A model generated the notes under the pieces. It ran no database searches. It was not told the DNA's origin and saw only the letters and a program-made list of their open reading frames with translations. This document shows, piece by piece, positions 1-64,000 of a stretch of DNA of 64,000 nt. This DNA comes from Morinoia aosen (lineage: Eukaryota > Arthropoda > Malacostraca > Amphipoda > Talitridae): positions 66,974,392 through 67,038,391 of the forward strand of contig CM059559.1 of assembly GCA_030386875.1 (NCBI GenBank). The letters run 5' to 3'. Position 1 is the stretch's first letter. Each line of letters starts with the position of its first letter. A program made the position numbers and the translations under genes.

Positions 1-126
1 TGGCTGTGTGTTGCTGTCCAGACCTGGCTGTGTGTTGCTGTCCAGACCTGGCTGTGTGTTGCTGTCCAGACCTGGCTGTGTGTTGCTGTCCAGACCTGGC
101 TGTGTGTTGTTGTCCAGACCTGGCTG
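1..126. repeat. 24-bp minisatellite at window edge
   Basis: At least five near-perfect head-to-tail copies of a 24-bp unit (tggctgtgtgttgctgtcca plus gacc) start at the first base, so the array continues outside the window. One copy carries a g-to-t change. The unit has no stop in the plus frame, which yields a repetitive Cys-rich reading frame that I do not regard as a gene. Confidence 0.9.
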
Positions 127-139
127 GGTGTCAGGGAGA

Positions 140-1015
140 TGCAACTAATGTTTCTATGGAAATTAGTGCTCACAGGGGGAATATGCGAGTTCCTGAGCTA
201 ATGGCTAGGTAGGCCTTTTCTTAACCCTTTGTCTCCTGACGGGTACTCCAGTACCAAGATGGCTACTGCTTTCATTTTAGGTGAAATTGACAAAATTTCA
301 ACGTAATTTAATTAGTAACGAAATATTTTGAGGTAGACGATAAAATTAGGGCAATTAATAGCATTCTTGTAACTATGTTTTTAGAGATTCCAGAAGCCTT
401 GCACGCGCAATTTGCTTCCGATTTCCACTAAGTTCAAGCTTCATGGTCTGCGCAACATATTTAATACTTTTTTATTTAACTTGAGCAACTTTTTCATACA
501 CACATTGATTTACCAATAAGTTTGGGCAAAAACTTTATTGATTTGTTTTCTCAGATTTTCGACTATTTTTTTGGTGTTGAAGATTTAGCTCGTCCATATG
601 CTCTAAAACGAAACATTTTTTAATTTTAAGAAGAAGTAAGCACCTGCTTATGCAGAAAAAACATGCTAAGACAATTTCACTGATATTTCAGGGCACTGAC
701 AACATTCATATCTGAAATCTTCTCCCTAAACTGTTTGAACTTTGGGAGGCAAAGGGTGAAAATAGAATAGGTTTTTTGTCTTCTTACGGACAATCTTTTT
801 TTGGTTCCTTGCTGTGGTCCTGTGTTACAGCACCTCCTGCTTTCTTCTTCAACTTTTATATCTTGTTTCTTAAACTCCTTTCGCAACTCACTATTTCTAT
901 ACACCTTGTACTTAGATTCCGCGTTCCTTCAACTCTATGCTAAATGGTGCCTTCCTCTTTCCTCTCTTCGGAACGCTTTTGTTGCGGTTATGGAAGCATA
1001 AATGAACATCTAATT
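140..1015 (+). repeat. Interspersed repeat family A, copy 1 (split)
   Basis: This copy has two parts, about 140-220 and 761-1015, separated by a MITE. The first part carries the family hallmark gctaggtaggcc. The second runs from the ggacaatc motif through the pyrimidine-rich part and ends near catctaattgaatg. The same order of motifs is seen in copies near 32990, 39225, 49538 and 51590. Confidence 0.75.
221..760. mobile_element. piggyBac-like MITE inserted in family A repeat
   Basis: The left end reads TTAA then CCCTTTGTCTCC. The right end, read on the minus strand, is TTCA then CCCTTTGCCTCC. This fits a TTAA-targeting element of about 532 bp (225-756) whose right target copy has one mutation. 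Family A resumes directly after 760, which supports insertion. A related copy starts at 47854. It carries no transposase. Assignment to piggyBac is inferred from TTAA and the CCCTTTG terminus. Confidence 0.65.
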
Positions 1016-1318
1016 GAATGTGCTGTCTGGCTGTGAGTGGTGTGTGTAACTGACCAATTAAGTCTGGCCGTGAGTGAGACGTGTTACTGACCCGTCAAGT
1101 GCAGGTCTCAAGTCAAAAGACTTGTGTGTATCACTATGCACAATTTTTATAATTTTTAGCTCATCAACAATAAATTGAGAAATGATGTTCATATCTAAAA
1201 TGGTATTCATGCGATGTTCAGTTTTCTTAACGGAAGACATTGTAGCAGTATAGAATAAAAAAATTCGGCTAATCTTTATTAAATTGCATAACGTGAGAGA
1301 AGACTTTTTCTGTGTCAG

Positions 1319-1425
1319 GTATGATCCGTCGAGTTTTGAGAACCCTGACCTGCAGACGCACTGGCGCAACGTCGAGGCGCTCGCGCTCAATCGGCCCGAG
1401 CTCGACCCCGTGCCGGACTACACAG
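1319..1425 (+). CDS. XRCC6: Ku70-like exon, isolated
   Basis: A 107-bp exon is bounded by an acceptor (tgtgtcag at 1311-1318) and a donor (gtaac from 1426). It enters in phase 2 and leaves in phase 1. The translation contains SFENPDLQTHWRNVEALAL, which matches the conserved segment after the Ku core in Ku70, the DNA-end-binding subunit of non-homologous end joining. I find neither the preceding core exons nor a following SAP-domain exon here, so this is a gene fragment, a gene nested in a large intron, or an assembly join. A single short exon limits certainty. Confidence 0.68.
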
Positions 1426-1889
1426 GTAACGCCGCTCTCGGACACCATTTTTCAAATCCGCTGCCTTTATCACTATTTCCTTCTTATTGTATGAACAAAA
1501 GACTTCTAACAAACAGGTACAAGTTGTCATTCCCTGAATTCTCGTTCGATTTTCGTCAGACCTCGTTCGAGGGCTGACGCTAAGCGTTGATGTGGGCAAT
1601 GGTTCAGCAAAGGTGAAGGTTCTCTCAACTTAGCAATAACACGGAGCATTTTCTATGAGTTTATTTGTATTGTGCAACTACAGTTCGATTTTGAATTTCG
1701 CGATTGTAGTAAGTGGGAATTCACTGACCAAACTATCCCATTATTCTCTACTGATTTGGAGTCTTTTAGCAGGTGTGCCAGTTAACAATTCTTAATTTTC
1801 ATTTACAGAGTAATTTTCCCTTAGGAAAAAAACCGCAAATGTTTTATTTAAAAGCTATCGCTATCTGTTCAGAGCGTTTCACAAATAGC
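1426..1889. other. No gene recognised
   Basis: AT-rich DNA downstream of the Ku70-like exon. I see no exon with matching phase and no clear repeat. Confidence 0.5.
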
Positions 1890-2040
1890 CGAACCATCTG
1901 CTTGTGCACCCCCGTTACCCCGTTCCTCGATGAGTATGTAAAAGCGCCCATCGCGGTGATTCCGTGCGGGAGTCACATGTTTGAATACCGGCTAGCCATT
2001 TTTGAGAACCCATCTAAGATCCTTCGGGAATTACCCTGAC
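1890..2040 (+). repeat. tRNA-derived SINE, degenerate copy
   Basis: The segment ccgtgcgggagtcacatg followed by tttgaatacc aligns with the head of the better SINE at 2655 and gives a weak pol III B box. The 3' part differs from the other copies. Confidence 0.45.
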
Positions 2041-2139
2041 AAAAAGAGTAATTTCTAAACTATAAGACGTACAATCTTAAAATTAGCACCAAATTAATGA
2101 GCGTGACAAGTACAACATATTTATGTAATCAAAAAAAAC

Positions 2140-2515
2140 TTTACGCCCCTAGCGGGGGCAGGAAGCAGGGCTTTCGTGGCCCGTCAATGGTCGGCCGATT
2201 TTCTCTATAAGGCTCATTTTGATACGCTTATAATTCCTAAACTATCGCACCTAAAAACTTGAAATTGGTCTCATTATAAAGATCGATTCATTTTTCAACT
2301 CTGAGTGTATAATAAAACTGTCATACGCTACCTGGGGAGGCATGGATAGATGTTTCCCTACCCTATGGATGGTCGACCGATTTTCTCTATAAGGCTCATT
2401 TTGACACGGTTATAATTCCTGAACTATTGCACCTAAAAATTTGAAATTGATCTCATTATAAAGATCGATTTATTCTCCAGCTCTGAGTGTATAATGAAAC
2501 TCTCATGCGCTCACT
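2140..2515. repeat. 182-bp satellite, two copies plus start of a third
   Basis: The blocks starting at about 2191 and 2373 (tcggccgattttctctataa / tcgaccgattttctctataa) are offset by 182 bp and stay similar to their ends. The sequence just after 2505 resembles the start of another unit before it merges into the SINE. A weaker relative may precede at 2045. Confidence 0.75.
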
Positions 2516-2654
2516 GGGGGATGACAGAGAGCAAGGTTCTCCTGGCCCCATAATCCGCGCTGGCGAATGCCGCGTGTACATAACTTATGACGCGCTGTCT
2601 CAATGTGGCGGTCATAGCCTAGTCGTTTTAGGGCCCTGCCTATCGTGGCTTCGA

Positions 2655-2885
2655 AACCCAAGCTTTTTTGCTCGCCATAGCGCAAGTGGCTAGGGGTTCT
2701 GCCGCCGTGCGGGAGACCCGGTATCGATTCTCGGCGCTGGCGGTGGCGATTTTCTCTGTTGGGTATAGGAGAAAAATTCCAAGCACAATACCCCACTCTA
2801 CCCAGGTGTCTGAAATGGGTACCGGTCTTGACCGGGGGAAAGCGTCATGGCGTCCTGGCGTTAGTTATAAGGCATTTGAAAATCC
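2655..2885 (+). repeat. tRNA-derived SINE copy
   Basis: The head holds an A-box-like tagcgcaagtggcta and a B-box-like ggtatcgattc. It is followed by a body with tctacccaggtgtctgaaat and gggtaccggtcttgaccggg, also present at 3475-3620 and, more degraded, at 6355-6575. The CCA end and the cloverleaf are not intact, so it is a SINE and not a tRNA gene. Confidence 0.7.
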
Positions 2886-3474
2886 AATGTACAAGGTGAT
2901 GTGTATCAGGCTTGATTGGAAATAAAGCATCCGTAGATGCCTTCATTATTCTAGGTGAAGATTTTTTCTCTGTTGTAGAATAATCATTTTCATCTTTTTA
3001 CTCATATGTAGACTTTTTTGAGGCAATATTATAAGCATGGAAATGTCATAATTTCGTTGCATGATGAGAAACATTTTCTCCGACTCCTTTGATTGGAAGA
3101 ATACCAAGTCCGTACATAGGATTGAAATTATGTTTCTCAATGTCAACCTCGCTGCTTTAGACGCAGAATTATTTCGATCCAGCCGTTTTACTTTCAACAA
3201 ATTACTTATACCGCAAATCACAGAGCTCGTATTTCACTGCCAGTGTGCACCATAAACAGTATTCCTAAATATATTTATATATTGTGATAGAAATCGGGTT
3301 TTCTTTTTAAGCAGCACAAGAGATACATTGTCCTCAACCATGTTTTTCGACTAGCAACATGGGTATTACAATACTAATGTGTGGGTATCACACATGAGTG
3401 TGATACACACAGATGAGGGGGATTTTCCTTACCTTTAGATATTTTAAAAATGAATGATGTTGTGTGCTTTGAGC

Positions 3475-3620
3475 AAAATCACCACCCGCCTCGGGGCGGA
3501 GATTTTCTCTGTTTCCCCTATAGGGGAAAAATTCAATGCATAATATCCCACTCTACCCAGTTGTCTGAAATGGGTACCGGTCTGACCGGGGGAAAGCGTC
3601 CTGATGTTAGTTATAAGCAG
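3475..3620 (+). repeat. SINE body, 5'-truncated copy
   Basis: It shares gattttctctgttt, ctctacccagttgtctgaaa and gggtaccggtctgaccgggg with the copy at 2655-2885 and ends at gttagttataag. Confidence 0.7.
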
Positions 3621-3621
3621 T

Positions 3622-3775
3622 GTTGGGCAATTGCGCCGCAACAAGTTGCGGCGCAATTGCGATCGCTACTTTTTCTGTTGCGGTTGCTTAGCAACAATTT
3701 TTGGAAAGTTGTGAATCTGTTGCGATCGTAACAATTTTCGACGTGCCAAGCCGCAACTTGCAACCACAACATCAC
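3622..3775. repeat. Palindrome with hAT-like terminus
   Basis: Positions 3627-3642 and 3645-3660 form a perfect 16-bp inverted repeat with a 2-bp loop (arm gcaattgcgccgcaac). It is entered through cagtgttgggcaa, which resembles hAT termini. Several ttgcgatcg and ttgcaacc motifs follow to about 3770. I found no matching opposite end. Confidence 0.6.
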
Positions 3776-4678
3776 GATGGTAATTAAATTTTTAAAATGA
3801 CTTCAATCAACTTTAATACGCGTTTCATTCTCGTTTGAAACTGAACCGTGCAAGGTACAAACCACCTGGCAACTGTTTATTATTAGCACTAGTATACATG
3901 CCCGTAAGTTTAAATATAATAGAGTTAATATCTGACGAAAGGTAAGTACATATATAGAGAATCATTTATTCACAAAACACTCGTTTAATACTGCAACGCA
4001 ATTTTGTAATAAATTTATTGAACAATGAAATGCTAGCGAAATAATACAAAAATGATTTTATTAACTTATTGAAGGAAAAGAAGTTCAAGCTGAAATCTAC
4101 AAAATTTCTGAATGACCAACATTCCTCGTGAGCGCTTTAGATTGGCACAGCTGTTGCCTATGTCTGGTTGATTAAGTGAATTCATGTTGGTCGGCAAAAA
4201 TTTTTAATTTTCGCGGATTTCCAACTCTGCTAAGATCCACGTACAACTGTCCATGGGTAAACACTGATGCTGGTAGATATATGCCGCATCTTGAAAGGCT
4301 CTGTCCTTGACTCTTATTTATTGACATAGCAAAAGCAGGTGAGCTGCGGGAATTTCCTTTAGAACCTCCTCAAGGGAAGATGAAAGGTTAAAATTTTCGA
4401 AAAATAGTTGCATCACAAAACTTTGGGCACTGCACTGTATATAATCAGGCATCTGGTAAAGTCCGCTTCTGTCCATTGATATTCGAATGAGAAACTTTTC
4501 CTTGTAAGTCAGATTTTGACACTTTGGACATTCCCCCTTGCTCCTCAAACGTCTCATGGAGTAACACTATGCTTTGACGCTACACGTAATTTCTTGTGAG
4601 AATTAAAACATCTAGACTGTATAATTTTAGCGTCCCATTTTTCTTTACCCTAATATAATTAATCATCTCTTTCTTTAG
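3776..4678. other. No gene recognised
   Basis: AT-rich intron-like DNA before the integrin exons. The 79-codon minus-strand frame at 4318-4557 has no recognisable domain. Confidence 0.5.
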
Positions 4679-4884
4679 ACTTCATTGAAGGACAAGCTGT
4701 CGCCGTTGACTGCCGACGTGACCTACTCGCTGCTGGACACGACATTGGAGCGCCAGAGACGCAGCGCTCTCAGCCCTATCCTCGACCAGAAGCAGCCTTT
4801 GACGCTCCAGGACGCTATCACCATACAAAAGAATTGCCGCCCCGACAACATCTGCTACCCCGACCTCATCGTCTACGTCGAAGA
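4679..4884 (+). CDS. Integrin alpha exon a
   Basis: The acceptor is ttctttag at 4671-4678 and the donor is gtgagt from 4885. It has 206 bp, enters in phase 0 and leaves in phase 2. It encodes DKLSPLTADVTYSLLD and LSPILDQ, then the Cys pair of NCRPDNICYPDL, typical of the thigh/calf-1 junction of integrin alpha chains. Confidence 0.9.
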
Positions 4885-7800
4885 GTGAGTTACTATCTCA
4901 TCCTTAGTCGAGCTGTATTTATTTAGCTGAAAGTTTTGTTTTACGTTCCATTATTTGTAAAATCACTACTCCTTTTGAATTTAAATTGCAACAAGGTCGA
5001 ATGCAGCCACTCTCGTATTCAACTGGATTAATTCATCACATTCAGTGTGATTTGTCGACATTTGTATGCAAACGTTCATCCTTATTTGGGTTGTAAGAAT
5101 AGCGGCAATGGATTATGTTGAAAAATCGAAACTGTCGATATAAAAAATAAGTTTTGTAAATTTTTTACCTGTTAGTAAAATTTACGCGAGACGAACAATA
5201 ATTATCTTGCCATTAAAGCAGTTTTGAAATTCGTAAAAAATTTCTTCACTTGCCCCAAAAATTGAGAATTTGGTCGAGTCTTAACAAATCTCGTGACATG
5301 CATGTTCGAAACATTGTCTATCATTTAAAAATATGATTCTTTCCTTACTGAGCTATTTCAAGACTCTGACCTGCTGAAAGTTCGCAGCTATCTCCCCACA
5401 GTAATGATGCTAAAATATATCGACTCAACTTTTTCTGCAGCAAAATAAAATATTCTTTGACAAAACGAAAACCGCCATTCATGTAAAGCCCTCATAGGTA
5501 ATGCTTCTGTTCTTTTAAACTACGTGCGCAGGCCGGACACCTTCGTCCTTGGCAAGCCCGAGCAGCTGACCATCAACGTGCGTGTCACTAACGATGCGGG
5601 GATGCCTTCGAAGCGAGCGTATTCATCCCAGTGCCTCCAGGGCTGCCCTACAACAAGTTTGTGCCCCTCGAAAATACCACTGGTGAGCTACAGCCCGTAC
5701 ATAAGAAATGCATTAACACTTGTACCTATACTGATACTTAAGGTCGAAACATTTATTGAATTTGTGACAGACGCTACTCTGTATCATTTACTCGACTTCT
5801 TCAATTCACTAGATTGGTGCATATTCAGCGTTACTTATTTACAGCTTTAAAGAAGCCGTCTGTAGATCGTAGGTTTATGGTTTCAACGTTTGATATGATC
5901 CGATACGTTGTGATGGGTGAAACCGTGTTAAGGTGTTTCTAGTCCAAAAAATCATATGAAAGTACATAAATATCAGCTCATCAGCCCCTGATGACTAATG
6001 TTACTTTGTTAACTTTTCAGTGACCTGCTCTCCCCGCAAGAAGGACGGGCAGACGGTCATCATCTGCGACATCGGCAACCCTCTTCCAATGCTAAAGGGG
6101 GTGAGTTAACTCTCAAGGGCACTGCTGGAGCTACGTCTCACGATAATAATACCCTTTGATACTTGCACAGCTGAAACTTTTCAATTGAGCTCAACCGAGT
6201 TCTTTTTAAGGTTACCATTGTGACCCGGCTCTCCTCTAGATATGGTATCACAGATTATCGTATTATATAGAGAAAGCCGTGCACTTAGTGCCATAATCGT
6301 GCGAATGTTGGGCTATAGGTTTATCTAGAATTTGAAGTTCTCGTTCTCCTCTGTGGTCGTTGTTGCCTAATGGTTAAGAGCGCTTGCGTTGAGTGTAAAA
6401 TTGTCGAGAGATTGACACTCTACTTAGCAACAAATAGTCAGTATTTTTTCCGTTAAGAAAAAGGATAATCGATGATAGTTCCCCACTTTAGAAAGATTTG
6501 TGAAATAGGTGCCGGCTCGACGGGAGCTAATCGTCCAGGAGTCCTGGCATTAACTATCGTACCTAAGCCGTTTGAAAAACAATGCGTGATAAGAAATGTT
6601 TCAACTTGATTGTATGAAAAGATGTTCTGTTCTCGGTAAGTACCTGGAATAGAACCAGGAAGAAGGCGGTAATCAAGTAAAATGTGTGTAAAAACTTTCT
6701 GGTCGTATGACTACGCCAATTGAAATATTTATTAACTATTGGCAGTGTAAGTGTATTGCACTGGACTTCTCTGGGCTCAGACTCATACATAGTCGATAAG
6801 AACAATGGATGAAATACTGTTAATAGGGCTACAGAGGATCCTTACTTTCAGGACTTGAGTTCTTGTCATGCTCATTCCCACTTCTTTAAAAAACTTTATC
6901 CTGGTTCATACCCTGCTTTCATGGGTTTAAAATATTGATGAACTCAGCGTTGTCGCGCATTACCTTGAAAAATATCATTATCTGATGTTTGTTGGAGTCA
7001 ACTGAAAAAGTCTTGACAGGAGACCTGTTATAGATATATCAGTATGTTTTAGTTGGCTTTATTAGACAAGTTCAACAAGGCTGCAAAAATATCATATGTC
7101 ATAACTCAACGTGGCCTTAGAAGTGTGTCTGTTGCAGGTGGTGTTTGACGTGCTGTTCCAGCAGAGCGGCAGCCTCGAGAAGCCGCACTTCGAGTTTGTC
7201 GTGATCGCCAACTCGACGAACAGAGAGGCGAACCACACCCTCGAGGACAACGTCGCCAGCACCAACGTCGTCGTTAACGTCGACACTGAGCTTATCCTCT
7301 ATGGGTTAGGACGTCTTGCTCATATTTGAAATCTTCAGATTGTAGCGAAAATTTTATGATTTTTTTTAATTTTAACAAGATTTTCGTGGGATGTCCTATG
7401 ATTTTGGGAACGTGTCACGGGACCACTCATGATTCGTTCGGTCACATTGGTAATCACTCGACCACCTTACAGTATAGCCAGATGTTGAGCAGTCTTTATA
7501 GCTGACGAGAGCTGAGTGAGCTCGTTGGCTAGCCAACAAACTTACAAGATTATAAAAATGTCTCAAGTACGTAAATTTGCAAGAGTCTGACTTGAAAATG
7601 CTCGATTTCAATGTTGTGAATAAAACTATGATATACAGTACTTACGAGCAAATAAATGCACTGCTGTAAAAGCCAACTAAATTTTTCACACGCGTTTGAT
7701 ATTAAGCGTGTGTGTTTGAAGAAAGATATATTATTTTACTCAGTAGTCTTCCTCGTTTATTTTTATCAGAATTGACTCTGATGTTAAGAATTTTCTATAT

Positions 7801-10800
7801 TATGCGTGCAGAGTTTAATGCTTCGATAGAAGACATACAAATCTAAGTGTCCATTATTGCCCACAAAGGGCGTCTAGTTCAGAGACGTTAAATTAGTTCT
7901 TGGGGGTTCGACTCAAGCCCATTGCTAGGAGTGACCTTTTACCGTTAGAATGAATTTCAAAATCCGTTTCTATGAACAGCTCTAACATCTTGTATGTCCT
8001 TTTTTTCGAATTTTTGCACCAATATGTTCTTTGAGTTTCACTTGCAAGTTGTTGTGCCATCCACGTTTGGATGCCGGTGACAACGTGATGCTAATAACAG
8101 TGGTTCTTAGAGCACTAATATGAGTGTCAAGTCCAAACGGTAACTCTTTAAAAATATTAGTGTGTGGCTTCGAAAGCAATAGCTATAATTTTCTATTATG
8201 TTTTCCGAAATTTGTGTTTTCGTTTTCTCATAAACGTGAAACGCTCTCTAGTCTCGTGCTATATTCTGTCACCGAATTTTTTCAATTGCTTTTAGAGTCG
8301 ATGACCTACACTGCAGATTATTTTCAAAGCTATGATGTGATCAAAATTTTATTGAGCGCTACTGTCGTGCTACGTGTCACCGGTGGACCTCACGATTGCA
8401 TGATGGCGTTTGCAGAAACTCCGACCCCGAGCTGCTGGAGTACAACATCACGCACTTCCCAGAGGGGGAGTATGAGTACGAGGAGGAGTTCGGGCCCCAG
8501 ATCATCCACAAATATGGGCTCTCCAACAAGGGCCCCTCTGATGTGTTGCAAGTCGAAATCGTCATTCTCTGGCCCATGAAGACCCAAGAAGGTAAGTTTT
8601 TCTGCCATTCACATGGGCGCCGTCAAGAGATGAGATGCCTTTGGCTCAATTCGAAAACATTTGGAAGTGCCAATCCTAGATGATTATTTATGCAGTCAAC
8701 ATGCAATCAAGAATGGCGTTCTAATACTTCATGAAAAAAAACCTTCCTTACATTGACGTAGTATCTCTTTTTTTGGCTTAGTTATTATTTATCCTAAATT
8801 ATCTATCCAACGCTCGGTTTCCATTTATGAAATATGTCCTTAATTTCATCTTGTCATTAAAGCGCTAACATCAAATCATTTTAGGATTACGACAACATTT
8901 ACAAATTAAAATACAGTTGTGCCGAATGTTCGGAGCACAACTTGACCGTAGTCACCGCCTCTAAGTCAGTTTCTGTTACCGCCATATAGATGATTTGTTA
9001 GTTATTCTGCACTAGGGCAATCGGAAGTGAAACTTGTTCCAGAGAGCGAGGCGATAAAATGTTGACTAAACAAAATGAGAATTTGTAAAAGAGAAAAACC
9101 AAACCTGCATTCAGAATTTAGACTTTAACTCGCTATAAACAAATTCCTTCAAATAAGTTCTCCCTCTTACTATCATGCACCTCATCTAGGTTTGCGTGCA
9201 ATGATAAATCTGCACTAAACTTAAGTTACGTTCTGTTTGACTTTTCCTATCATGCCCTACTGGTGTTGTAAATGTTCTTGCGCAAATTTTCAGTTGTGCA
9301 TGAACATGAGAACTGGAGGCAGTCATGCTGATACAGCAGTATCGTTGAATACAGTGCACGTTGGTAGTGACATGTCGAGTTCTAACACATGCTTGGTGAC
9401 AGGCAACGACCTACTGTACCTCCTGGAGCAGCCCTTCACCAGCGGCCCCGTCGTGTGCGACCCCGTGCCTGGCCTCAACATCCTCCAGATGAAATTGGGG
9501 ATCTGACCGTACTGCTGCTGGCCGTACTGCTGCTGGCCGTACTGCTGCTGGCCGTACTGCTGCTGGCCGTACTGCTGCTGGCCGTACTGCTGCTGGCCGT
9601 ACTGCTGCTGGCCGTACTGCTGCTGGCCGTACTGCTGCTGGCCGTACTGCTGCTGGCCGTACTGCTGCTGGCCGTACTGCTGCTGGCCGTACTGCTGCTG
9701 GCCGTACTGCTTCTGGCCGTACTGCTGCTGGCCGTACTGCTGCTGGCCGTAATGCTGCTGGCCGTACTGCTGCTGGCCGTACTGCTGCTGGCCGTACTGC
9801 TGCTGGCCGTACTGCTGCTGGCCGTACTGCTGCTGGCCGTACTGCTGCTGGCCGTACTGCTGCTGGCCGTACTGCTGCTGGCCGTACTGCTGCTGGCCGT
9901 ACTGCTGCTGGCCGTACTGCTGCTGGCCGTACTGCTGCTGGCCGTACTGCTGCTGGCCGTACTGCTGCTGGCCGTACTGCTGCTGGCCGTACTGCTGCTG
10001 GCCGTACTGCTGCTGGCCGTACTGCTGCTGGCCGTACTGCTGCTGGCCGTACTGCTGCTGGCCGTACTGCTGCTGGCCGTACTGCTGCTGGCCGTACTGC
10101 AGCTGGCCGTACTGCTGCTGGCCGTACTGCTGCTGGCCGTACTGCTGCTGGCCGTACTGCTGCTGGCCGTACTGCTGCTGGTCGTACTGCTGCTGGCCGT
10201 ACTGCAGCTGGCCGTACTGCAGCTGGCCGTACTGCAGCTGGCCGTACTGCTGTTGGCCGTACTGCTGTTGGCCGTACTGCTGTTGGCCGTACTGCTGTTG
10301 GCCGTACTGCTGCTGGCCGTACTGCAGCTGGCCGTTCTGCTGTTGGCCGTACTGCTGCTGGCCGTACTGCTGTTGGCCGTACTGCTGTTGGCCGTACTGC
10401 TGTTGGCCGTACTGCTGCTGGCCGTACTGCTGTTGGCCGTACTGCTGCTGGCCGTACTGCTGCTGGCCGAACTGCTGCTGGCCGTACTGCTGCTGGCCGT
10501 ACTGCTGTTGGCCGTACTGCTGCTGGCCGTACTGCAGCTGGCCGTTCTGCTGTTGGCCGTACTGCTGCTGGCCGTACTGCTGCTGGCCGTACTGCTGTTG
10601 GCCGTACTGCTTCTGGCCGTACTGCTGCTGGCCGTACTGCTGCTGGCCGTACTGCTGCTGGCCGTACTGCTGTTGGCCGTACTGCTGCTGGCCGTACTGC
10701 TGCTGGCCGTACTGCTGCTGGCCGTACTGCTGCTGGCCGAACTGCTGCTGGCCGAACTGCTGCTGGCCGTACTGCTGCTGGCCGAACTGCTGCTGGCCGT

Positions 10801-13800
10801 ACTGCTGCTGGCCGTACTGCTGCTGGCCGTACTGCTGCTGGCCGTACTGCTGCTGGCCGTACTGCTGCTGGCCGTACTGCTGCTGGCCGTACTGCTGCTG
10901 GCCGTACTGCTGCTGGCCGTACTGCTGCTGGCCGTACTGCTGCTGGCCGTACTGCTGCTGGCCGTACTGCTGCTGGCCGTACTGCTGCTGGCCGTACTGC
11001 TGCTGGCCGTACTGCTGCTGGCCGTACTGCTGCTGGCCGTACTGCTGCTGGCCGTACTGCTGCTGGCCGTACTGCTGCTGGCCGTACTGCTGCTGGCCGT
11101 ACTGCTGCTGGCCGTACTGCTGCTGGCCGTACTGCTGCTGGCCGTACTGCTGCTGGCCGTACTGCTGCTGGCCGTACTGCTGTTGGCCGAACTGCTGTTG
11201 GCCGTACTGCTGCTGGCCGTACTGCTGCTGGCCGTACTGCTGCTGGCCGTACTGCTGCTGGCCGTACTGCTGCTGGCCGTACTGCTGCTGGCCGTACTGC
11301 TGCTGGCCGTACTGCTGCTGGCCGTACTGCTGCTGGCCGTACTGCTGCTGGCCGTACTGCTGCTGGCCGTACTGCTGCTGGCCGTACTGCTGCTGGCCGT
11401 ACTGCTGCTGGCCGTACTGCTGCTGGCCGTACTGCTGCTGGCCGTACTGCTGCTGGCCGTACTGCTGCTGGCCGTACTGCTGCTGGCCGTACTGCTGCTG
11501 GCCGTACTGCTGCTGGCCGTACTGCTGCTGGCCGTACTGCTGCTGGCCGTACTGCTGCTGGCCGTACTGCTGCTGGCCGTACTGCTGCTGGCCGTACTGC
11601 TGCTGGCCGTACTGCTGATGGCCGTACTGCTGATGGCCGTACTGCTGCTGGCCGTACTGGTGCTGGCCGTACTGGTGCTGGCCGTACTGCTGCTGGCCGT
11701 ACTGCTGCTGGCCGTACTGGTGCTGACCGTACTGGTGCTGACCGTACTGGTGCTGACCGTACTGTTGCTGACCGTACTGTTGCTGACCGTACTGCTGCTG
11801 GCCGTGCTGCTGCTGGCCGTGCTGCTGCTGGCCGTGCTGCTGCTGGCCGTACTGCTGCTGGCCGTACTGCTGCTGGCCGTACTGCTGCTGGCCGTACTGC
11901 TGCTGGCCGTACTGCTGCTGGCCGTACTGCTGCTGGCCGTACTGCTGCTGGCCGTACTGCTGCTGGCCGTACTGCTGCTGGCCGTACTGCTGCTGGCCGT
12001 ACTGTTGCTGGCCGTACTGTTGCTGACCGTACTGTTGCTGACCGTACTGCTGCTGACCGTACTGCTGCTGACCGTACTGCTGCTGACCGTACTGCTGCTG
12101 ACCATGCTGATGCTAAATGCTAATTGTAATGCTGCTGTTCGTACATACTCGACGATGTACGTACCTGTCGATGTACGTACCTGTCGATGTACGTACCTGT
12201 CGATGTACGTACCTGTCGATGTACGTACCTGTCGATGTACGTACCTGTCGATGTACGTACCTGTCGATGTACGTACGGACCTGTCGTTTTACGAACGTAC
12301 CTGTCGTGGTACGTTCGCGCAAAAGTAACTAATATTCTTCACAAGCATCATTTGGGACGGATTTTTTCATATTTAGCGACTAACTCGGTACAACTGAGAC
12401 ATAACAGTAAGAGTAGCGCGTGTAAAAGTTATACCCTTGTTTGCGCCGCGTACGATAACGCAAATGAAGAAAACGTTCGTTTTTGTTAAGGAAAATCTCG
12501 AATTTACCAAAGTTGACGTGCTTCTGCTCTGCTGTTCAGGAAGCCTAGACTGTGCGTTTTAGGTTATGGCTTTGAAAATACTGGTAATTAGATATATTCG
12601 AGACATCTTATATCATGTATAGTAAAAATAGATTAAAATTTCATTCTTGCATCGGTTGCAACGTGGAATTTCTGCCTTCTACATAGTCATGGTTCGTACA
12701 ACATATTATTCTATCCTTAGCGAAATATGTCTTGAAATCAGCGACGTTGTGGCAAGCGAGCGCCCTCTGCACTTGTGTCATGTGTGGTGTCTACTCGTAA
12801 GTTCAGTCAACTTCTGTCTTCAATAATCCCGCCTCTCAAGGCGCCAAAAACATGGCTGCGAACAGGGCTGAGCAGCGAGTGAAATACTGACCCGCGACTT
12901 ACAACGTGGATTTAAATACGAGCAATAAGCGCGCTCCGATTTTTTCACTTCGTCGCTGGTAAAGTAATGCAATTTCTAAGCCAAACAAGAGGGAATATTG
13001 TGTCAAATTTACGGTAAATGTAATTTCAATTTCTATAAATCGTATCCTCTTGTGTATCACGATTAGCTACCGATTAACCGAACTGAAAAGAAGGAAAAAG
13101 AGAAACAGTTAGTTTCGATGAAGATGATACAAACACCATCGATGATTTTAAAATTTCTTAACAAAAGTTTAAATGTCTTAACAAATATGTAAATGTCTTA
13201 ACGCATTGAACGTGGTAATCTGTGTTGTTGCTAAGTTTCTTGATCATCACCGTCATTGACTTCGGCCCTCGGTGAAACAAAATAACACTATACATTTTTT
13301 GGAAGTAGATTCTCAAGAAGTTCAGTAAAAAATGCAAATTTTGCTTCGAAAAATAACAAAATTTGTTATTTAATTGAAATACATTTTTTCACAGCTCACA
13401 AGTCGTGCGGAGACCTACAAACGTCTCAGGCTTCAGGCAGGACTCGGAGGCAGCACAGCTGCTGCTGCTTCATCGTCCTCGTCTTCGAGTTCATCCTCTT
13501 CTTCATCGTCCACTTCATTCTCCTCTTCTTCATCGTCGAGCTCAGCGTCGTCTGGCGGCCGCGGCTACTCCAGCGAGGCGAGCAGGTCCTCCTCTCATCA
13601 CAGGTCGAGCGGCGGTGTCGCCTCCAGGGGAGGATATGCTGAGTCAGGCCAGGGCTCATATGACTCGACTTCAGAGTTTGAAGGTTCAGGCAGCGGATTT
13701 GCTCAATCAGGTAGCTTCGGATATTCATATCCTGCAACTCTAGAAGGAGGAAGAGCTTCCAGCTCCCAATATTCGCAGTCGAGGACGGCTTCAGTAGGTC

Positions 13801-15602
13801 AACAAGCCGGTGGCACATCTGGTGAAGCTATAGGGGAGTACACGCGCTCAAGAAGTGGTGGCGGCTCGGGACAGACGTACTCTCAGTTCAGTCAAGAGGG
13901 AGGGTACGTGCAAGATGGCGGAGTGAGAGGTGGGGAAGTCTCTCACTCGAGCAATGGATCGTCGTCTCGTGTTTATCAGCAGTCAAGAGGAGGGGACCAG
14001 AGCGGCGGTGAGTTTTCCCACTCCTCCAGTGATTTCCCTGCCAGGGGAGAATATGTTCAGACCGGGTCGCGGTACCAACACACGAGCGGCGGGCACCAGC
14101 GCGGGAAAGGGGAGGCACAGTACGCGGGGGCGGACGACGGAAGCCGTCAGTCTAGCTCCTCCTCTCATTACTCGTCCTCATATGGTCCTACAAGGACGTA
14201 CTCCTCCTCGAGCAGCTCCTCCTCTGGCTACAAGTCTGAGTCAGCCTCGCAAAATCAAATCGCGCAACAACGATACGAACGAGCAGCCGACGATAACCCT
14301 GAGCTCGACTGGGAAGCCGAGGTGAGCTTTTATTCTCAATGCTTTTCTCAAATGATGGAAACTGTTTCGCTACTTTAATCTTTTATTAAGAACATAGCGC
14401 TCTTTCTTTTATGGTACTTGTACTTCATTCAGCTTCCAGTATTAATAGAGATTAAGACCTATGCAATCACGAATTTTTTGAAAATATTCCCTTCGTACAT
14501 CTGTCCTTATTTTTTGTGTTTCAATTGGCATTCTAGCTCCTAACCTTAAAAGAAATGAATGAAAATTAACCTCTCAATTTTCTCACTCTGTATTGAAAAT
14601 AAAACAACTTACCCTGAGTTTTTGAACGAACAAAACTATTCTGATAACTTAAAATTATAAACGCAGTGACATGTTGAGAGTTACTTCCTTTGATATTCAA
14701 AATAACTTGAAGGCTGCACAAAGCTTTAGGATCCTAATACGTAAGTGAACTTGATGACTCTTCGAGTCCAACTAACAGCGTCGCTCAAGTCTGAGCATTT
14801 GTCCTCGAACCCAGAGTTACCTCGAGGGCTTCTTAGTCTTCTTTCAGTGAAAATTCTTGAGTTGTTAAAGATTTGGCTGGACAACATCAATAATTGTAAA
14901 ATGAGAATATCTGTAGGTGTTGAATTCAGTTTTACCTCTGTGCGTGTCTGGCAAACTTTAGTTTAGTCTCAGCTGAAACTGTTTTCTTCTAGTAAACTTT
15001 GAGGAGTGCCTGTTTTATTTACCAGCAAATCAGTAGGTGTAAGTGAAAAATAATAAAGTAACTTTTGATTCTCAGAACAGTTGATGATGTAAAATGCAGC
15101 AGCGGATTTTGAAAGTACCCAACTGTGCAGACTGATATGTATTTTTTCATTTTACTGGTAAATTTGAATGTTTTTTCTAAATACAAATGAAGAGTTATTA
15201 TATAGCACGCTTTACTTTGAGATACAATGGTGGTATATTAGTGGTAAACTGCATCACTGTTGATACAGGATAGCTGCCTCACTGTTGATACAGAATGACT
15301 GCATCAATGTTTATTTAGGATGATGGTTTTACTGTTCTCTCAGGATAACCCCACGACTTTTCGGTCACACGCAGCAGACCCATTTGACAGACTTACCAGA
15401 TAAACTCACCCGCCAGACACACCTGAGTATCATACCTGACAGGTTCGCCTGATCAGGACTGAACAACATGTCTTCCCCTCAGACGACGGACTGCGGCGCG
15501 ACGGACTGCACCGCCATCCGCTGCTGGGCGGGGCCGCTGGCTGAGGGCGACGACCTCTACGTCTACCTCAGGTCCAGGGTCAACTTGCACACGCTGCAGA
15601 AG
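4679..15602 (+). CDS. Integrin alpha subunit, PS type (partial, eight exons)
   Basis: Integrin alpha chains pair with a beta chain at the cell surface and bind extracellular matrix. Eight exons in conserved order cover part of the leg region: 4679-4884, 5532-5682, 6021-6100, 7138-7304, 8416-8591, 9403-9488, 13395-14321 and 15483-15602. Phases agree at every junction once two local defects are allowed for. Diagnostic strings include DKLSPLTADVTYSL, NCRPDNICYPDL, VICDIGNPLP-like, GLSNKGPSDV and DCGATDC. The N-terminal beta-propeller exons and the transmembrane and tail exons are not found. Defects: a one-base deletion near 5598-5601 and AT in place of GT after 9488. The gene is either partly decayed or affected by sequence errors. 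The Ser-rich exon suggests a PS2-like subtype, but that is only inference. Confidence 0.88.
5532..5682 (+). CDS. Integrin alpha exon b, with frameshift
   Basis: The acceptor is gtgcgcag (5524-5531) and the donor is gtgagc from 5683. The frame starts PDTFVLGKPEQLTINVRV and reads DAG at 5593-5601. The integrin-like continuation DAFEASVFIPVPPGLPYNKF lies one base earlier in register, overlapping the run of four G at 5598-5601. Adding one base makes the exon 152 bp, and its exit phase then matches the next exon, which supports a single missing base. Confidence 0.88.
6021..6100 (+). CDS. Integrin alpha exon c
   Basis: The acceptor is aacttttcag ending at 6020 and the donor is gtgagt from 6101. 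The first two bases complete a Val codon with the previous exon. It encodes TCSPRKKDGQTVIICDIGNP and ends in phase 0. CxP..CDIGNP is a strong integrin alpha signature. Confidence 0.9.
6355..6575 (+). repeat. SINE copy in integrin intron
   Basis: A tRNA-like head (gttgcctaatggttaagagc) precedes a body that keeps aggtgccggctcgacggg and cctggcattaactatcgtac, as in the SINE at 2655. The B box is damaged. Confidence 0.6.
6576..7137. other. Intron, nothing recognised
   Basis: Integrin intron sequence without a clear repeat or exon. Confidence 0.5.
7138..7304 (+). CDS. Integrin alpha exon d
   Basis: The acceptor is gttgcag at 7131-7137 and the donor is gttagg from 7305. It enters in phase 0 and leaves in phase 2. 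It encodes VVFDVLFQQSGSLEKPHFEF, then NSTN and NVVVNVDTEL, a calf-domain beta-strand pattern with an N-glycosylation-type NST. Confidence 0.88.
7857..7930 (+). repeat. tRNA-like SINE head
   Basis: tctagttcagagacgtta resembles an A box and gggttcgactcaagccc a B box. It lacks a credible full cloverleaf and lies in an intron of a SINE-rich gene, so I read it as a SINE head. Confidence 0.45.
8416..8591 (+). CDS. Integrin alpha exon e
   Basis: The acceptor is gtttgcag ending at 8415 and the donor is gtaagt from 8592. One leading base completes a Gly codon and the exon leaves in phase 1. It encodes NSDPELLEYNITHFPEGEYE, then FGPQIIHKYGLSNKGPSDV and VILWP, the well-conserved calf-2 segment with the GPSxV...WP signature. 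Confidence 0.92.
8592..9402. other. Intron, nothing recognised
   Basis: Integrin intron sequence; no repeat family identified. Confidence 0.5.
9403..9488 (+). CDS. Integrin alpha exon f, donor apparently lost
   Basis: The acceptor is ttggtgacag ending at 9402. Two leading bases finish a Gly codon, then NDLLYLLEQPFTSGPVVCDP and VPGLNILQ follow in frame. CAG at 9486-9488 would end the exon in phase 0, matching the next exon at 13395, but the next bases are ATGAAA where GTGAAA would be a normal donor. Read through, the frame meets TGA at 9504-9506 just before the minisatellite. Confidence 0.8.
9507..12110. repeat. 15-bp minisatellite, about 173 copies
   Basis: Uninterrupted tandem copies of gccgtactgctgctg run for 2.6 kb. 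Variant units carrying CAG, TTG, GAA, ATG or ACC cluster in blocks. A block with ctgcagctggccgttctgct occurs at about 10323 and again 210 bp (14 units) later, showing higher-order duplication. None of the six frames of the consensus unit has a stop. Plus frames give LLLAV, PYCCW and RTAAG; minus frames give QQQYG, SSSTA and AAVRP. The long open frames are therefore a property of the repeat and not evidence of a gene. Confidence 0.97.
12148..12312. repeat. 16-bp minisatellite
   Basis: About eight copies of gtacgtacctgtcgat follow the 15-bp array, with degenerate copies at the right edge (gtcgttttacgaacgtac). The unit is nearly palindromic around gtacgtac. Confidence 0.9.
12313..13394. other. 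Intron, nothing recognised
   Basis: AT-rich intron between the minisatellites and the Ser-rich integrin exon. Positions 13150-13205 contain three copies of a short motif ending in aaatgtcttaac. Confidence 0.5.
13395..14321 (+). CDS. Integrin alpha exon g, Ser-rich insertion (309 residues)
   Basis: The acceptor is tttttcacag ending at 13394 and the donor is gtgagc from 14322. It is phase 0 at both ends. It starts LTSRAETYKRLRLQAGLGG, then has Ser homopolymer runs, then repeated Ser/Gly/Tyr/Gln motifs such as GGEVSHSS and GGEFSHSS, and ends PELDWEAE, where integrin sequence resumes. Many different Ser codons (TCA, TCC, TCG, TCT, AGC) are used, so the tract is not a simple recent trinucleotide expansion. 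By position it would lie near the heavy/light chain cleavage region of calf-2. It is probably a disordered extracellular linker. Confidence 0.82.
14322..15482. other. Intron, nothing recognised
   Basis: Intron between exons g and h. Three short imperfect repeats of a motif like actgttgatacagga lie at 15255-15325. Confidence 0.5.
15483..15602 (+). CDS. Integrin alpha exon h
   Basis: The acceptor is tcttcccctcag ending at 15482 and the donor is gtaagg from 15603. It has 120 bp, phase 0 at both ends. It encodes TTDCGATDCTAIRCWAGPLA, then RSRVNLHTLQK. The CxxxxC..I.C spacing and RSRxxxxTLxK are typical of the end of calf-2. The following exons should carry the membrane segment and were not found. 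Confidence 0.9.
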
Positions 15603-17440
15603 GTAAGGGCGGAAAGTTGTTTCAAAAACACTCGTGTTGTTGGTAATGTTTGTCTCACATGAGAAGTCGGGTGAGAAAAAGTGTTTAAGATATCTGCAGT
15701 CCCGTGAGCTAGGGTTTCCAAGTCCAAAAAAGCTCTCTTGATTCTGCGGGTGCGACTACGATAATTTGAGGTGAATGTCCTATAGCATGCAACATACCTG
15801 TGGTCCTGTTTGTGCCTTTCATAAGTTTGTGTTTCTCGCCTTTGATTGCCCCGGCGCGGTGGTGGTTGAATTTGAAAAACTTTGCGCAGAATCTAACACG
15901 TTTGATTTTTGACGAATTTTTTCAATTTTTGGACCGTTTTGAGTAGGCTTACGCTTAATTTCATTAATATTCCTCATGGTGTTTGCAAGGGCTATCACTT
16001 ACGTATCCCCGGAAGCCCTGACCTGCCAAATGTTTGATCGCTTCACGCATGCCTCAGATCATCGGACGTACAGGAGAGTATGATGGGCTCCTATCTTCCA
16101 TTTACGTAAGTTCTCCGACTTTATGCCTGAACGTTCTAATATGACTCCCTAACTCATCCGCTGAATCTTTTGAAGGCTCCGTTGTGTATCATGTACTGCA
16201 AATCAATTGTCTTACGTACGGAATTTCGAAACAGAAAACGTGAGTACACTGAGCTAGCTCACTTCCATCAATTTTACATCTGCAAAAGAACTGTCTTAAA
16301 GTGGAACTGGGAAGGTTTTTCTTTCGTAGACCGATAATCATCACAAACACAGTGTTTGTCGGTATGATGAGAATATTTACGATTCAATCTGTTGATTGTG
16401 AAAAATGACCAATTCTCTCGATTGCAAGCAAGTCTAATTTCCGTCTCAAAAGTTAAGGGCAAAAACCAGATCACTCCACATTTATTTTAAAAAATTGTTT
16501 GTAGTCGATGCTAAAATGAACGTTTCGGGCCTCGAATCTCCATCAGTTGTAAGATATATAAATATATGCAGAGCATTGAAAATTTTAGATGAATAATTGC
16601 ACGCATTATTACACATGAAAAGAGATGTTTATACTACAGTAATTACGAAAAACTAGCATACCCTAAAAGCTCAGCGCGTATAAAAAGGAATGAACGAAAA
16701 GCACAGTGGAACGTGTGTAATTGAAATGTAAACAGACCGTTCTCTACAGCTACAGTTGCCCAACCAAAAGCAAGAGATGCGCTCTCTGCATTTCACTACG
16801 ATTAGATTTATTCTTATGTAAAGATATTCGCACATTCCAAGTTTCGTTGCATCGTGAACAGATCCTAAAGTTGAAAAATCATAATCGTAAGTTCTATCAC
16901 GAGATCTTATGCCAGAGTGTGGTGGGTGACCAGCTCGAGCCCAGTTCTAGATCTAACTCCTACGTATTTTGTTTGTCTGACACGTAATGTACAGATTGTT
17001 GAGCCGATATACGTCAATGCACAACTATATTTTTAGACATGAACGGTGACGCAAAGTAATACTGTCCTTATACTGAAAGTATACATCATTAGTGAATGTG
17101 TTAACTTTCACAACTTGAAGAGATACATGTTGAGGAGAAGACTATAATATTGACAAAAAAAAAACGTTTCCCCTACTCTGACTGCTCATCAAAATACGGA
17201 TTACGAATGACCATTTTAGTTCATCAGCTGTTAAGGCAGACGGTAAAATTACTTTTCTTCTTCAATAAGTTTCCAATCTTGGTATGGATCATCGTAAAAG
17301 AAAAACCATATTAGATGTGAATCGACACCATCACCAACATCAGAGTAGGGACGGAACTTATCACCTGTCAGTGAACGTAAAAAAACACTAATTTGATTAA
17401 GAATAAACTGTATGAGCATGTTAATTAAGTTTTCCTCACG
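15603..17440. other. Intron-like DNA, nothing recognised
   Basis: AT-rich sequence after the last visible integrin exon and before LINE-1. No exon continuing the integrin was found. Confidence 0.5.
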
Positions 17441-17867
17441 GGAATTTTCGCTGTTCCCTTTACCAAGTTTTTACTGGTGCCGAACTGTGTTATTATTATT
17501 TACGCGTCGTGAAGGGAATAGTCAAAAGACAAGGATATGATAAGGATTACTTGCTCCTAGCAAGTATTCCAGCCCACCCACACCTTCTCGCGGTGGTACT
17601 GTTAGTATACCCATCTGGAGTTGAACTCTTTACATAGCCTTATATGTATACCGATAGCAAAGTGCTCATAGGATTATTTATGAGGTTGCTATCTGTGGGT
17701 AGAACCAACGTGGGGGGCGCCCACTAACATCTGGGTCTTTTATATTTAGCTTTGTATGTTTATCTTGAACCTGTGTTTTGAGTGTTTAATAAAATTCGAA
17801 TAGCGTAAACAAAAAGGAAATATACACCCCTGGTCCCGGTGGCCTCGTGCCCCGAGGACCAGGCAAC

Positions 17868-20282
17868 ATGAGGAGGGGCGGTGGAGGCCCGCGGCCTAAC
17901 CGGGCACGCACCGGGAAGGAGCAGAAGCAGCGAGCAAAGGAGCCAACAAAAGTGACAACCCAGCCGCCAAATGAAGTTAAATCTATCAGGACGCCTCTCG
18001 CCGCAAGGACAGGCGAGCCGGCAAGTGTCTGTACAACCACGTGTGGATCTTCGCTGATGGCAACGAACCAAGCAGATCATAATGGAGATCACCAAAAAAA
18101 AAATATTTCCGACCTCATTAACAACATAGAGAAAAACCTCGACCAGCTGGTCAGATCGATAAGCAGGGGGTTACCAGACCGTGACATCCCGAAACCGAAT
18201 AGTGAAGACAGTAACTCCAACATACCTCCAACCTCCATCGAGGAAAGAATTAAAAATCTAGAAAACACCATCGAAGAAGTAACCCGAGCGCTATCAGCCC
18301 TGCTTCCACCTCCGGAGGATCAGGAGAAGGGTACCCAGAATACGAGACGTGTCAGGAAGAACAAGTTTGTTCCTCTTGATGTTACTGAACAGCCTCTACA
18401 GCGGGGCTTCACGCGCTTCTTCGTCATGAAGTTCACACCCGAAACAAAACGTAAGATAGACCCCTACTCGGTGAAAAACGTAATTCGCACAGCCACCGGA
18501 TCTCCGCCCATCACCACCAGTGGAAGGGAGAGCTTCACACTCGAGGCCAGAGACAACAGACAAGGCCAGGCACTGTTGACCATCACCAAAATAAACGGAG
18601 TGCCATGTGAAGTCTTCGCCCACCCAAAACTCAATAAATCTAAGGGACTCATTTATGTCAACGAATACAACATGGAGAACTTTAGCGAATTCGAAACAGG
18701 GCTCAAGGAAAACTATAATATCAGTGAAGTAATTGATGCCACATTCATCAAAACGAGATACGAGCAAACAAGCGCGATAATCCTAGAATTTGAATCAGAG
18801 TCTCCCCCTGATTTCATATACATTCCAGGCGAACGGTCGGACACCCGAGTATACCCATATATTGACAAACCGATGCACTGTGCCAACTGCCAGATGTACG
18901 GGCACACGAAAAAGCGCTGCAGCCGAGCCACAACCTGTGGAAGGTGTGGAGCGGTGGGGCACGGCAGCAGTCAGTGCCTTGCATCTGGGGCTGAATGCAT
19001 TCACTGTCACGGCCCTCACCAAGTTAAAGACAAAACCTGCCCTAAGCAAATTGAGGAGGAACAAATACTGGCAATCCAGAACAACCACAAAGTCGGGAAA
19101 CGCCGAGCTAGACAGATGCTGAACGGCCCAACTGAGTCAAATGAAAAACGTGCCACTCCCTACGCCACTCACTTCAAATGTACTTTAGACGCAAATGAAA
19201 AGCGCAAAATTTCACCGTGGGTGCTCGAGCGAAGCCTTCAACTTGAGTTGGGAGAAAAGCCGAAGAGAATTACATCCCAGGATAAGGACTCATTCATCAT
19301 TGAAATCGCCACAAAAGAACAAAGTACCCTAATCCGTAACATAAAAACCATAAATAACATACCTGTCTCCATAGCTGAACACCCCTACTTCAACTCGGTC
19401 AAAGGTCTCGTATATCTATACGAGTACGACCTCTCCAATTTCGAATGCTTCCGGGAGGGACTCATGGAAGACCGTGGACTGAGTGATGCAGTGAGAGCTA
19501 CCTGGATCAAACCAAAAAACCCGGCCTCCCAAGCAATCCTACTCACATTCAGGCAAAATCTCCCAAACTACATAACCATACCCGGAGAACAATCACAAAC
19601 CAAGGTATTTCCATACGTGCCACGCCCCATGTTCTGCAAGAAATGTCTGGAGTATAACCACACCCAGAAACGATGCACCAGATCTGAAGCGGTATGTGCG
19701 AGATGCAATAGCATAAACCACGATTCCGGTGAATGCACAAGCATCAAAATAGAGTGCCACAACTGCGGTAAAGACCCCTTTGCAGGATCCTATAAATGCA
19801 TTGAATTTAAATATCAACAGGAAATCCTTGCAATCCAGCACAAATACAAACTGAGCAGAGTGCAAGCAAGACAAAAACTGGACAGTGAACAACACCAATA
19901 TCACAGGAGCTACGCTTCTGCAGTAACATCTGCCAGTGCTCAAGCACCCAGCCGACAACCTCCAGTACCGTTTGAACAAGCGGGGACTGTTCCTCAAGCT
20001 CTTCCACCAGGGCCCTCTCAGCTTTCAGACGGTACGCAAAGGAAAAGAAAAAACTCCGGAAGCAGTGAGAAACCATCAGGAAAAAGGCAGGTAGCCGAAG
20101 CAGTCTACGCTGACCCAAGCACAGGAGAAATATATTCTACCCCCGTACAAATTACACCAGATTACGACTCTGCAATGAGCGACAGCGAAATTACAAGTGA
20201 GAACAACCCGACCGTTAGAAGCGAAACCAGAAGAATTTACAACCAGTACCAAAAAGAAGTCGAACAAAACAAAGATGAATAA
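17868..20282 (+). CDS. LINE-1 ORF1, gag-like with duplicated module
   Basis: The first ATG is at 17868 (aacATGAGG), giving 804 residues. The N terminus is basic and disordered. A gag-like fold plus zinc knuckles appears twice. Module 1 starts near TRFFVMKF and reaches CANCQMYGHTKKRC (nt 18879) and further Cys/His knuckles. Module 2 starts near HFKCTLDANEKRK (nt about 19170) and reaches CKKCLEYNHTQKRC (nt about 19637) with its own knuckles. Both share GLxYxxEY, YIxIPGE and QEILAIQ-type motifs. LINE-2 ORF1 has one such module. ORF1 binds element RNA in related LINEs. The stop TAA lies inside the ORF2 start, in the overlap ATGAATAA. Confidence 0.88.
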   Translation: MRRGGGGPRPNRARTGKEQKQRAKEPTKVTTQPPNEVKSIRTPLAARTGEPASVCTTTCGSSLMATNQADHNGDHQKKNISDLINNIEKNLDQLVRSISRGLPDRDIPKPNSEDSNSNIPPTSIEERIKNLENTIEEVTRALSALLPPPEDQEKGTQNTRRVRKNKFVPLDVTEQPLQRGFTRFFVMKFTPETKRKIDPYSVKNVIRTATGSPPITTSGRESFTLEARDNRQGQALLTITKINGVPCEVFAHPKLNKSKGLIYVNEYNMENFSEFETGLKENYNISEVIDATFIKTRYEQTSAIILEFESESPPDFIYIPGERSDTRVYPYIDKPMHCANCQMYGHTKKRCSRATTCGRCGAVGHGSSQCLASGAECIHCHGPHQVKDKTCPKQIEEEQILAIQNNHKVGKRRARQMLNGPTESNEKRATPYATHFKCTLDANEKRKISPWVLERSLQLELGEKPKRITSQDKDSFIIEIATKEQSTLIRNIKTINNIPVSIAEHPYFNSVKGLVYLYEYDLSNFECFREGLMEDRGLSDAVRATWIKPKNPASQAILLTFRQNLPNYITIPGEQSQTKVFPYVPRPMFCKKCLEYNHTQKRCTRSEAVCARCNSINHDSGECTSIKIECHNCGKDPFAGSYKCIEFKYQQEILAIQHKYKLSRVQARQKLDSEQHQYHRSYASAVTSASAQAPSRQPPVPFEQAGTVPQALPPGPSQLSDGTQRKRKNSGSSEKPSGKRQVAEAVYADPSTGEIYSTPVQITPDYDSAMSDSEITSENNPTVRSETRRIYNQYQKEVEQNKDE

Positions 20283-23200
20283 CGGAATCTGCATCCTACA
20301 GTGGAACTGCCAGGGTGTCCGAGCCAAAAAGAGCGAACTTCTGGAACTAATAAACGTCCATAACCCATATATTGTTGCTCTCCAAGAAACAAAACTATGG
20401 CATAACTCTAATTTTTCCATACCCCATTACAATCTGCTTACCAAACATGGCCACTTTAAAGTCACGCCTCATGGTGGAGTCGGACTGCTCATTCACGAGT
20501 CTATCTCTTTTCAAGAAGTCGCCATAACCTCTACCATCCAGGTCATCGCAGCCACTGCCCACCTCACTCGACCGATTACATTCGCGTCCCTGTACACCTC
20601 AAGAAGTCACCCCATAACCCAGGAAATAATGAACGAAATAATAAATCAACTACCTCCGCCAATCATTTTGATGGGGGACTTTAACAGCTATAGCACAACT
20701 TGGGGTTGTGAAACCACAGATACCCGTGGCCGAACAATAGAAGAATTCATAGACCAACATAATCTAACACTTCTCAACACAGGAGCATACACAAGAGTCT
20801 CTTACAACTCTGAGTCAGCCAATTGACCTAACCCTGGCATCTCCTCGTCTGAGTGCGGACTTGGTATGGGAGACTTGTAGATCTCCGGAAGACAGTGACC
20901 ATATTCCCATCATAGTACGACTAATTAATGCCCAACGTAACAATCAGAAACGCTGGATGTGGAACAACAAAAAGGCAGACTGGGCGTCTTACGAGGCGCA
21001 CCAAAACTGGGAAAAACTTAAAATCTCTGAGCATACATGCTCTGAAGCCCTCAGCACCTTTATCGACACTTTAACAGCAGTAGCAAATGATTGTATCCCA
21101 ACCATAGAACTCACAAAATTCTTTCCGAAGCCCTACTGGAGTGCGCAGCTGACTCAAACACGCTCCAACCACGAACGCCTTTATCAAAAATTCAGACAAA
21201 CGAAATCGGTACAAAATGCCCTACGCTGGAAAAGAGCCAGGGCCATCCACAGGAACCTTCTGCGAGAGGAGAAGCGGAAGGCATGGACAGCATTTGCCAG
21301 CACATTTACGAAGGATACTCCAATGACCCGTATTTATGAAAATATCAGAAAAATCAAAGGCAGACCTCAAAGACAGTTATCAATATTACAAGAAAATAAT
21401 ATTAGCTACTCCACCGTTCCAGAAATAGCGAACAAACTAGCAGAAACATTTAGCTCTGTTAGCAGTGCGGCTAATTACTCTCAGGAATTCTTACGAAGAA
21501 AACAACGTGCAGAAGCTAACCAACTGGATCTCTCATCGAACAACAATGAAACCTACAACAAAGCATTCTCTCTTGCCGAACTGGACTCTGCCTTAGATAC
21601 TGCAAAAAACACATCACCTGGGGCAGATGGGATATCATACCAAATGCTTAAGCATCTTCCAGAAATTGGAAAACAAAACTTACTGGCTCTCTACAACAAA
21701 TTATGGTTCCACTCATATTATCCCCCTACCTGGAGAGAAGCAGTAATAATCCCTTTTCAAAAGCCTGGAAAGACTCCACATTCGCCTCACAACTACAGAC
21801 CAATTGCGCTTACGAGCTGCATTGGGAAGGTTCTGGAACGCCTCGTCAACAACAGACTCATTGACTATTGTGATATGCACGGTCACCTCAGCAATATCCA
21901 GTGCGGGGGTCGCCGGGAAAGGTCCACCGTTGACCACCTAATCCGTCTTGAAACTGTTATCAGGACTTCTTTTGTCCGCAATGAACACTTCGTCAGCGTT
22001 TTCTTTGACCTAAAGAAGGCATACGATACCACCTGGAACTACGGCATTATGCGAGACCTCCACCATCTACATCTCCGGGGAAGACTGCCTCTATATATCC
22101 AGCAGTTTTTACGGGACCGTACCTTCCGGGTGCGAGTAAATAACCATCTATCCAATCCGTTCCCCCAGGAAGAAGGGGTCCCACAGGGGTCCGTTCTTTC
22201 AGTTACCCTCTTCATCATCAAAATCAACGAAATAGCTTCACAGATCCCCAAAGATCCGCGTTTCCATGCATCATTATATGTGGACGATTTCCAACTTGGC
22301 TACCGACACAGTGACATCGGCATTATTGAAGCTAAACTCCAAGAATGCATCAACAGAATGGCACTGTGGACGCAAAACAATGGATTTTCCTTCTCGATGG
22401 ATAAATCTAAGGCTGTCCATTTTACTTCCCTTCCAGGCCTTCAAGTGCCACCTACTTTGAAAATCAGCAACAAAAACATCGAATTTGTGGACGAAGTTAA
22501 GTTTCTTGGGCTCACGTGGGACCGAAAATTGACCTGGAAAACCCATATCAACAACATCAAATCAAGCTGCAAGAAGAACTTAAACATAATCAAATCAATC
22601 TCTTCCCACGACTGGGGTGGAGACCAGAACACTCTACTCCACTTGTACAGAGTATTCGTCCGATCTAAACTGGACTATGGCTGCATCGTATACAGCTCCG
22701 CTGCGACATCAACACTCAAACTTCTGGACCCCATTGTAAACGATTGCCTACGATATGCAACCGGAGCCTTCAAATCAACACCTATTCCCAGCCTACAAGT
22801 CATTTCCGGCGAAATGCCCCTCCAGCTACGAAGACAGCAACTCTCACTGAAATACTACTTGAAAATGAGAAGCCACTTGTCCAACCCAGCCCGCAATTTG
22901 GCCATACCACCTACCAACAGAAGACTGTTTGTAAACAAGCAGCTCACGCCGTCTTTCGCTGTTCGCACCCACGAATTAGTTGAAAACCTTCAGCTTGGCC
23001 AACTGCGGATAAAGCCCTCGTTCTCGTACCGATTACAAAACGTTGATGTACCCACATGGAATACTATCCCAGCAAAAGTGAACCAGGACCTAACCTTCTA
23101 CAAGAAAGATTTCACCCACCCAGCATTGTACGTCCAGGAATACCAGAGGCTGCGACGGGAGGAATACCGAGGATACATACCGATATTTACGGACGGCTCT

Positions 23201-24010
23201 AAATACGACGATCGAGTCGGTGCTGAGGCGGAGTGCGGTGGAACAAGAAGGACAATATCTCTCCCCAGCGCTGCATCAATATTCACTGCGGAACTACACG
23301 CACTTGAACTGGCTTTGAAAATCATTCGTGACCACAGTGGGGATAAGTTCGTAATCTATTCAGACTCTCTAAGCGCTCTGACATCACTGCGAAACGCACG
23401 CACTTCCCATCCTCTTGTACGGATCCTCAAACACCAAATTGACGACATATTCAAATACCGCAAAACTGTTAAACTGTGCTGGATTCCGAGTCATGTGGGT
23501 ATAGACGGCAACGAGTCGGTCGACAAGCTTGCCAAAACTGCCGCACTTCGCCCTGCGGAAAGTGTAATGATCTTTTATCAAGACTGGTACCCAATTATAG
23601 CTCGCAAAATCAATGTCCGATGGAAAGAAAACTGGCAACAAGAGGGAAACTTTTCACAGAACATCCGACCTGACCCGTATCCCCTCAAGAAGAACGAACT
23701 ATCCCGAAGAAATGAAGTCATTCTTAACCGTCTCAGATGTGGCCACACACACCTTACCCATGGATACCTAATGAACAACGCAGTACAAGAGCCCCCACCC
23801 GGCTGTCCTCTCTGCCTACGCTCCCGCCTTACGGTGCACCATGTAATCATGGACTGCCCAGCCTTACATCACGCAAGACGTCGCTACATCAGCCTGTTCG
23901 CGGATAACAATCGCCCACCTCCTTCTATCAAGGACGTGTTGGGGTATGAAGCTCCTATTGCCGAACTCCTAGAATATCTCCGGAAAATCAACGCATATGA
24001 CCTCATATAA
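20275..24010 (+). pseudogene. LINE-1 ORF2 (EN, RT, RNase H), frameshifted
   Basis: The ATG at 20275 overlaps the ORF1 stop by 8 nt. The APE-type endonuclease begins ILQWNCQGVRAKKSELLEL, with an LQETKLW motif and LMGDFN. The frame stops at 20824-20826 because of one extra A near 20821; the other frame continues IDLTLASP, then SDHIPI. The reverse transcriptase has LYVDDF (Tyr at nt 22277). RNase H shows FTDGSK, FTAELHALE, IYSDSLSAL and WIPSHVGIDGNE, so its acidic residues are present. The C terminus has CPLCLRSRLTVHHVIMDC. Apart from the one shift, the 3.7 kb is open. Confidence 0.9.
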
Positions 24011-24180
24011 ATCGTTCATTAACCACTTGGAAAGCATGTATGCCTCGAACCATCTGCCAAAACAAACCGTTACGCTCACTACAAACCCTACACTATGAAG
24101 AAGCTCCCTGGAAGCACTATAACCTACGTGCGTTCATGAAAGATCGGCATCACAGCACCAGAGAGTATTCCAAATAAGCG

Positions 24181-24274
24181 GCCGGGCGCTCTGTGCTACC
24201 ACTCTCATCTTTTGAGGGGGTTCCAGCACGGGTAAGGCGCTCGGCTAAAGAGAGGGAGGGCTGCTGGAACCCCC
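24181..24274 (+). ncRNA. Candidate 3' UTR pseudoknot of LINE-1
   Basis: Helix A pairs 24181-24189 (GCCGGGCGC) with 24237-24245 (GCGCTCGGC): 9 bp, one G-U. Helix B pairs 24216-24228 (GGGGGTTCCAGCA) with 24262-24274 (TGCTGGAACCCCC): 13 perfect pairs. The strand order A-B-A'-B' is a pseudoknot. GGGTAAG lies between B and A', and a TAAA...GGGAGGGC segment lies between A' and B'. The same layout with compensatory changes is in LINE-2 at 47135-47219. A role in recognition by the reverse transcriptase is inference. Confidence 0.7.
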
Positions 24275-24397
24275 ACTTGGAGGTTTTAGCTAGCGCCATT
24301 CATGATTACCTAGTGTAAACTAGGGGGGTCCATAGTTGCAAATTGCTGGTGACCCTGGTGGAAACTCAACCCTAAATTTATTATTATTATCCTCACG

Positions 24398-25135
24398 CGG
24401 CATGCGACGCAGTGTATTTAAGGGTTTATAAAATACACCAGCTTAAATTTTTCGCGTGTATAGCAGTCAGTTTGGTCATGATCCACTAGCCAACAAAGAG
24501 CGGGCGTTGGCAGAGCCTCCTGTTGGATTTGTTGAGGACTCCTATGACAGTGGCTGCGAGACTTGCATTCAGACATGACTGACAGCTGCACCACGTAATT
24601 CATGAGCGAGCTAAAAACCTGTTCTTTTTTTATTACATTAGAAATATCTTCTCATGAACGACTATTTTACCGATCAAGATAAAAATGGCTTGTGGTAAAT
24701 CTTTTAATGCAGCAAGAACATTGCATCACATCTGAAGTTTCTACAGAGGAACATATGTTAACTGTTCCAACAACCAATATTCAATGTATTCAACCGCTCG
24801 AACTACGGAGAAAAATATAAAAGTCTCTAAATTTAAGTTCGGATTTGATCAAGCTGACACTGCTCGTTGTGGCCAATGATTTTTAACAAAGGCCTCAGTT
24901 GTGCGCTGAGCAATATTCGGTATCTTCAGATCTTTTCTTCACTATGCTTAGGTGAAATTGTGCGCTTATGTAGCAAAAATAGTTCTCTCAGAATCCGCCT
25001 AAACCAGATGGTCTCAGTCATGAATAGTCAGGATAATTAATTATTGCAGCTTTGTTTCCCAAATCTAGTACATGAATAATTTGGTGTGGAGAGAGTATAG
25101 TTCAGTGACAATTAGTTTCGACTAGTCCTTTATTT
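24398..25135. other. No gene recognised
   Basis: AT-rich flank of LINE-1 without a supported feature. Confidence 0.5.
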
Positions 25136-25330
25136 AGGTAACTAGTGTACGCGACCCGTTAAAAATGACGGGATTTAATATTTACCCTTAATAAATCTTC
25201 CAAATGTGATTAACTAACAAATATATCCATCCTAATAGTACTCGCGATTAAAATATTCTTGTGTAAACATTTCGCTCATTGTAATAACACAGGAGAGAAA
25301 TTACGCACAAAAAGCGTACAAATTTATTTA
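25136..25330 (+). repeat. Repeat family B copy 1 (ACTAGTG family)
   Basis: It begins taactagtgtacgcg, then a small palindrome cccgttaaaaatgacggg, then aacaaatatatccatcctaa and tagtactcgcgattaaa. The same series occurs at 62485-62700, and the first part at 59838-59900. Confidence 0.65.
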
Positions 25331-25703
25331 TTCATTTATGTAGACACCTGTCGTTTCATTATATAAGAATAGGTTAAAAAATTCATAGAGCCACCTGGCG
25401 TTTTATTTGGTAAGTGTGCTTGTTGTTCTAGCGCATTTGCGTGACTCGCCAGGTGAGACAGAAGTACAGAACTGTAGTTTACCTCAAACAAACTCGTGAC
25501 TCAACAGCCCCAGAACCTCAAGTAATTTCTCCTGTTGAGGTGAATGCTTCTTGTCGTCGAGCATTTCGTTTAGTACCTTTAGTGACGATCGTTCTGCGAT
25601 CGAGTTACGAAGGCACCGAACTCACCTGCAGTTTTAAAAATTTCCTCACTCTATAGGGATGAAAAGATGAAATATCGCAACTATTCTACTCAATATCACT
25701 AAT

Positions 25704-25931
25704 TTAACACGTTAACTGCGAAGGGTAAAACTGAAGTTCAATATTCAATTCAAATTTAAAGTCAATTGTGGTTATTAACTTTGAAAATAGCGAACATTAA
25801 CTGGATCTGGCCTTTATTAAGCTTTCATTGAGTATTAATATACAATAAGTTAGTGACTGCAGGTGGGTCAGCAGCACTATGAAAATAACCTAAGGGACCA
25901 CCGGTGGGTCCCTTCGCAGGGAACGTGTTAA
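25704..25931. mobile_element. TTAA MITE, copy 1
   Basis: TTAA at 25704-25707 and 25928-25931 flanks terminal inverted repeats that start CACGTTAACTGCGAAGGG on the left and CACGTTCCCTGCGAAGGG on the right, 16 of 18 matching. The interior is non-coding. A diverged copy lies at 38382-38609. TTAA targeting fits piggyBac-like elements. Confidence 0.8.
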
Positions 25932-27215
25932 GTCAAATTTTAAAAAATTTAGGAAAACTTTTAACTATCATTCTACTTTTATTAGAAGCATTTTGATCAA
26001 GGGAGCTCGATTGCATTATTCTCGTCAGTCCAAAGTCCTATTTGAAGTTCTCATCTTTCATGCATTCCTTAAAAAGCAAAGAGACATCCCAGTATGCGCG
26101 TGACGTCAAAGCAGTTCGAGTTTTGGTGTTTGGCTTATCACGAGTCGCTGTGGATGTCATGTGAAGTGCGGCTGCACTTGAGGAGCTTCGCGCAGAAATA
26201 CTGCCAATTCAGTGCTACCACTTTCTGGGTTAAGGAACATTTCGGGCCAGATTGGACGGGTCATAGGATGGTTCGTCAAGAGAGAACGCTTGAACTTTCA
26301 TGCGATTTTTTAGCCTTGCTGTTTGCGTTTTGTTATTCGCTGCCTGAGAAAAAGTGATGTCTTTACGTGAAGCTCATTCAGGTTTAATTCGAGCGCTTCG
26401 CTGCTACTTGGTCAATCGTCCATGTGTAACGTCAGAAACGATGTTCAAACGCTAACTTTTGAGTTTAAAATCAACGTAAAATATTTATTAAGGGTTGAAG
26501 GCAATGCTTGTTTTTAAAATAATTCTAGGCCTGTTATTAATTGTTTCACTATTTTACTTAGATAGTTTACTGTGGGAAAAACTTCTCCTTCTCATCTTAA
26601 ACGATCCAAGACATTTTATTCATCCGTTTTGTGTATTCTTAGAAGCCTTATTGTTCAAAGATTTTTGTATTAATTATGAGGGCCAACTAAATGACTCTAG
26701 TCTCCTATCACCCTTGGTGGTCCAGCACTGACTCACCCAAGTTCAAGACCCAAGTTCATTTTTCATTCAGAAGTTTTCTATACGCCCTTGATCAGTTCCG
26801 TGAAATTTCCCAGCTGCAGTTTCGCCAACTCAAGTACTCTTATCTCGAGTAGGTATTTTGTACATCCTACTCATGATAAGTCTGAGCACGGTAGTTTGAA
26901 GAATATTATAGATCTTCTCATTGATGCAAGCTCTTATCAGCTACAAAAATAACCAATTTATTGCTCTCTGGCGTCAGCAAATGCGCTACCGCCGTCATGC
27001 TGCGCTTTGGGGTGCGCCAGTGAATGAGCGGGAACTCTAGTCATGATAGTTTGAGGTTAGAATCATAGACCTTTTCACGTGTCGATGGATGCCTCAAAGT
27101 TAGAGGTGTCACTTGTTCAATACATTTTAGATCAGCACGACATTAGTCGAGGAATAGCGAGACGCTAATAACTTCGATATTTTATAAAGCGCTAAACGCG
27201 CCGCTTAAGGCCATT
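25932..27215. other. No gene recognised
   Basis: Mixed sequence. The open frame at 26094-26357 has no recognisable domain and no splice or start context. The minus strand near 27125-27215 may hold decayed gag sequence left of the Harbinger-like insertion. Confidence 0.4.
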
Positions 27216-28491
27216 TAAAGGCCATTTTACACGTGCGGAGTTTTCACCGACAGTTGACTACACGCGAACTGAACGCCGCCTATTTGCTTAACGCCCCGCC
27301 CACTTTTTGACTACTCAATTTCGGGCAGTAGTCAACCGTGGCGATCAAGCTTGTCTTGATTCTGTTGACTGCAGCTGCTAGCTTGCCTGTGGTAATGAGG
27401 CGGCGAGTGCTTTGCGGGCAATTATTGTCGAGTATACACGATGGTGTTCGCTGGAGATGATGTTGGGATATTAATCGCGATGTATAAATACTCTCCTTGA
27501 ATATTGAATACTAAATTGGAAGATTATAAAAATACAATCTAGAGATTATACGCATAGTGAAATTTTTAAAGTCTTCCAATTTATACAGTGAAAGCAGTAA
27601 AATCTAAAATTCAAACTACAGAAATAAAAATATGGTCTTGAAGTAAATAAAAAATTTGGTTCTGGTACTGACGACGTGTTGACGATCTTCTCTTCTCTGC
27701 TTTTTGAAAGATGCTTGCGTAACTTAGCTTCACAATCTAGCTCCTGGTGGGATGGAGTTTCTCATCATTGCCGAATTTTTTCAGTCACTTTTTTGTGGAG
27801 AAGGTGCGCGGTAAGTGTCATAAGTGCAGTTATTGTCGAGAATACACAATAGTGTTCTCAGGAGATGATGTGGTGATATTAATCGTAATGTGCAAATACT
27901 CTTCATGTTTATTGAATACTAAATTAGAAAAATATAAAAATATGAACTTTAGAGATAATGGCGTATTGGAAAATTTCTGACAGTCTCTCAAATTATAATG
28001 TGAAAGCAATAAAATCTAAAATTCAAACTTTAGAACTGAAAATATGGTCTTGAAGAAAATAACAAATTTTGTTCTGGAACTGACGACGTGTTCTTCCAAA
28101 ACTGTGGCTGACGATCTTCTCAGCTTTTTGACAGATGTTTCCGGTAAGCTTCCCAATCTAGCTCCTGGTGGGATGGAGTTTCTCATCATTTCTAAATTTT
28201 TCAGTCACTTTGTGGAGAAGCTGCTGAAACATAGGTTCTTAAAGCCATATATAATTTCAGAATAATCTCTCATCAGTACTTAGCTCTTGAAAAATAGATC
28301 TGTGGCAACCAAGAGTTGGTCTATATTGTAGCTGCTCCCTTCGCTACATTAACAGCGTTGACTACAAGCGGTAACTACGTGTAAAAGCATCGGCTGCAGT
28401 TGCGCACGCAATTACTCTGATGGGCGTGGCTTCATGTGAACACGAGTAGTCAACTGTCGGTGAAAACTCCGCACGTGTAAAATGGCCTTAA
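27216..28491. mobile_element. PIF/Harbinger-like non-autonomous element
   Basis: TAA at 27216-27218 and 28489-28491 flanks an element of 1270 bp (27219-28488). The terminal inverted repeat is 43 bp and perfect, starting AGGCCATTTTACACGTGCGG and ending GTTGACTAC. The 3-bp TAA duplication is typical of PIF/Harbinger. The interior has two diverged copies of a segment of about 330 bp, starting near 27427 and 27834, both containing tagctcctggtgggatggag and tatggtcttgaag. No transposase is recognisable. It sits inside a retrotransposon gag. Confidence 0.8.
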
Positions 28492-29685
28492 GATGCCGAC
28501 CACGTCACTCGGATTTAAAGAAAGGTTCCTTAGGTCGTTGCGAAGCTCGGCGAACCAAGTATGATAACGTTTAGGCTCGCCTTGGAAAGGGTTGGGAGGT
28601 GACTTTTTTAGTTCCATTAAAACTAGATGCCTAGAAGCGGCGTCGAGCCTAAGTTCATTTCCCGCGCAGTAGTCACTGCTGGCCAATGGTTTTTCTAGGT
28701 AACACAAAAGCGGGTCTTGAGGGTTGTAATTTGTAGAGTTCCCTTGATCGTCGTCGGCGGCTCGAGTGGGTCTTGATTCCCGAACTCTCTGCGGGCGAGA
28801 ATTCCGAAGTCTAGCCTCGTGAATTCCCCTGCTCTCCAGGTTCGGTGGGGGACGTACCTCAGAACGGCTCAAAAAACTAGAGTCGGAGCTCGTCGATGAG
28901 CACGGGGCATTTTGACGCATTCTGGAGGCCTTAACTCGCGTTCGATCTTGAAACTGGGCAGCAGCGTCCCGCTGCTGTGCCTGATAGTTACAAAGGTTAG
29001 GTGGAGAGGCGCAATAAGACACATTGCCGTGGTTCTGCGAGACCCATTCTTCGGTGTGCCTAGATTTATTCGTTTCGCTGACTGCGCCGATCGAAACGTC
29101 GGGGCTGGAGAGACCTCTGGTGTTAATTTCTTCTATTTCAAGAGAGATTTTACTTTTCTCTGCCGCTGCTTCCACTTCGGCAAGCTTCACAGCGAGCTCA
29201 CACTGCGACCTGAGCTCCGCAACTCGTGCTTGGTGCTCAATGTTGATCCTCTTTATAGAACTTTCCAAGTCCACCAGCCTCGCGGACTCCGCCACAGACA
29301 CAGTTCTAGAGGAGGTGCTTCGCTTTGGCCCCGATCCTCGACCGTCCTTTCTTGAGTGAGCTGACGTGGAGCCTTCGCTGGAAAGGTCGTCTACACGAGG
29401 GTGGAGAAAGCACTTTACCAGCCTCTTTAATTGCCGGTAGTCAGCCATGAGATTTTGAGCCTCTTGTCCGGCTCCAATTTTCCTAAGATATTCTAATTCG
29501 TTTTCCACGAGTCCTCGCCAATCTTGAAATTGGTGAAGACACTCGAGGGATTCTTGTTTAGATTCTTCTTCAGTTCAGGCTTCCCTTCTGGCGCTTGACA
29601 ATTTTAATTCAATTAATTCCTGAAGAGAGGTTATTCGATCAAGTCGCACGACTCTGGAGTCCTGCCGTTGTCGGTCCGACTCCAT
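28492..29685 (-). pseudogene. BEL/Pao-like gag, interrupted and with a stop
   Basis: Read on the minus strand from ATG at 29685, an open frame has one internal TGA (29575-29577) and then continues with a coiled-coil segment rich in Glu, Ala and Lys, a Ser/Arg-rich linker, and a gag-like segment around NPFQGEPKRYHTWFAELRN. It ends where the Harbinger-like element begins. Gag would form the particle of an LTR retrotransposon. No protease or polymerase is present here, and no LTR pair was located. The BEL/Pao label rests on the gag pattern and is moderate. Confidence 0.55.
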
Positions 29686-31000
29686 CTTTTAATAAAGGCC
29701 CCTACGCCGCGAAGTCTAATGGCACTAATGGCACTTACTTCGTTTAGGAGCGATGCAGCTGTGGGTCTGCAGAGGTCTCGGGAGTATGCCACTCCTGTAT
29801 TAAGATTGACTGTCGCGCCTTCTACACCCGCAAGGTTCCCCGGGAGAGAAAAACACCGGAGAGGAGGAGCTTGTATTGGGCGCTTTTGGATACGTCACTG
29901 CAAACAAGGGTTATTTTTAGTTTTTACAAATAAATTAGTTTGAAGGCACAAAAGGTATTCAAGTTTATTACTAAATTAGCTCGGCGGCACAAGGCAAGAA
30001 CATTCTGTAACGCTTTAACCTAGCATAATAAATCAGCTTGAAGGCACAAAAGGTGATTAAATTTATTACTAAGTTAGCTCGGCGGCACAAGGCAAGTATT
30101 CAAGTTTACGTTAATCTAGTATCACGATCACAAAGGCGATCAATGCCTCTGCGATAAAAACAGTTACGAAAACGACGCAGATTTCACGAAAATAAGAAGT
30201 ACAGCGAGAAAAAACAAATGTAAAATTTAATAAGAAGTTTCTAATCATCTCAGAATTTATTACTAGAGCTTAACTGCTGGTACATCTTTTAAAATTAGTT
30301 ATCACTCGACAAGACGGAAACAAGGTGGTACGACATAACACTTTACAATACTTACATCTTAATAATCGAGACCTCTGCTAAGACAGACCTAAAGCTTACT
30401 TTTATGCTTTACTTTAACTGTGAAGTAAAAGAAATATTACATTATCATGCGGACACGCAAATTACAAACCATAATAGGCTTAACTTCACAAAGACACGAC
30501 AGGGGGTCAGGTCGGCCATTTTGTATAATGGCGCTCGAGGCGTAACAATACACGACATGCATATGGAAGACTTCGTAATGCACATGACTTTTAATTCCAT
30601 ATAACGCTGCAATTCGAAGCATCTCGGCCTTCGAAATGTCGCGCCCTTACGATCTTACAAATGATATTTTCTTACAAAATTTATTAGTTTTTAAAGAAAC
30701 CTCCTACTATTTAAACATTTATTCACAATGTAATAGGAACACGTTTCAAGAAACGACGGCCATTGTTGCGGCACTTTAGATTTTCGAATGATACACACAG
30801 AGGAAGAATTGCTAACAAATATAAGGCACACTGTTCTCACAGATATAAGGCACGCTATCACTGCAGTTCTTTACACTTATTAAGTTCGATCATCACTTAA
30901 AAGGTTCAAACACAATTAAAGGCAAAGGCACTAGAGAAGTTAGGGGGACGCCTGAACACGAATATATCACACCTTACTCCTGGGATAGCATTCGCTCAAG
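29686..31000 (-). repeat. Probable leader/LTR region of the gag element
   Basis: This stretch precedes the gag start on the minus strand. It has a direct repeat of about 67 bp (29933-30000 and 30030-30097) sharing tgaaggcacaaaagg and tagctcggcggcacaaggca. I cannot place LTR ends or a primer-binding site. Confidence 0.35.
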
Positions 31001-32215
31001 TGCGAAAAGGTAGCTAGCCCGGAAGAGACGCTAACAAGAAATGTTGCCAAAAAACCCCAGAATGAGCTTAAGAAAAAACTCAGATCAGCGAAAAAAGACA
31101 TTAATGAATAAATTTTCTTACCCTTTTTCTATTGTTTTCGTGGTTACCAAGTAGTACAATCATTGTGGCTCCTTAAAATTAATTGTTTTGCCAACACAAA
31201 TCACAAATCACAAACCCAAGGAGACAGATAAAACCCAGATCCTCGGTAAAAACCCCAGAATGCGCAGTCGGATGAAATGGATCTAGGGAAGGGCGGAGAA
31301 CTCCTACAATTAAGCAGTTCTTACGCGAACAGGACTAGAACGTTTGAATATGTACCGGAGTTTTTTTTATTCTTATTTTTATAAAGGTATTATCTACTTC
31401 AAAATCGACATTTAGTGACATTAACGATCATCTTTGCTGATATAGTTAAGTTATTGACCAGGTATTGCTCATTTCAAATCACGCATTTGTTCTGGAAGCT
31501 TCCAGGATAGTCAAATGAGAACTTTCAATTAAAATGGCGAGCTAAAAATCAAACGACTTAAAGACGGAGAAAGGCATAACATGACAAACATGACAGAACA
31601 TATGGGTGCGTGACAATTGGAAAGATCTACAATAGCTGTAAAATTTATTGAAAACAAATGATTAGTTTAGAAATAACACAAAAAAATTATTTTTTTTTAG
31701 AAAAATGGCTCTCTTGAAAAGTTAACTTATTGATCTTTGAAGAGACACCTGCCCCACAGTTTTGAAGGTACAGGAATGGCAAATATATCAATCGATAGTG
31801 ATTGAATTATCTTAGAGAGGCAGTAGTGCAGTTTTTTGAATTTCAAATCAAGTTGAAAATTAGAAGCAGAAGAATTTGAAGAAACAGAAAAAGAGGTCGG
31901 TTTTTGGGAAAAAATTTCTCATTATTCAAAAAATCAAATCATCGAAAAACCATATCACCGGATCGAAATACAAGACAATTAGCTACCTAGAAAACCTCTA
32001 TCCAGTTTTGTAACTTTAAAATTGTGGGCGAGGTTTATTTTTCCGCAACACCCTTTTTTCAAGTTTTTTTAATCATATTTTTTTATGAATTCACGGAAAA
32101 AACACACGAGTTCAAAAAGAAATGCCGCATCAATTGACACCTATTGAGAAAATCTTGGAAAAATCCGTCGAGAAATGACGGGCTTTTTTTCCCCCCCAGA
32201 CCGTCCCCTTAACAT
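31001..32215. other. AT-rich DNA with possible element end
   Basis: No gene is seen. The right end reads agaccgtccccttaa at about 32200-32214. On the minus strand this begins TTAAGGGGACGGTCT, similar to ttaagggaaccgtct at 33902, which may be termini of one TTAA-targeting family. Confidence 0.35.
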
Positions 32216-32989
32216 ACTTAATGGTGCCGTTCTCTTTTTGGAGTGCCTTTGCTGTAGTTAGGTAAGCCTAAATTAACTAATATTCTGATTTTATTACTTG
32301 CTTTTCTTTTTTGATTATTAGTTTTGAGTACTTTCATCAAAACTGCATGTCTTACTATTTTAGCTAATTACTGTATGGGTTCTGATAATTACTTTTCAGG
32401 CCATACGATTCTAAAGTTTGTTATTAAAGTTAGCATTGCCACTCATATTCTGGCTTAGAGCTAGATTATGCCTAAAGCTCTTGTATTATCATGCTGTACA
32501 TCAGGTGTGCTGATTTGTAAGCATAGGCTTCTTATCCTTGTTGATTAAAGCAAATTTTAAATAAACTGTTATATTACATGTATGGATTCATGAAGTGAAT
32601 GAACTGGGAGACCCCATATTTAGATGAAGTTGGTAATTTTCTTATTATTTAGGATCTGATTTGCAGTTTTATTGTGGTACCAAAAATGATTTCATGATCC
32701 TTAATTTCAAAATTACAGTGTAGACTCTCACGCCTTGTGACCAATAATTCTGATCATTAAAATTGCTAATTTTAGCACTGAAGTTCATTGTTACAAAAAA
32801 TTGAAAGCCCTTGCTCATTTATTGGATGCTGAAAATTTTGTGACCATCATTATTATGATGATAGCAACATCATTAAAATATAAATTACTAACTGGTCAAT
32901 ATTTTGGGAAACTTTTGTATGATATAAATAAGATTCATAGTGTTGATGAACATTTAATAGCATACACTGTGGAATTTGGCTGTGCTATT
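32216..32989. other. No gene recognised
   Basis: AT-rich sequence without supported features. Confidence 0.5.
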
Positions 32990-33325
32990 CACTCGGGGGG
33001 ATAACAACTATTATAGCCATGGCAATTAGCATTTCCAGAGGGAAATGTGAGGTCCTACGCTAAGGGTTAGGTAGGCCTTTCTTTTGTTGAGGTAGAATAG
33101 TTTTCTTGTTTTGTTGTGGATCTTTTTTTTTTTTGGTTCACTGCTCTCCTGTTTTCTGCACCTATTACTTCTATAACTTATATCTTGTTTCATAAACTTT
33201 TTCTGAGCTTACTGATTCAATGCATCTTGTGCATAGATTCCATGTTCCTCAAGTCCATACTAAATAATGCCTTCCTCTATATCTCATTGGAATGCCTTCA
33301 TTTTGGAGGCTTGAACTAATTTGTC
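32990..33325 (+). repeat. Family A repeat, copy 2
   Basis: It starts ggggggataacaactattat, continues with gtgaggtcctac and gggttaggtaggcc, then ttggttcactgctctcctgt and cttgtgcatagattcc, and ends with gaggcttgaactaa. No interruption is seen. Confidence 0.8.
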
Positions 33326-33895
33326 CAATTTAATTTTCTGTGCTGTGAAATATGCTACAAGGAACAGCATAAACAGTAAATTTTTGTTATTCTCAATACC
33401 ACGATTTACTATTCTGGAAATAAAATTTTAAAAATCCTGAAATATATGCAATACAATATTTATTTTCACATTGGTTATCCAACTCATTTGTTGATGTTTG
33501 ACTGACCTTGTTTGGGTTTGCCTGAAAAATATAAAAAATAATATTTTTTATTTATAAGAGTGATGTTATTGTTTCTCTTTTCACCTCTGAATATTTCAGG
33601 GCATTCAGTCTAATTCTGTGCATTCAATAGAAATTCTTCACATTCTGTGCACATTTTCTCTTCCTCAAGTGATTACTTTGAAAAACTCTGCATGCTTTGT
33701 TTCCATTTAATCATAGGAAGGTCACCTGAACATTTGATCTGTACTCTTCTCTGAGGCTTAACTCTTTTGCTCTTCTTACGCTCCTACTACAAACTGCTCT
33801 CATTCTACCCATCTGTGCTTTATCATCTACTATACGGTATAGGCTGAGTATACCTAATGTTGAAACAAATTTGTGGGACCTCAAAACATTGATGT
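33326..33895. other. No gene recognised
   Basis: AT-rich sequence without supported features. Confidence 0.5.
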
Positions 33896-34082
33896 TTATC
33901 CTTAAGGGAACCGTCTAGTCAGAATCAAGAAAATGGCCGTCCCGTTTTTTGTATGGTATCTAGATCTATGAATTTTTGCATACGTATGTATTTTTGAAAA
34001 TGAATGAGGGTTGTATTGGGCACTTTTTCCGTTTTCGCCATAATTATGGAGATAACGAAAAAAATGGATTGAAAAAATTGGG

Positions 34083-34395
34083 TATATTCAAGCCACTTCT
34101 TCTCAAAAAGTACTCATTGTAGAGAAATGATTTAGAAATCATTGAATGCGAAACGAGTTGCTGTATAAAGAGTCAGAGGATTATATTGAAATTTGCAATA
34201 ATGAATTTGTTATGGAATTTAAATAAAAAAATTTATAGTGTCAGTCATTTTTCCGTGGATTTTTCAATGTAACTGAAATTCTTCTGTGAATTTCAATATA
34301 ATCCTCTGACTCTTTATGCAGCAACTCTTTGCGCATCTAATGGTACCAAAATCATTGCTCTACGATAACAACTTTTTGAGAAGAAGCTTGAATAT
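34083..34395. repeat. Foldback element with arms of about 110 bp
   Basis: Positions 34083-34196 and 34286-34395 are inverted copies. Both contain agagtcagaggattatattg next to gttgctg, and further out cttcttctcaaaaagt and a diverged middle. The spacer is about 90 bp. The termini may lie further out (33902 and 34555), where aagggaacc and ggttcctt are found, but the match between is weak. Confidence 0.75.
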
Positions 34396-34680
34396 TGACA
34401 TTTGCACAATCAGCAGCATTGCTCAGAAAACGCGTTTTAGTGCCAAGCCGAGACAGGTTTTTTTTGGTTTGAAAGCTATATTTCTTGGAGAAATTGGTAG
34501 TGTTGACGTTTTGAATATCATTTTTCAAAGTTATTGTGGTTCCTTGAGGGAACCAGTACCACAAGTGGTACCAATAATGTCTAAAACGCACCAGGAGCAT
34601 AAGCTGGGGCGTCCTCAGCATCCTCTTAGGTTCCTCTTACAAGATATGAAAGCGCCACGCAGAGCCAAACGCTTATATTA

Positions 34681-35405
34681 GTACCGAGCAATCAATGTCA
34701 AATCCAGAAAAATCTTGATCTGCCATCGAAAGAAGCCATCTAAATCTGAATAAATCGTCGGTCTGCAACAACTAGATCAGCTAACGTTACATATCTAAGC
34801 AAGCAAGCAGGGCGAGCTACCAATCATCCTCCTTCCCCCCTGAGGGAGGAAGGGGTGGAGGTACCGAGAACTCAACTTGCCAAATCTCAAAAATTTTGAT
34901 CTGCTTGCAAATAAATGCATATCTAATTATGAACAAACCGTCGGTCAGCAACAACTAACTCGGCTAATTTGGCACATGTTCACTAGCCTGCTGGACGAGC
35001 TTCCCCCACCCTCCTTCTTCGCCCGAGGGAGGGAGGGGTGGAGTTTCCGAGAATTCAACTTGCCAAATCTCAAAAGTCTTTACTTGCAAGCAGATAGATG
35101 CATACCTAATTATGAACAAACCAACAGTCAGCAGCAACCGACCAAGCTCACTTGGCACGTCTTCCCAAGCTGGCCGGGCGAGCTTCCCCCCCCCCCCCCT
35201 CTTTCTTACTCCCGAGGGAGGGAGGGGTGGAGGTACCGAGAATTCAACTTGCCAAATCTCAAAAGTCTTGACTTGCAAGGAGATAGATGCACACCTAATT
35301 ATGAACAAACTGACACTCTGCAGCAACCGGCTCAGCCAGCGTGGCATATGTGCAAAAGGTGGCTGGGCGAGCTACCCTCTACCCTCCTTTCAAACCCCCA
35401 TTTGA
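34681..35405. repeat. Satellite of about 186-bp units, four copies
   Basis: Units start near 34681, 34856, 35041 and 35229. Each has accgag, aacttgccaaatctcaaaa, cctaattatgaacaaac and a cgagct block before a ccctc...gagggagg segment. The first copy is most diverged. Unit lengths near a multiple of three keep a plus frame open across three copies; I do not call this a gene. Confidence 0.85.
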
Positions 35406-36757
35406 CATACTTTGGTGAGACGAATCGTTCTGCCGCTTTGCAGGAATGAAGTTTAGGACTTTCTCAATCGAATAGAGCAATAAAAAAAATATGATGGATT
35501 TTTGATTTTCGACTAGTCGGTGGCCTAAATGCCATTTCACAGTCCCTTGTGTTATGCACTTAAATATCATCTTCATCTACTAGCACTAAACTTGCATAAA
35601 ATTGTGTATTTCACCTTGCAATTTGATTGGTTTATTATTATCTTTCAATCCAATTTTATGTAATTTCACTTTATTTGTTCAGTCAATATCAAGGATGGCA
35701 CTTTTCTCACTCCATATTTCAGTTATATTCTCTGCTGATGCTTTGACACCAGATGTTACTGCCCCATTTATCTCAGGCATTCCTTGCCTTGTTGGTACTC
35801 CTGTTAACTGTTTATATTTTTAAAATCATATAAACGATTGTACATTCACTTCATATTAGTTTCTCATCATTTCAGGCCTTATACATTAAAAGAATTGTCT
35901 ATAATTATCCTCCTGATATTACTAGTTGGCTTTTTTCTCATGCTTTTCTGCTTTGTATCATGTATAAATTTTACAGTCTTCACCTTACAGCGCTTGGTCC
36001 CCTCCAAAGATATATTTTCACATACCTTTATAGTGGTCTCTGCTCTGCCAGTGATTTTACCTTTTTCTTCTACCTAACAGTCTCTTAGTTCATTATTAAT
36101 TCATCTATTCACTCTAGCACGTGGTGGTAAAGGCGCGCGACATGAAATGTAGGCCGACTGGTGGGAGGCTTGGTGACCTTTTGCCTGGTTTGAGTGAATT
36201 GAACAGCACACCATGCCATCACTAAATAAAACAATATATGCCTCAAAATTGCAACTATGATGCCACATGGCAACAAGAAATGATGAACTAGGGATTATCA
36301 AATATACAGATGAAACGCCTTTGTAGCGTCTGTTTGTAAAACGTTCTATATAATAATAATTATTTATTCACTCTAGACGCTTTCTTTATTTTTGCCACAT
36401 CAATATGCATTTTATTTTTAATTTTAGTGGTTACTATTATAAACTGTAATGTTGAGAACATGTTTGAATGTCCGAAAATTTGTTGATAATGGTGGAGGGT
36501 CATTGAAGTTACCTGTCTGTCTGATATAATTATAATTCAGCATTGTTTTTCGAATCAGGAAACACCTGATCAAAATTTCAATTGTGAAAAATTATATCTT
36601 AATGTTTATAAAAATAATTATTGTTACAAAATGCATGGTAAGAGAAAATGGGGCACCCATTTTAAAAACCATTCTAACCTAAATACTCTATTTTCGTTGG
36701 GATAGGGTTTGATTTTTGCACGCGGTAGTAAAGTGATAAGTGGTACGTGCGCCCCAG
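35406..36757. other. No gene recognised
   Basis: AT-rich DNA upstream of the ankyrin exon. N-terminal exons of that gene were not identified. Confidence 0.5.
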
Positions 36758-36944
36758 CTGTTGCTGCAGTGTGGCGCGTCTGTGACGGCCCGCACCGCAG
36801 ACGGACGCACGGCCTTGCACTCGGCGTGCCACTGGGGCAACTTGGAGTGCGTGCGGCCTCTCGTGCGCGCCCACTCGGACATCAACGCGCAGAGCAACAG
36901 TGGACAGACGCCTCTGCACCTCGCTGCCAGGAATCCCAACGCTG
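36758..36944 (+). CDS. ANKRD49: ANKRD49-like exon with ankyrin repeats
   Basis: The acceptor is probably gtgcgccccag ending at 36757 (an alternative AG lies at 36768-36769) and the donor is gtacct from 36945. Read in phase 0 it encodes LLLQCGASVTARTADGRTAL, HSACHWGNLECV, then DINAQSNSGQTPLHLAARNP, two ankyrin repeats. It leaves in phase 1. Ankyrin repeats bind proteins. The short size and the linked second exon resemble ANKRD49. Confidence 0.75.
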
Positions 36945-38381
36945 GTACCTGCCATGTCATTGATGTTATCATTAGAATGTTTGAGAAATTTTCAATTCTT
37001 GAATATTTTTTGTGTAAAAATGTGAACAAAATGAGTAGTATATTTGAATAGTTACATCTTTTACTTTCATTAAGGTTGAGTTTTATGAAAAGAAGTGAAA
37101 CTTTTTGTGAAAACTTTCTGCTTCTTGAAAATTTTGCGCTCTATTTCCAACCTCAACTTTTTAGGTATTCTAACACCAATTGCTTTAGTACATTATTGAA
37201 GGAATATTTAGATTTCAGTCATATTGTAACTTGATGAACTCTAGTCCAGTGACTTGGTTTTTAATGCCTAGTGTTGTTTGCTCTTTTTTTTGCTTATCTC
37301 TTCACTAAATAATATCAACCATGAATTGACTCCTAGGTTCTTTCCATTTTCACAAGATTATTTAATTTTAATGAACTTAACAATTCAATTGCTACAGTCA
37401 ATGGTATATTTGCAAATTTTTTCTATTTTTTCTTACTATTTAGGAGGAACTTGTAGATTTCTTTAGGTTTGTCATCTTAGAAATGCGCTGTTATCTGAAG
37501 GACATTAATATCAGTGGCAAGTGATCGTGGGTTAATATCGAATGATGTTGAATATACCAAGCAGGCAAAGATTTCACGACATTGCACCCCACTGTGTTTC
37601 TCACAGTATATATATATATCAACATTTGATTGTTTTGGTTTGGGTTCACTCGTGAACAATTGGTCCTTGGAACGGATTGTTAGGAACAATTTCAGATTTG
37701 GCCATCAATGGTGACATTTCGGTTAAAAATACCCCTTTTAATTTTAGTGCTTCTCGAATGCTTTGGTTGTTTTCTTACTATCACTAGTCAATGTGTAATT
37801 ATAGTTTATCTGTTTATGGCAGCAATAATAGTTGAAATTTTGATGTAACTTCTTTGACAACTTAAAATTAACATGTGACCTTGCTATTTAAGTTACTTCC
37901 GGTCATGGTTGAAACACTGGGGATTCAAAAGGTGGCGTAATATTTTGGTTAACTGAATGAATAAATCACACATCCTCACAGTTCTATCAATTAACTATTC
38001 CTGTAAACAGCAAAATCATTGATAAAACCGTGATTAGTGCAACAAAGGAATGATGAAACTAATTTCACTGATCAGCGTTTTTTCTATATGAACTCTTTGA
38101 AGCTATGTATCTTTGCTTTAGTTTCCTCACCTGAATAACTGATTTCTATGAAAAACTGCAAATTAGATTTTTATTTATTATTTTCCTTGATGGCTTACTC
38201 TACTGTAGAGCTACGAGCATCACAAGTGCGCTAGATGGTGGACTCAAATTTGACTGAACATTTGCCCGAGTTCTGTAATGTTTTAAAAGGTTATTACTGA
38301 TCAAAATGATGCCCTAACTATTTTAAAATACGCAACCGCCACCGCTGGCTCATTTTGGGCAATTGATATTCAATTGTAATC
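36945..38381. other. Intron, nothing recognised
   Basis: First part of the 3.2-kb intron between the two ankyrin-gene exons. Confidence 0.5.
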
Positions 38382-38609
38382 TTAAACACTTTAACTGCAA
38401 TTTATTTAATTGAAGATCAGTATTCAACTCAAATTAAAAGTCAATTGTAGTTAGCAATTTAGAAAATAGCAAAAAATAACTGGATCATGTTTTCATTTAG
38501 TTCTAATTAAGTATTTATGAAAATTGAACTTGTGACTACAAGTCCATCTGCAGCATTATAAAAATCCTTCCATGGCCACCGACGGCGCACGTTGCAGTCA
38601 AAATGTTAA
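38382..38609. mobile_element. TTAA MITE, copy 2 (diverged)
   Basis: TTAA at 38382-38385 and 38606-38609 flanks an interior aligned with the MITE at 25704: tattcaactcaaatt, agtcaattgtagttagcaat, aaataactggatc. Termini read ACACTTTAACTGCAA and, on the minus strand, CATTTTGACTGCAACG. Confidence 0.75.
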
Positions 38610-39224
38610 ATTTCATAAAAAAATATTTTTAATGGGAGCTAGGTTTGTTCATAATTTTCCTAGACGTTGAATTTGCATATGTGTTGTTTTTATTTCATTG
38701 AAGGTATCTTGCTAACAGTAGTTAAGTTTGCTTATGTGAATTTTGCATCTCGTCGTGTTGAATTAAGCTCTGTGCTCTAGCCACTAAATTTGTATCACTT
38801 GGGCATTGTATCATGTTTTCAAGTTAATAAGCTATTGTTGTGCAGTAGCAGATTGAATTGAGTTATTATCAAACGCAAGTTCTACTTTGACGTTACCAAA
38901 TTTTTTACTTACTTGTTTGTTGCTCTCAACCTTAGAGATGATTATCTTAAGATCTGTCTGCTGAGTAGTTTTACCCATTGAAGGTTCTTTTATATCATGC
39001 GGAAATTTTTTACCAATCGCAGAACTTATTCGAGATGTAATTTTTCATGAAATTTAATCCGATAGCCTCAATTGAGGTTTATGTAAATGGCTGTTGCATC
39101 TAGTTCTGGGAGTCATAACCTTGTTTGGTTGCCTCGGCTATAGGTAGGCTTTTTGGACTTACGTCTTTCATGCCCATTTAGATTCTTTCCTTCATCATAA
39201 CTTCTTTGTTATCTCTTTTTACCC
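38610..39224. other. Intron, nothing recognised
   Basis: Middle part of the ankyrin-gene intron. No repeat or exon recognised. Confidence 0.5.
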
Positions 39225-39725
39225 GTCTGGGGGATACAACTATTGTATCCATGGGAATTAGCACTCCCTGGGAAAATGTGTGAGGGCCTAAGCTGAGAGT
39301 TAGGTAGGCCTTCTTTTTGTTGAAGTAAATTACTTTTGTTATTTTTCGGTTTGCTTTTGTTATTTTTCGATTTGCTTTTGTTAGTTTTCGATTTGCTTTT
39401 GTTATTTTTCGATTTGCTTTTGTTATTTTTCGATTTGCTTTTGTTATTTTTCGATTTGCTTTTGTCATTTTTCGATTTGCTTTGTATTATTTTCGTTTTG
39501 TTAAAGGACCACTTTTTTTTATTCACTGCTGCCCTGTTTTTCAGCATCTACTACTTTCTTTGTCAACTTTTATCTTATTTCATAAACCTCTTTCTCAACT
39601 TACTGTTTCTATGCCCCTTCTGCATGAATTCCTCATTCCCTTATTTCCCTACTAAATGGTTCCTTCCCCTCTTTGGAACGCTTATTTTTAGCAATTAGGA
39701 AGGCTCAAACTAACATCTAATCTAA
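39225..39725 (+). repeat. Family A repeat, copy 3, with internal 21-bp minisatellite
   Basis: It starts ctgggggatacaactattgt and ends aactaacatctaatctaatc. Between 39336 and 39485 it carries about seven copies of a 21-bp unit, ttttgttatttttcgatttgc, lying where other copies have ttttttgttttgttaaggac. A related 3' fragment may follow to 39900. Confidence 0.85.
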
Positions 39726-40116
39726 TCTCGTCTTTTTATTTTATTTCTATTCATTCTTGCCTTACTGTTTCTATGCACAGGGTATCCTCTTTGGTTACGC
39801 TCCTTGATCATGGATCCACCGTTTTTTCATACGTTCTGCTCTAAATGGTCAATTCTCTTGGGTTTCTTGAGATCACCTTTGCTGTGGCTTGGGAGTCTTA
39901 ATGAAATGAGATATTTTATTTACAGGGTTTGAATGTGTGATCTATGCAGTTATCTGTGCCTTTAAGCAATTTGTGAATATGTATGAACATGATAAATTCC
40001 TTGTTACTGACTTTTGTCATCATAGGGCTGGTGTTCGGGACTTCATACGCAGTAGACTAAGTATCTCATGAAAAACGCCTGCTTTTCTTGCTAACATTGA
40101 GTGCCGTCATTCGCAG

Positions 40117-40319
40117 CGCGCACCCTGAAATACCTGCTGCGGCAGCCTCGGCTTCGTAAAGACATCCTCAATAGCCTAGGAGAGACAGCCCAGGACGTGG
40201 CGGAAAAACACGGGCCGTTTGCGCCCTTGTTTGACAGCGTACAGCAGAAACCCCTGACAGAGCTGGAAACCCCGGATTGCAGAGAACAGTCGTGTGAAGA
40301 GTCGGACTCTGTAAGCTAG
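40117..40319 (+). CDS. ANKRD49: ANKRD49-like last exon
   Basis: The acceptor is gtcattcgcag ending at 40116. Two bases complete an Ala codon with the previous exon (phase 1). It encodes RTLKYLLRQPRLRKDILNSL, GETAQDVAEKHG, then an acidic Ser-rich tail, and ends at TAG 40317-40319. LGETAxDVAxxxG is an ankyrin-type end as in ANKRD49. The next gene starts 207 bp downstream on the same strand. Confidence 0.75.
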
Positions 40320-40526
40320 AACGTGCTAGACCAGTGTGCCTGTGAAAATAGTAAACCAATTTGGTGCTCAGTTGTAAGCAACTAATTAGAGGCAACATTT
40401 TAGCTTTTCCTGTTGTCTGTCATCGTAAGTAACTTTATAGTTTTTATTCTGTAAGTAAAAACTGCATCACTTTGCTTGTGCGCCCATAAACTTCAGCCCA
40501 CTGCAAAGAGAGGGACAGGAGGAAAG

Positions 40527-40993
40527 ATGGCTGTGGCGGCTCGCAAAGTCGTCCGGCAGGGGCTGGAGATGCGCGCGCAGTTCGATTTCAGTGCGTACTC
40601 CCTGACCTCTTGGTTCCCGCGCCACATGTACGTCGGCCTCATGCAGCTCATGGGCAAACTGCACAGCATCGATGCCGTCATTGAAGTGCACGACGCAAGA
40701 GTTCCCTTCACAGGTCGAAATGTTAAGTTGTCTGACATAGGAATATTAAAACCTTCTCTCCTGGTCATGAATAAAGTAGACCTCATTGATCCTAAGTATC
40801 AAAGCTATATCGTTTCCCGTTTTGCTGATGTTGGCGAAAAGGTAATCTTCACTAACTCTAAAGATTCAAAGGATCAAACTATTGCAAATATTGTACCTGA
40901 GGTTTTAGATAAATTAAAAGATGCAAACCGGGGCAATCGCTCCGATTTCAGCGAAATCAACCTCATGATCCTGGGAATTCCGAATGTGGGCAA
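40527..40993 (+). CDS. MTG1: MTG1 exon 1, 5' part
   Basis: ATG at 40527 follows ggaaag. The basic start MAVAARKVVRQGLEMRAQFD could serve in mitochondrial targeting. The G4 motif MNKVDLIDP and the G5 region (FTNSKDSKD) are intact. It ends in the first copy of the 12-bp target duplication (40982-40993, gaatgtgggcaa). The residue after GIPNVG becomes Asn instead of Lys at the junction. Confidence 0.92.
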
Positions 40994-41524
40994 CCCCCTC
41001 GCGCCATCTCGCCCTTGTCGCGGGGAGGGGGCTTGCGTGCCTCTATGATGCCCAGGGCTGTGCTACCCAGGTGCAACCATGGTAGAGTGGCCTGGGTTGA
41101 GGGGTCAGACGAAGAGAGATGGCAGCATTGTGACCACCCTACTGACTTGGACTTCTATACGGATTTGTGCTGACTTTCTCTCTTCGGATGACCTGGCCTT
41201 CTCCTGGACCACGCTCTGACCTCTCCTTGGGGGCTGGCAGGAGCCTAGGCCCGTCCTGCCAGTTTTGAAGTCGCATGCGGCGAGGGCTAGTGGGAGGGGT
41301 GGCTGGGTAGGCGGGGGGCTGCTTAAACGTCCTTGGCGTGCGGGAACGCGCCTTCGACTAGTCAAGCGCATCAACCTGCTGATCCTGGTCACTCTGACTG
41401 CTATGCCTGTACCTAGCGAGCGTTCCCGTTGGGACTACGTGTGCCCGACATCAGGGATCCCCTTGTAGGCGGCCGTCTTAGGTGCTGGCTCGGGGTGACA
41501 GGTGAAACCTTACCTTTTCTCAAC

Positions 41525-43375
41525 ATGGAAAATTTTCCCGCTATATCTTCGGTGACGACTGGACCCTCACGCACGGACACCTGTACTGAATCTTCCTCAA
41601 CTTTGCCATTGGCGCAGCAACCACCATCACAGTCTTCTGCGAGTGGTGACGCTGAAGCCGGGCCGTCTGAGAAAATGAATATTATCCTTGAACCTCATGT
41701 TCCCCCACCTCAGAGACAAAGGGTGCAACCACACCGACACAAGCGCCGTGTTCGGCGGCAACATTTGTTCGCAGAGCCCCTGGCCAATATCGATGATAAC
41801 GAAAATGCAGCTCTCCCAACGGAATTTAAAAGATTTTTCATTATTAAAACCAAGGATGGATCGCCCATGAGCCACGTTGACGTGATTGAAGCCAATCGTC
41901 AACTGTGCAGGGGACTTGGTGGCAGACCTGCGAAAGTAACAGAGACCCGGAACGGCGGTCTATTGGTTGAGGTGCGCAACCAGCACCAAAGTGCGGTTAT
42001 CTTAGGCCTGCGGTCCCTTGCGGGAGTTGGCGTGCAGGTGTCTCCTCATGACAGACTTAATGAGTGCAAGGGTACCATATTGTACGACAACTATCCTCAG
42101 TATAGCGACGACCGCCTCCTAGAGGAACTGAAGCAATTCGAAGTGAAAGCATTATACCGGATCAAGAGATTCGAGCGGGGAGTTTTGATGCCCTCGTCAA
42201 TATACATCCTCACTTTTGACCGCTGCCACCTACCACAGTCTGTAGACATTGGATGGACAAGATGCCTCGTGCGCCAGTACGTGCCGAAGCCCCGCCGCTG
42301 TTTCAAGTGCCAGGACTTTGGGCATGGTGCCAGGTCCTGCCGTGTTGAGCCTGGCGTGTGCGTCAACTGCGCGGAAGAACAGCATGAACTGCCCTGCACC
42401 AAAGCTCCCCGATGTGCCAACTGTGGTGAGCAACATCCTGCTAGCTCTCAGTCTTGTTTCTATTATAAACTTGAAGAGGAAACCCTAGCGGTGCAGACAA
42501 ACCAGCGCATCAGCTATGGCGAGGCTAAGCGCGTGGTTGGCAGTCGTTTCAATAAAACCCGAGTTACGTATGCAGAGAAGGCTAAAACCCCTCAAGCGAT
42601 GCCCACCAACCGTGTTCCCGGCCCTGCTGGCCGGTGCCAGCTGAGGAATACTGCAGTGGAACGGGAGCCGGGTGCTGGTGGAGCGGCCATCCCAAGAATA
42701 TCTGCAACTGAAAAACAACCACCTGCATCCAAAAGTAGAGCGAAAAGAAGTCCAACGGAAACTTTGGTGGCGGACCAGCCAAACACACCTGGTGAACCTT
42801 TGAGAGCAATACCTTCTATAATAACCTCGAGAAAGCGTACACAGAGCGGCACGTCGCCGACCCACAGCAACAACATGGGTAATGTGGCAAAAGCACCTAG
42901 AGTCACCGAAAGAGCTCTTGATGCACTTCCAAGCCAGGCAAAGATTATTCCGGAGCCGGAGCCGGCAGCCCCGCCTGGTGGTATATCGGAACCAGAATGC
43001 AAAGTGGATAGAGTGCCCCGACCAGGCGTGCGGATGCCCGGCAGTGGAAGTGGGGCTGTGGGGAGCGCTGGACGTGACCTTTCGGTTCCTCGTGCGGACG
43101 GTCGCAGGTCTGAGCGGGATAGTGAGCGGCATATTGTGACGCAGCGTGTTCGCTCTCTGGAACGCGTCACAATTGTCCCAGAAGATTTCGCGTCGCATAT
43201 GTTGAAGAAATTTCCTATCCCGCGTGGCTTCCCAACTAAGCCAACTCCCGCAGTGCCAATTCATACATGGAATGATAGACCCATAAGCCCCGTGCCGCCT
43301 GATCTGGCAACCGCTCTGAATGAGGGTGCTGAGAAGGACTCCACGCGTGCTAAATCTCGAACTGGTAAACCGTGA
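41525..43375 (+). CDS. LINE-2 ORF1, gag-like
   Basis: It begins at ATG 41525 (MENFPAISSVTTG), 616 residues. An N-terminal disordered region is followed by FKRFFIIKTKDG and a gag-like fold, then zinc knuckles around CFKCQDFGHGARSC, CVNCAEEQHELPC and CANCGEQHPASSQSC. The last third is Pro/Ser/Arg-rich. It has one gag module, unlike LINE-1. Its stop TGA (43373-43375) overlaps the ORF2 start. Confidence 0.88.
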   Translation: MENFPAISSVTTGPSRTDTCTESSSTLPLAQQPPSQSSASGDAEAGPSEKMNIILEPHVPPPQRQRVQPHRHKRRVRRQHLFAEPLANIDDNENAALPTEFKRFFIIKTKDGSPMSHVDVIEANRQLCRGLGGRPAKVTETRNGGLLVEVRNQHQSAVILGLRSLAGVGVQVSPHDRLNECKGTILYDNYPQYSDDRLLEELKQFEVKALYRIKRFERGVLMPSSIYILTFDRCHLPQSVDIGWTRCLVRQYVPKPRRCFKCQDFGHGARSCRVEPGVCVNCAEEQHELPCTKAPRCANCGEQHPASSQSCFYYKLEEETLAVQTNQRISYGEAKRVVGSRFNKTRVTYAEKAKTPQAMPTNRVPGPAGRCQLRNTAVEREPGAGGAAIPRISATEKQPPASKSRAKRSPTETLVADQPNTPGEPLRAIPSIITSRKRTQSGTSPTHSNNMGNVAKAPRVTERALDALPSQAKIIPEPEPAAPPGGISEPECKVDRVPRPGVRMPGSGSGAVGSAGRDLSVPRADGRRSERDSERHIVTQRVRSLERVTIVPEDFASHMLKKFPIPRGFPTKPTPAVPIHTWNDRPISPVPPDLATALNEGAEKDSTRAKSRTGKP

Positions 43376-46300
43376 ACACCTGTATCCAATGGAATATTAG
43401 AGGATTTCGACGTAACTACGGAGATTTGAGGGCCCTCCTTGAGGAGTACCAACCTTGGTGCGTTTGCCTCCAGGAGACCCTTCTTGGAAGCCTGAACCCT
43501 ACACCCCCAAACAACTATTGCATTGAGGTTTTTTCCCCGGTGCCTAATCCAGTGCCCGGAACGGGACTTGCAATACTTGTGCGGAGAGATGTGGGTTATA
43601 GTAAAATAACAATCAATACTGGACTACAGGCCCTGGCCCTCCGTTTGTGTATCGGGCAACGTATGGTCTCCGTATGCAATATCTATACATCACCTGGAGA
43701 TCCCTTAACCTCACAGGACCTCATCCTTCTCAGTAACCAACTAGCAAGACCAGCGTTCATTCTTGGAGACGTAAATGCCAAACATGTTCGTTGGGGCAAT
43801 TTGATAAATGATCGGCATGGCAGAGCGGTGGAAGAGTTTTTGGATGCTACCGAGTTGTGCCTGTTGAACACCGGAGCCCACACTCACTTTCATGTACAAA
43901 GCGGTACCTCCTCTGCAATCGACGTCAGTATGTGCACGCCCGACATTTTTCCTGATACGCAGTGGTCTGTGCTTGAGGATACGTGTGGTAGTGACCACTA
44001 TCCTATCCTTTTGAGTTTGGTACGGTACCAACCTGAGCCCGTGGATCCACGCCTCAATTTTAAAAAGGCAAACTGGAAAAACTTCGAATCCTGCTCGCGA
44101 ATGGAAGAACCAGATGAGAGTTGCAGTGTGGATGAGCTGGTCGATCACTTTGTCAGAACAGTGCGTGCGGCTGCCGACGCTGCCATCCCAAAGTCTCAGG
44201 GAGGCTGCCAGAAACATCGTGTTCCATGGTGGAACAACGAGTGTGCAATAGCTAATTGTGAACGGAAGCGAGCCTTGCGGCGCTACCAACGCACTAAAGA
44301 GCTGGCCCATAAGATCGCCTACAACCGAGCGAGGGCTCGAGCGCAACTAGTAAAGGATGTAGCGCGTAAGACATCGTGGCAGAAGTATGTCTCCGGCCTG
44401 AATACCGACACCCCTATGGCCAAGGTATGGCAGAGAGTGAACAAAATGAAGGGAAATTATGGACACAGGTCACTGTGTTTGGAAATTGATGGCTCTCTCA
44501 CGGCAGATCCGGATCGCGTAGCAGAAGCTATGGCTCGGAGCTTCTGTCGTGTCAGCAGCGGGTATCCCTCCTTGGCTCTCAGACGTCAACAAGAGCGGCA
44601 ACCACTTGATTTTTTGACTAATTCCACCTACTCTTACAACGATCCCCTCACAATGGTAGAGCTTTATTGTGCCTTAAAAAAGTGCAAAAACACAGCCCCC
44701 GGGCCTGATGGTGTTTACTATCAAATGATGAAAAATGTGGATCATACGGCAATATCATTCCTTCTCTATATATACAACAAAATCTGGAGCACACACACAT
44801 ATCCGCAGCAATGGCGAACAGCAACAATCATGGCTTTTGCTAAGCCCAACAAGCCTGCCTCTAACCCAGATAACTATCGACCTATTGCCCTGACTAGCTG
44901 CCTTGGTAAGCTGCTGGAAAAGATGGTAAATGTACGGCTCACGCAATGGCTGGAGGCCGAAGAACTGTTAAATCCCGTACAGTTTGGTTTCCGACAACAC
45001 CGCGGAACCATAGATGCTCTGCTCCGTCTACAGAACTACCTGGTAACTAACCTCGCAGAACGCCGACAGACTGTATGCGTTTTCTTCGACCTGCACAAGG
45101 CCTATGATACTGCGTGGAGATATGGGATCCTCAAATCATTGCATGGATATGGACTCCGTGGTAATATGGCCTTGTATATCCAGGAGTTTCTTGGTGAGAG
45201 AACCTTCCGTGTTAGAGTGGGTGGTACTTTCTCCTCACTGCAGCTTCAGCGTGAAGGCCTGCCTCAAGGCAGCGTCATGAGTTGCTCGCTATTTAATGTC
45301 GCCTTGAACGGTATTACCTCGGTCCTCCCCCCTGGCATTTTAGCCTCTCTGTATGTGGACGATTTTATGCTGTACTCCTCATCTGCATTATTGCCTGCAG
45401 TGATTCGCAGAATGCAGAGAGCCATCAACAAAGTGAACAACTGGGCTCTTGAACATGGCTTCACCTTTTCTACTGAGAAGACTGTAGGCCTTCATTTCCA
45501 GGGACGTGGCCGATGTGATCCCCCTCGACTGGTGCTGGGGGAGGGACGGGTGGCTTTTGCGCACAGTGTCAAGTTTTTGGGGATGACTGTGGATGATAAG
45601 CTCACCTGGAAACCTCACTTGGCAGCCCTCAAGGTTGAGTGTGCTCGGAGAATGAATCTCCTTAAGTGTTTATCCGGAGTAGCGTGGGGAGCAGACCGAA
45701 TGACGCTGTTGCGACTATATAGAACTCTTATCAGGAGTAAAATAGACTACGGCTGCATAGTATATCAATATGCAAAAGAATCGACTCTGGCTAAACTGAA
45801 CCCAGTGCACCATGCAGCTATCAGGCTAAGCACTGGTGCTTTTCGATCCTCACCCTCTTACAGCCTGTGCGTGGAGAGCGGAGAGCCTCCTCTGTGGCTT
45901 CGACGTGTGCAACTAACCTTGCAGTACCTAGCCAGGCTGGAACAAGTCCCGTTGTCTCCTGCATGGGTTAGTGTGCACGCGCCCCTTGGACGACACCTGC
46001 CTTTTCCTTATTTCATACCTTCGTCTGTGGACTACCCTGTGATTACAGCTGCTATGCAATTGAGACCCATGCAAATACTTCCAGTACTCTTAGAAAATAC
46101 TGCGACGTGGCGCGTCCCTATAGATAGTTTTTGCCCCGGATGCCGGATGCCCAAGAAGGAATCCGTGCCGGACTACATCCTGAAGGGAATTTTTATGGAC
46201 CATGTAATGGAAAAGCACGCTAAGTCTGTAAAGTTCTACACTGATGGATCTAAAACGGGAGATGCTGTAGGATGTGCTGCTGTGTCTGGGGAAAGGGTCA

Positions 46301-47067
46301 GTGCAAGGAAGCTGCTCCCAGAGTCATCAATTTTCACAGCAGAATTGTACGGTGTGATGGAGGCGCTGAAGCTGATTGAGGAGTATCCATGTGGGCCCTT
46401 CACTATTTTCGTTGACTCAAAAAGTGTAATTGATGCCATACAGATGTATAATAGTACGCACCCGCTCATTGCTGAAATTGTCGTGATGCTAATTAACTTT
46501 GCAAGTAGACGCAAGAGTGTCATGCTGTGCTGGGTGCCCGGACATGTGGGAGTATCGGGCAATGAGCGAGCTGACCATGAGGCTAAACGGGCTGCGGAGA
46601 CAAACGAGGAGACGCTGAACTCGATGGTCCCTTTCCGAGACTACTACCCACGGATAAAGGCTGCAGTGAGAAGCTTGTGGCAGCAGGAGTGGGATAGAAC
46701 AATTAACAATAAATTAAGAATTATAAAACCCACCGTACGTGAGTGGACATCGTCTAGTTGTCGCCCTCGTCGGATGGAGGTGATACTCTGCCGCCTTCGT
46801 ATTGGCCATACTCGTTTGACGCACGGGCACTTGATGGAGCGACAGCCGCAGCCTCGATGTGAGCGGTGCCACGTTCCTCTGACTGTCAAACACTTTCTTG
46901 TTGAGTGCCCCCGGTATGCTGCTGCCAGGAGTGTGTGCTTCCCGAGACTGCGAGGTCCTGATGAGGATGTAATGACCGGAATGCTCAAGGAAATCGAGCG
47001 TTCAGCTTTCAGTGTGACGGCGCTGAAAATGTTTCTAGAGAAGTGCAACTTGATGTCTCAAATTTAG
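43372..47067 (+). CDS. LINE-2 ORF2 (EN, RT, RNase H), intact
   Basis: An open frame of 1231 codons. The endonuclease starts at once with NTCIQWNIRGFRRNYGDL and has CLQETLL, ILGDVNAKH and GSDHYPIL. The reverse transcriptase has SLYVDDFML (Tyr at nt 45352). RNase H shows FYTDGSK, FTAELYGVMEAL, IFVDSKSV and WVPGHVGVSGNERADHE. The C terminus has CERCHVPLTVKHFLVECP. There is no ATG before the endonuclease; the overlap with ORF1 is GTGA, so translation may begin by reinitiation at GTG or another non-AUG mechanism. Confidence 0.92.
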   Translation: MNTCIQWNIRGFRRNYGDLRALLEEYQPWCVCLQETLLGSLNPTPPNNYCIEVFSPVPNPVPGTGLAILVRRDVGYSKITINTGLQALALRLCIGQRMVSVCNIYTSPGDPLTSQDLILLSNQLARPAFILGDVNAKHVRWGNLINDRHGRAVEEFLDATELCLLNTGAHTHFHVQSGTSSAIDVSMCTPDIFPDTQWSVLEDTCGSDHYPILLSLVRYQPEPVDPRLNFKKANWKNFESCSRMEEPDESCSVDELVDHFVRTVRAAADAAIPKSQGGCQKHRVPWWNNECAIANCERKRALRRYQRTKELAHKIAYNRARARAQLVKDVARKTSWQKYVSGLNTDTPMAKVWQRVNKMKGNYGHRSLCLEIDGSLTADPDRVAEAMARSFCRVSSGYPSLALRRQQERQPLDFLTNSTYSYNDPLTMVELYCALKKCKNTAPGPDGVYYQMMKNVDHTAISFLLYIYNKIWSTHTYPQQWRTATIMAFAKPNKPASNPDNYRPIALTSCLGKLLEKMVNVRLTQWLEAEELLNPVQFGFRQHRGTIDALLRLQNYLVTNLAERRQTVCVFFDLHKAYDTAWRYGILKSLHGYGLRGNMALYIQEFLGERTFRVRVGGTFSSLQLQREGLPQGSVMSCSLFNVALNGITSVLPPGILASLYVDDFMLYSSSALLPAVIRRMQRAINKVNNWALEHGFTFSTEKTVGLHFQGRGRCDPPRLVLGEGRVAFAHSVKFLGMTVDDKLTWKPHLAALKVECARRMNLLKCLSGVAWGADRMTLLRLYRTLIRSKIDYGCIVYQYAKESTLAKLNPVHHAAIRLSTGAFRSSPSYSLCVESGEPPLWLRRVQLTLQYLARLEQVPLSPAWVSVHAPLGRHLPFPYFIPSSVDYPVITAAMQLRPMQILPVLLENTATWRVPIDSFCPGCRMPKKESVPDYILKGIFMDHVMEKHAKSVKFYTDGSKTGDAVGCAAVSGERVSARKLLPESSIFTAELYGVMEALKLIEEYPCGPFTIFVDSKSVIDAIQMYNSTHPLIAEIVVMLINFASRRKSVMLCWVPGHVGVSGNERADHEAKRAAETNEETLNSMVPFRDYYPRIKAAVRSLWQQEWDRTINNKLRIIKPTVREWTSSSCRPRRMEVILCRLRIGHTRLTHGHLMERQPQPRCERCHVPLTVKHFLVECPRYAAARSVCFPRLRGPDEDVMTGMLKEIERSAFSVTALKMFLEKCNLMSQI

Positions 47068-47134
47068 CCAGGAAAGGGACAGCGTAATCAAGGAACTTTT
47101 CACGTCTGAGATGTGGATGACTAAACTACAATAT

Positions 47135-47219
47135 GGCCGGGTGCGCTGCGTAGATGCCTCTGGGGATTTCAGCGTGGGTAAGGCGCCCGGTCATAAATGG
47201 GTGGGCAGCTGAAATCCCC
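47135..47219 (+). ncRNA. Candidate 3' UTR pseudoknot of LINE-2
   Basis: Helix A pairs 47135-47144 (GGCCGGGTGC) with 47183-47192 (GCGCCCGGTC), 10 bp with two wobbles. Helix B pairs 47162-47173 (GGGGATTTCAGC) with 47208-47219 (GCTGAAATCCCC), 12 perfect pairs. Order is A-B-A'-B' as in LINE-1. The GGGTAAG linker and TAAA..GGG.GGGC segment are conserved. Two base pairs of helix B differ from LINE-1 by paired changes on both strands. Confidence 0.7.
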
Positions 47220-47535
47220 TACGGGGTTTTTGGCTGTCCTGTGTTTCGCGGATTGTGCGTCGCTCTGTAGATGATCTCTTCAAAGATCAACTAGGACTCT
47301 TATAAAATGACAATGATGTGGGTGGCAATTGAAGCGGTCTTTATGATGGCTGCTGTTGTGTTTCCATGATGGTTATTGTGACAAACTTTGAACAACATTT
47401 ATATAGTGTGCTTTTGTGTAACGATGTGAATCCAGTATTTTAAACTGTGAGATCTACGGCGCGATATAGTACGAATTACTGAAGCGCTAGCAAAACAATG
47501 CTAATACTACTACTACTACTACAGAATGTGGGCAA

Positions 47536-47641
47536 GTCGTCGCTCATCAATGCACTGAGGTGTCGCAATATGCAGCGCAAGAAGGCGGCTCCTGTTGCGC
47601 CCAGACCAGGCGTCACCAGATGTGTCATGGAGCGGATCAAG
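47536..47641 (+). CDS. MTG1: MTG1 exon 1, 3' part after LINE-2
   Basis: After the second target duplication the frame resumes as GKSSLINALRCRNMQRKKAA, then PRPGVTRCVMERIK, the rest of G1 and the G2 region. The donor is gtgagt from 47642, phase 0. Part of the G1 motif is repeated in the target duplication. Confidence 0.92.
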
Positions 47642-47853
47642 GTGAGTTCTTTGAGTGTGATCCAGGTACTGAACATGGCTCCCACTTGTCTGTGGGAACT
47701 GTGCGTTCTGTGGGTGTGTAACGCAGATACCAAGCATGGCTACGAGTTGTCCATTGGAATGGTGCGTTGTGTTGGCGTGTAGCTTTGCTATTGAACATGA
47801 CTCTGATAGAACGGAGCGTCCTAGATGCATATTTTTTGTTTCTCTTGGCGGTA

Positions 47854-48300
47854 TTAACCCCTTTGCGTCCTGACGGGAACTCCAGTTCCCAGATGGCTCG
47901 TTCTTCCAGTTTAGGTAAATTGACAAAATTTCACGGAGATTAAACTAGTAGGGAAATTATTTGAACTTGATGAGAAAATTAGGGCAATTAATAGTATTCC
48001 TGCAACTATGTTTTTAGACAGTCCAGAAGTTAGACACGTGCAATTTGCTATTGAAATCACTCAAATGTAAGCTTCAGGGTCTATGCAATACATTTATTAC
48101 CTTCTTTATTTCACTTGAACGAGTTTCTCATACGTAAATGTATTTAGAGATAAAGTTAAGCAAAAACTTAATTGATATTTTTTCTTAGATTTTTCGACCA
48201 TTTGTTTGGCGTCGAAACATACATTTATAAAGCATTATTTTTTCAATTTAAAAAAGAAGTAAGCACCTTTTTATATAAAAAAACATGCTAGGCTTATAAT
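47854..48300 (+). repeat. Copy of the 221-760 MITE, right end lost
   Basis: It begins TTAACCCCTTTGCGTCCTGA and aligns with the element at 221 through aaaattagggcaattaatag, aactatgtttttagac and aaaaacatgcta. After about 48300 the match fades, and I do not find the opposite terminus. Confidence 0.7.
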
Positions 48301-48745
48301 AGTTACTAGATAACTACCAACATTATTTTGCCTTGGTTAATTTATTTTTATGTATACTTCCAATTAAATTACTGATTATTTGATCCACCAGCCTCCATTT
48401 CGATTTGAATGCGCGCAATAGTGGCCCTGTTAATAATTAAGAAACTAAGATAGTTGAAATGGGTATTTTGATACTTGACGGTGTTGAGTCTAAAAAGATG
48501 TAGAAAAAAATCCTTCCTTTATTTCGAAGAGGACAAAATGTATTCAAAGGAAAAAATGTTCAAATTTCTGGGGAGTACAATTTCTTGTGTGTTACAACTG
48601 CGTAGTTTATCATGACAGAGCATGAACGAGAAAGGCGTAGAATATTTTAATGTGAATTGAAATATTTTGGAGTAATTTATGTAGTTCAAGCCTGTCCAGA
48701 CGACAGCTGCGCTCTTGAAATCAGCGAAGGCACGTGACTGAGCAG

Positions 48746-48900
48746 GTGTGCCGGCGGCCCGAGGTGTACATCAGAGACACCCCCGGCGTGCTGTCGCCCA
48801 CGCTGCCCAGCGCTGAGGCGGGGCTCAAGCTCGCGCTCTCCGCCATCGTGTGTGACCATCTCGTGGCCTCTGGCGTCATGGCTGATTATCTGCTCTTCAG
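48746..48900 (+). CDS. MTG1: MTG1 exon 2
   Basis: The acceptor is gactgagcag ending at 48745 (weak pyrimidine tract) and the donor is gtgatt from 48901. It enters in phase 0 and leaves in phase 2. It encodes EVYIRDTPGVLSPTLPSAEA, GLKLALSAIVCDHLV and ADYLLF. DTPG is the G3 motif, and the following segment is typical of MTG1. Confidence 0.93.
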
Positions 48901-49537
48901 GTGATTTTTTCGCGTCTGGCCATCTAGTTGGGGCTTTGTTTATTTAAACTAATGAAATATACCTCTACTCATCGAGCGATGGCTGGCTAAACAAAGTTAT
49001 ATTATTGACACTAGTGGTACATTCCTTCATTCATTGAGTCATTGAGGACTTCTTGTGATGGTTTTTTTTTGCAAGGTCGCAGCCATGTGCTAATTTACCT
49101 ATTCGACCTTATGCACCTGCTATCGTTTTCTCGTTCAATACTTTTTTAAGATTAGGTAAGATGCGTAATCGGTTATTGCATAAATAGTTGAATATTCTAT
49201 TTTCTGCTTATGGTCACTTTGCCCTCAGGGGCACACAATAGGCACCTCAGAGCAAACGAAATGTAATTGGTGTAGGTTTGTTAGGTTTATCTATCCTAAG
49301 TTATGAAGATTGACTCCCCCTAAGGGGAAACTGTTAGGTTACCACAGCTATAGATATGCCTGGGGAACTTCTACTTTTCGTGACCACTTTTTATCTCTGT
49401 TTTCATGCCTTCTTCCTTATATTCTATTAGTTTTTCCTTCCCCTTTCTCATTTTCTGTTCCCATGGACAAGGTATTTTTTGGAGAACTTTCTTTGTGCAT
49501 AGATTCCCCGGTTTCTTCAGTTCACTCCTTAGGAGGA
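48901..49537. other. Intron with weak family A remnant
   Basis: The segment 49270-49510 has traces of family A order (ctttgtgcatagattcc) but is too diverged to call confidently. Confidence 0.4.
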
Positions 49538-49905
49538 TTCCCTCAGGGGGGTACAACTATTGTATGTATGGGAATTATCACTCCCTGGGGTAACATGTGA
49601 GGTCCTGAGCTGAGAGTTAGGTAGGCCTTCTTTTTATTTAAATAAAATATTTTTTGTTTTGTTAAGGACCATCTTTTTTCGATTCACTGCTGTCCTGTTT
49701 TTAGCACCTCTGACTTTCTTCTTCAACTTTAATTTATCTTGTTTCTTGAACTTCCATCTCAACTGTTCCTATGCGCGCGGGATCCTGTACGGGAACTCAC
49801 CTTGTGCATAGATTCTGAGTTCCCTTTACTCCATACTTACTCATCCTTTCTCTCTTTGAACATCTTTCTTGTGGTAAAGGGAGGCTATAACTAATCTATA
49901 ATCAA
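49538..49905 (+). repeat. Family A repeat, copy 4
   Basis: It runs from ctcaggggggtacaactatt through gagctgagagttaggtaggc and ttaaggaccatcttttttcg to ggctataactaatctataat, nearly complete. A start-only fragment (ggaggatacaactattgtat) follows at 49919-49960. Confidence 0.85.
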
Positions 49906-49960
49906 TCAATTAACCATCAGGAGGATACAACTATTGTATTTATGGGAATTAGCACTCGCA

Positions 49961-50596
49961 ACCGAACAGCGTGCCCCTCGTTTACGAGTCGTTGGTGTTT
50001 TTACTAAAATATCCCTCATAAACACAAAATGAAAAAATGCTCAATGCTTAGCCTCCTCTTACTTGTCAGTCATGAACTGTTGTAGTTGGGATGCTGCCGT
50101 TTTGCGGTACGTTCTTCCCTCGAGCACCGCCTACGCGCGTCACAAGCATGTATTACTCAAATTAACTGACAATTAGGTCGATTATTTATTGGTCGACTGG
50201 GTAGATATTTTTTGAGTGCCCCCCTGTATCTTGGTGAAATTCCACGGAATTTTTTTCCAGTTTTTGTATTGATTCAACCATATTCGGCTTTAATGGAACC
50301 CTTTATTTGTAAACGTTACTTTTTCTTTTTTTGCTGTTGGCATTAAAAGTAAACTTCCAAATTTTGAAAAGTGTTCAAATTGAAAACCATTATCAAAGTT
50401 ATTGAGTTTCTACTGCTCTTGTATTGGAAAACGAATAATACAAACGATCGTTAGTTTTGAAAGTAGTATGCCAGTTTGTGATTTCATGTGGTGGGGATTC
50501 ACGTAGCGGAACTGCTGCAGATAGTTTGTCTTTTTTCTATTAACCTTTTGTTTGGTCTGTAGAAATTCAGGTTGAGTATTGTATTTTCTTTGGCAG
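49961..50596. other. Intron, nothing recognised
   Basis: MTG1 intron sequence with no supported feature. Confidence 0.5.
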
Positions 50597-50692
50597 ATTA
50601 AATAGAGCCGGACGAAGAGAGTACGTGGACGCGTTTCAGCTGTCTGGCCCTACAGACAACTGCCTCAAGCTCCTCTCCACTATCGCTCACAG
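50597..50692 (+). CDS. MTG1: MTG1 exon 3
   Basis: The acceptor is tttggcag ending at 50596 and the donor is gtgcgt from 50693. One base completes Arg with exon 2, and the exon leaves in phase 2. It encodes LNRAGRREYVDAFQLSGPTD, then NCLKLLSTIAH, as in the MTG1 C-terminal domain. Confidence 0.88.
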
Positions 50693-51426
50693 GTGCGTGC
50701 ATGTGTGTGTATCATGGGACGTATCTCGGGAAAGGAAATTATTGTTAATTCTGTAGTGAACTAGAGTTCACTTCAGAGATTACATGGAAGTTGTAAAGGG
50801 TTTAATCAAAGTACCATGTCTACACTGACTGTACGCTTAAATTCTTTCGTTACCGTTCTGTGGATGAGACTCTCAGCTTTGTAAGTTAATCGACTGCCAG
50901 ATGCAACATGAACCATGCCTAATCGTAATGAACTTTCTTCTGTCATACTGAGAACGCCTAGGCCAGGACGTTTTGTATAATTCAACTCTATGTTGAGCCA
51001 CGGTACTGATGGTATGTTTTCTGTTAGAAGACATGTGGCGTCAAAAACGATAATTGAACTTCAGACTGAACTTGTGAAACTAACGTTGTCGTAAAACTTT
51101 GTAACTAGGAAGAGTATGTGTATTTACTTTATAATTTAAATTGGAGACTATGAGAAATTAGCCATGGGGTTGCTCAGTTAGTGCATTCTATTTTATTGAT
51201 TGATGCCAATTTATTGATTTGAACACTTAGACATATCATAGGGAACCATTGTGTTGTGAGATTGATTAGTGGTGTCTCTGGGTTATGTGTTAGATTAAAC
51301 TGGGGAACGATTTGAAAACAACTTTCTGTCAAGGTGAACATTGCAGGTGTTGCAATGTTCACCTTGCAATAGTCAAGAAGATTTATTCGAGTCGATTTTT
51401 ATGTGATGTTGGCTTGCTTTCGGCAG
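50693..51426. other. Intron, short inverted repeat only
   Basis: gtcaaggtgaacattgcagg and its inverted partner ctgcaatgttcaccttg-like sequence lie at about 51330-51368, a small hairpin. Nothing else recognised. Confidence 0.45.
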
Positions 51427-51562
51427 GCGCGGCATGATCAGGCCGAGCTCCCCAAAGCTGGGCACGCAGGCGGGTCCCAACCTGGCGATGGCCGCTGAAC
51501 ATTTCATCTCGCTCTGGCGCAGCGGTGAGCTCGGCTGTCAGATGCTCGACAGCAGCTACTGA
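51427..51562 (+). CDS. MTG1: MTG1 exon 4 (last)
   Basis: The acceptor is tgctttcggcag ending at 51426. One base completes Arg. It encodes RGMIRPSSPKLGTQAGPNLA, then AEHFISLWRSGELGCQMLDS and ends at TGA 51560-51562. Confidence 0.88.
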
Positions 51563-51589
51563 GGGCGCTTTTCTAGCATCGTTGCCGGC

Positions 51590-51955
51590 TCCCCTCAGGG
51601 GGATACAATCATTGGATCTATGAGAATTAGCGCTCCCAGGGGGAAGATGTGAGGGCCCGAGCTGAGAGTTAGGTAGGTCTTCTTTTTGTTGAAATAAAAT
51701 ATTTTTTGCTTTGTTAACGACCACCTTTTTCGGTTCACTGCTGTCCTGTTTTTCAGCACCTACTACTTTCTTCTTCAACTTATATCTTGTTTCATGAACT
51801 TCTTTCCCAACTTAAGGTTTCTATGCCCCTTCTGCATAAATTCCGCATTCCCTAATATCCTTACTAAATGGTGCCTTCCTCCTTCCTCTCGTCGATATGC
51901 TCTTTTTTTTTGTAGCGGTTAGGGAGGCTTAAACTAACCTCTAATCTAATCGTTG
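51590..51955 (+). repeat. Family A repeat, copy 5
   Basis: A nearly complete copy from tcagggggatacaatcattg to cttaaactaacctctaatct. It begins about 30 bp after the MTG1 stop, so it probably lies in the MTG1 3' UTR. Confidence 0.85.
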
Positions 51956-52718
51956 CCGACCAGTTTCTTCCGGCTGGAAACTGAAATGCTGCTCAGAAGC
52001 GTTTGTTGAACTCACATTACGAAGATTGCCAGAATATTATGAATACATGAATGAGTTGATAGAAATAACAATTCAAGACTTCTCGCAATAACTGATTTGA
52101 CAAGTATGCGAGTTGATGAGTTATGGGGAGGTTGAGAAACAAAAATCTTTGGAGAGTACTTATGAGTTCATAAAAGTTTTTGTACTCGGCTGGCTTTAAT
52201 CGAACGTCTTTTCTAGTTGTCGCTGTAGAACGATTTTAATCATTTGTAAAAATACTTGCCTTCTATTCGAGTAAAATTTTTCTGGAGAAAACAATTTTCA
52301 TTGGCAGTTATGCCGGAACCAAAAACTAGGTTTTAAACTCTTGAGGCCGGTGTTTTACTCTACGTTGTTGATGTTGCCGAGTTTTTTCTAGTGGCTCTTA
52401 AATTTTCATCCTGTACTCCCTCCATTACTCTGAGTTGTACACAGGAAGCAGCGATGTCTGAACTCGAAAGTTTGTTTCTTTATCTTGAGGGATCACAACC
52501 GAGTTTTAATACCGACTCTGTTATAGTTGGTTGGTCGAGAAAATAAACCCTTCGTGAGAGGCATTCCATACTTAATTATCCAACCTTAATTAACGCTTTG
52601 ACTGCGACTACTAAATATTTTCTTACCACATTTTAGCTTTGATCTCGTTCCGTTTACTGTGTTAGTTCCGTAAAATAAGTGCTTGCCTTCAAACTCATCA
52701 GAGCTCAGAACAAAATTC
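51956..52718. other. No gene recognised
   Basis: Flank of the third LINE. No feature supported. Confidence 0.5.
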
Positions 52719-52731
52719 ATGTACTCCTATT

Positions 52732-54343
52732 CTCCCTACTCCGTCTCTACATAATGCTGCTTAAGCCAAAGCTGGATTATGGCGTGGAGGTTTACTCCTC
52801 CGCAGCACCGTCCGTATTGGATCTACTCCAGCCCATCCAAAATGCTGCTATACGTATCGCAACGGGAGCATATCGTACCTCCCCTGTGGCAAGCCTCCAC
52901 TCAGACTCGGGTCTCTTGACTCTGCGGCTATATGCGACCATAAAAAGTCTTAATTATGCGGCCAGAGTTGCGGCAAGCGTCTCCAATCCGATGCACGAAT
53001 TGAGCACCATAGCAAATGAACCACCCGCTGACCGACGCGGAATCAGAAGGGAGGCCCCACACTTGAGAAACTTCTTCCAACGTGTATCGGACCTCAGAGA
53101 TCGATATGCTCCCCATCGAGACCAGGCTCTTCTAGAACAAATTTCTCCACTTCCACCGTGGCGGTTACCTGCTATTAGCATATGTCACGAACTTTACAAA
53201 TATTCAAAGTCCACGACCGCTCCATCCCAACTTCGAGCACTTTACCTTGATCATGTCCGAACCCATCAATTTCTTTCCCGTATTTATACGGATGGAGCCA
53301 AAGCACCAGAAGGAGCAGCATACGCCTATATTCAAGGCTCTACGACGTATCAGCGGCGTATTCAACCGCATGCTACCTCGTATACAGCAGAACTATATGC
53401 TATATACGATGCACTTAACCACGCTGAAACTCTTCCTCACCTGGAGACTACTATAATAACCGACTCGCGGAGTGCTATTCAAGCGCTCTCAAGATACAAC
53501 TCGCCTCACCCCATTGTTCAACTCATACAGTGTCGCCTCATTTCGAGCAGTAAACAATTTACTTTCTGCTGGGTGCCCAGCCACGTCGGGGTGCCGGGAA
53601 ACGAAGCAGCCGACCGTGCAGCCCGAGAGGCTCTCCACTTGCAAATAAATCCGGTTCGCCTCCCCCGAACAGACCACAAGTGGTATTACAAAAAGAGTAT
53701 CCGAGAACACTGGCAGGCTGAGTGGTCGGCGCTTGCCAACAACAAGCTAAAGGCAATAAAACCAGATGTCCGTCCTCTCCCATTCTCCCAGCAGAGGGAT
53801 CGACTGTGGGAAGTAGTCCTCGCTAGGCTCCGTATAGGCCATACACGCCTCACGCATCAGCATTTGCTGGAGGGCCGACCGCAACCGTACTGCGAAAATT
53901 GTATTGTGCCTTTAACGGTCCGCCACATTCTTCTCGAATGTCCCGACTACATACAAGAGCGGCAAGCTCGCCTCGGCGAGGAGCCGAACCTCCCTGAACT
54001 ACTGACCGGCCTCGCCATCTGCGGGCCACGCTCTCCTCTGAACCTTTTCTTACTTGAAATTCGCCTACTCCATGAAATTTGACTCACCAACTGAAAATAA
54101 GTAACCTCTAGAAAGAAAATCTTTTCCGCCTCATATGGGGCCCAAACCAACGCCAGCGCGGATGCCCGCGATTAGAAACACCGTCGCTCCTCCGTCAGAC
54201 CAAGCTGACACACCACGGCACTGAAACGGGGCTGAGATGAATCTCACCCTCCGAAACTGCCCATTATAAGACCCAAATGTAACAATGCTACCAAATTGCG
54301 CTGTGATTTCGTCAGAGTATCGAAAGCGGCGGGAAAACCCGAA

Positions 54344-54389
<46 letters not shown>
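52732..54389 (+). mobile_element. LINE-3: 5'-truncated RNase H-type LINE
   Basis: Perfect 13-bp target duplications atgtactcctatt at 52719-52731 and 54390-54402 flank the insert, which ends in a (TAA)n tail from about 54342. Only the end of ORF2 and the 3' UTR remain. The GGGTAAGGCGC pseudoknot motif of LINE-1/2 is not present, so it is a different family. The (TAA)n tail fits the I group. Confidence 0.93.
52733..54082 (+). pseudogene. LINE-3 ORF2 C-terminal fragment
   Basis: The frame is open from the truncation point, starting in the reverse transcriptase thumb (LKPKLDYGVEVYSSAAP) and running through RNase H (IYTDGAKAPEG, YTAELYAIYDAL, ITDSRSAIQAL, WVPSHVGVPGNEAADRAA) to the zinc-knuckle end CENCIVPLTVRHILLECP. 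The endonuclease and the polymerase active site are missing. No internal stop is seen, so the insertion is young. Confidence 0.9.
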
Positions 54390-54392
<3 letters not shown>

Positions 54393-54402
54393 TACTCCTA
54401 TT

Positions 54403-56796
54403 AGTGCCTACGATACCCAGTGTACATAGCTAGATTTTAATGAGATTTTCATAAATGTTTTAACCTCGACTGTATTCTTATTTCCTCTTCGCATAGGCTG
54501 ATTTAAACGAGGTGATCTAGCACATCTTGAGGATATCATGCTGAATGTGACTCGGAAATTACTTTCACTGTCTTCTACACATCCTGGCCTGTTCATAGAA
54601 ACCTTGGTCTCGGGATGGAATTACCTCTTGGCTTCACATTAGCAAACATATTGGTGTTATGAGGAAATGTGATTATGGAAATATATCCGAGTATCGGCCG
54701 GTATTTTAGCAGAGTTATATAGTAAATGATAAATTTGTTGTTTTTCGAAATACCTCGCATGCCTTTCCGTTTTTAATACATTCATTGTAGCATGACCCAC
54801 CGTACTGGTCGTGCCTAAGGTTTTCCAGCTGCAAAACAACCCATCGATAGATCACTTAAATTTTTTACAATCTGTTAAATTAATGGTATTATCCCCAGAT
54901 AATGTTTGCTATTTATAAAATTTCCAACAACTTTTGACTTCGAATTTGAGTTGGGTATTGCACTTCAGTTTAACTCATCATAGGCAATGTGTTAAGTTAG
55001 AACTAACATCCGTCCATCAAATTTACTAAGGAATGTGAGAATGATGGTTAACCTGTATTTTTACAAGCTCTGGTAACAATAATAGGAATTAACAATGCGA
55101 TTAATATCATTTCACGTTTACTCACACAATTTCGAATGACTAAGGAGTACAAAACATGTTTCCTCATCCTACGTATATTTTTCATTTACATAATAAATAT
55201 TCAAACCGAAAGGAAACCACAATTACTCTTTGATTGGTACAAGTTCTTTTGTAATTGACACCTACGTCAGACGGTAATAACGGTACTCGCAAAGTCTCCA
55301 GTAATTCGAGACTGGAAGACATCAGAACTGATTTTTTTTATTTGAACTGAGATTCTTTTTTTGAGTACACACGACAACATTTTTGACAGGATTCGATAAA
55401 AACAAGGCAACCACTAAGAATAAAATGGTACATTAAAACAGCCATCTCTAGAATACACTAGGACTGTCAGCGTCGCGCACTCCTCTCGGATAATTCATCG
55501 AATTCAATCCTAATTAACAATGATGCCAAAGGTCCACAATGTGATCATGCAAACGTAAGGTTTAGATTTAAATACTATCATCTCTAAGCGAAGAAACAAC
55601 TGAACTTGGTAGCCCAAACAATTCATGAGGACGATATGCGTGCTCCCCAGCCAGAAATGAAAGGCAACAAAACAAGCGGATCCAACGCTAGGCGCTGAAG
55701 GACTCAGTTGATCAACTCACGGTAACTTACTGGTGCCGCCACTCAAATGAGAGCCAAAATCCGAAGGAAACGAACACAACCAGCGAATGACACCGACACG
55801 ACTCCAGGAGAGAAATTTTAAGTCATATCAGCTCACAGAATGGCTGAAATACCAGGACTCATCAAATCCGTCATTGCCGCAGGCTTTGAAGTTAATTACC
55901 GTAGTAAAAATGTACTAGCTTCATCACGCGATTATTGGAACACATGTTGAAATCGATTTCATTTCAAAAGAAAACACACTAGCTATTGTTTAAATTTGAA
56001 CAGTAAGGCGTATGCAATCTAACAAGTCGACTCTCTTTTCATCTATGACACTCGCCTGTATACACAAAATAGAAGTATAAACTCTAGAACAGTTCAGTAT
56101 TGTACAAAAAAATGGAAAACCTTGCAAAAATTATCAATATTTAGATCTTTGGTTAATTGAAGCATTCAATAACTGAACTATTTACATTACTCACTCCAAC
56201 ATCCTCCTCAAAGACATCGCTAATACTAAAATTCCCGTTCATGTCAATCATAAAATGACGAGGCTACAATGCGTTTTCATAGCCCATCGAAAAGAATAAC
56301 GAACTGAGATAAAAAAGGCAGACTCGTGTCAAAGGGCAGACTTGAGTAGATTGAACGAAAGGCCTAAAAAGGTAGCAGTACTAATTCAACGATAAATACT
56401 ATGTCAACAAATATCACAATCACATTATCTACATTCTCGTTCACCTCATGTACACTCAACGAAGCACCGGAACATGCAGGACGGGATAATACAGTATAGA
56501 ACTCGCTTTCCCCTTAAGGTCTTCATGAACACACGCGATTGAACTGCATAGGTTGAGGTAAACCGTATTGACATTTTTATCAAAATTAACACAAAAACAC
56601 TTTCAAACAAAAATTCCTCCATCGTTAAGACAATTTTATTTGGCATAGAGTGAGACGTCAAAAAAGTTAACAGATCAACAACACAAACGCGACAGTCGCG
56701 TGATTACTATTTTACGTTTTACACGCAGCCAAATATGAAGGAATGAGCTCATAATTTTTTTTACCAATTTCTCCGTGCCATCGGAGCTCTTCGAGA
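54403..56796. other. No gene recognised; may hold 3' UTR of minus gene
   Basis: AT-rich. The part next to 56796 would be the 3' UTR of the minus-strand coiled-coil gene. No repeat family identified. Confidence 0.45.
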
Positions 56797-56922
56797 TCAG
56801 TGAGCGGCAGCAGGGACGGGATAGCGCACGTGGGAGGCCTGCGACTGTCGCAGCCGCGCCTTGAGCAGCACCACAGCCTCTCGCTCCTCCTGTATTCGCC
56901 TCACAAGCTCCTCGTTATTGCT
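56797..56922 (-). CDS. Unrecognised coiled-coil gene, last exon
   Basis: On the minus strand the acceptor is tgctgagcag just before 56922. In phase 0 it encodes SNNEELVRRIQEEREAVVLL, KARLRQSQ, then a short tail ending AAAH and TGA (56799-56797). The heptad-like Leu/Val spacing and charge pattern indicate a coiled coil. It joins in phase with the exon at 58505-58382. I do not recognise the protein. Confidence 0.7.
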   Translation of the reverse strand, partial: SNNEELVRRIQEEREAVVLLKARLRQSQASHVRYPVPAAAH

Positions 56923-58381
56923 CTGCTCAGCACAAAATTACGACGAGTTGAGAAGCAAAATACCTTCAAGTTACTTCTAATGCCATGTGAATTTGAGAAT
57001 AATTTCCCATCACCATATATGTTTTCTTAAAATTAAATCTAAAATTACAAATGCAAAAATATGAAAATCTACACAGCCCGGTTTAAGTGAACAAACATAA
57101 CGTCTCACTATTCATTGACAATTTCCAAAGATCTCTCTACAAAGCAAATCTAATCTCTATCCCCGACGTAAACCATATTTTCACCAACAATTAAAGCGAC
57201 AGACCGCATACACTTGGAAAATAATAGATTAGAACTACTTTGACACTTTAGATACCAAATAACCAGGCTGGCCACTCAGCAATCGTTTCAATAAATTGAT
57301 TTTATAAATTCCCATCTTAAAGAGGAAATAAATGCAGTCTATCGCCTAAAGTACTCTTAAAACTGAACTGCAGCTTTTTTCTCGTATGAAACTTCAGTTC
57401 ACAAGAGCACGCTCGTGTGGCGCTTTGTCACTAGTTTCGCCCCACAGCGCAAGTGTTCATACAACTGAAAGCACGGTATTTAAGGACAAAAATTATTCAC
57501 GTCGGTAAGTTATATCGTAGAAGTTTGTTCTTTAAAAGCCAGCGTATGATTGAGTGTGTATACTTCGTCAAAGTCATGACCCATATTCAAGCAAGGCAGT
57601 TATACACAAAATAATGCGCTCCCCAGCTACGATCAACACAAAAACATTGGGCTTCACAGCTACAGTCTACACACCTCCCGAGACGATAAAACCCCCTTGA
57701 TGAATCGGATCAAATTATTGTGTTGAAGAAACTAACACATATCGCTTAAATATTACACTCCATTTAACCACCATTAAAACGGCTCTTCTTCACACAAAAG
57801 TATCTTCGCGCCCAAGGTATCGGTAAAGGATTACATTCTTGAGGTTCAACATAGTAGTGTTCAATAGTTATCGCAGGTTTTAAATGTTCGCAGGTTTTAT
57901 TGTAAAAATAACAAAAACTGCTTTAGTGGGCTCGGAACCAAGACTAGGCTAACATTGGCGCGCACGTAGTATCCTACTTCAATGTTTAAAGTTTCTTCAA
58001 GTTCTTGTAACTGGAAAACTAAAGAGTTTTGGGAATTTTATCATTCGCGAAAATCTATTTATTTTTGAGTTTTTCTACCTTTGGTTGAAATTTGTAATCA
58101 CAAAAAACATCCAATATGTGTATACAAAAAATTGGAGTAGCCCTCAGTAATGATTTTTAAATTAAACTTTGAAAAACATTCGTGGTAACATTTAACGCAC
58201 ACAAAATTCTACAAGCTAATTAAGAACGTTCATTTAAAAAACAAAAAGATTAAATCACCTCAAGACTGAAGCGCATTGATCGAGCCACGACTTCAATCAT
58301 AACGCGGAAAGTTTGCGTACCCGCTCATCATAGAATCACTAACTGCACCAGACGATCAAAGAGCTCGAGGTAAGCGCTAAC
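56923..58381. other. Intron, nothing recognised
   Basis: Intron between the two minus-strand exons. Confidence 0.5.
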
Positions 58382-58505
58382 CTGCAGCTGCGAGTTGTGC
58401 TGCTGCAGCTGAAGCAAGACTTCCTCCTCGTTGTCGCTTTCCGCACCTCCCACGAAGCCGCTCTCGCTCTCACCGCCGCTCTCGCTACTGTCGTATGAAT
58501 ACGTC
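58382..58505 (-). CDS. Unrecognised coiled-coil gene, penultimate exon
   Basis: On the minus strand the acceptor is ttgtcttacag before 58505 and the donor is gttagc after 58382. It has 124 bp, one base then 41 codons, ending in phase 0. It encodes TYSYDSSESGGESESGFVGG, then AESDNEEEVLLQLQQHNSQL, an acidic Ser/Gly stretch leading into a coiled coil. Upstream exons were not found in the remaining window. Confidence 0.72.
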
Positions 58506-59528
58506 CTGTAAGACAAGCAACTACAGTTATCACACACTTTAAATATCGTGCTTGGTATAATATCAGAAAAAAGGCTACATCATATCAATCTAGCGTAGAA
58601 AGCCTCAGGTAAACATTCAAAGGGACACAGCAGTTGAGAGAATGCTCCTAAAAATTAATCAAGTTGACGAAGGGAGGAGACCCGCATTTTACGACAACCT
58701 TAGGGTTGACCCCTAGAAGAAGACTGATCCATCTTTGGGATCCTCAATTATTCTCAGCCTAGTCGCTGATGTTTTAATCAGTTGGTCATTATCCAGATAA
58801 AGACATTGAGGTTTGCCACTGCCTCCTACACCTTCAAGCTTGCTCCTAGACATGGCATTATAGCAATGACGTCATACCAGTAGTCGGAAAATGTTGAAAT
58901 GTTGGAAGTTTAAAATATAATCCAATAGAGTTAATATATTGCTCTGTCGTTTCTATTTTCAGTTCTTGGATATTGTGAGTGCATTCTATACATTGCACGT
59001 AACGATACATACATTCCTAACGCATTCTTGTTGATATTCATTGTGTCCTGTGACGATTGAAGGGAGGAATCGAGATCGTGGTGCTCAGCGATGTGAGTAG
59101 CGTTTGGAAGAACAATGTAGTAGCCAAGGGAGATTTCAAACTCAAAATACGATTTTGAGCGATTTTCAGTTTGTTGTAACTGGCGGTTCTTAACGACCTC
59201 GTATTGTGAAGAATAAATGTGAAAAGCAAAATTGCGTGAAGCTGCCAAACCTTTTGTAACTCTCATGCTCCAGGAATAAAATGAAAACTCTGCGAATATA
59301 TGGCAAGGAAGAGAGAGGGAACGTTATTTAAGTTGTTTAAATTATCTGATGATGCAGGTTAATTATTTTTGCCGTATCTGAAATAATTCAAGGAAACTGA
59401 ATTTATTTATACATTCATTAGATAAAAAAATTATGTCAGCATATTTAAGCAAGTAGCAAATTTTATAATTCTTGGTCAGTTCCAGTACATGGGAAATACA
59501 TGAATAAATAAGAGTTAATTCCGCCCTT
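58506..59528. other. No gene recognised
   Basis: No supported feature; upstream exons of the minus-strand gene are not visible. Confidence 0.5.
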
Positions 59529-59800
59529 TTGAACAGGGTTGCGGAGTCGGTGGAATAAATTTGCGACTCCGACTCCACCTTTCCAGAATTTGGCGACTCC
59601 GACTCCACCTTTTCAGAATTTGGCGACTCCGACTCCACCTTTTCAGAATTTGGCGACTCCGACTCCACCTTTCCAGAATTTGGCGACTCCGACTCCACCT
59701 TTTCAGGATTTGGCGACTCAGACTCCGACTCCGACTCCATTTCTCCAGAATTTGCGACTCCAACACCGACTCCGCCTATTCACAATTTTGTGACTCCAAC
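59529..59800. repeat. 30-bp minisatellite of GACTCC type
   Basis: About seven copies of a 30-bp unit, ggcgactccgactccacctt plus ttcagaattt, with degenerate edges. Its interior repeats gactcc. Open frames in several phases are by-products of the repeat. Confidence 0.92.
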
Positions 59801-59837
59801 TTCACCAATTAATAATTCATAAGATGAATATTTTATT

Positions 59838-59900
59838 TCTTAACTAGTGTACACGGACCGTCAAAAATGACAAGATTCAATACCTTTCTTCAACAAATTT
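59838..59900 (+). repeat. Repeat family B copy 2 (start only)
   Basis: Reads ttaactagtgtacacggacc then gtcaaaaatgaca, matching 25136. Confidence 0.6.
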
Positions 59901-60103
59901 TCGTTTGAGTGGAGTTTCCATGCTCTCAGCTTATTCCAAAGGTAACTTAATTTTCTTATAAGCGAAATAAACACTCAGAACACAGCATTTTTGAGCCGCA
60001 AGAGAAGTAGTTATAGCCATTCGTGTCGTATCCAAGATACAGAAATTCAGCATTACTGAAAGCAACTGCGAACTTGTGTATGTATATTGTAATATGCAAT
60101 ACA

Positions 60104-62098
60104 CAGGGTGCGTACAGGCTCTGAGGTTCAAAATTCCACTACTTTTTCATGACTTTTTATGCCAACCAAATCACATTTTCACTACCTCTCTCTGCCCAAA
60201 ATAATGTTACACAAAGTTAAATTGCAGCACAATAAATGTATTTCAGTCATAAACTTCACAGAACATTCATCATTACTTGCAGGTCTTGTTTTCATAAATG
60301 TGTAAATGATCATCACAACACCAAACAGTCATGCTGGACAGTTCAATAGCATCTGCTATGCATTTGCCAGTGCATTAAGTTTGTCATTAATTTCCGCATT
60401 CAGCCTCTTGAGTTGTTCTTGCTTGTCTTTGGCTGATTTCCTCAATGCATTTGACTTTGCCAGTAGGCGCAAATCATTCTTGTCCTCTGCCTTCCGTGCA
60501 AAGCTGTCAGCATCCTCCACCAGCGCTTGCAGACTCTCCTCCATCCTCTTCCGTTTTGTCTTCAGGTTCTCCACTTCATCCAGTTCTCTCTTCCTCTTCT
60601 CTCCCTTCTTCTGCTTCTCTGCCTCTTCCTTCTTTTGATCCAGGTAGTGTTGATAGCGCTGTCTGCCCTGTGAAGCTGAAAAGAGGAGTTTCTTGGAAAT
60701 GTCAACCTTGGAGATACCTCCTACATGTTTGATGTGGTCCATGACCACTCTCTGCGACACGATGGTGTTCTCACCCATGTTGACTTCCATGAGCTGCTTG
60801 CTCACAGAAAAGCCCCTTTCCACTGAAGCCTGGCCATGTGACAGGACCAGTAGCATCTTCACAACCAGCCACAGTTTCTTGAGGGAGGATGTGGCCAGCT
60901 GGCTGCTCCAGAAGACATCTAGCCAATCAGTGTCTTGCTGAAAACTGTTGAAAGTGCTGATCTTCCTCTGTGCCTCATCAAAGAACTCTGAAAACTGGCT
61001 CATCACCTCATCGATGTCACCCTGTGGTAGCCTCTTAGCATCGCTGAGCAGCTGCCGACAGTTCTTCAGCATGGACTTGGTCTTCTCTCTCTTTGTGCGA
61101 TCCACAAAGACACTTGGCTCAAACATTGAGGCGAAAAGCCAAGGAGTCTGGTTTGAGCACTTGAAGGACAGGTGCGATGCTACGGTCTTCAACGCCCAAA
61201 GCGTCTCGGCCTTCAGGACTTTGTCCCTTTGCACAAAGTCAGTTAGAGCCGTTTTCTTGCGACAGCACTGACAGGTGCAAGTTTTGACTGATGGCGATGA
61301 AGTAGAGGTACTAGCAGACTCTGGTACTGTTGGCACGGTCTCACTGCTCTCAGTCTGAGCCTCCGAACTGCCCTCAGCAGGCGTCGGAGGATCGGTCGAT
61401 GGTTGGGAAGTCACGAAAAAATCCCCGATCTTCGGGTTGGCAAGTCTCGTCGTCTGAGCTTTCACGTTCTTGGCATGCTTTGTTCCTTTTGCATGACTCC
61501 TCACCGCCGCTATTCCATTGTTGGCGATGTCGAACTCCGACTCGCACGCGGTGCAAACCGCCATTGTTTTCAGTTTGGGATGCGGTGCTATCCATTGTTG
61601 AAAGTCTTTGTCTCGCAACCACAAGTTGTTGAAAGAACAACTGCCTGGCATGACGATAATTCCTCAGCTCAGTCTCGGCACCGTAACTCTAGTCACACTC
61701 ACACGGGATGGTCAAGACCGATGATAAAAACTCAGCTCGAAAATGTTCAACAGTGGCGACAGGTCAACAATGGTCCGAGCGAGCGCGTGTCTTCAGTCAC
61801 ACTGAGCGCGTTTGGTTTCACGTGACGCCTGAGAACCAATCAAAATCGCGGACACTAAAGACGTAGCTGTATCAACCAATCAGAGCCCAAGTAACACTCG
61901 AAGGTTACTGACAACGCCTCGCTCAACGCGGACCAAACGGAACGAAACTTTTCAACAGTAAAATTTTCTTTTCACGAAAATCCTAAAATTTCATGACTTT
62001 CAATGACCATTTTTAAAATTCCACTACTTTCGAGGCCTTGAATTTTATTTTCGAAATTCAACTACTTTCCATGCTTCTCCATGCCTGTACGCACCCTG
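60104..62098. mobile_element. hAT-like element with intact ends
   Basis: A perfect 16-bp terminal inverted repeat, CAGGGTGCGTACAGGC, is at 60104-60119 and (inverted) 62083-62098. Flanking aataca at 60098-60103 and 62099-62104 could be a 6-bp target duplication, though the flank is itself repetitive. attccactacttt occurs near both ends. It contains one ORF on the minus strand. Most hAT elements make 8-bp duplications; groups with other lengths are known, so the class call rests mainly on the ORF. Confidence 0.82.
60356..61651 (-). CDS. hAT-derived zinc finger/dimerisation protein, core missing
   Basis: 431 residues from ATG 61651. A BED-like finger has C33xxC36 and H53/H59 (HAKGTKH). A Ser/Thr/Pro-rich linker (about 70-118) is followed by CTCQCCRKK. 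Then comes LKAETLWALKTVASHLSF, common near the start of such transposases, but the RNase H-like catalytic region that should follow is not seen. The frame goes to the C-terminal dimerisation region (LVVKMLLVLSHGQASVERGF) and a long Lys/Glu-rich coiled coil (about 320-431). It would bind DNA and dimerise but not cut. The open frame despite the missing core is notable; a repressor-like role is inference. Confidence 0.8.
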   Translation of the reverse strand: MPGSCSFNNLWLRDKDFQQWIAPHPKLKTMAVCTACESEFDIANNGIAAVRSHAKGTKHAKNVKAQTTRLANPKIGDFFVTSQPSTDPPTPAEGSSEAQTESSETVPTVPESASTSTSSPSVKTCTCQCCRKKTALTDFVQRDKVLKAETLWALKTVASHLSFKCSNQTPWLFASMFEPSVFVDRTKREKTKSMLKNCRQLLSDAKRLPQGDIDEVMSQFSEFFDEAQRKISTFNSFQQDTDWLDVFWSSQLATSSLKKLWLVVKMLLVLSHGQASVERGFSVSKQLMEVNMGENTIVSQRVVMDHIKHVGGISKVDISKKLLFSASQGRQRYQHYLDQKKEEAEKQKKGEKRKRELDEVENLKTKRKRMEESLQALVEDADSFARKAEDKNDLRLLAKSNALRKSAKDKQEQLKRLNAEINDKLNALANA

Positions 62099-62104
62099 AA
62101 TACA

Positions 62105-62165
62105 GTACATTGCAATACAGTATATTGTAATATACAATACAGCATATTGTAATATGCAATACCCC
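62105..62165. repeat. AT-rich palindromic repeats
   Basis: Repeated tgcaatac, tatattgtaatatacaatac and related motifs flank the hAT-like element on both sides (also 60080-60103). Confidence 0.7.
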
Positions 62166-62484
62166 GCCGAACTCGGTATTCACGATACAAACTCGAGTAT
62201 ATAAGGCTCTGGATCGCTCATATTGTGATGAAAGTGACTAATTATAGAGCACTTGCACAACGGAAATGAGTGTAATAATTGACCGTGAACTGGAACCAAA
62301 ACCGCCAGTGCTAATTTTTTCCTATCAATTATTCTTAACAGCGTGACACAAAACGTATAAATAAACACACGACAGTCATTCTTAGTAGTAAACGGTTGCA
62401 GGTGTTAAAACCTGTGCATATGTTCATTATATTCTTTATTAGCGAACGACTTTTAAATTGACTAGAGATTGTTAATAATCAAGA

Positions 62485-62700
62485 TACTAGTGCACATGAT
62501 TGGTCAGAAATGACGGGATCCAATGGTATCGTTTTAAAAAAATCTCAAGATAAAAATGGCAAACAAATATATCCATTGTAATAGTACCCACGATTAAACT
62601 ACAGTATTCTCGTACTTGTGCACTGGTAAAACTCGTAACACAGATACGGTCATTGAGCATCTTTAAGAACGTCACAGACGCACACAACAACCAAGCAAAT
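62485..62700 (+). repeat. Repeat family B copy 3
   Basis: Reads actagtgcacatgattggtc then agaaatgacggg, later aaacaaatatatccattgta and tagtacccacgattaaac, in the same order as 25136-25330. Confidence 0.65.
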
Positions 62701-63018
62701 TGTATAACATAATACCTATCTGAATTGTAATTTAAATTATTGTTCGCAAGAGGTTTTTAAAAAATTTGCCATACCTTTTAAGCATTTAAATACCTATGAA
62801 ATTTAAATGCGATGAGCCGCATTTTCTTGACAGTTGATTCGATTTTCATGCAATGTTTTTTACTTATAAACAAAAGTGAGCTGATGCCATGCAGGTTTTT
62901 CATCTTTCGATGGTATTTATGATAATGTCCAAGCAAGCCGATTCCCATTGTAATGAGATAGGGAAAATTACGCACGAGAACATATACTTATCATTGACGG
63001 ACACCTGGCTTTTTATTA

Positions 63019-63791
63019 TACCGGGTGTCCTATAAAAATGTCCCCGATTTCTAATTAATTTTATATCAGCTTTAAATGAACATATTTGAATTGCCTTTTT
63101 CACAATGTAGTATATTTTGGTTCCTCTTCGAATAATTTAAGTTTTTGAAAATCAATTGAATAACCACTTTACAATGTCCAATTTACTGAAAGGAGTAGAA
63201 AATTAATTGTTCAAAGGAAAAGTTTTTAAAACAATATTGAGATTCTTCCTTATTTTGTAGTTTCCATAAAACTGAACACACAAAAATTTTAAGGAGTAAA
63301 AAATCATTACCTTATATAACGTTTAAATAAATAAAGTAATTTTAGTATCTAACGACATACCCTCCATTTCTCTCAAGGCAAGTATTACTTCTAGCCACCA
63401 TTGAACGAAGAGTTTTACCCATTATTCCACCGTTTTCTATCAGTCCTTGAAACACTATTATTGAGAACACTTGAAACTTGAAACCTCTCAGAGGGTTTAA
63501 ATACTTGGTGGTATGTAGGATACATCGTTATGAAATTGTTCTCAACAGTAGGTATTGAGAAATGAAGAACACCAGTGTTGTTTTCAAAACTTTCCCTTCG
63601 AACATTATTTCTACTCCTTTCAGCAAATCGATCATCTTAAATTTTATTCAACTGATTTCCAAAAATTTAAATTATTTCAAAAGAAAACAAAATTGACTAA
63701 ATCGAAAATAAAAGACAGTTAAAATATGTTAATTTAAAGCGGAGATATTATCAATTAAAAAGTCCGGGACATTTTTGTGGGACACGCAGTA
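63019..63791. mobile_element. Mariner-like foldback element
   Basis: TA at 63019-63020 and 63790-63791 flanks termini CCGGGTGTCCTATAAAAATG and, on the minus strand, CTGCGTGTCCCACAAAAATG. The inverted similarity continues inward: ctgaaaggagtagaaa at about 63188-63203 pairs with tttctactcctttcag at about 63608-63623. No transposase is seen. TA duplication and the GTGTCC terminus suggest the mariner superfamily. Confidence 0.78.
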
Positions 63792-64000
63792 TAGTATTGA
63801 TTGTTCTTATACAATAAATGGTCAAGTGTCTCCTTTGAACAAATTGATAAATAGGTTTAGCTATTTCGTGAGCGTAATTTCTCCTATGTTAATACAGTGG
63901 AGTTTTAGGATTTAAAACTTAAGGGCAACTGCTCGAACATTTATTTCAAATACTGAAGAACTTCAAAGGGACAACAGCAAGTCGTTTCCCGAGATGCGCA
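63792..64000. other. No gene recognised
   Basis: AT-rich right edge of the window without a supported feature. Confidence 0.5.

Follow-up and report, generated by a model that had tools for sequence, protein, structure and literature searches.

Do two LINEs with widely divergent proteins carry the same selected RNA structure in their 3' untranslated regions (UTRs), and what might such a structure do for them? The question is raised by a stretch of 64,000 nucleotides of the Morinoia aosen genome (hereafter, the window; assembly GCA_030386875.1, contig CM059559.1, positions 66,974,392 to 67,038,391), for which an original prediction, made from the letters alone, had proposed two interleaved helices, A and B, shared by the 3' UTRs of LINE-1 and LINE-2. 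We found both helices at both loci, in the strand order A-B-A'-B' in each LINE, and helix B, described as 13 perfect pairs in one LINE and 12 in the other, indeed consists of Watson-Crick pairs throughout; the two matched changes in B that distinguish the LINEs (G-C to A-U and C-G to U-A) are also as described. The picture of a single pseudoknot was right about A and B but incomplete, as a short helix D had been overlooked, along with a hairpin C farther downstream in which the B' strand takes part. Likewise, the segments GGG.GGGC and GGGUAAG, presented as single-stranded, are not simply unpaired: GGG.GGGC can join hairpin C, and part of GGGUAAG lies in helix D.

The two LINEs and the features of the block

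Endonuclease, reverse transcriptase and RNase H are encoded by both LINE-1 and LINE-2, the endonuclease being of the APE type (Exo_endo_phos), and the two ORF2 proteins share 37% identity. Copies of LINE-1 end in (TTA)n, while the eight LINE-2 loci all extend to a common 3' end that carries a (TAC)n tail, three of the eight being 5'-truncated within the locus. The structured region (hereafter, the block) begins with helix A 169 nt past the ORF2 stop in LINE-1 and 64 nt past it in LINE-2, and ends ~100 nt (LINE-1) or ~300 nt (LINE-2) before the tail. All 40 matches to the LINE-2 block that were scored in the window's own assembly are identical across 99 bases, and the block was not seen in the 3' UTR of LINE-3 (52679-54082), which lies in the same window. 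The features, with coordinates in the window, are as follows.

20197-20826: open reading frame with the LINE-1 endonuclease domain, directly upstream of the 20861..24010 frame
20861..24010, + strand: LINE-1 ORF2, reverse transcriptase and RNase H part (from the ORF list; Pfam RVT_1 5.8e-31, RNase_H 8.6e-12)
24180..24190, + strand: LINE-1 helix A, 5' strand, 11 pairs with 24236-24246 (from pairing across families)
24191..24195, + strand: LINE-1 helix D, 5' strand, CUGUG (from pairing across families)
24216..24228, + strand: LINE-1 helix B, 5' strand, 13 Watson-Crick pairs with 24262-24274
24227..24231, + strand: LINE-1 helix D, 3' strand, CACGG, sharing two bases with the end of B
24236..24246, + strand: LINE-1 helix A, 3' strand
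24262..24274, + strand: LINE-1 helix B, 3' strand (B'), doubling as the 5' strand of hairpin C
24263..24290, + strand: LINE-1 hairpin C, GCUGGAACC/GGUUUUAGC plus 2 pairs (from folding, strands read back)
43372..47067, + strand: LINE-2 ORF2 with endonuclease, reverse transcriptase and RNase H (from Pfam domains)
47132..47144, + strand: LINE-2 helix A, 5' strand, 13 pairs with 47183-47195
47146..47150, + strand: LINE-2 helix D, 5' strand, CUGCG
47162..47173, + strand: LINE-2 helix B, 5' strand, 12 Watson-Crick pairs with 47208-47219
47173..47177, + strand: LINE-2 helix D, 3' strand, CGUGG
47183..47195, + strand: LINE-2 helix A, 3' strand
47203..47239, + strand: LINE-2 hairpin C, 47203-47214 with 47228-47239 plus 47216-47219 with 47223-47226, taking the B' strand
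47208..47219, + strand: LINE-2 helix B, 3' strand (B')
47459..47487, + strand: LINE-2 3'-terminal conserved hairpin, GCGC..AGUA..UACU..GCGC, a separate module shortly before the (TAC)n tail

Interleaved stems of at least 10 and at least 12 pairs (G-U allowed) also arose in dinucleotide-shuffled 3' UTRs, in 4 of 500 shuffles for LINE-1 and in 29 of 500 for LINE-2, so each LINE alone is weak evidence. That two interleaved stem pairs occupy the same aligned place in LINE-1 and LINE-2 is not weak evidence; the local alignment of the two UTRs scored 46, against a maximum of 36 among 1000 shuffled pairs. As read from the sequences, the case for the structure is carried by further members of the families, not by either LINE of the window alone.

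Other hairpins lie nearby. The 3'-terminal hairpin of LINE-2, sought with a loose pattern within 800 nt, was found at 44 of 92 loci, which belong to LINE-2-type families (L059, L071 and L072 among them), and at 0 of the 11 LINE-1 loci (L009-L018, L051), and in the LINE-2-type families this hairpin may act as the usual stem-loop for 3' recognition. Its inner stem shows covariation when inspected by eye (AGUA/UACU in LINE-2, AGUU/AACU in L022 and AGUAGG/CCUACU in L023). Near the 3' end of LINE-1, positions 24309-24324 form a 6-bp hairpin with a GNRA-type loop (CCUAGU-GUAA-ACUAGG), the letters of which are identical in eight of ten aligned LINE-1 copies (L012 and L017 differ). Elsewhere in the window, a long tandem array (9389-12328) with LLLAV and SSSTA repeats on opposite strands and a strong AT skew has the appearance of a minisatellite.

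Occurrence of the block in the genome

The search space was the window's own assembly (1.99 Gb, 29 contigs). The main motif, which consists mostly of the linking segments plus the first bases of A' and C, gave 1,478 matches and a LINE-1-type motif gave 487, with 0 matches for the reversed control in both cases; patterns for a changed B' and a changed A' gave 14 and 39 matches, respectively, at places that partly overlap. What had been noticed in two LINEs of one window extends, that is, to nearly two thousand motif matches in many families. Outside the animal genome, the motif pattern had 0 matches in viral contigs and an exact 21-base pattern had 0 in prokaryote genome contigs. The LINE-1-type pattern matched viral contigs twice; judged by eye, the surrounding sequence is of another kind and has no such helices, and both matches were rejected; an ORF2 search of the viral contigs gave three pattern stretches and 0 confirmed relatives.

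A sample that does not depend on the motif came from an RNase H search of the genome, in which 150 hits were scored of 5206 candidates and 34 downstream stretches of 431-451 bases were fetched, hand-picked across scores and reading-frame lengths. The block was intact in 14 of the 34 (L099, L102, L106-L110, L113, L114, L117, L119, L123-L125) and partial or cut in four (L105, L121, L122, L126); L105 is counted as cut, though it was scored as no match, since the sequence fetched for it stops within the opening bases of the block. Within the 431-451 bases read, the block was not seen in 16 stretches, ten of which (L093-L098, L100, L101, L103, L104) resemble one group by eye. The block-bearing LINEs are a subset of the RNase-H-bearing ones, with the block on the sense strand and in the 3' UTR. 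The four top hits, all on contig C27 (~56.7, 65.9, 67.9 and 71.6 Mb; E 3e-48 to 8e-35, far above the LINE hits), were excluded from this sample; our guess is that they are bacterial RNase HI, from a symbiont, a contaminant or transferred genes.

At 24 loci where the ORF2 match was short or missing, no SINE carrying the block was recognised in the 330 bases upstream; when these 24 heads were compared with the other collected loci, several matched nothing and a few groups shared upstream sequence without an ORF2 match. Three loci (L053, L066, L092) look 5'-truncated within the block by eye, as if reverse transcription sometimes halts there.

Pairing and covariation across families

Alignment A2 holds 40 rows. 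For it, 46 loci were tried and nine failed the extraction pattern; LINE-2 from the window replaces L001, L023 and L119 were restored by hand, and L034, L043, L058, L063, L070 and L108 are out. Near-identical copies and truncated or degenerate loci are excluded, as are L117 and L123 (from the protein side), and a B-deleted copy (L004:2500-3099) enters no count. Under the structure A+B+D+outer C, 93.0% of the cells of A2 are paired and 13 of 35 pairs are changed on both sides, with 49 double-changed cells vs. 16.6 +/- 4.7 in shuffles (0 of 500 as high), and control structures slid along the alignment pair 36-49%. Helix B is the best-kept helix (96.7% of cells paired), and further members do not lose its pairings: at least 11 of its 12 pairs are kept in 38 of the 40 rows, and in 11 of the 12 rows that came from the protein side (the twelfth, L121, keeps five).

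Shared ancestry was allowed for by a tree-aware null, in which the changes of each column were redistributed on the tree in 2000 runs. With 68 rows, the fraction of paired cells exceeded this null in every helix: 92.8% vs. 79.2% in A (P 0.001), 98.4% vs. 87.5% in B (P 0.0005), 94.1% vs. 75.0% in D (P 0.001) and 86.8% vs. 68.1% in hairpin C (0 of 2000). With all 73 rows, the result was 0 of 2000 for A, B and C and P 0.007 for D. These runs omit L052, L053, L078, L066, L085 and L092 (truncated or not LINE-like), L004, L020, L056 and L121 (duplicate or degenerate) and loci that misfit the patterns; L050, L060, L061, L079 and L084 are present in the 73-row run and absent from the 68-row run and from the R-scape-like test described below. 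The view that a shared structure of LINE 3' UTRs has been under selection, as originally proposed, is supported by pairing above the tree-aware null in A, B, D and C.

Double changes give a more mixed result. The number of pairs changed on both sides was not above the tree null in any one helix (68 rows; P 0.20 for A, 0.12 for B, 0.71 for D and 0.41 for C), was so at P 0.0485 for A and B jointly, and stood at P 0.06 for all helices. Double-changed cells exceeded the null in B (0.0065), in D (0.038) and in all helices together (0.0065), but in neither A (0.27) nor C (0.34). Both sides of a pair changed on a single branch seven times; five of these double changes keep the pair (four in A, one in B) and two break it. 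The kept ones are, in A, U-A to C-G and G-C to A-U (L023 group) and, at the end of the helix, C-G to U-A (L113 and L119, separately); and, in B, G-C to A-U (L076). At one pair of B, the partner tracks a change in B' (among 73 rows, 49 U-A, 15 C-G, 7 U-G and 2 unpaired). Over A, B, D and C, there are 191 G-U cells vs. 37 A-C cells and 118 other mismatches (12 G-U vs. 2 A-C within B), and this excess of G-U over A-C points to RNA of the sense strand.

An R-scape-like test that used the G statistic with APC, against two nulls that comprised 100 alignments each, gave E<0.05 for none of the 46 helix pairs and for none of the 6786 pairs overall. Of the covariation expected above phylogenetic background, only half was borne out: the pairing of whole helices exceeds the tree null, but no individual pair is significant and the number of pairs changed on both sides is not above that null in any one helix. 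Much of the covariation divides LINE-1-like from LINE-2-like types, and we think that significance at the pair level is missing because many of the double changes are single events that separate these main types. The block has what is expected of a conserved, sense-strand RNA structure in a LINE 3' UTR, although no single pair is significant in the R-scape-like test.

A conserved island beside divergent ORF2

The block is far more alike between several LINEs than their ORF2 proteins are: ORF2 vs. block identity is 35% vs. 90% for LINE-2 and L059, 37% vs. 93% for L048 and L059, 31% vs. 90% for L048 and L039, 30% vs. 83% for L088 and LINE-2, and 33% vs. 88% for LINE-2 and L048. The blocks of LINE-1 and LINE-2 share just 58% identity. 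In profiles of 60-base bins, L048 and L028 reach 0.92 and 0.77 in the block and 0.19-0.52 in all other bins, and L059 and L028 reach 0.98 and 0.92 in the block, falling to 0.75 and 0.78 in the bins next to it and to 0.10-0.57 in the rest. Seven of the eight profiled pairs have block bins of 0.87-0.98 and 0.74-0.92; the eighth pair, L059 and the LINE-1 copy L013, has 0.64 and 0.44. Some pairs are also alike beyond the block (L028 and L024 in the ORF, L059 and L054 in the downstream UTR), and in pairs such as L048 and L028 the block is the sole alike stretch outside the ORFs.

Two loci, L059 and L054, combine a LINE-1-like ORF2 (57% and 51%, respectively) with a LINE-2-type block, L059 also having the LINE-2-type terminal hairpin. 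Such a mismatch between ORF2 and block implies either extreme constraint or exchange of a 3' cassette; the two loci are possible cases of natural 3' UTR exchange between LINE lineages. The deep branches of a tree built from an ORF2 pile-up are unsure (the place of L018 in it is presumably an artefact, as this locus probably holds a second LINE), and the tree was, therefore, left unused for dating losses.

A competing hairpin and two proposed states

The B' strand can pair alternatively with a strand just downstream of it, forming hairpin C, which in other LINE-1 copies such as L013 amounts to 12 uninterrupted pairs. Because hairpin C uses B', helix B and much of C (its inner part) are mutually exclusive; the outer part of C is compatible with most of B, and the two together give the layout A-D-B-D'-A'-C-B'-C', of the kissing type. 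Two nested hairpins, A+D and C, make up the minimum-free-energy fold (z -4.31 and -4.74), which is without B, the program being one that cannot show pseudoknots.

The energy balance between the two states varies among rows. Before any pseudoknot penalty, the two states are equal in LINE-2 (full C, -24.7; outer C plus the B duplex, -24.7 kcal/mol), and the means over 40 rows are -17.5 kcal/mol for full C and -25.6 kcal/mol for outer C plus B, likewise before the penalty. For LINE-1, C as drawn in the alignment scores just -2.0, and hairpin C folded alone gives -13.6 in the window copy and -20.3 for a string typed after other copies. At one base shared by the two helices, all 15 of the 15 LINE-1-type rows show B following the change, C follows partly (8 G-C, 7 G-U), and 15 rows that have the usual base there show an A-C mismatch in C; dual compensation at this base, as it appears in the aligned rows, is suggestive only. 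Taking conservation and energy together, we favor the reading that the block is a two-state pseudoknot RNA.

What the block may do

The structure of the block is supported by the aligned sequences, and its likeliest role, because of the analogy with R2 and with stringent LINEs, would be recognition by the LINE's own retrotransposition machinery; on the same analogy, a role in target-primed reverse transcription is plausible. In the mechanism that we propose, a sense-strand RNA block of ~110-120 nt in the 3' UTR of many RNase-H-bearing LINEs would fold into hairpin I, made of helix A (10-13 bp), an asymmetric loop with GUAAG and the short helix D, and hairpin II, made of helix C. The B strand, placed in the 3' part of the hairpin I loop, and B', which lies within hairpin II, would form 12 bp and so a kissing-type pseudoknot, and in the alternative state B' would pair within hairpin II. 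ORF2p and/or ORF1p of the same element may bind the block and so choose the template for target-primed reverse transcription, and the exchange between B and C may set apart a form suited to translation and one suited to copying. Taken whole, i.e., a structured 3' UTR RNA recognised by the LINE's own ribonucleoprotein for target-primed reverse transcription, with B/C exchange between states, this is our preferred explanation, to which we would give slightly less than an even chance. We are more doubtful about a wider version, in which a two-state switch common to many LINE lineages of one genome is exchanged as a 3' cassette, selection acts on both B (the kissing pseudoknot) and C (the closed hairpin), which decide between translation and copying of the same RNA, and distant ORF2 proteins (~35% identical) use one licence.

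Several results count against our preferred explanation: the lack of significance for single pairs, the uneven energy balance among rows, LINE-3 and the 16 of 34 sampled stretches in which the block was not seen, and the absence of a recognised SINE carrier. The main difficulty for recognition by the LINE machinery is that the block is internal, 100-300 nt from the 3' end; further, the terminal hairpin of the LINE-2-type families fits the usual recognition site of a reverse transcriptase better. Because of this internal position and the second, terminal hairpin, a host-factor role stays a serious rival, even if on balance a rather unlikely one. Under it, the structure would be real but read by host proteins, and would promote the nuclear export, translation or stability of LINE mRNA in the manner of constitutive export elements or exonuclease-resistant RNAs. 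Nearly the same RNA carried with ~35% identical ORF2 proteins could mean one host reader, and a block that follows the stop codon but precedes the terminal hairpin, at a distance from where reverse transcription begins, would suit such a reader too, whereas the 16 of 34 other LINE stretches of the same genome without the block in the length read speak against it. It is also conceivable, although improbable in our judgement, that the nested fold (A+D; C) alone is functional and that helix B arises incidentally, from the B strand and the strand of C being near-repeats of each other. This fold is the one predicted by free-energy minimisation, A+D+full C is preserved almost to the same degree in A2 (89.4% of cells paired, 12 of 35 pairs changed on both sides), and one L004 copy without the B strand retains C. 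However, B is the best kept of all helices, in A2 (96.7% of cells) and relative to the tree-aware null (98.4% vs. 87.5%), its partner follows the change in B' at the pair described above, and the intact copies of the L004 family (L023, L034, L035, L047) retain the B strand.

Far less probable than either is that the block has no RNA function, its likeness reflecting recent common descent or exchange of 3' UTR cassettes and its inverted repeats acting at the DNA level or being inert. L059 and L054 do look like products of exchange and covariation is not significant at the pair level, but pairing exceeds the tree null, G-U is in excess over A-C, and the conserved island is confined to the structured part (e.g., in L048 and L028). 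Least probable of all is a self-cleaving ribozyme, HDV-like or new, for which the A-B-A'-B' topology, reminiscent of nested-pseudoknot ribozymes, might be cited. In the HDV layout, a stem-loop (P3) is expected between the B-like and A'-like strands, and the block is without it; with E allowed up to 10, Rfam still yields no match to a ribozyme family, and copies extend through the block into ORF2. LINEs do use HDV-like ribozymes, but at their 5' ends according to the excerpts of PMC3774820 and PMC4035085, whereas the block lies at the 3' end.

The natural variants that keep the pairing in many families make the block a compact, testable RNA, and the apparent chimeras (LINE-1-like ORF2 with a LINE-2-type block) would make the specificity of recognition directly testable. 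To our knowledge, the way in which an APE-type LINE selects its own RNA has been worked out in few cases. If the two pairings truly alternate, the block would be an RNA switch in a retrotransposon.

Comparison with known systems

Rfam 15 gave 0 matches at the gathering score; at E up to 10, the weak matches listed, two and four in number, were to other families and fell well short of the scores that these require. None of the literature titles and abstract starts covered, among which subscription papers are thinly represented, describes the block, which is weak evidence of novelty. We file the block as a new form of structured LINE 3' UTR element, outside the R2 and HDV-like families.

Frameshift and readthrough pseudoknots sit a few nucleotides past a slip site or stop codon; a pseudoknot of this kind was considered and rejected, as helix A begins 169 nt (LINE-1) and 64 nt (LINE-2) past the ORF2 stop. 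The HDV-like ribozymes of R2 and L1Tc also have interleaved helices in LINE RNA, but they lie at the 5' end, are self-cleaving and have a helix order different from that of the block. Among stringent LINEs, UnaL2 has a stem-loop in its 3' tail. In the zebrafish elements ZfL2-1 and ZfL2-2, the ORF2 protein specifically reads a 3' stem-loop (PMC4176376, in part). The block resembles these in being a conserved RNA structure in the 3' region of a LINE; unlike their single terminal stem-loop, the pseudoknot here is extra and internal, and the terminal hairpin of the LINE-2-type families is the nearer match. The silkworm element SART1Bm belongs to the R1 clade. Like the LINEs studied here, it is an ORF1/ORF2 element with important internal parts of the 3' UTR, which is needed in trans for its retrotransposition (PMC7265360, in part); the word pseudoknot does not occur in the text of that paper, and SART1Bm is set apart from the block by description, not by sequence.

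The pseudoknot-hinge-stem of the R2 3' UTR is comparable in being a pseudoknot in a LINE 3' UTR. In the excerpts of PMC12180492, R2 3' UTR pseudoknots are contacted by the R2 protein and compensatory mutations restore insertion; in those of PMC12180492 and PMC12222951, the pseudoknot-hinge-stem of avian and turtle A-clade R2 is bound by the protein and needed for target-primed reverse transcription. R2 places its pseudoknot at the very 3' end, a position that the block, ending ~100 nt (LINE-1) or ~300 nt (LINE-2) before the tail, does not share. Unlike R2, which is compared here by description only, LINE-1 and LINE-2 have an APE-type endonuclease and an RNase H. Finally, while the ordered RNA of R2 is small, i.e., the 3'-terminal 65-67 nt, the block described here is internal and 110-120 nt long; its helices are long, its layout is of the kissing type, and one of its hairpins competes with helix B.
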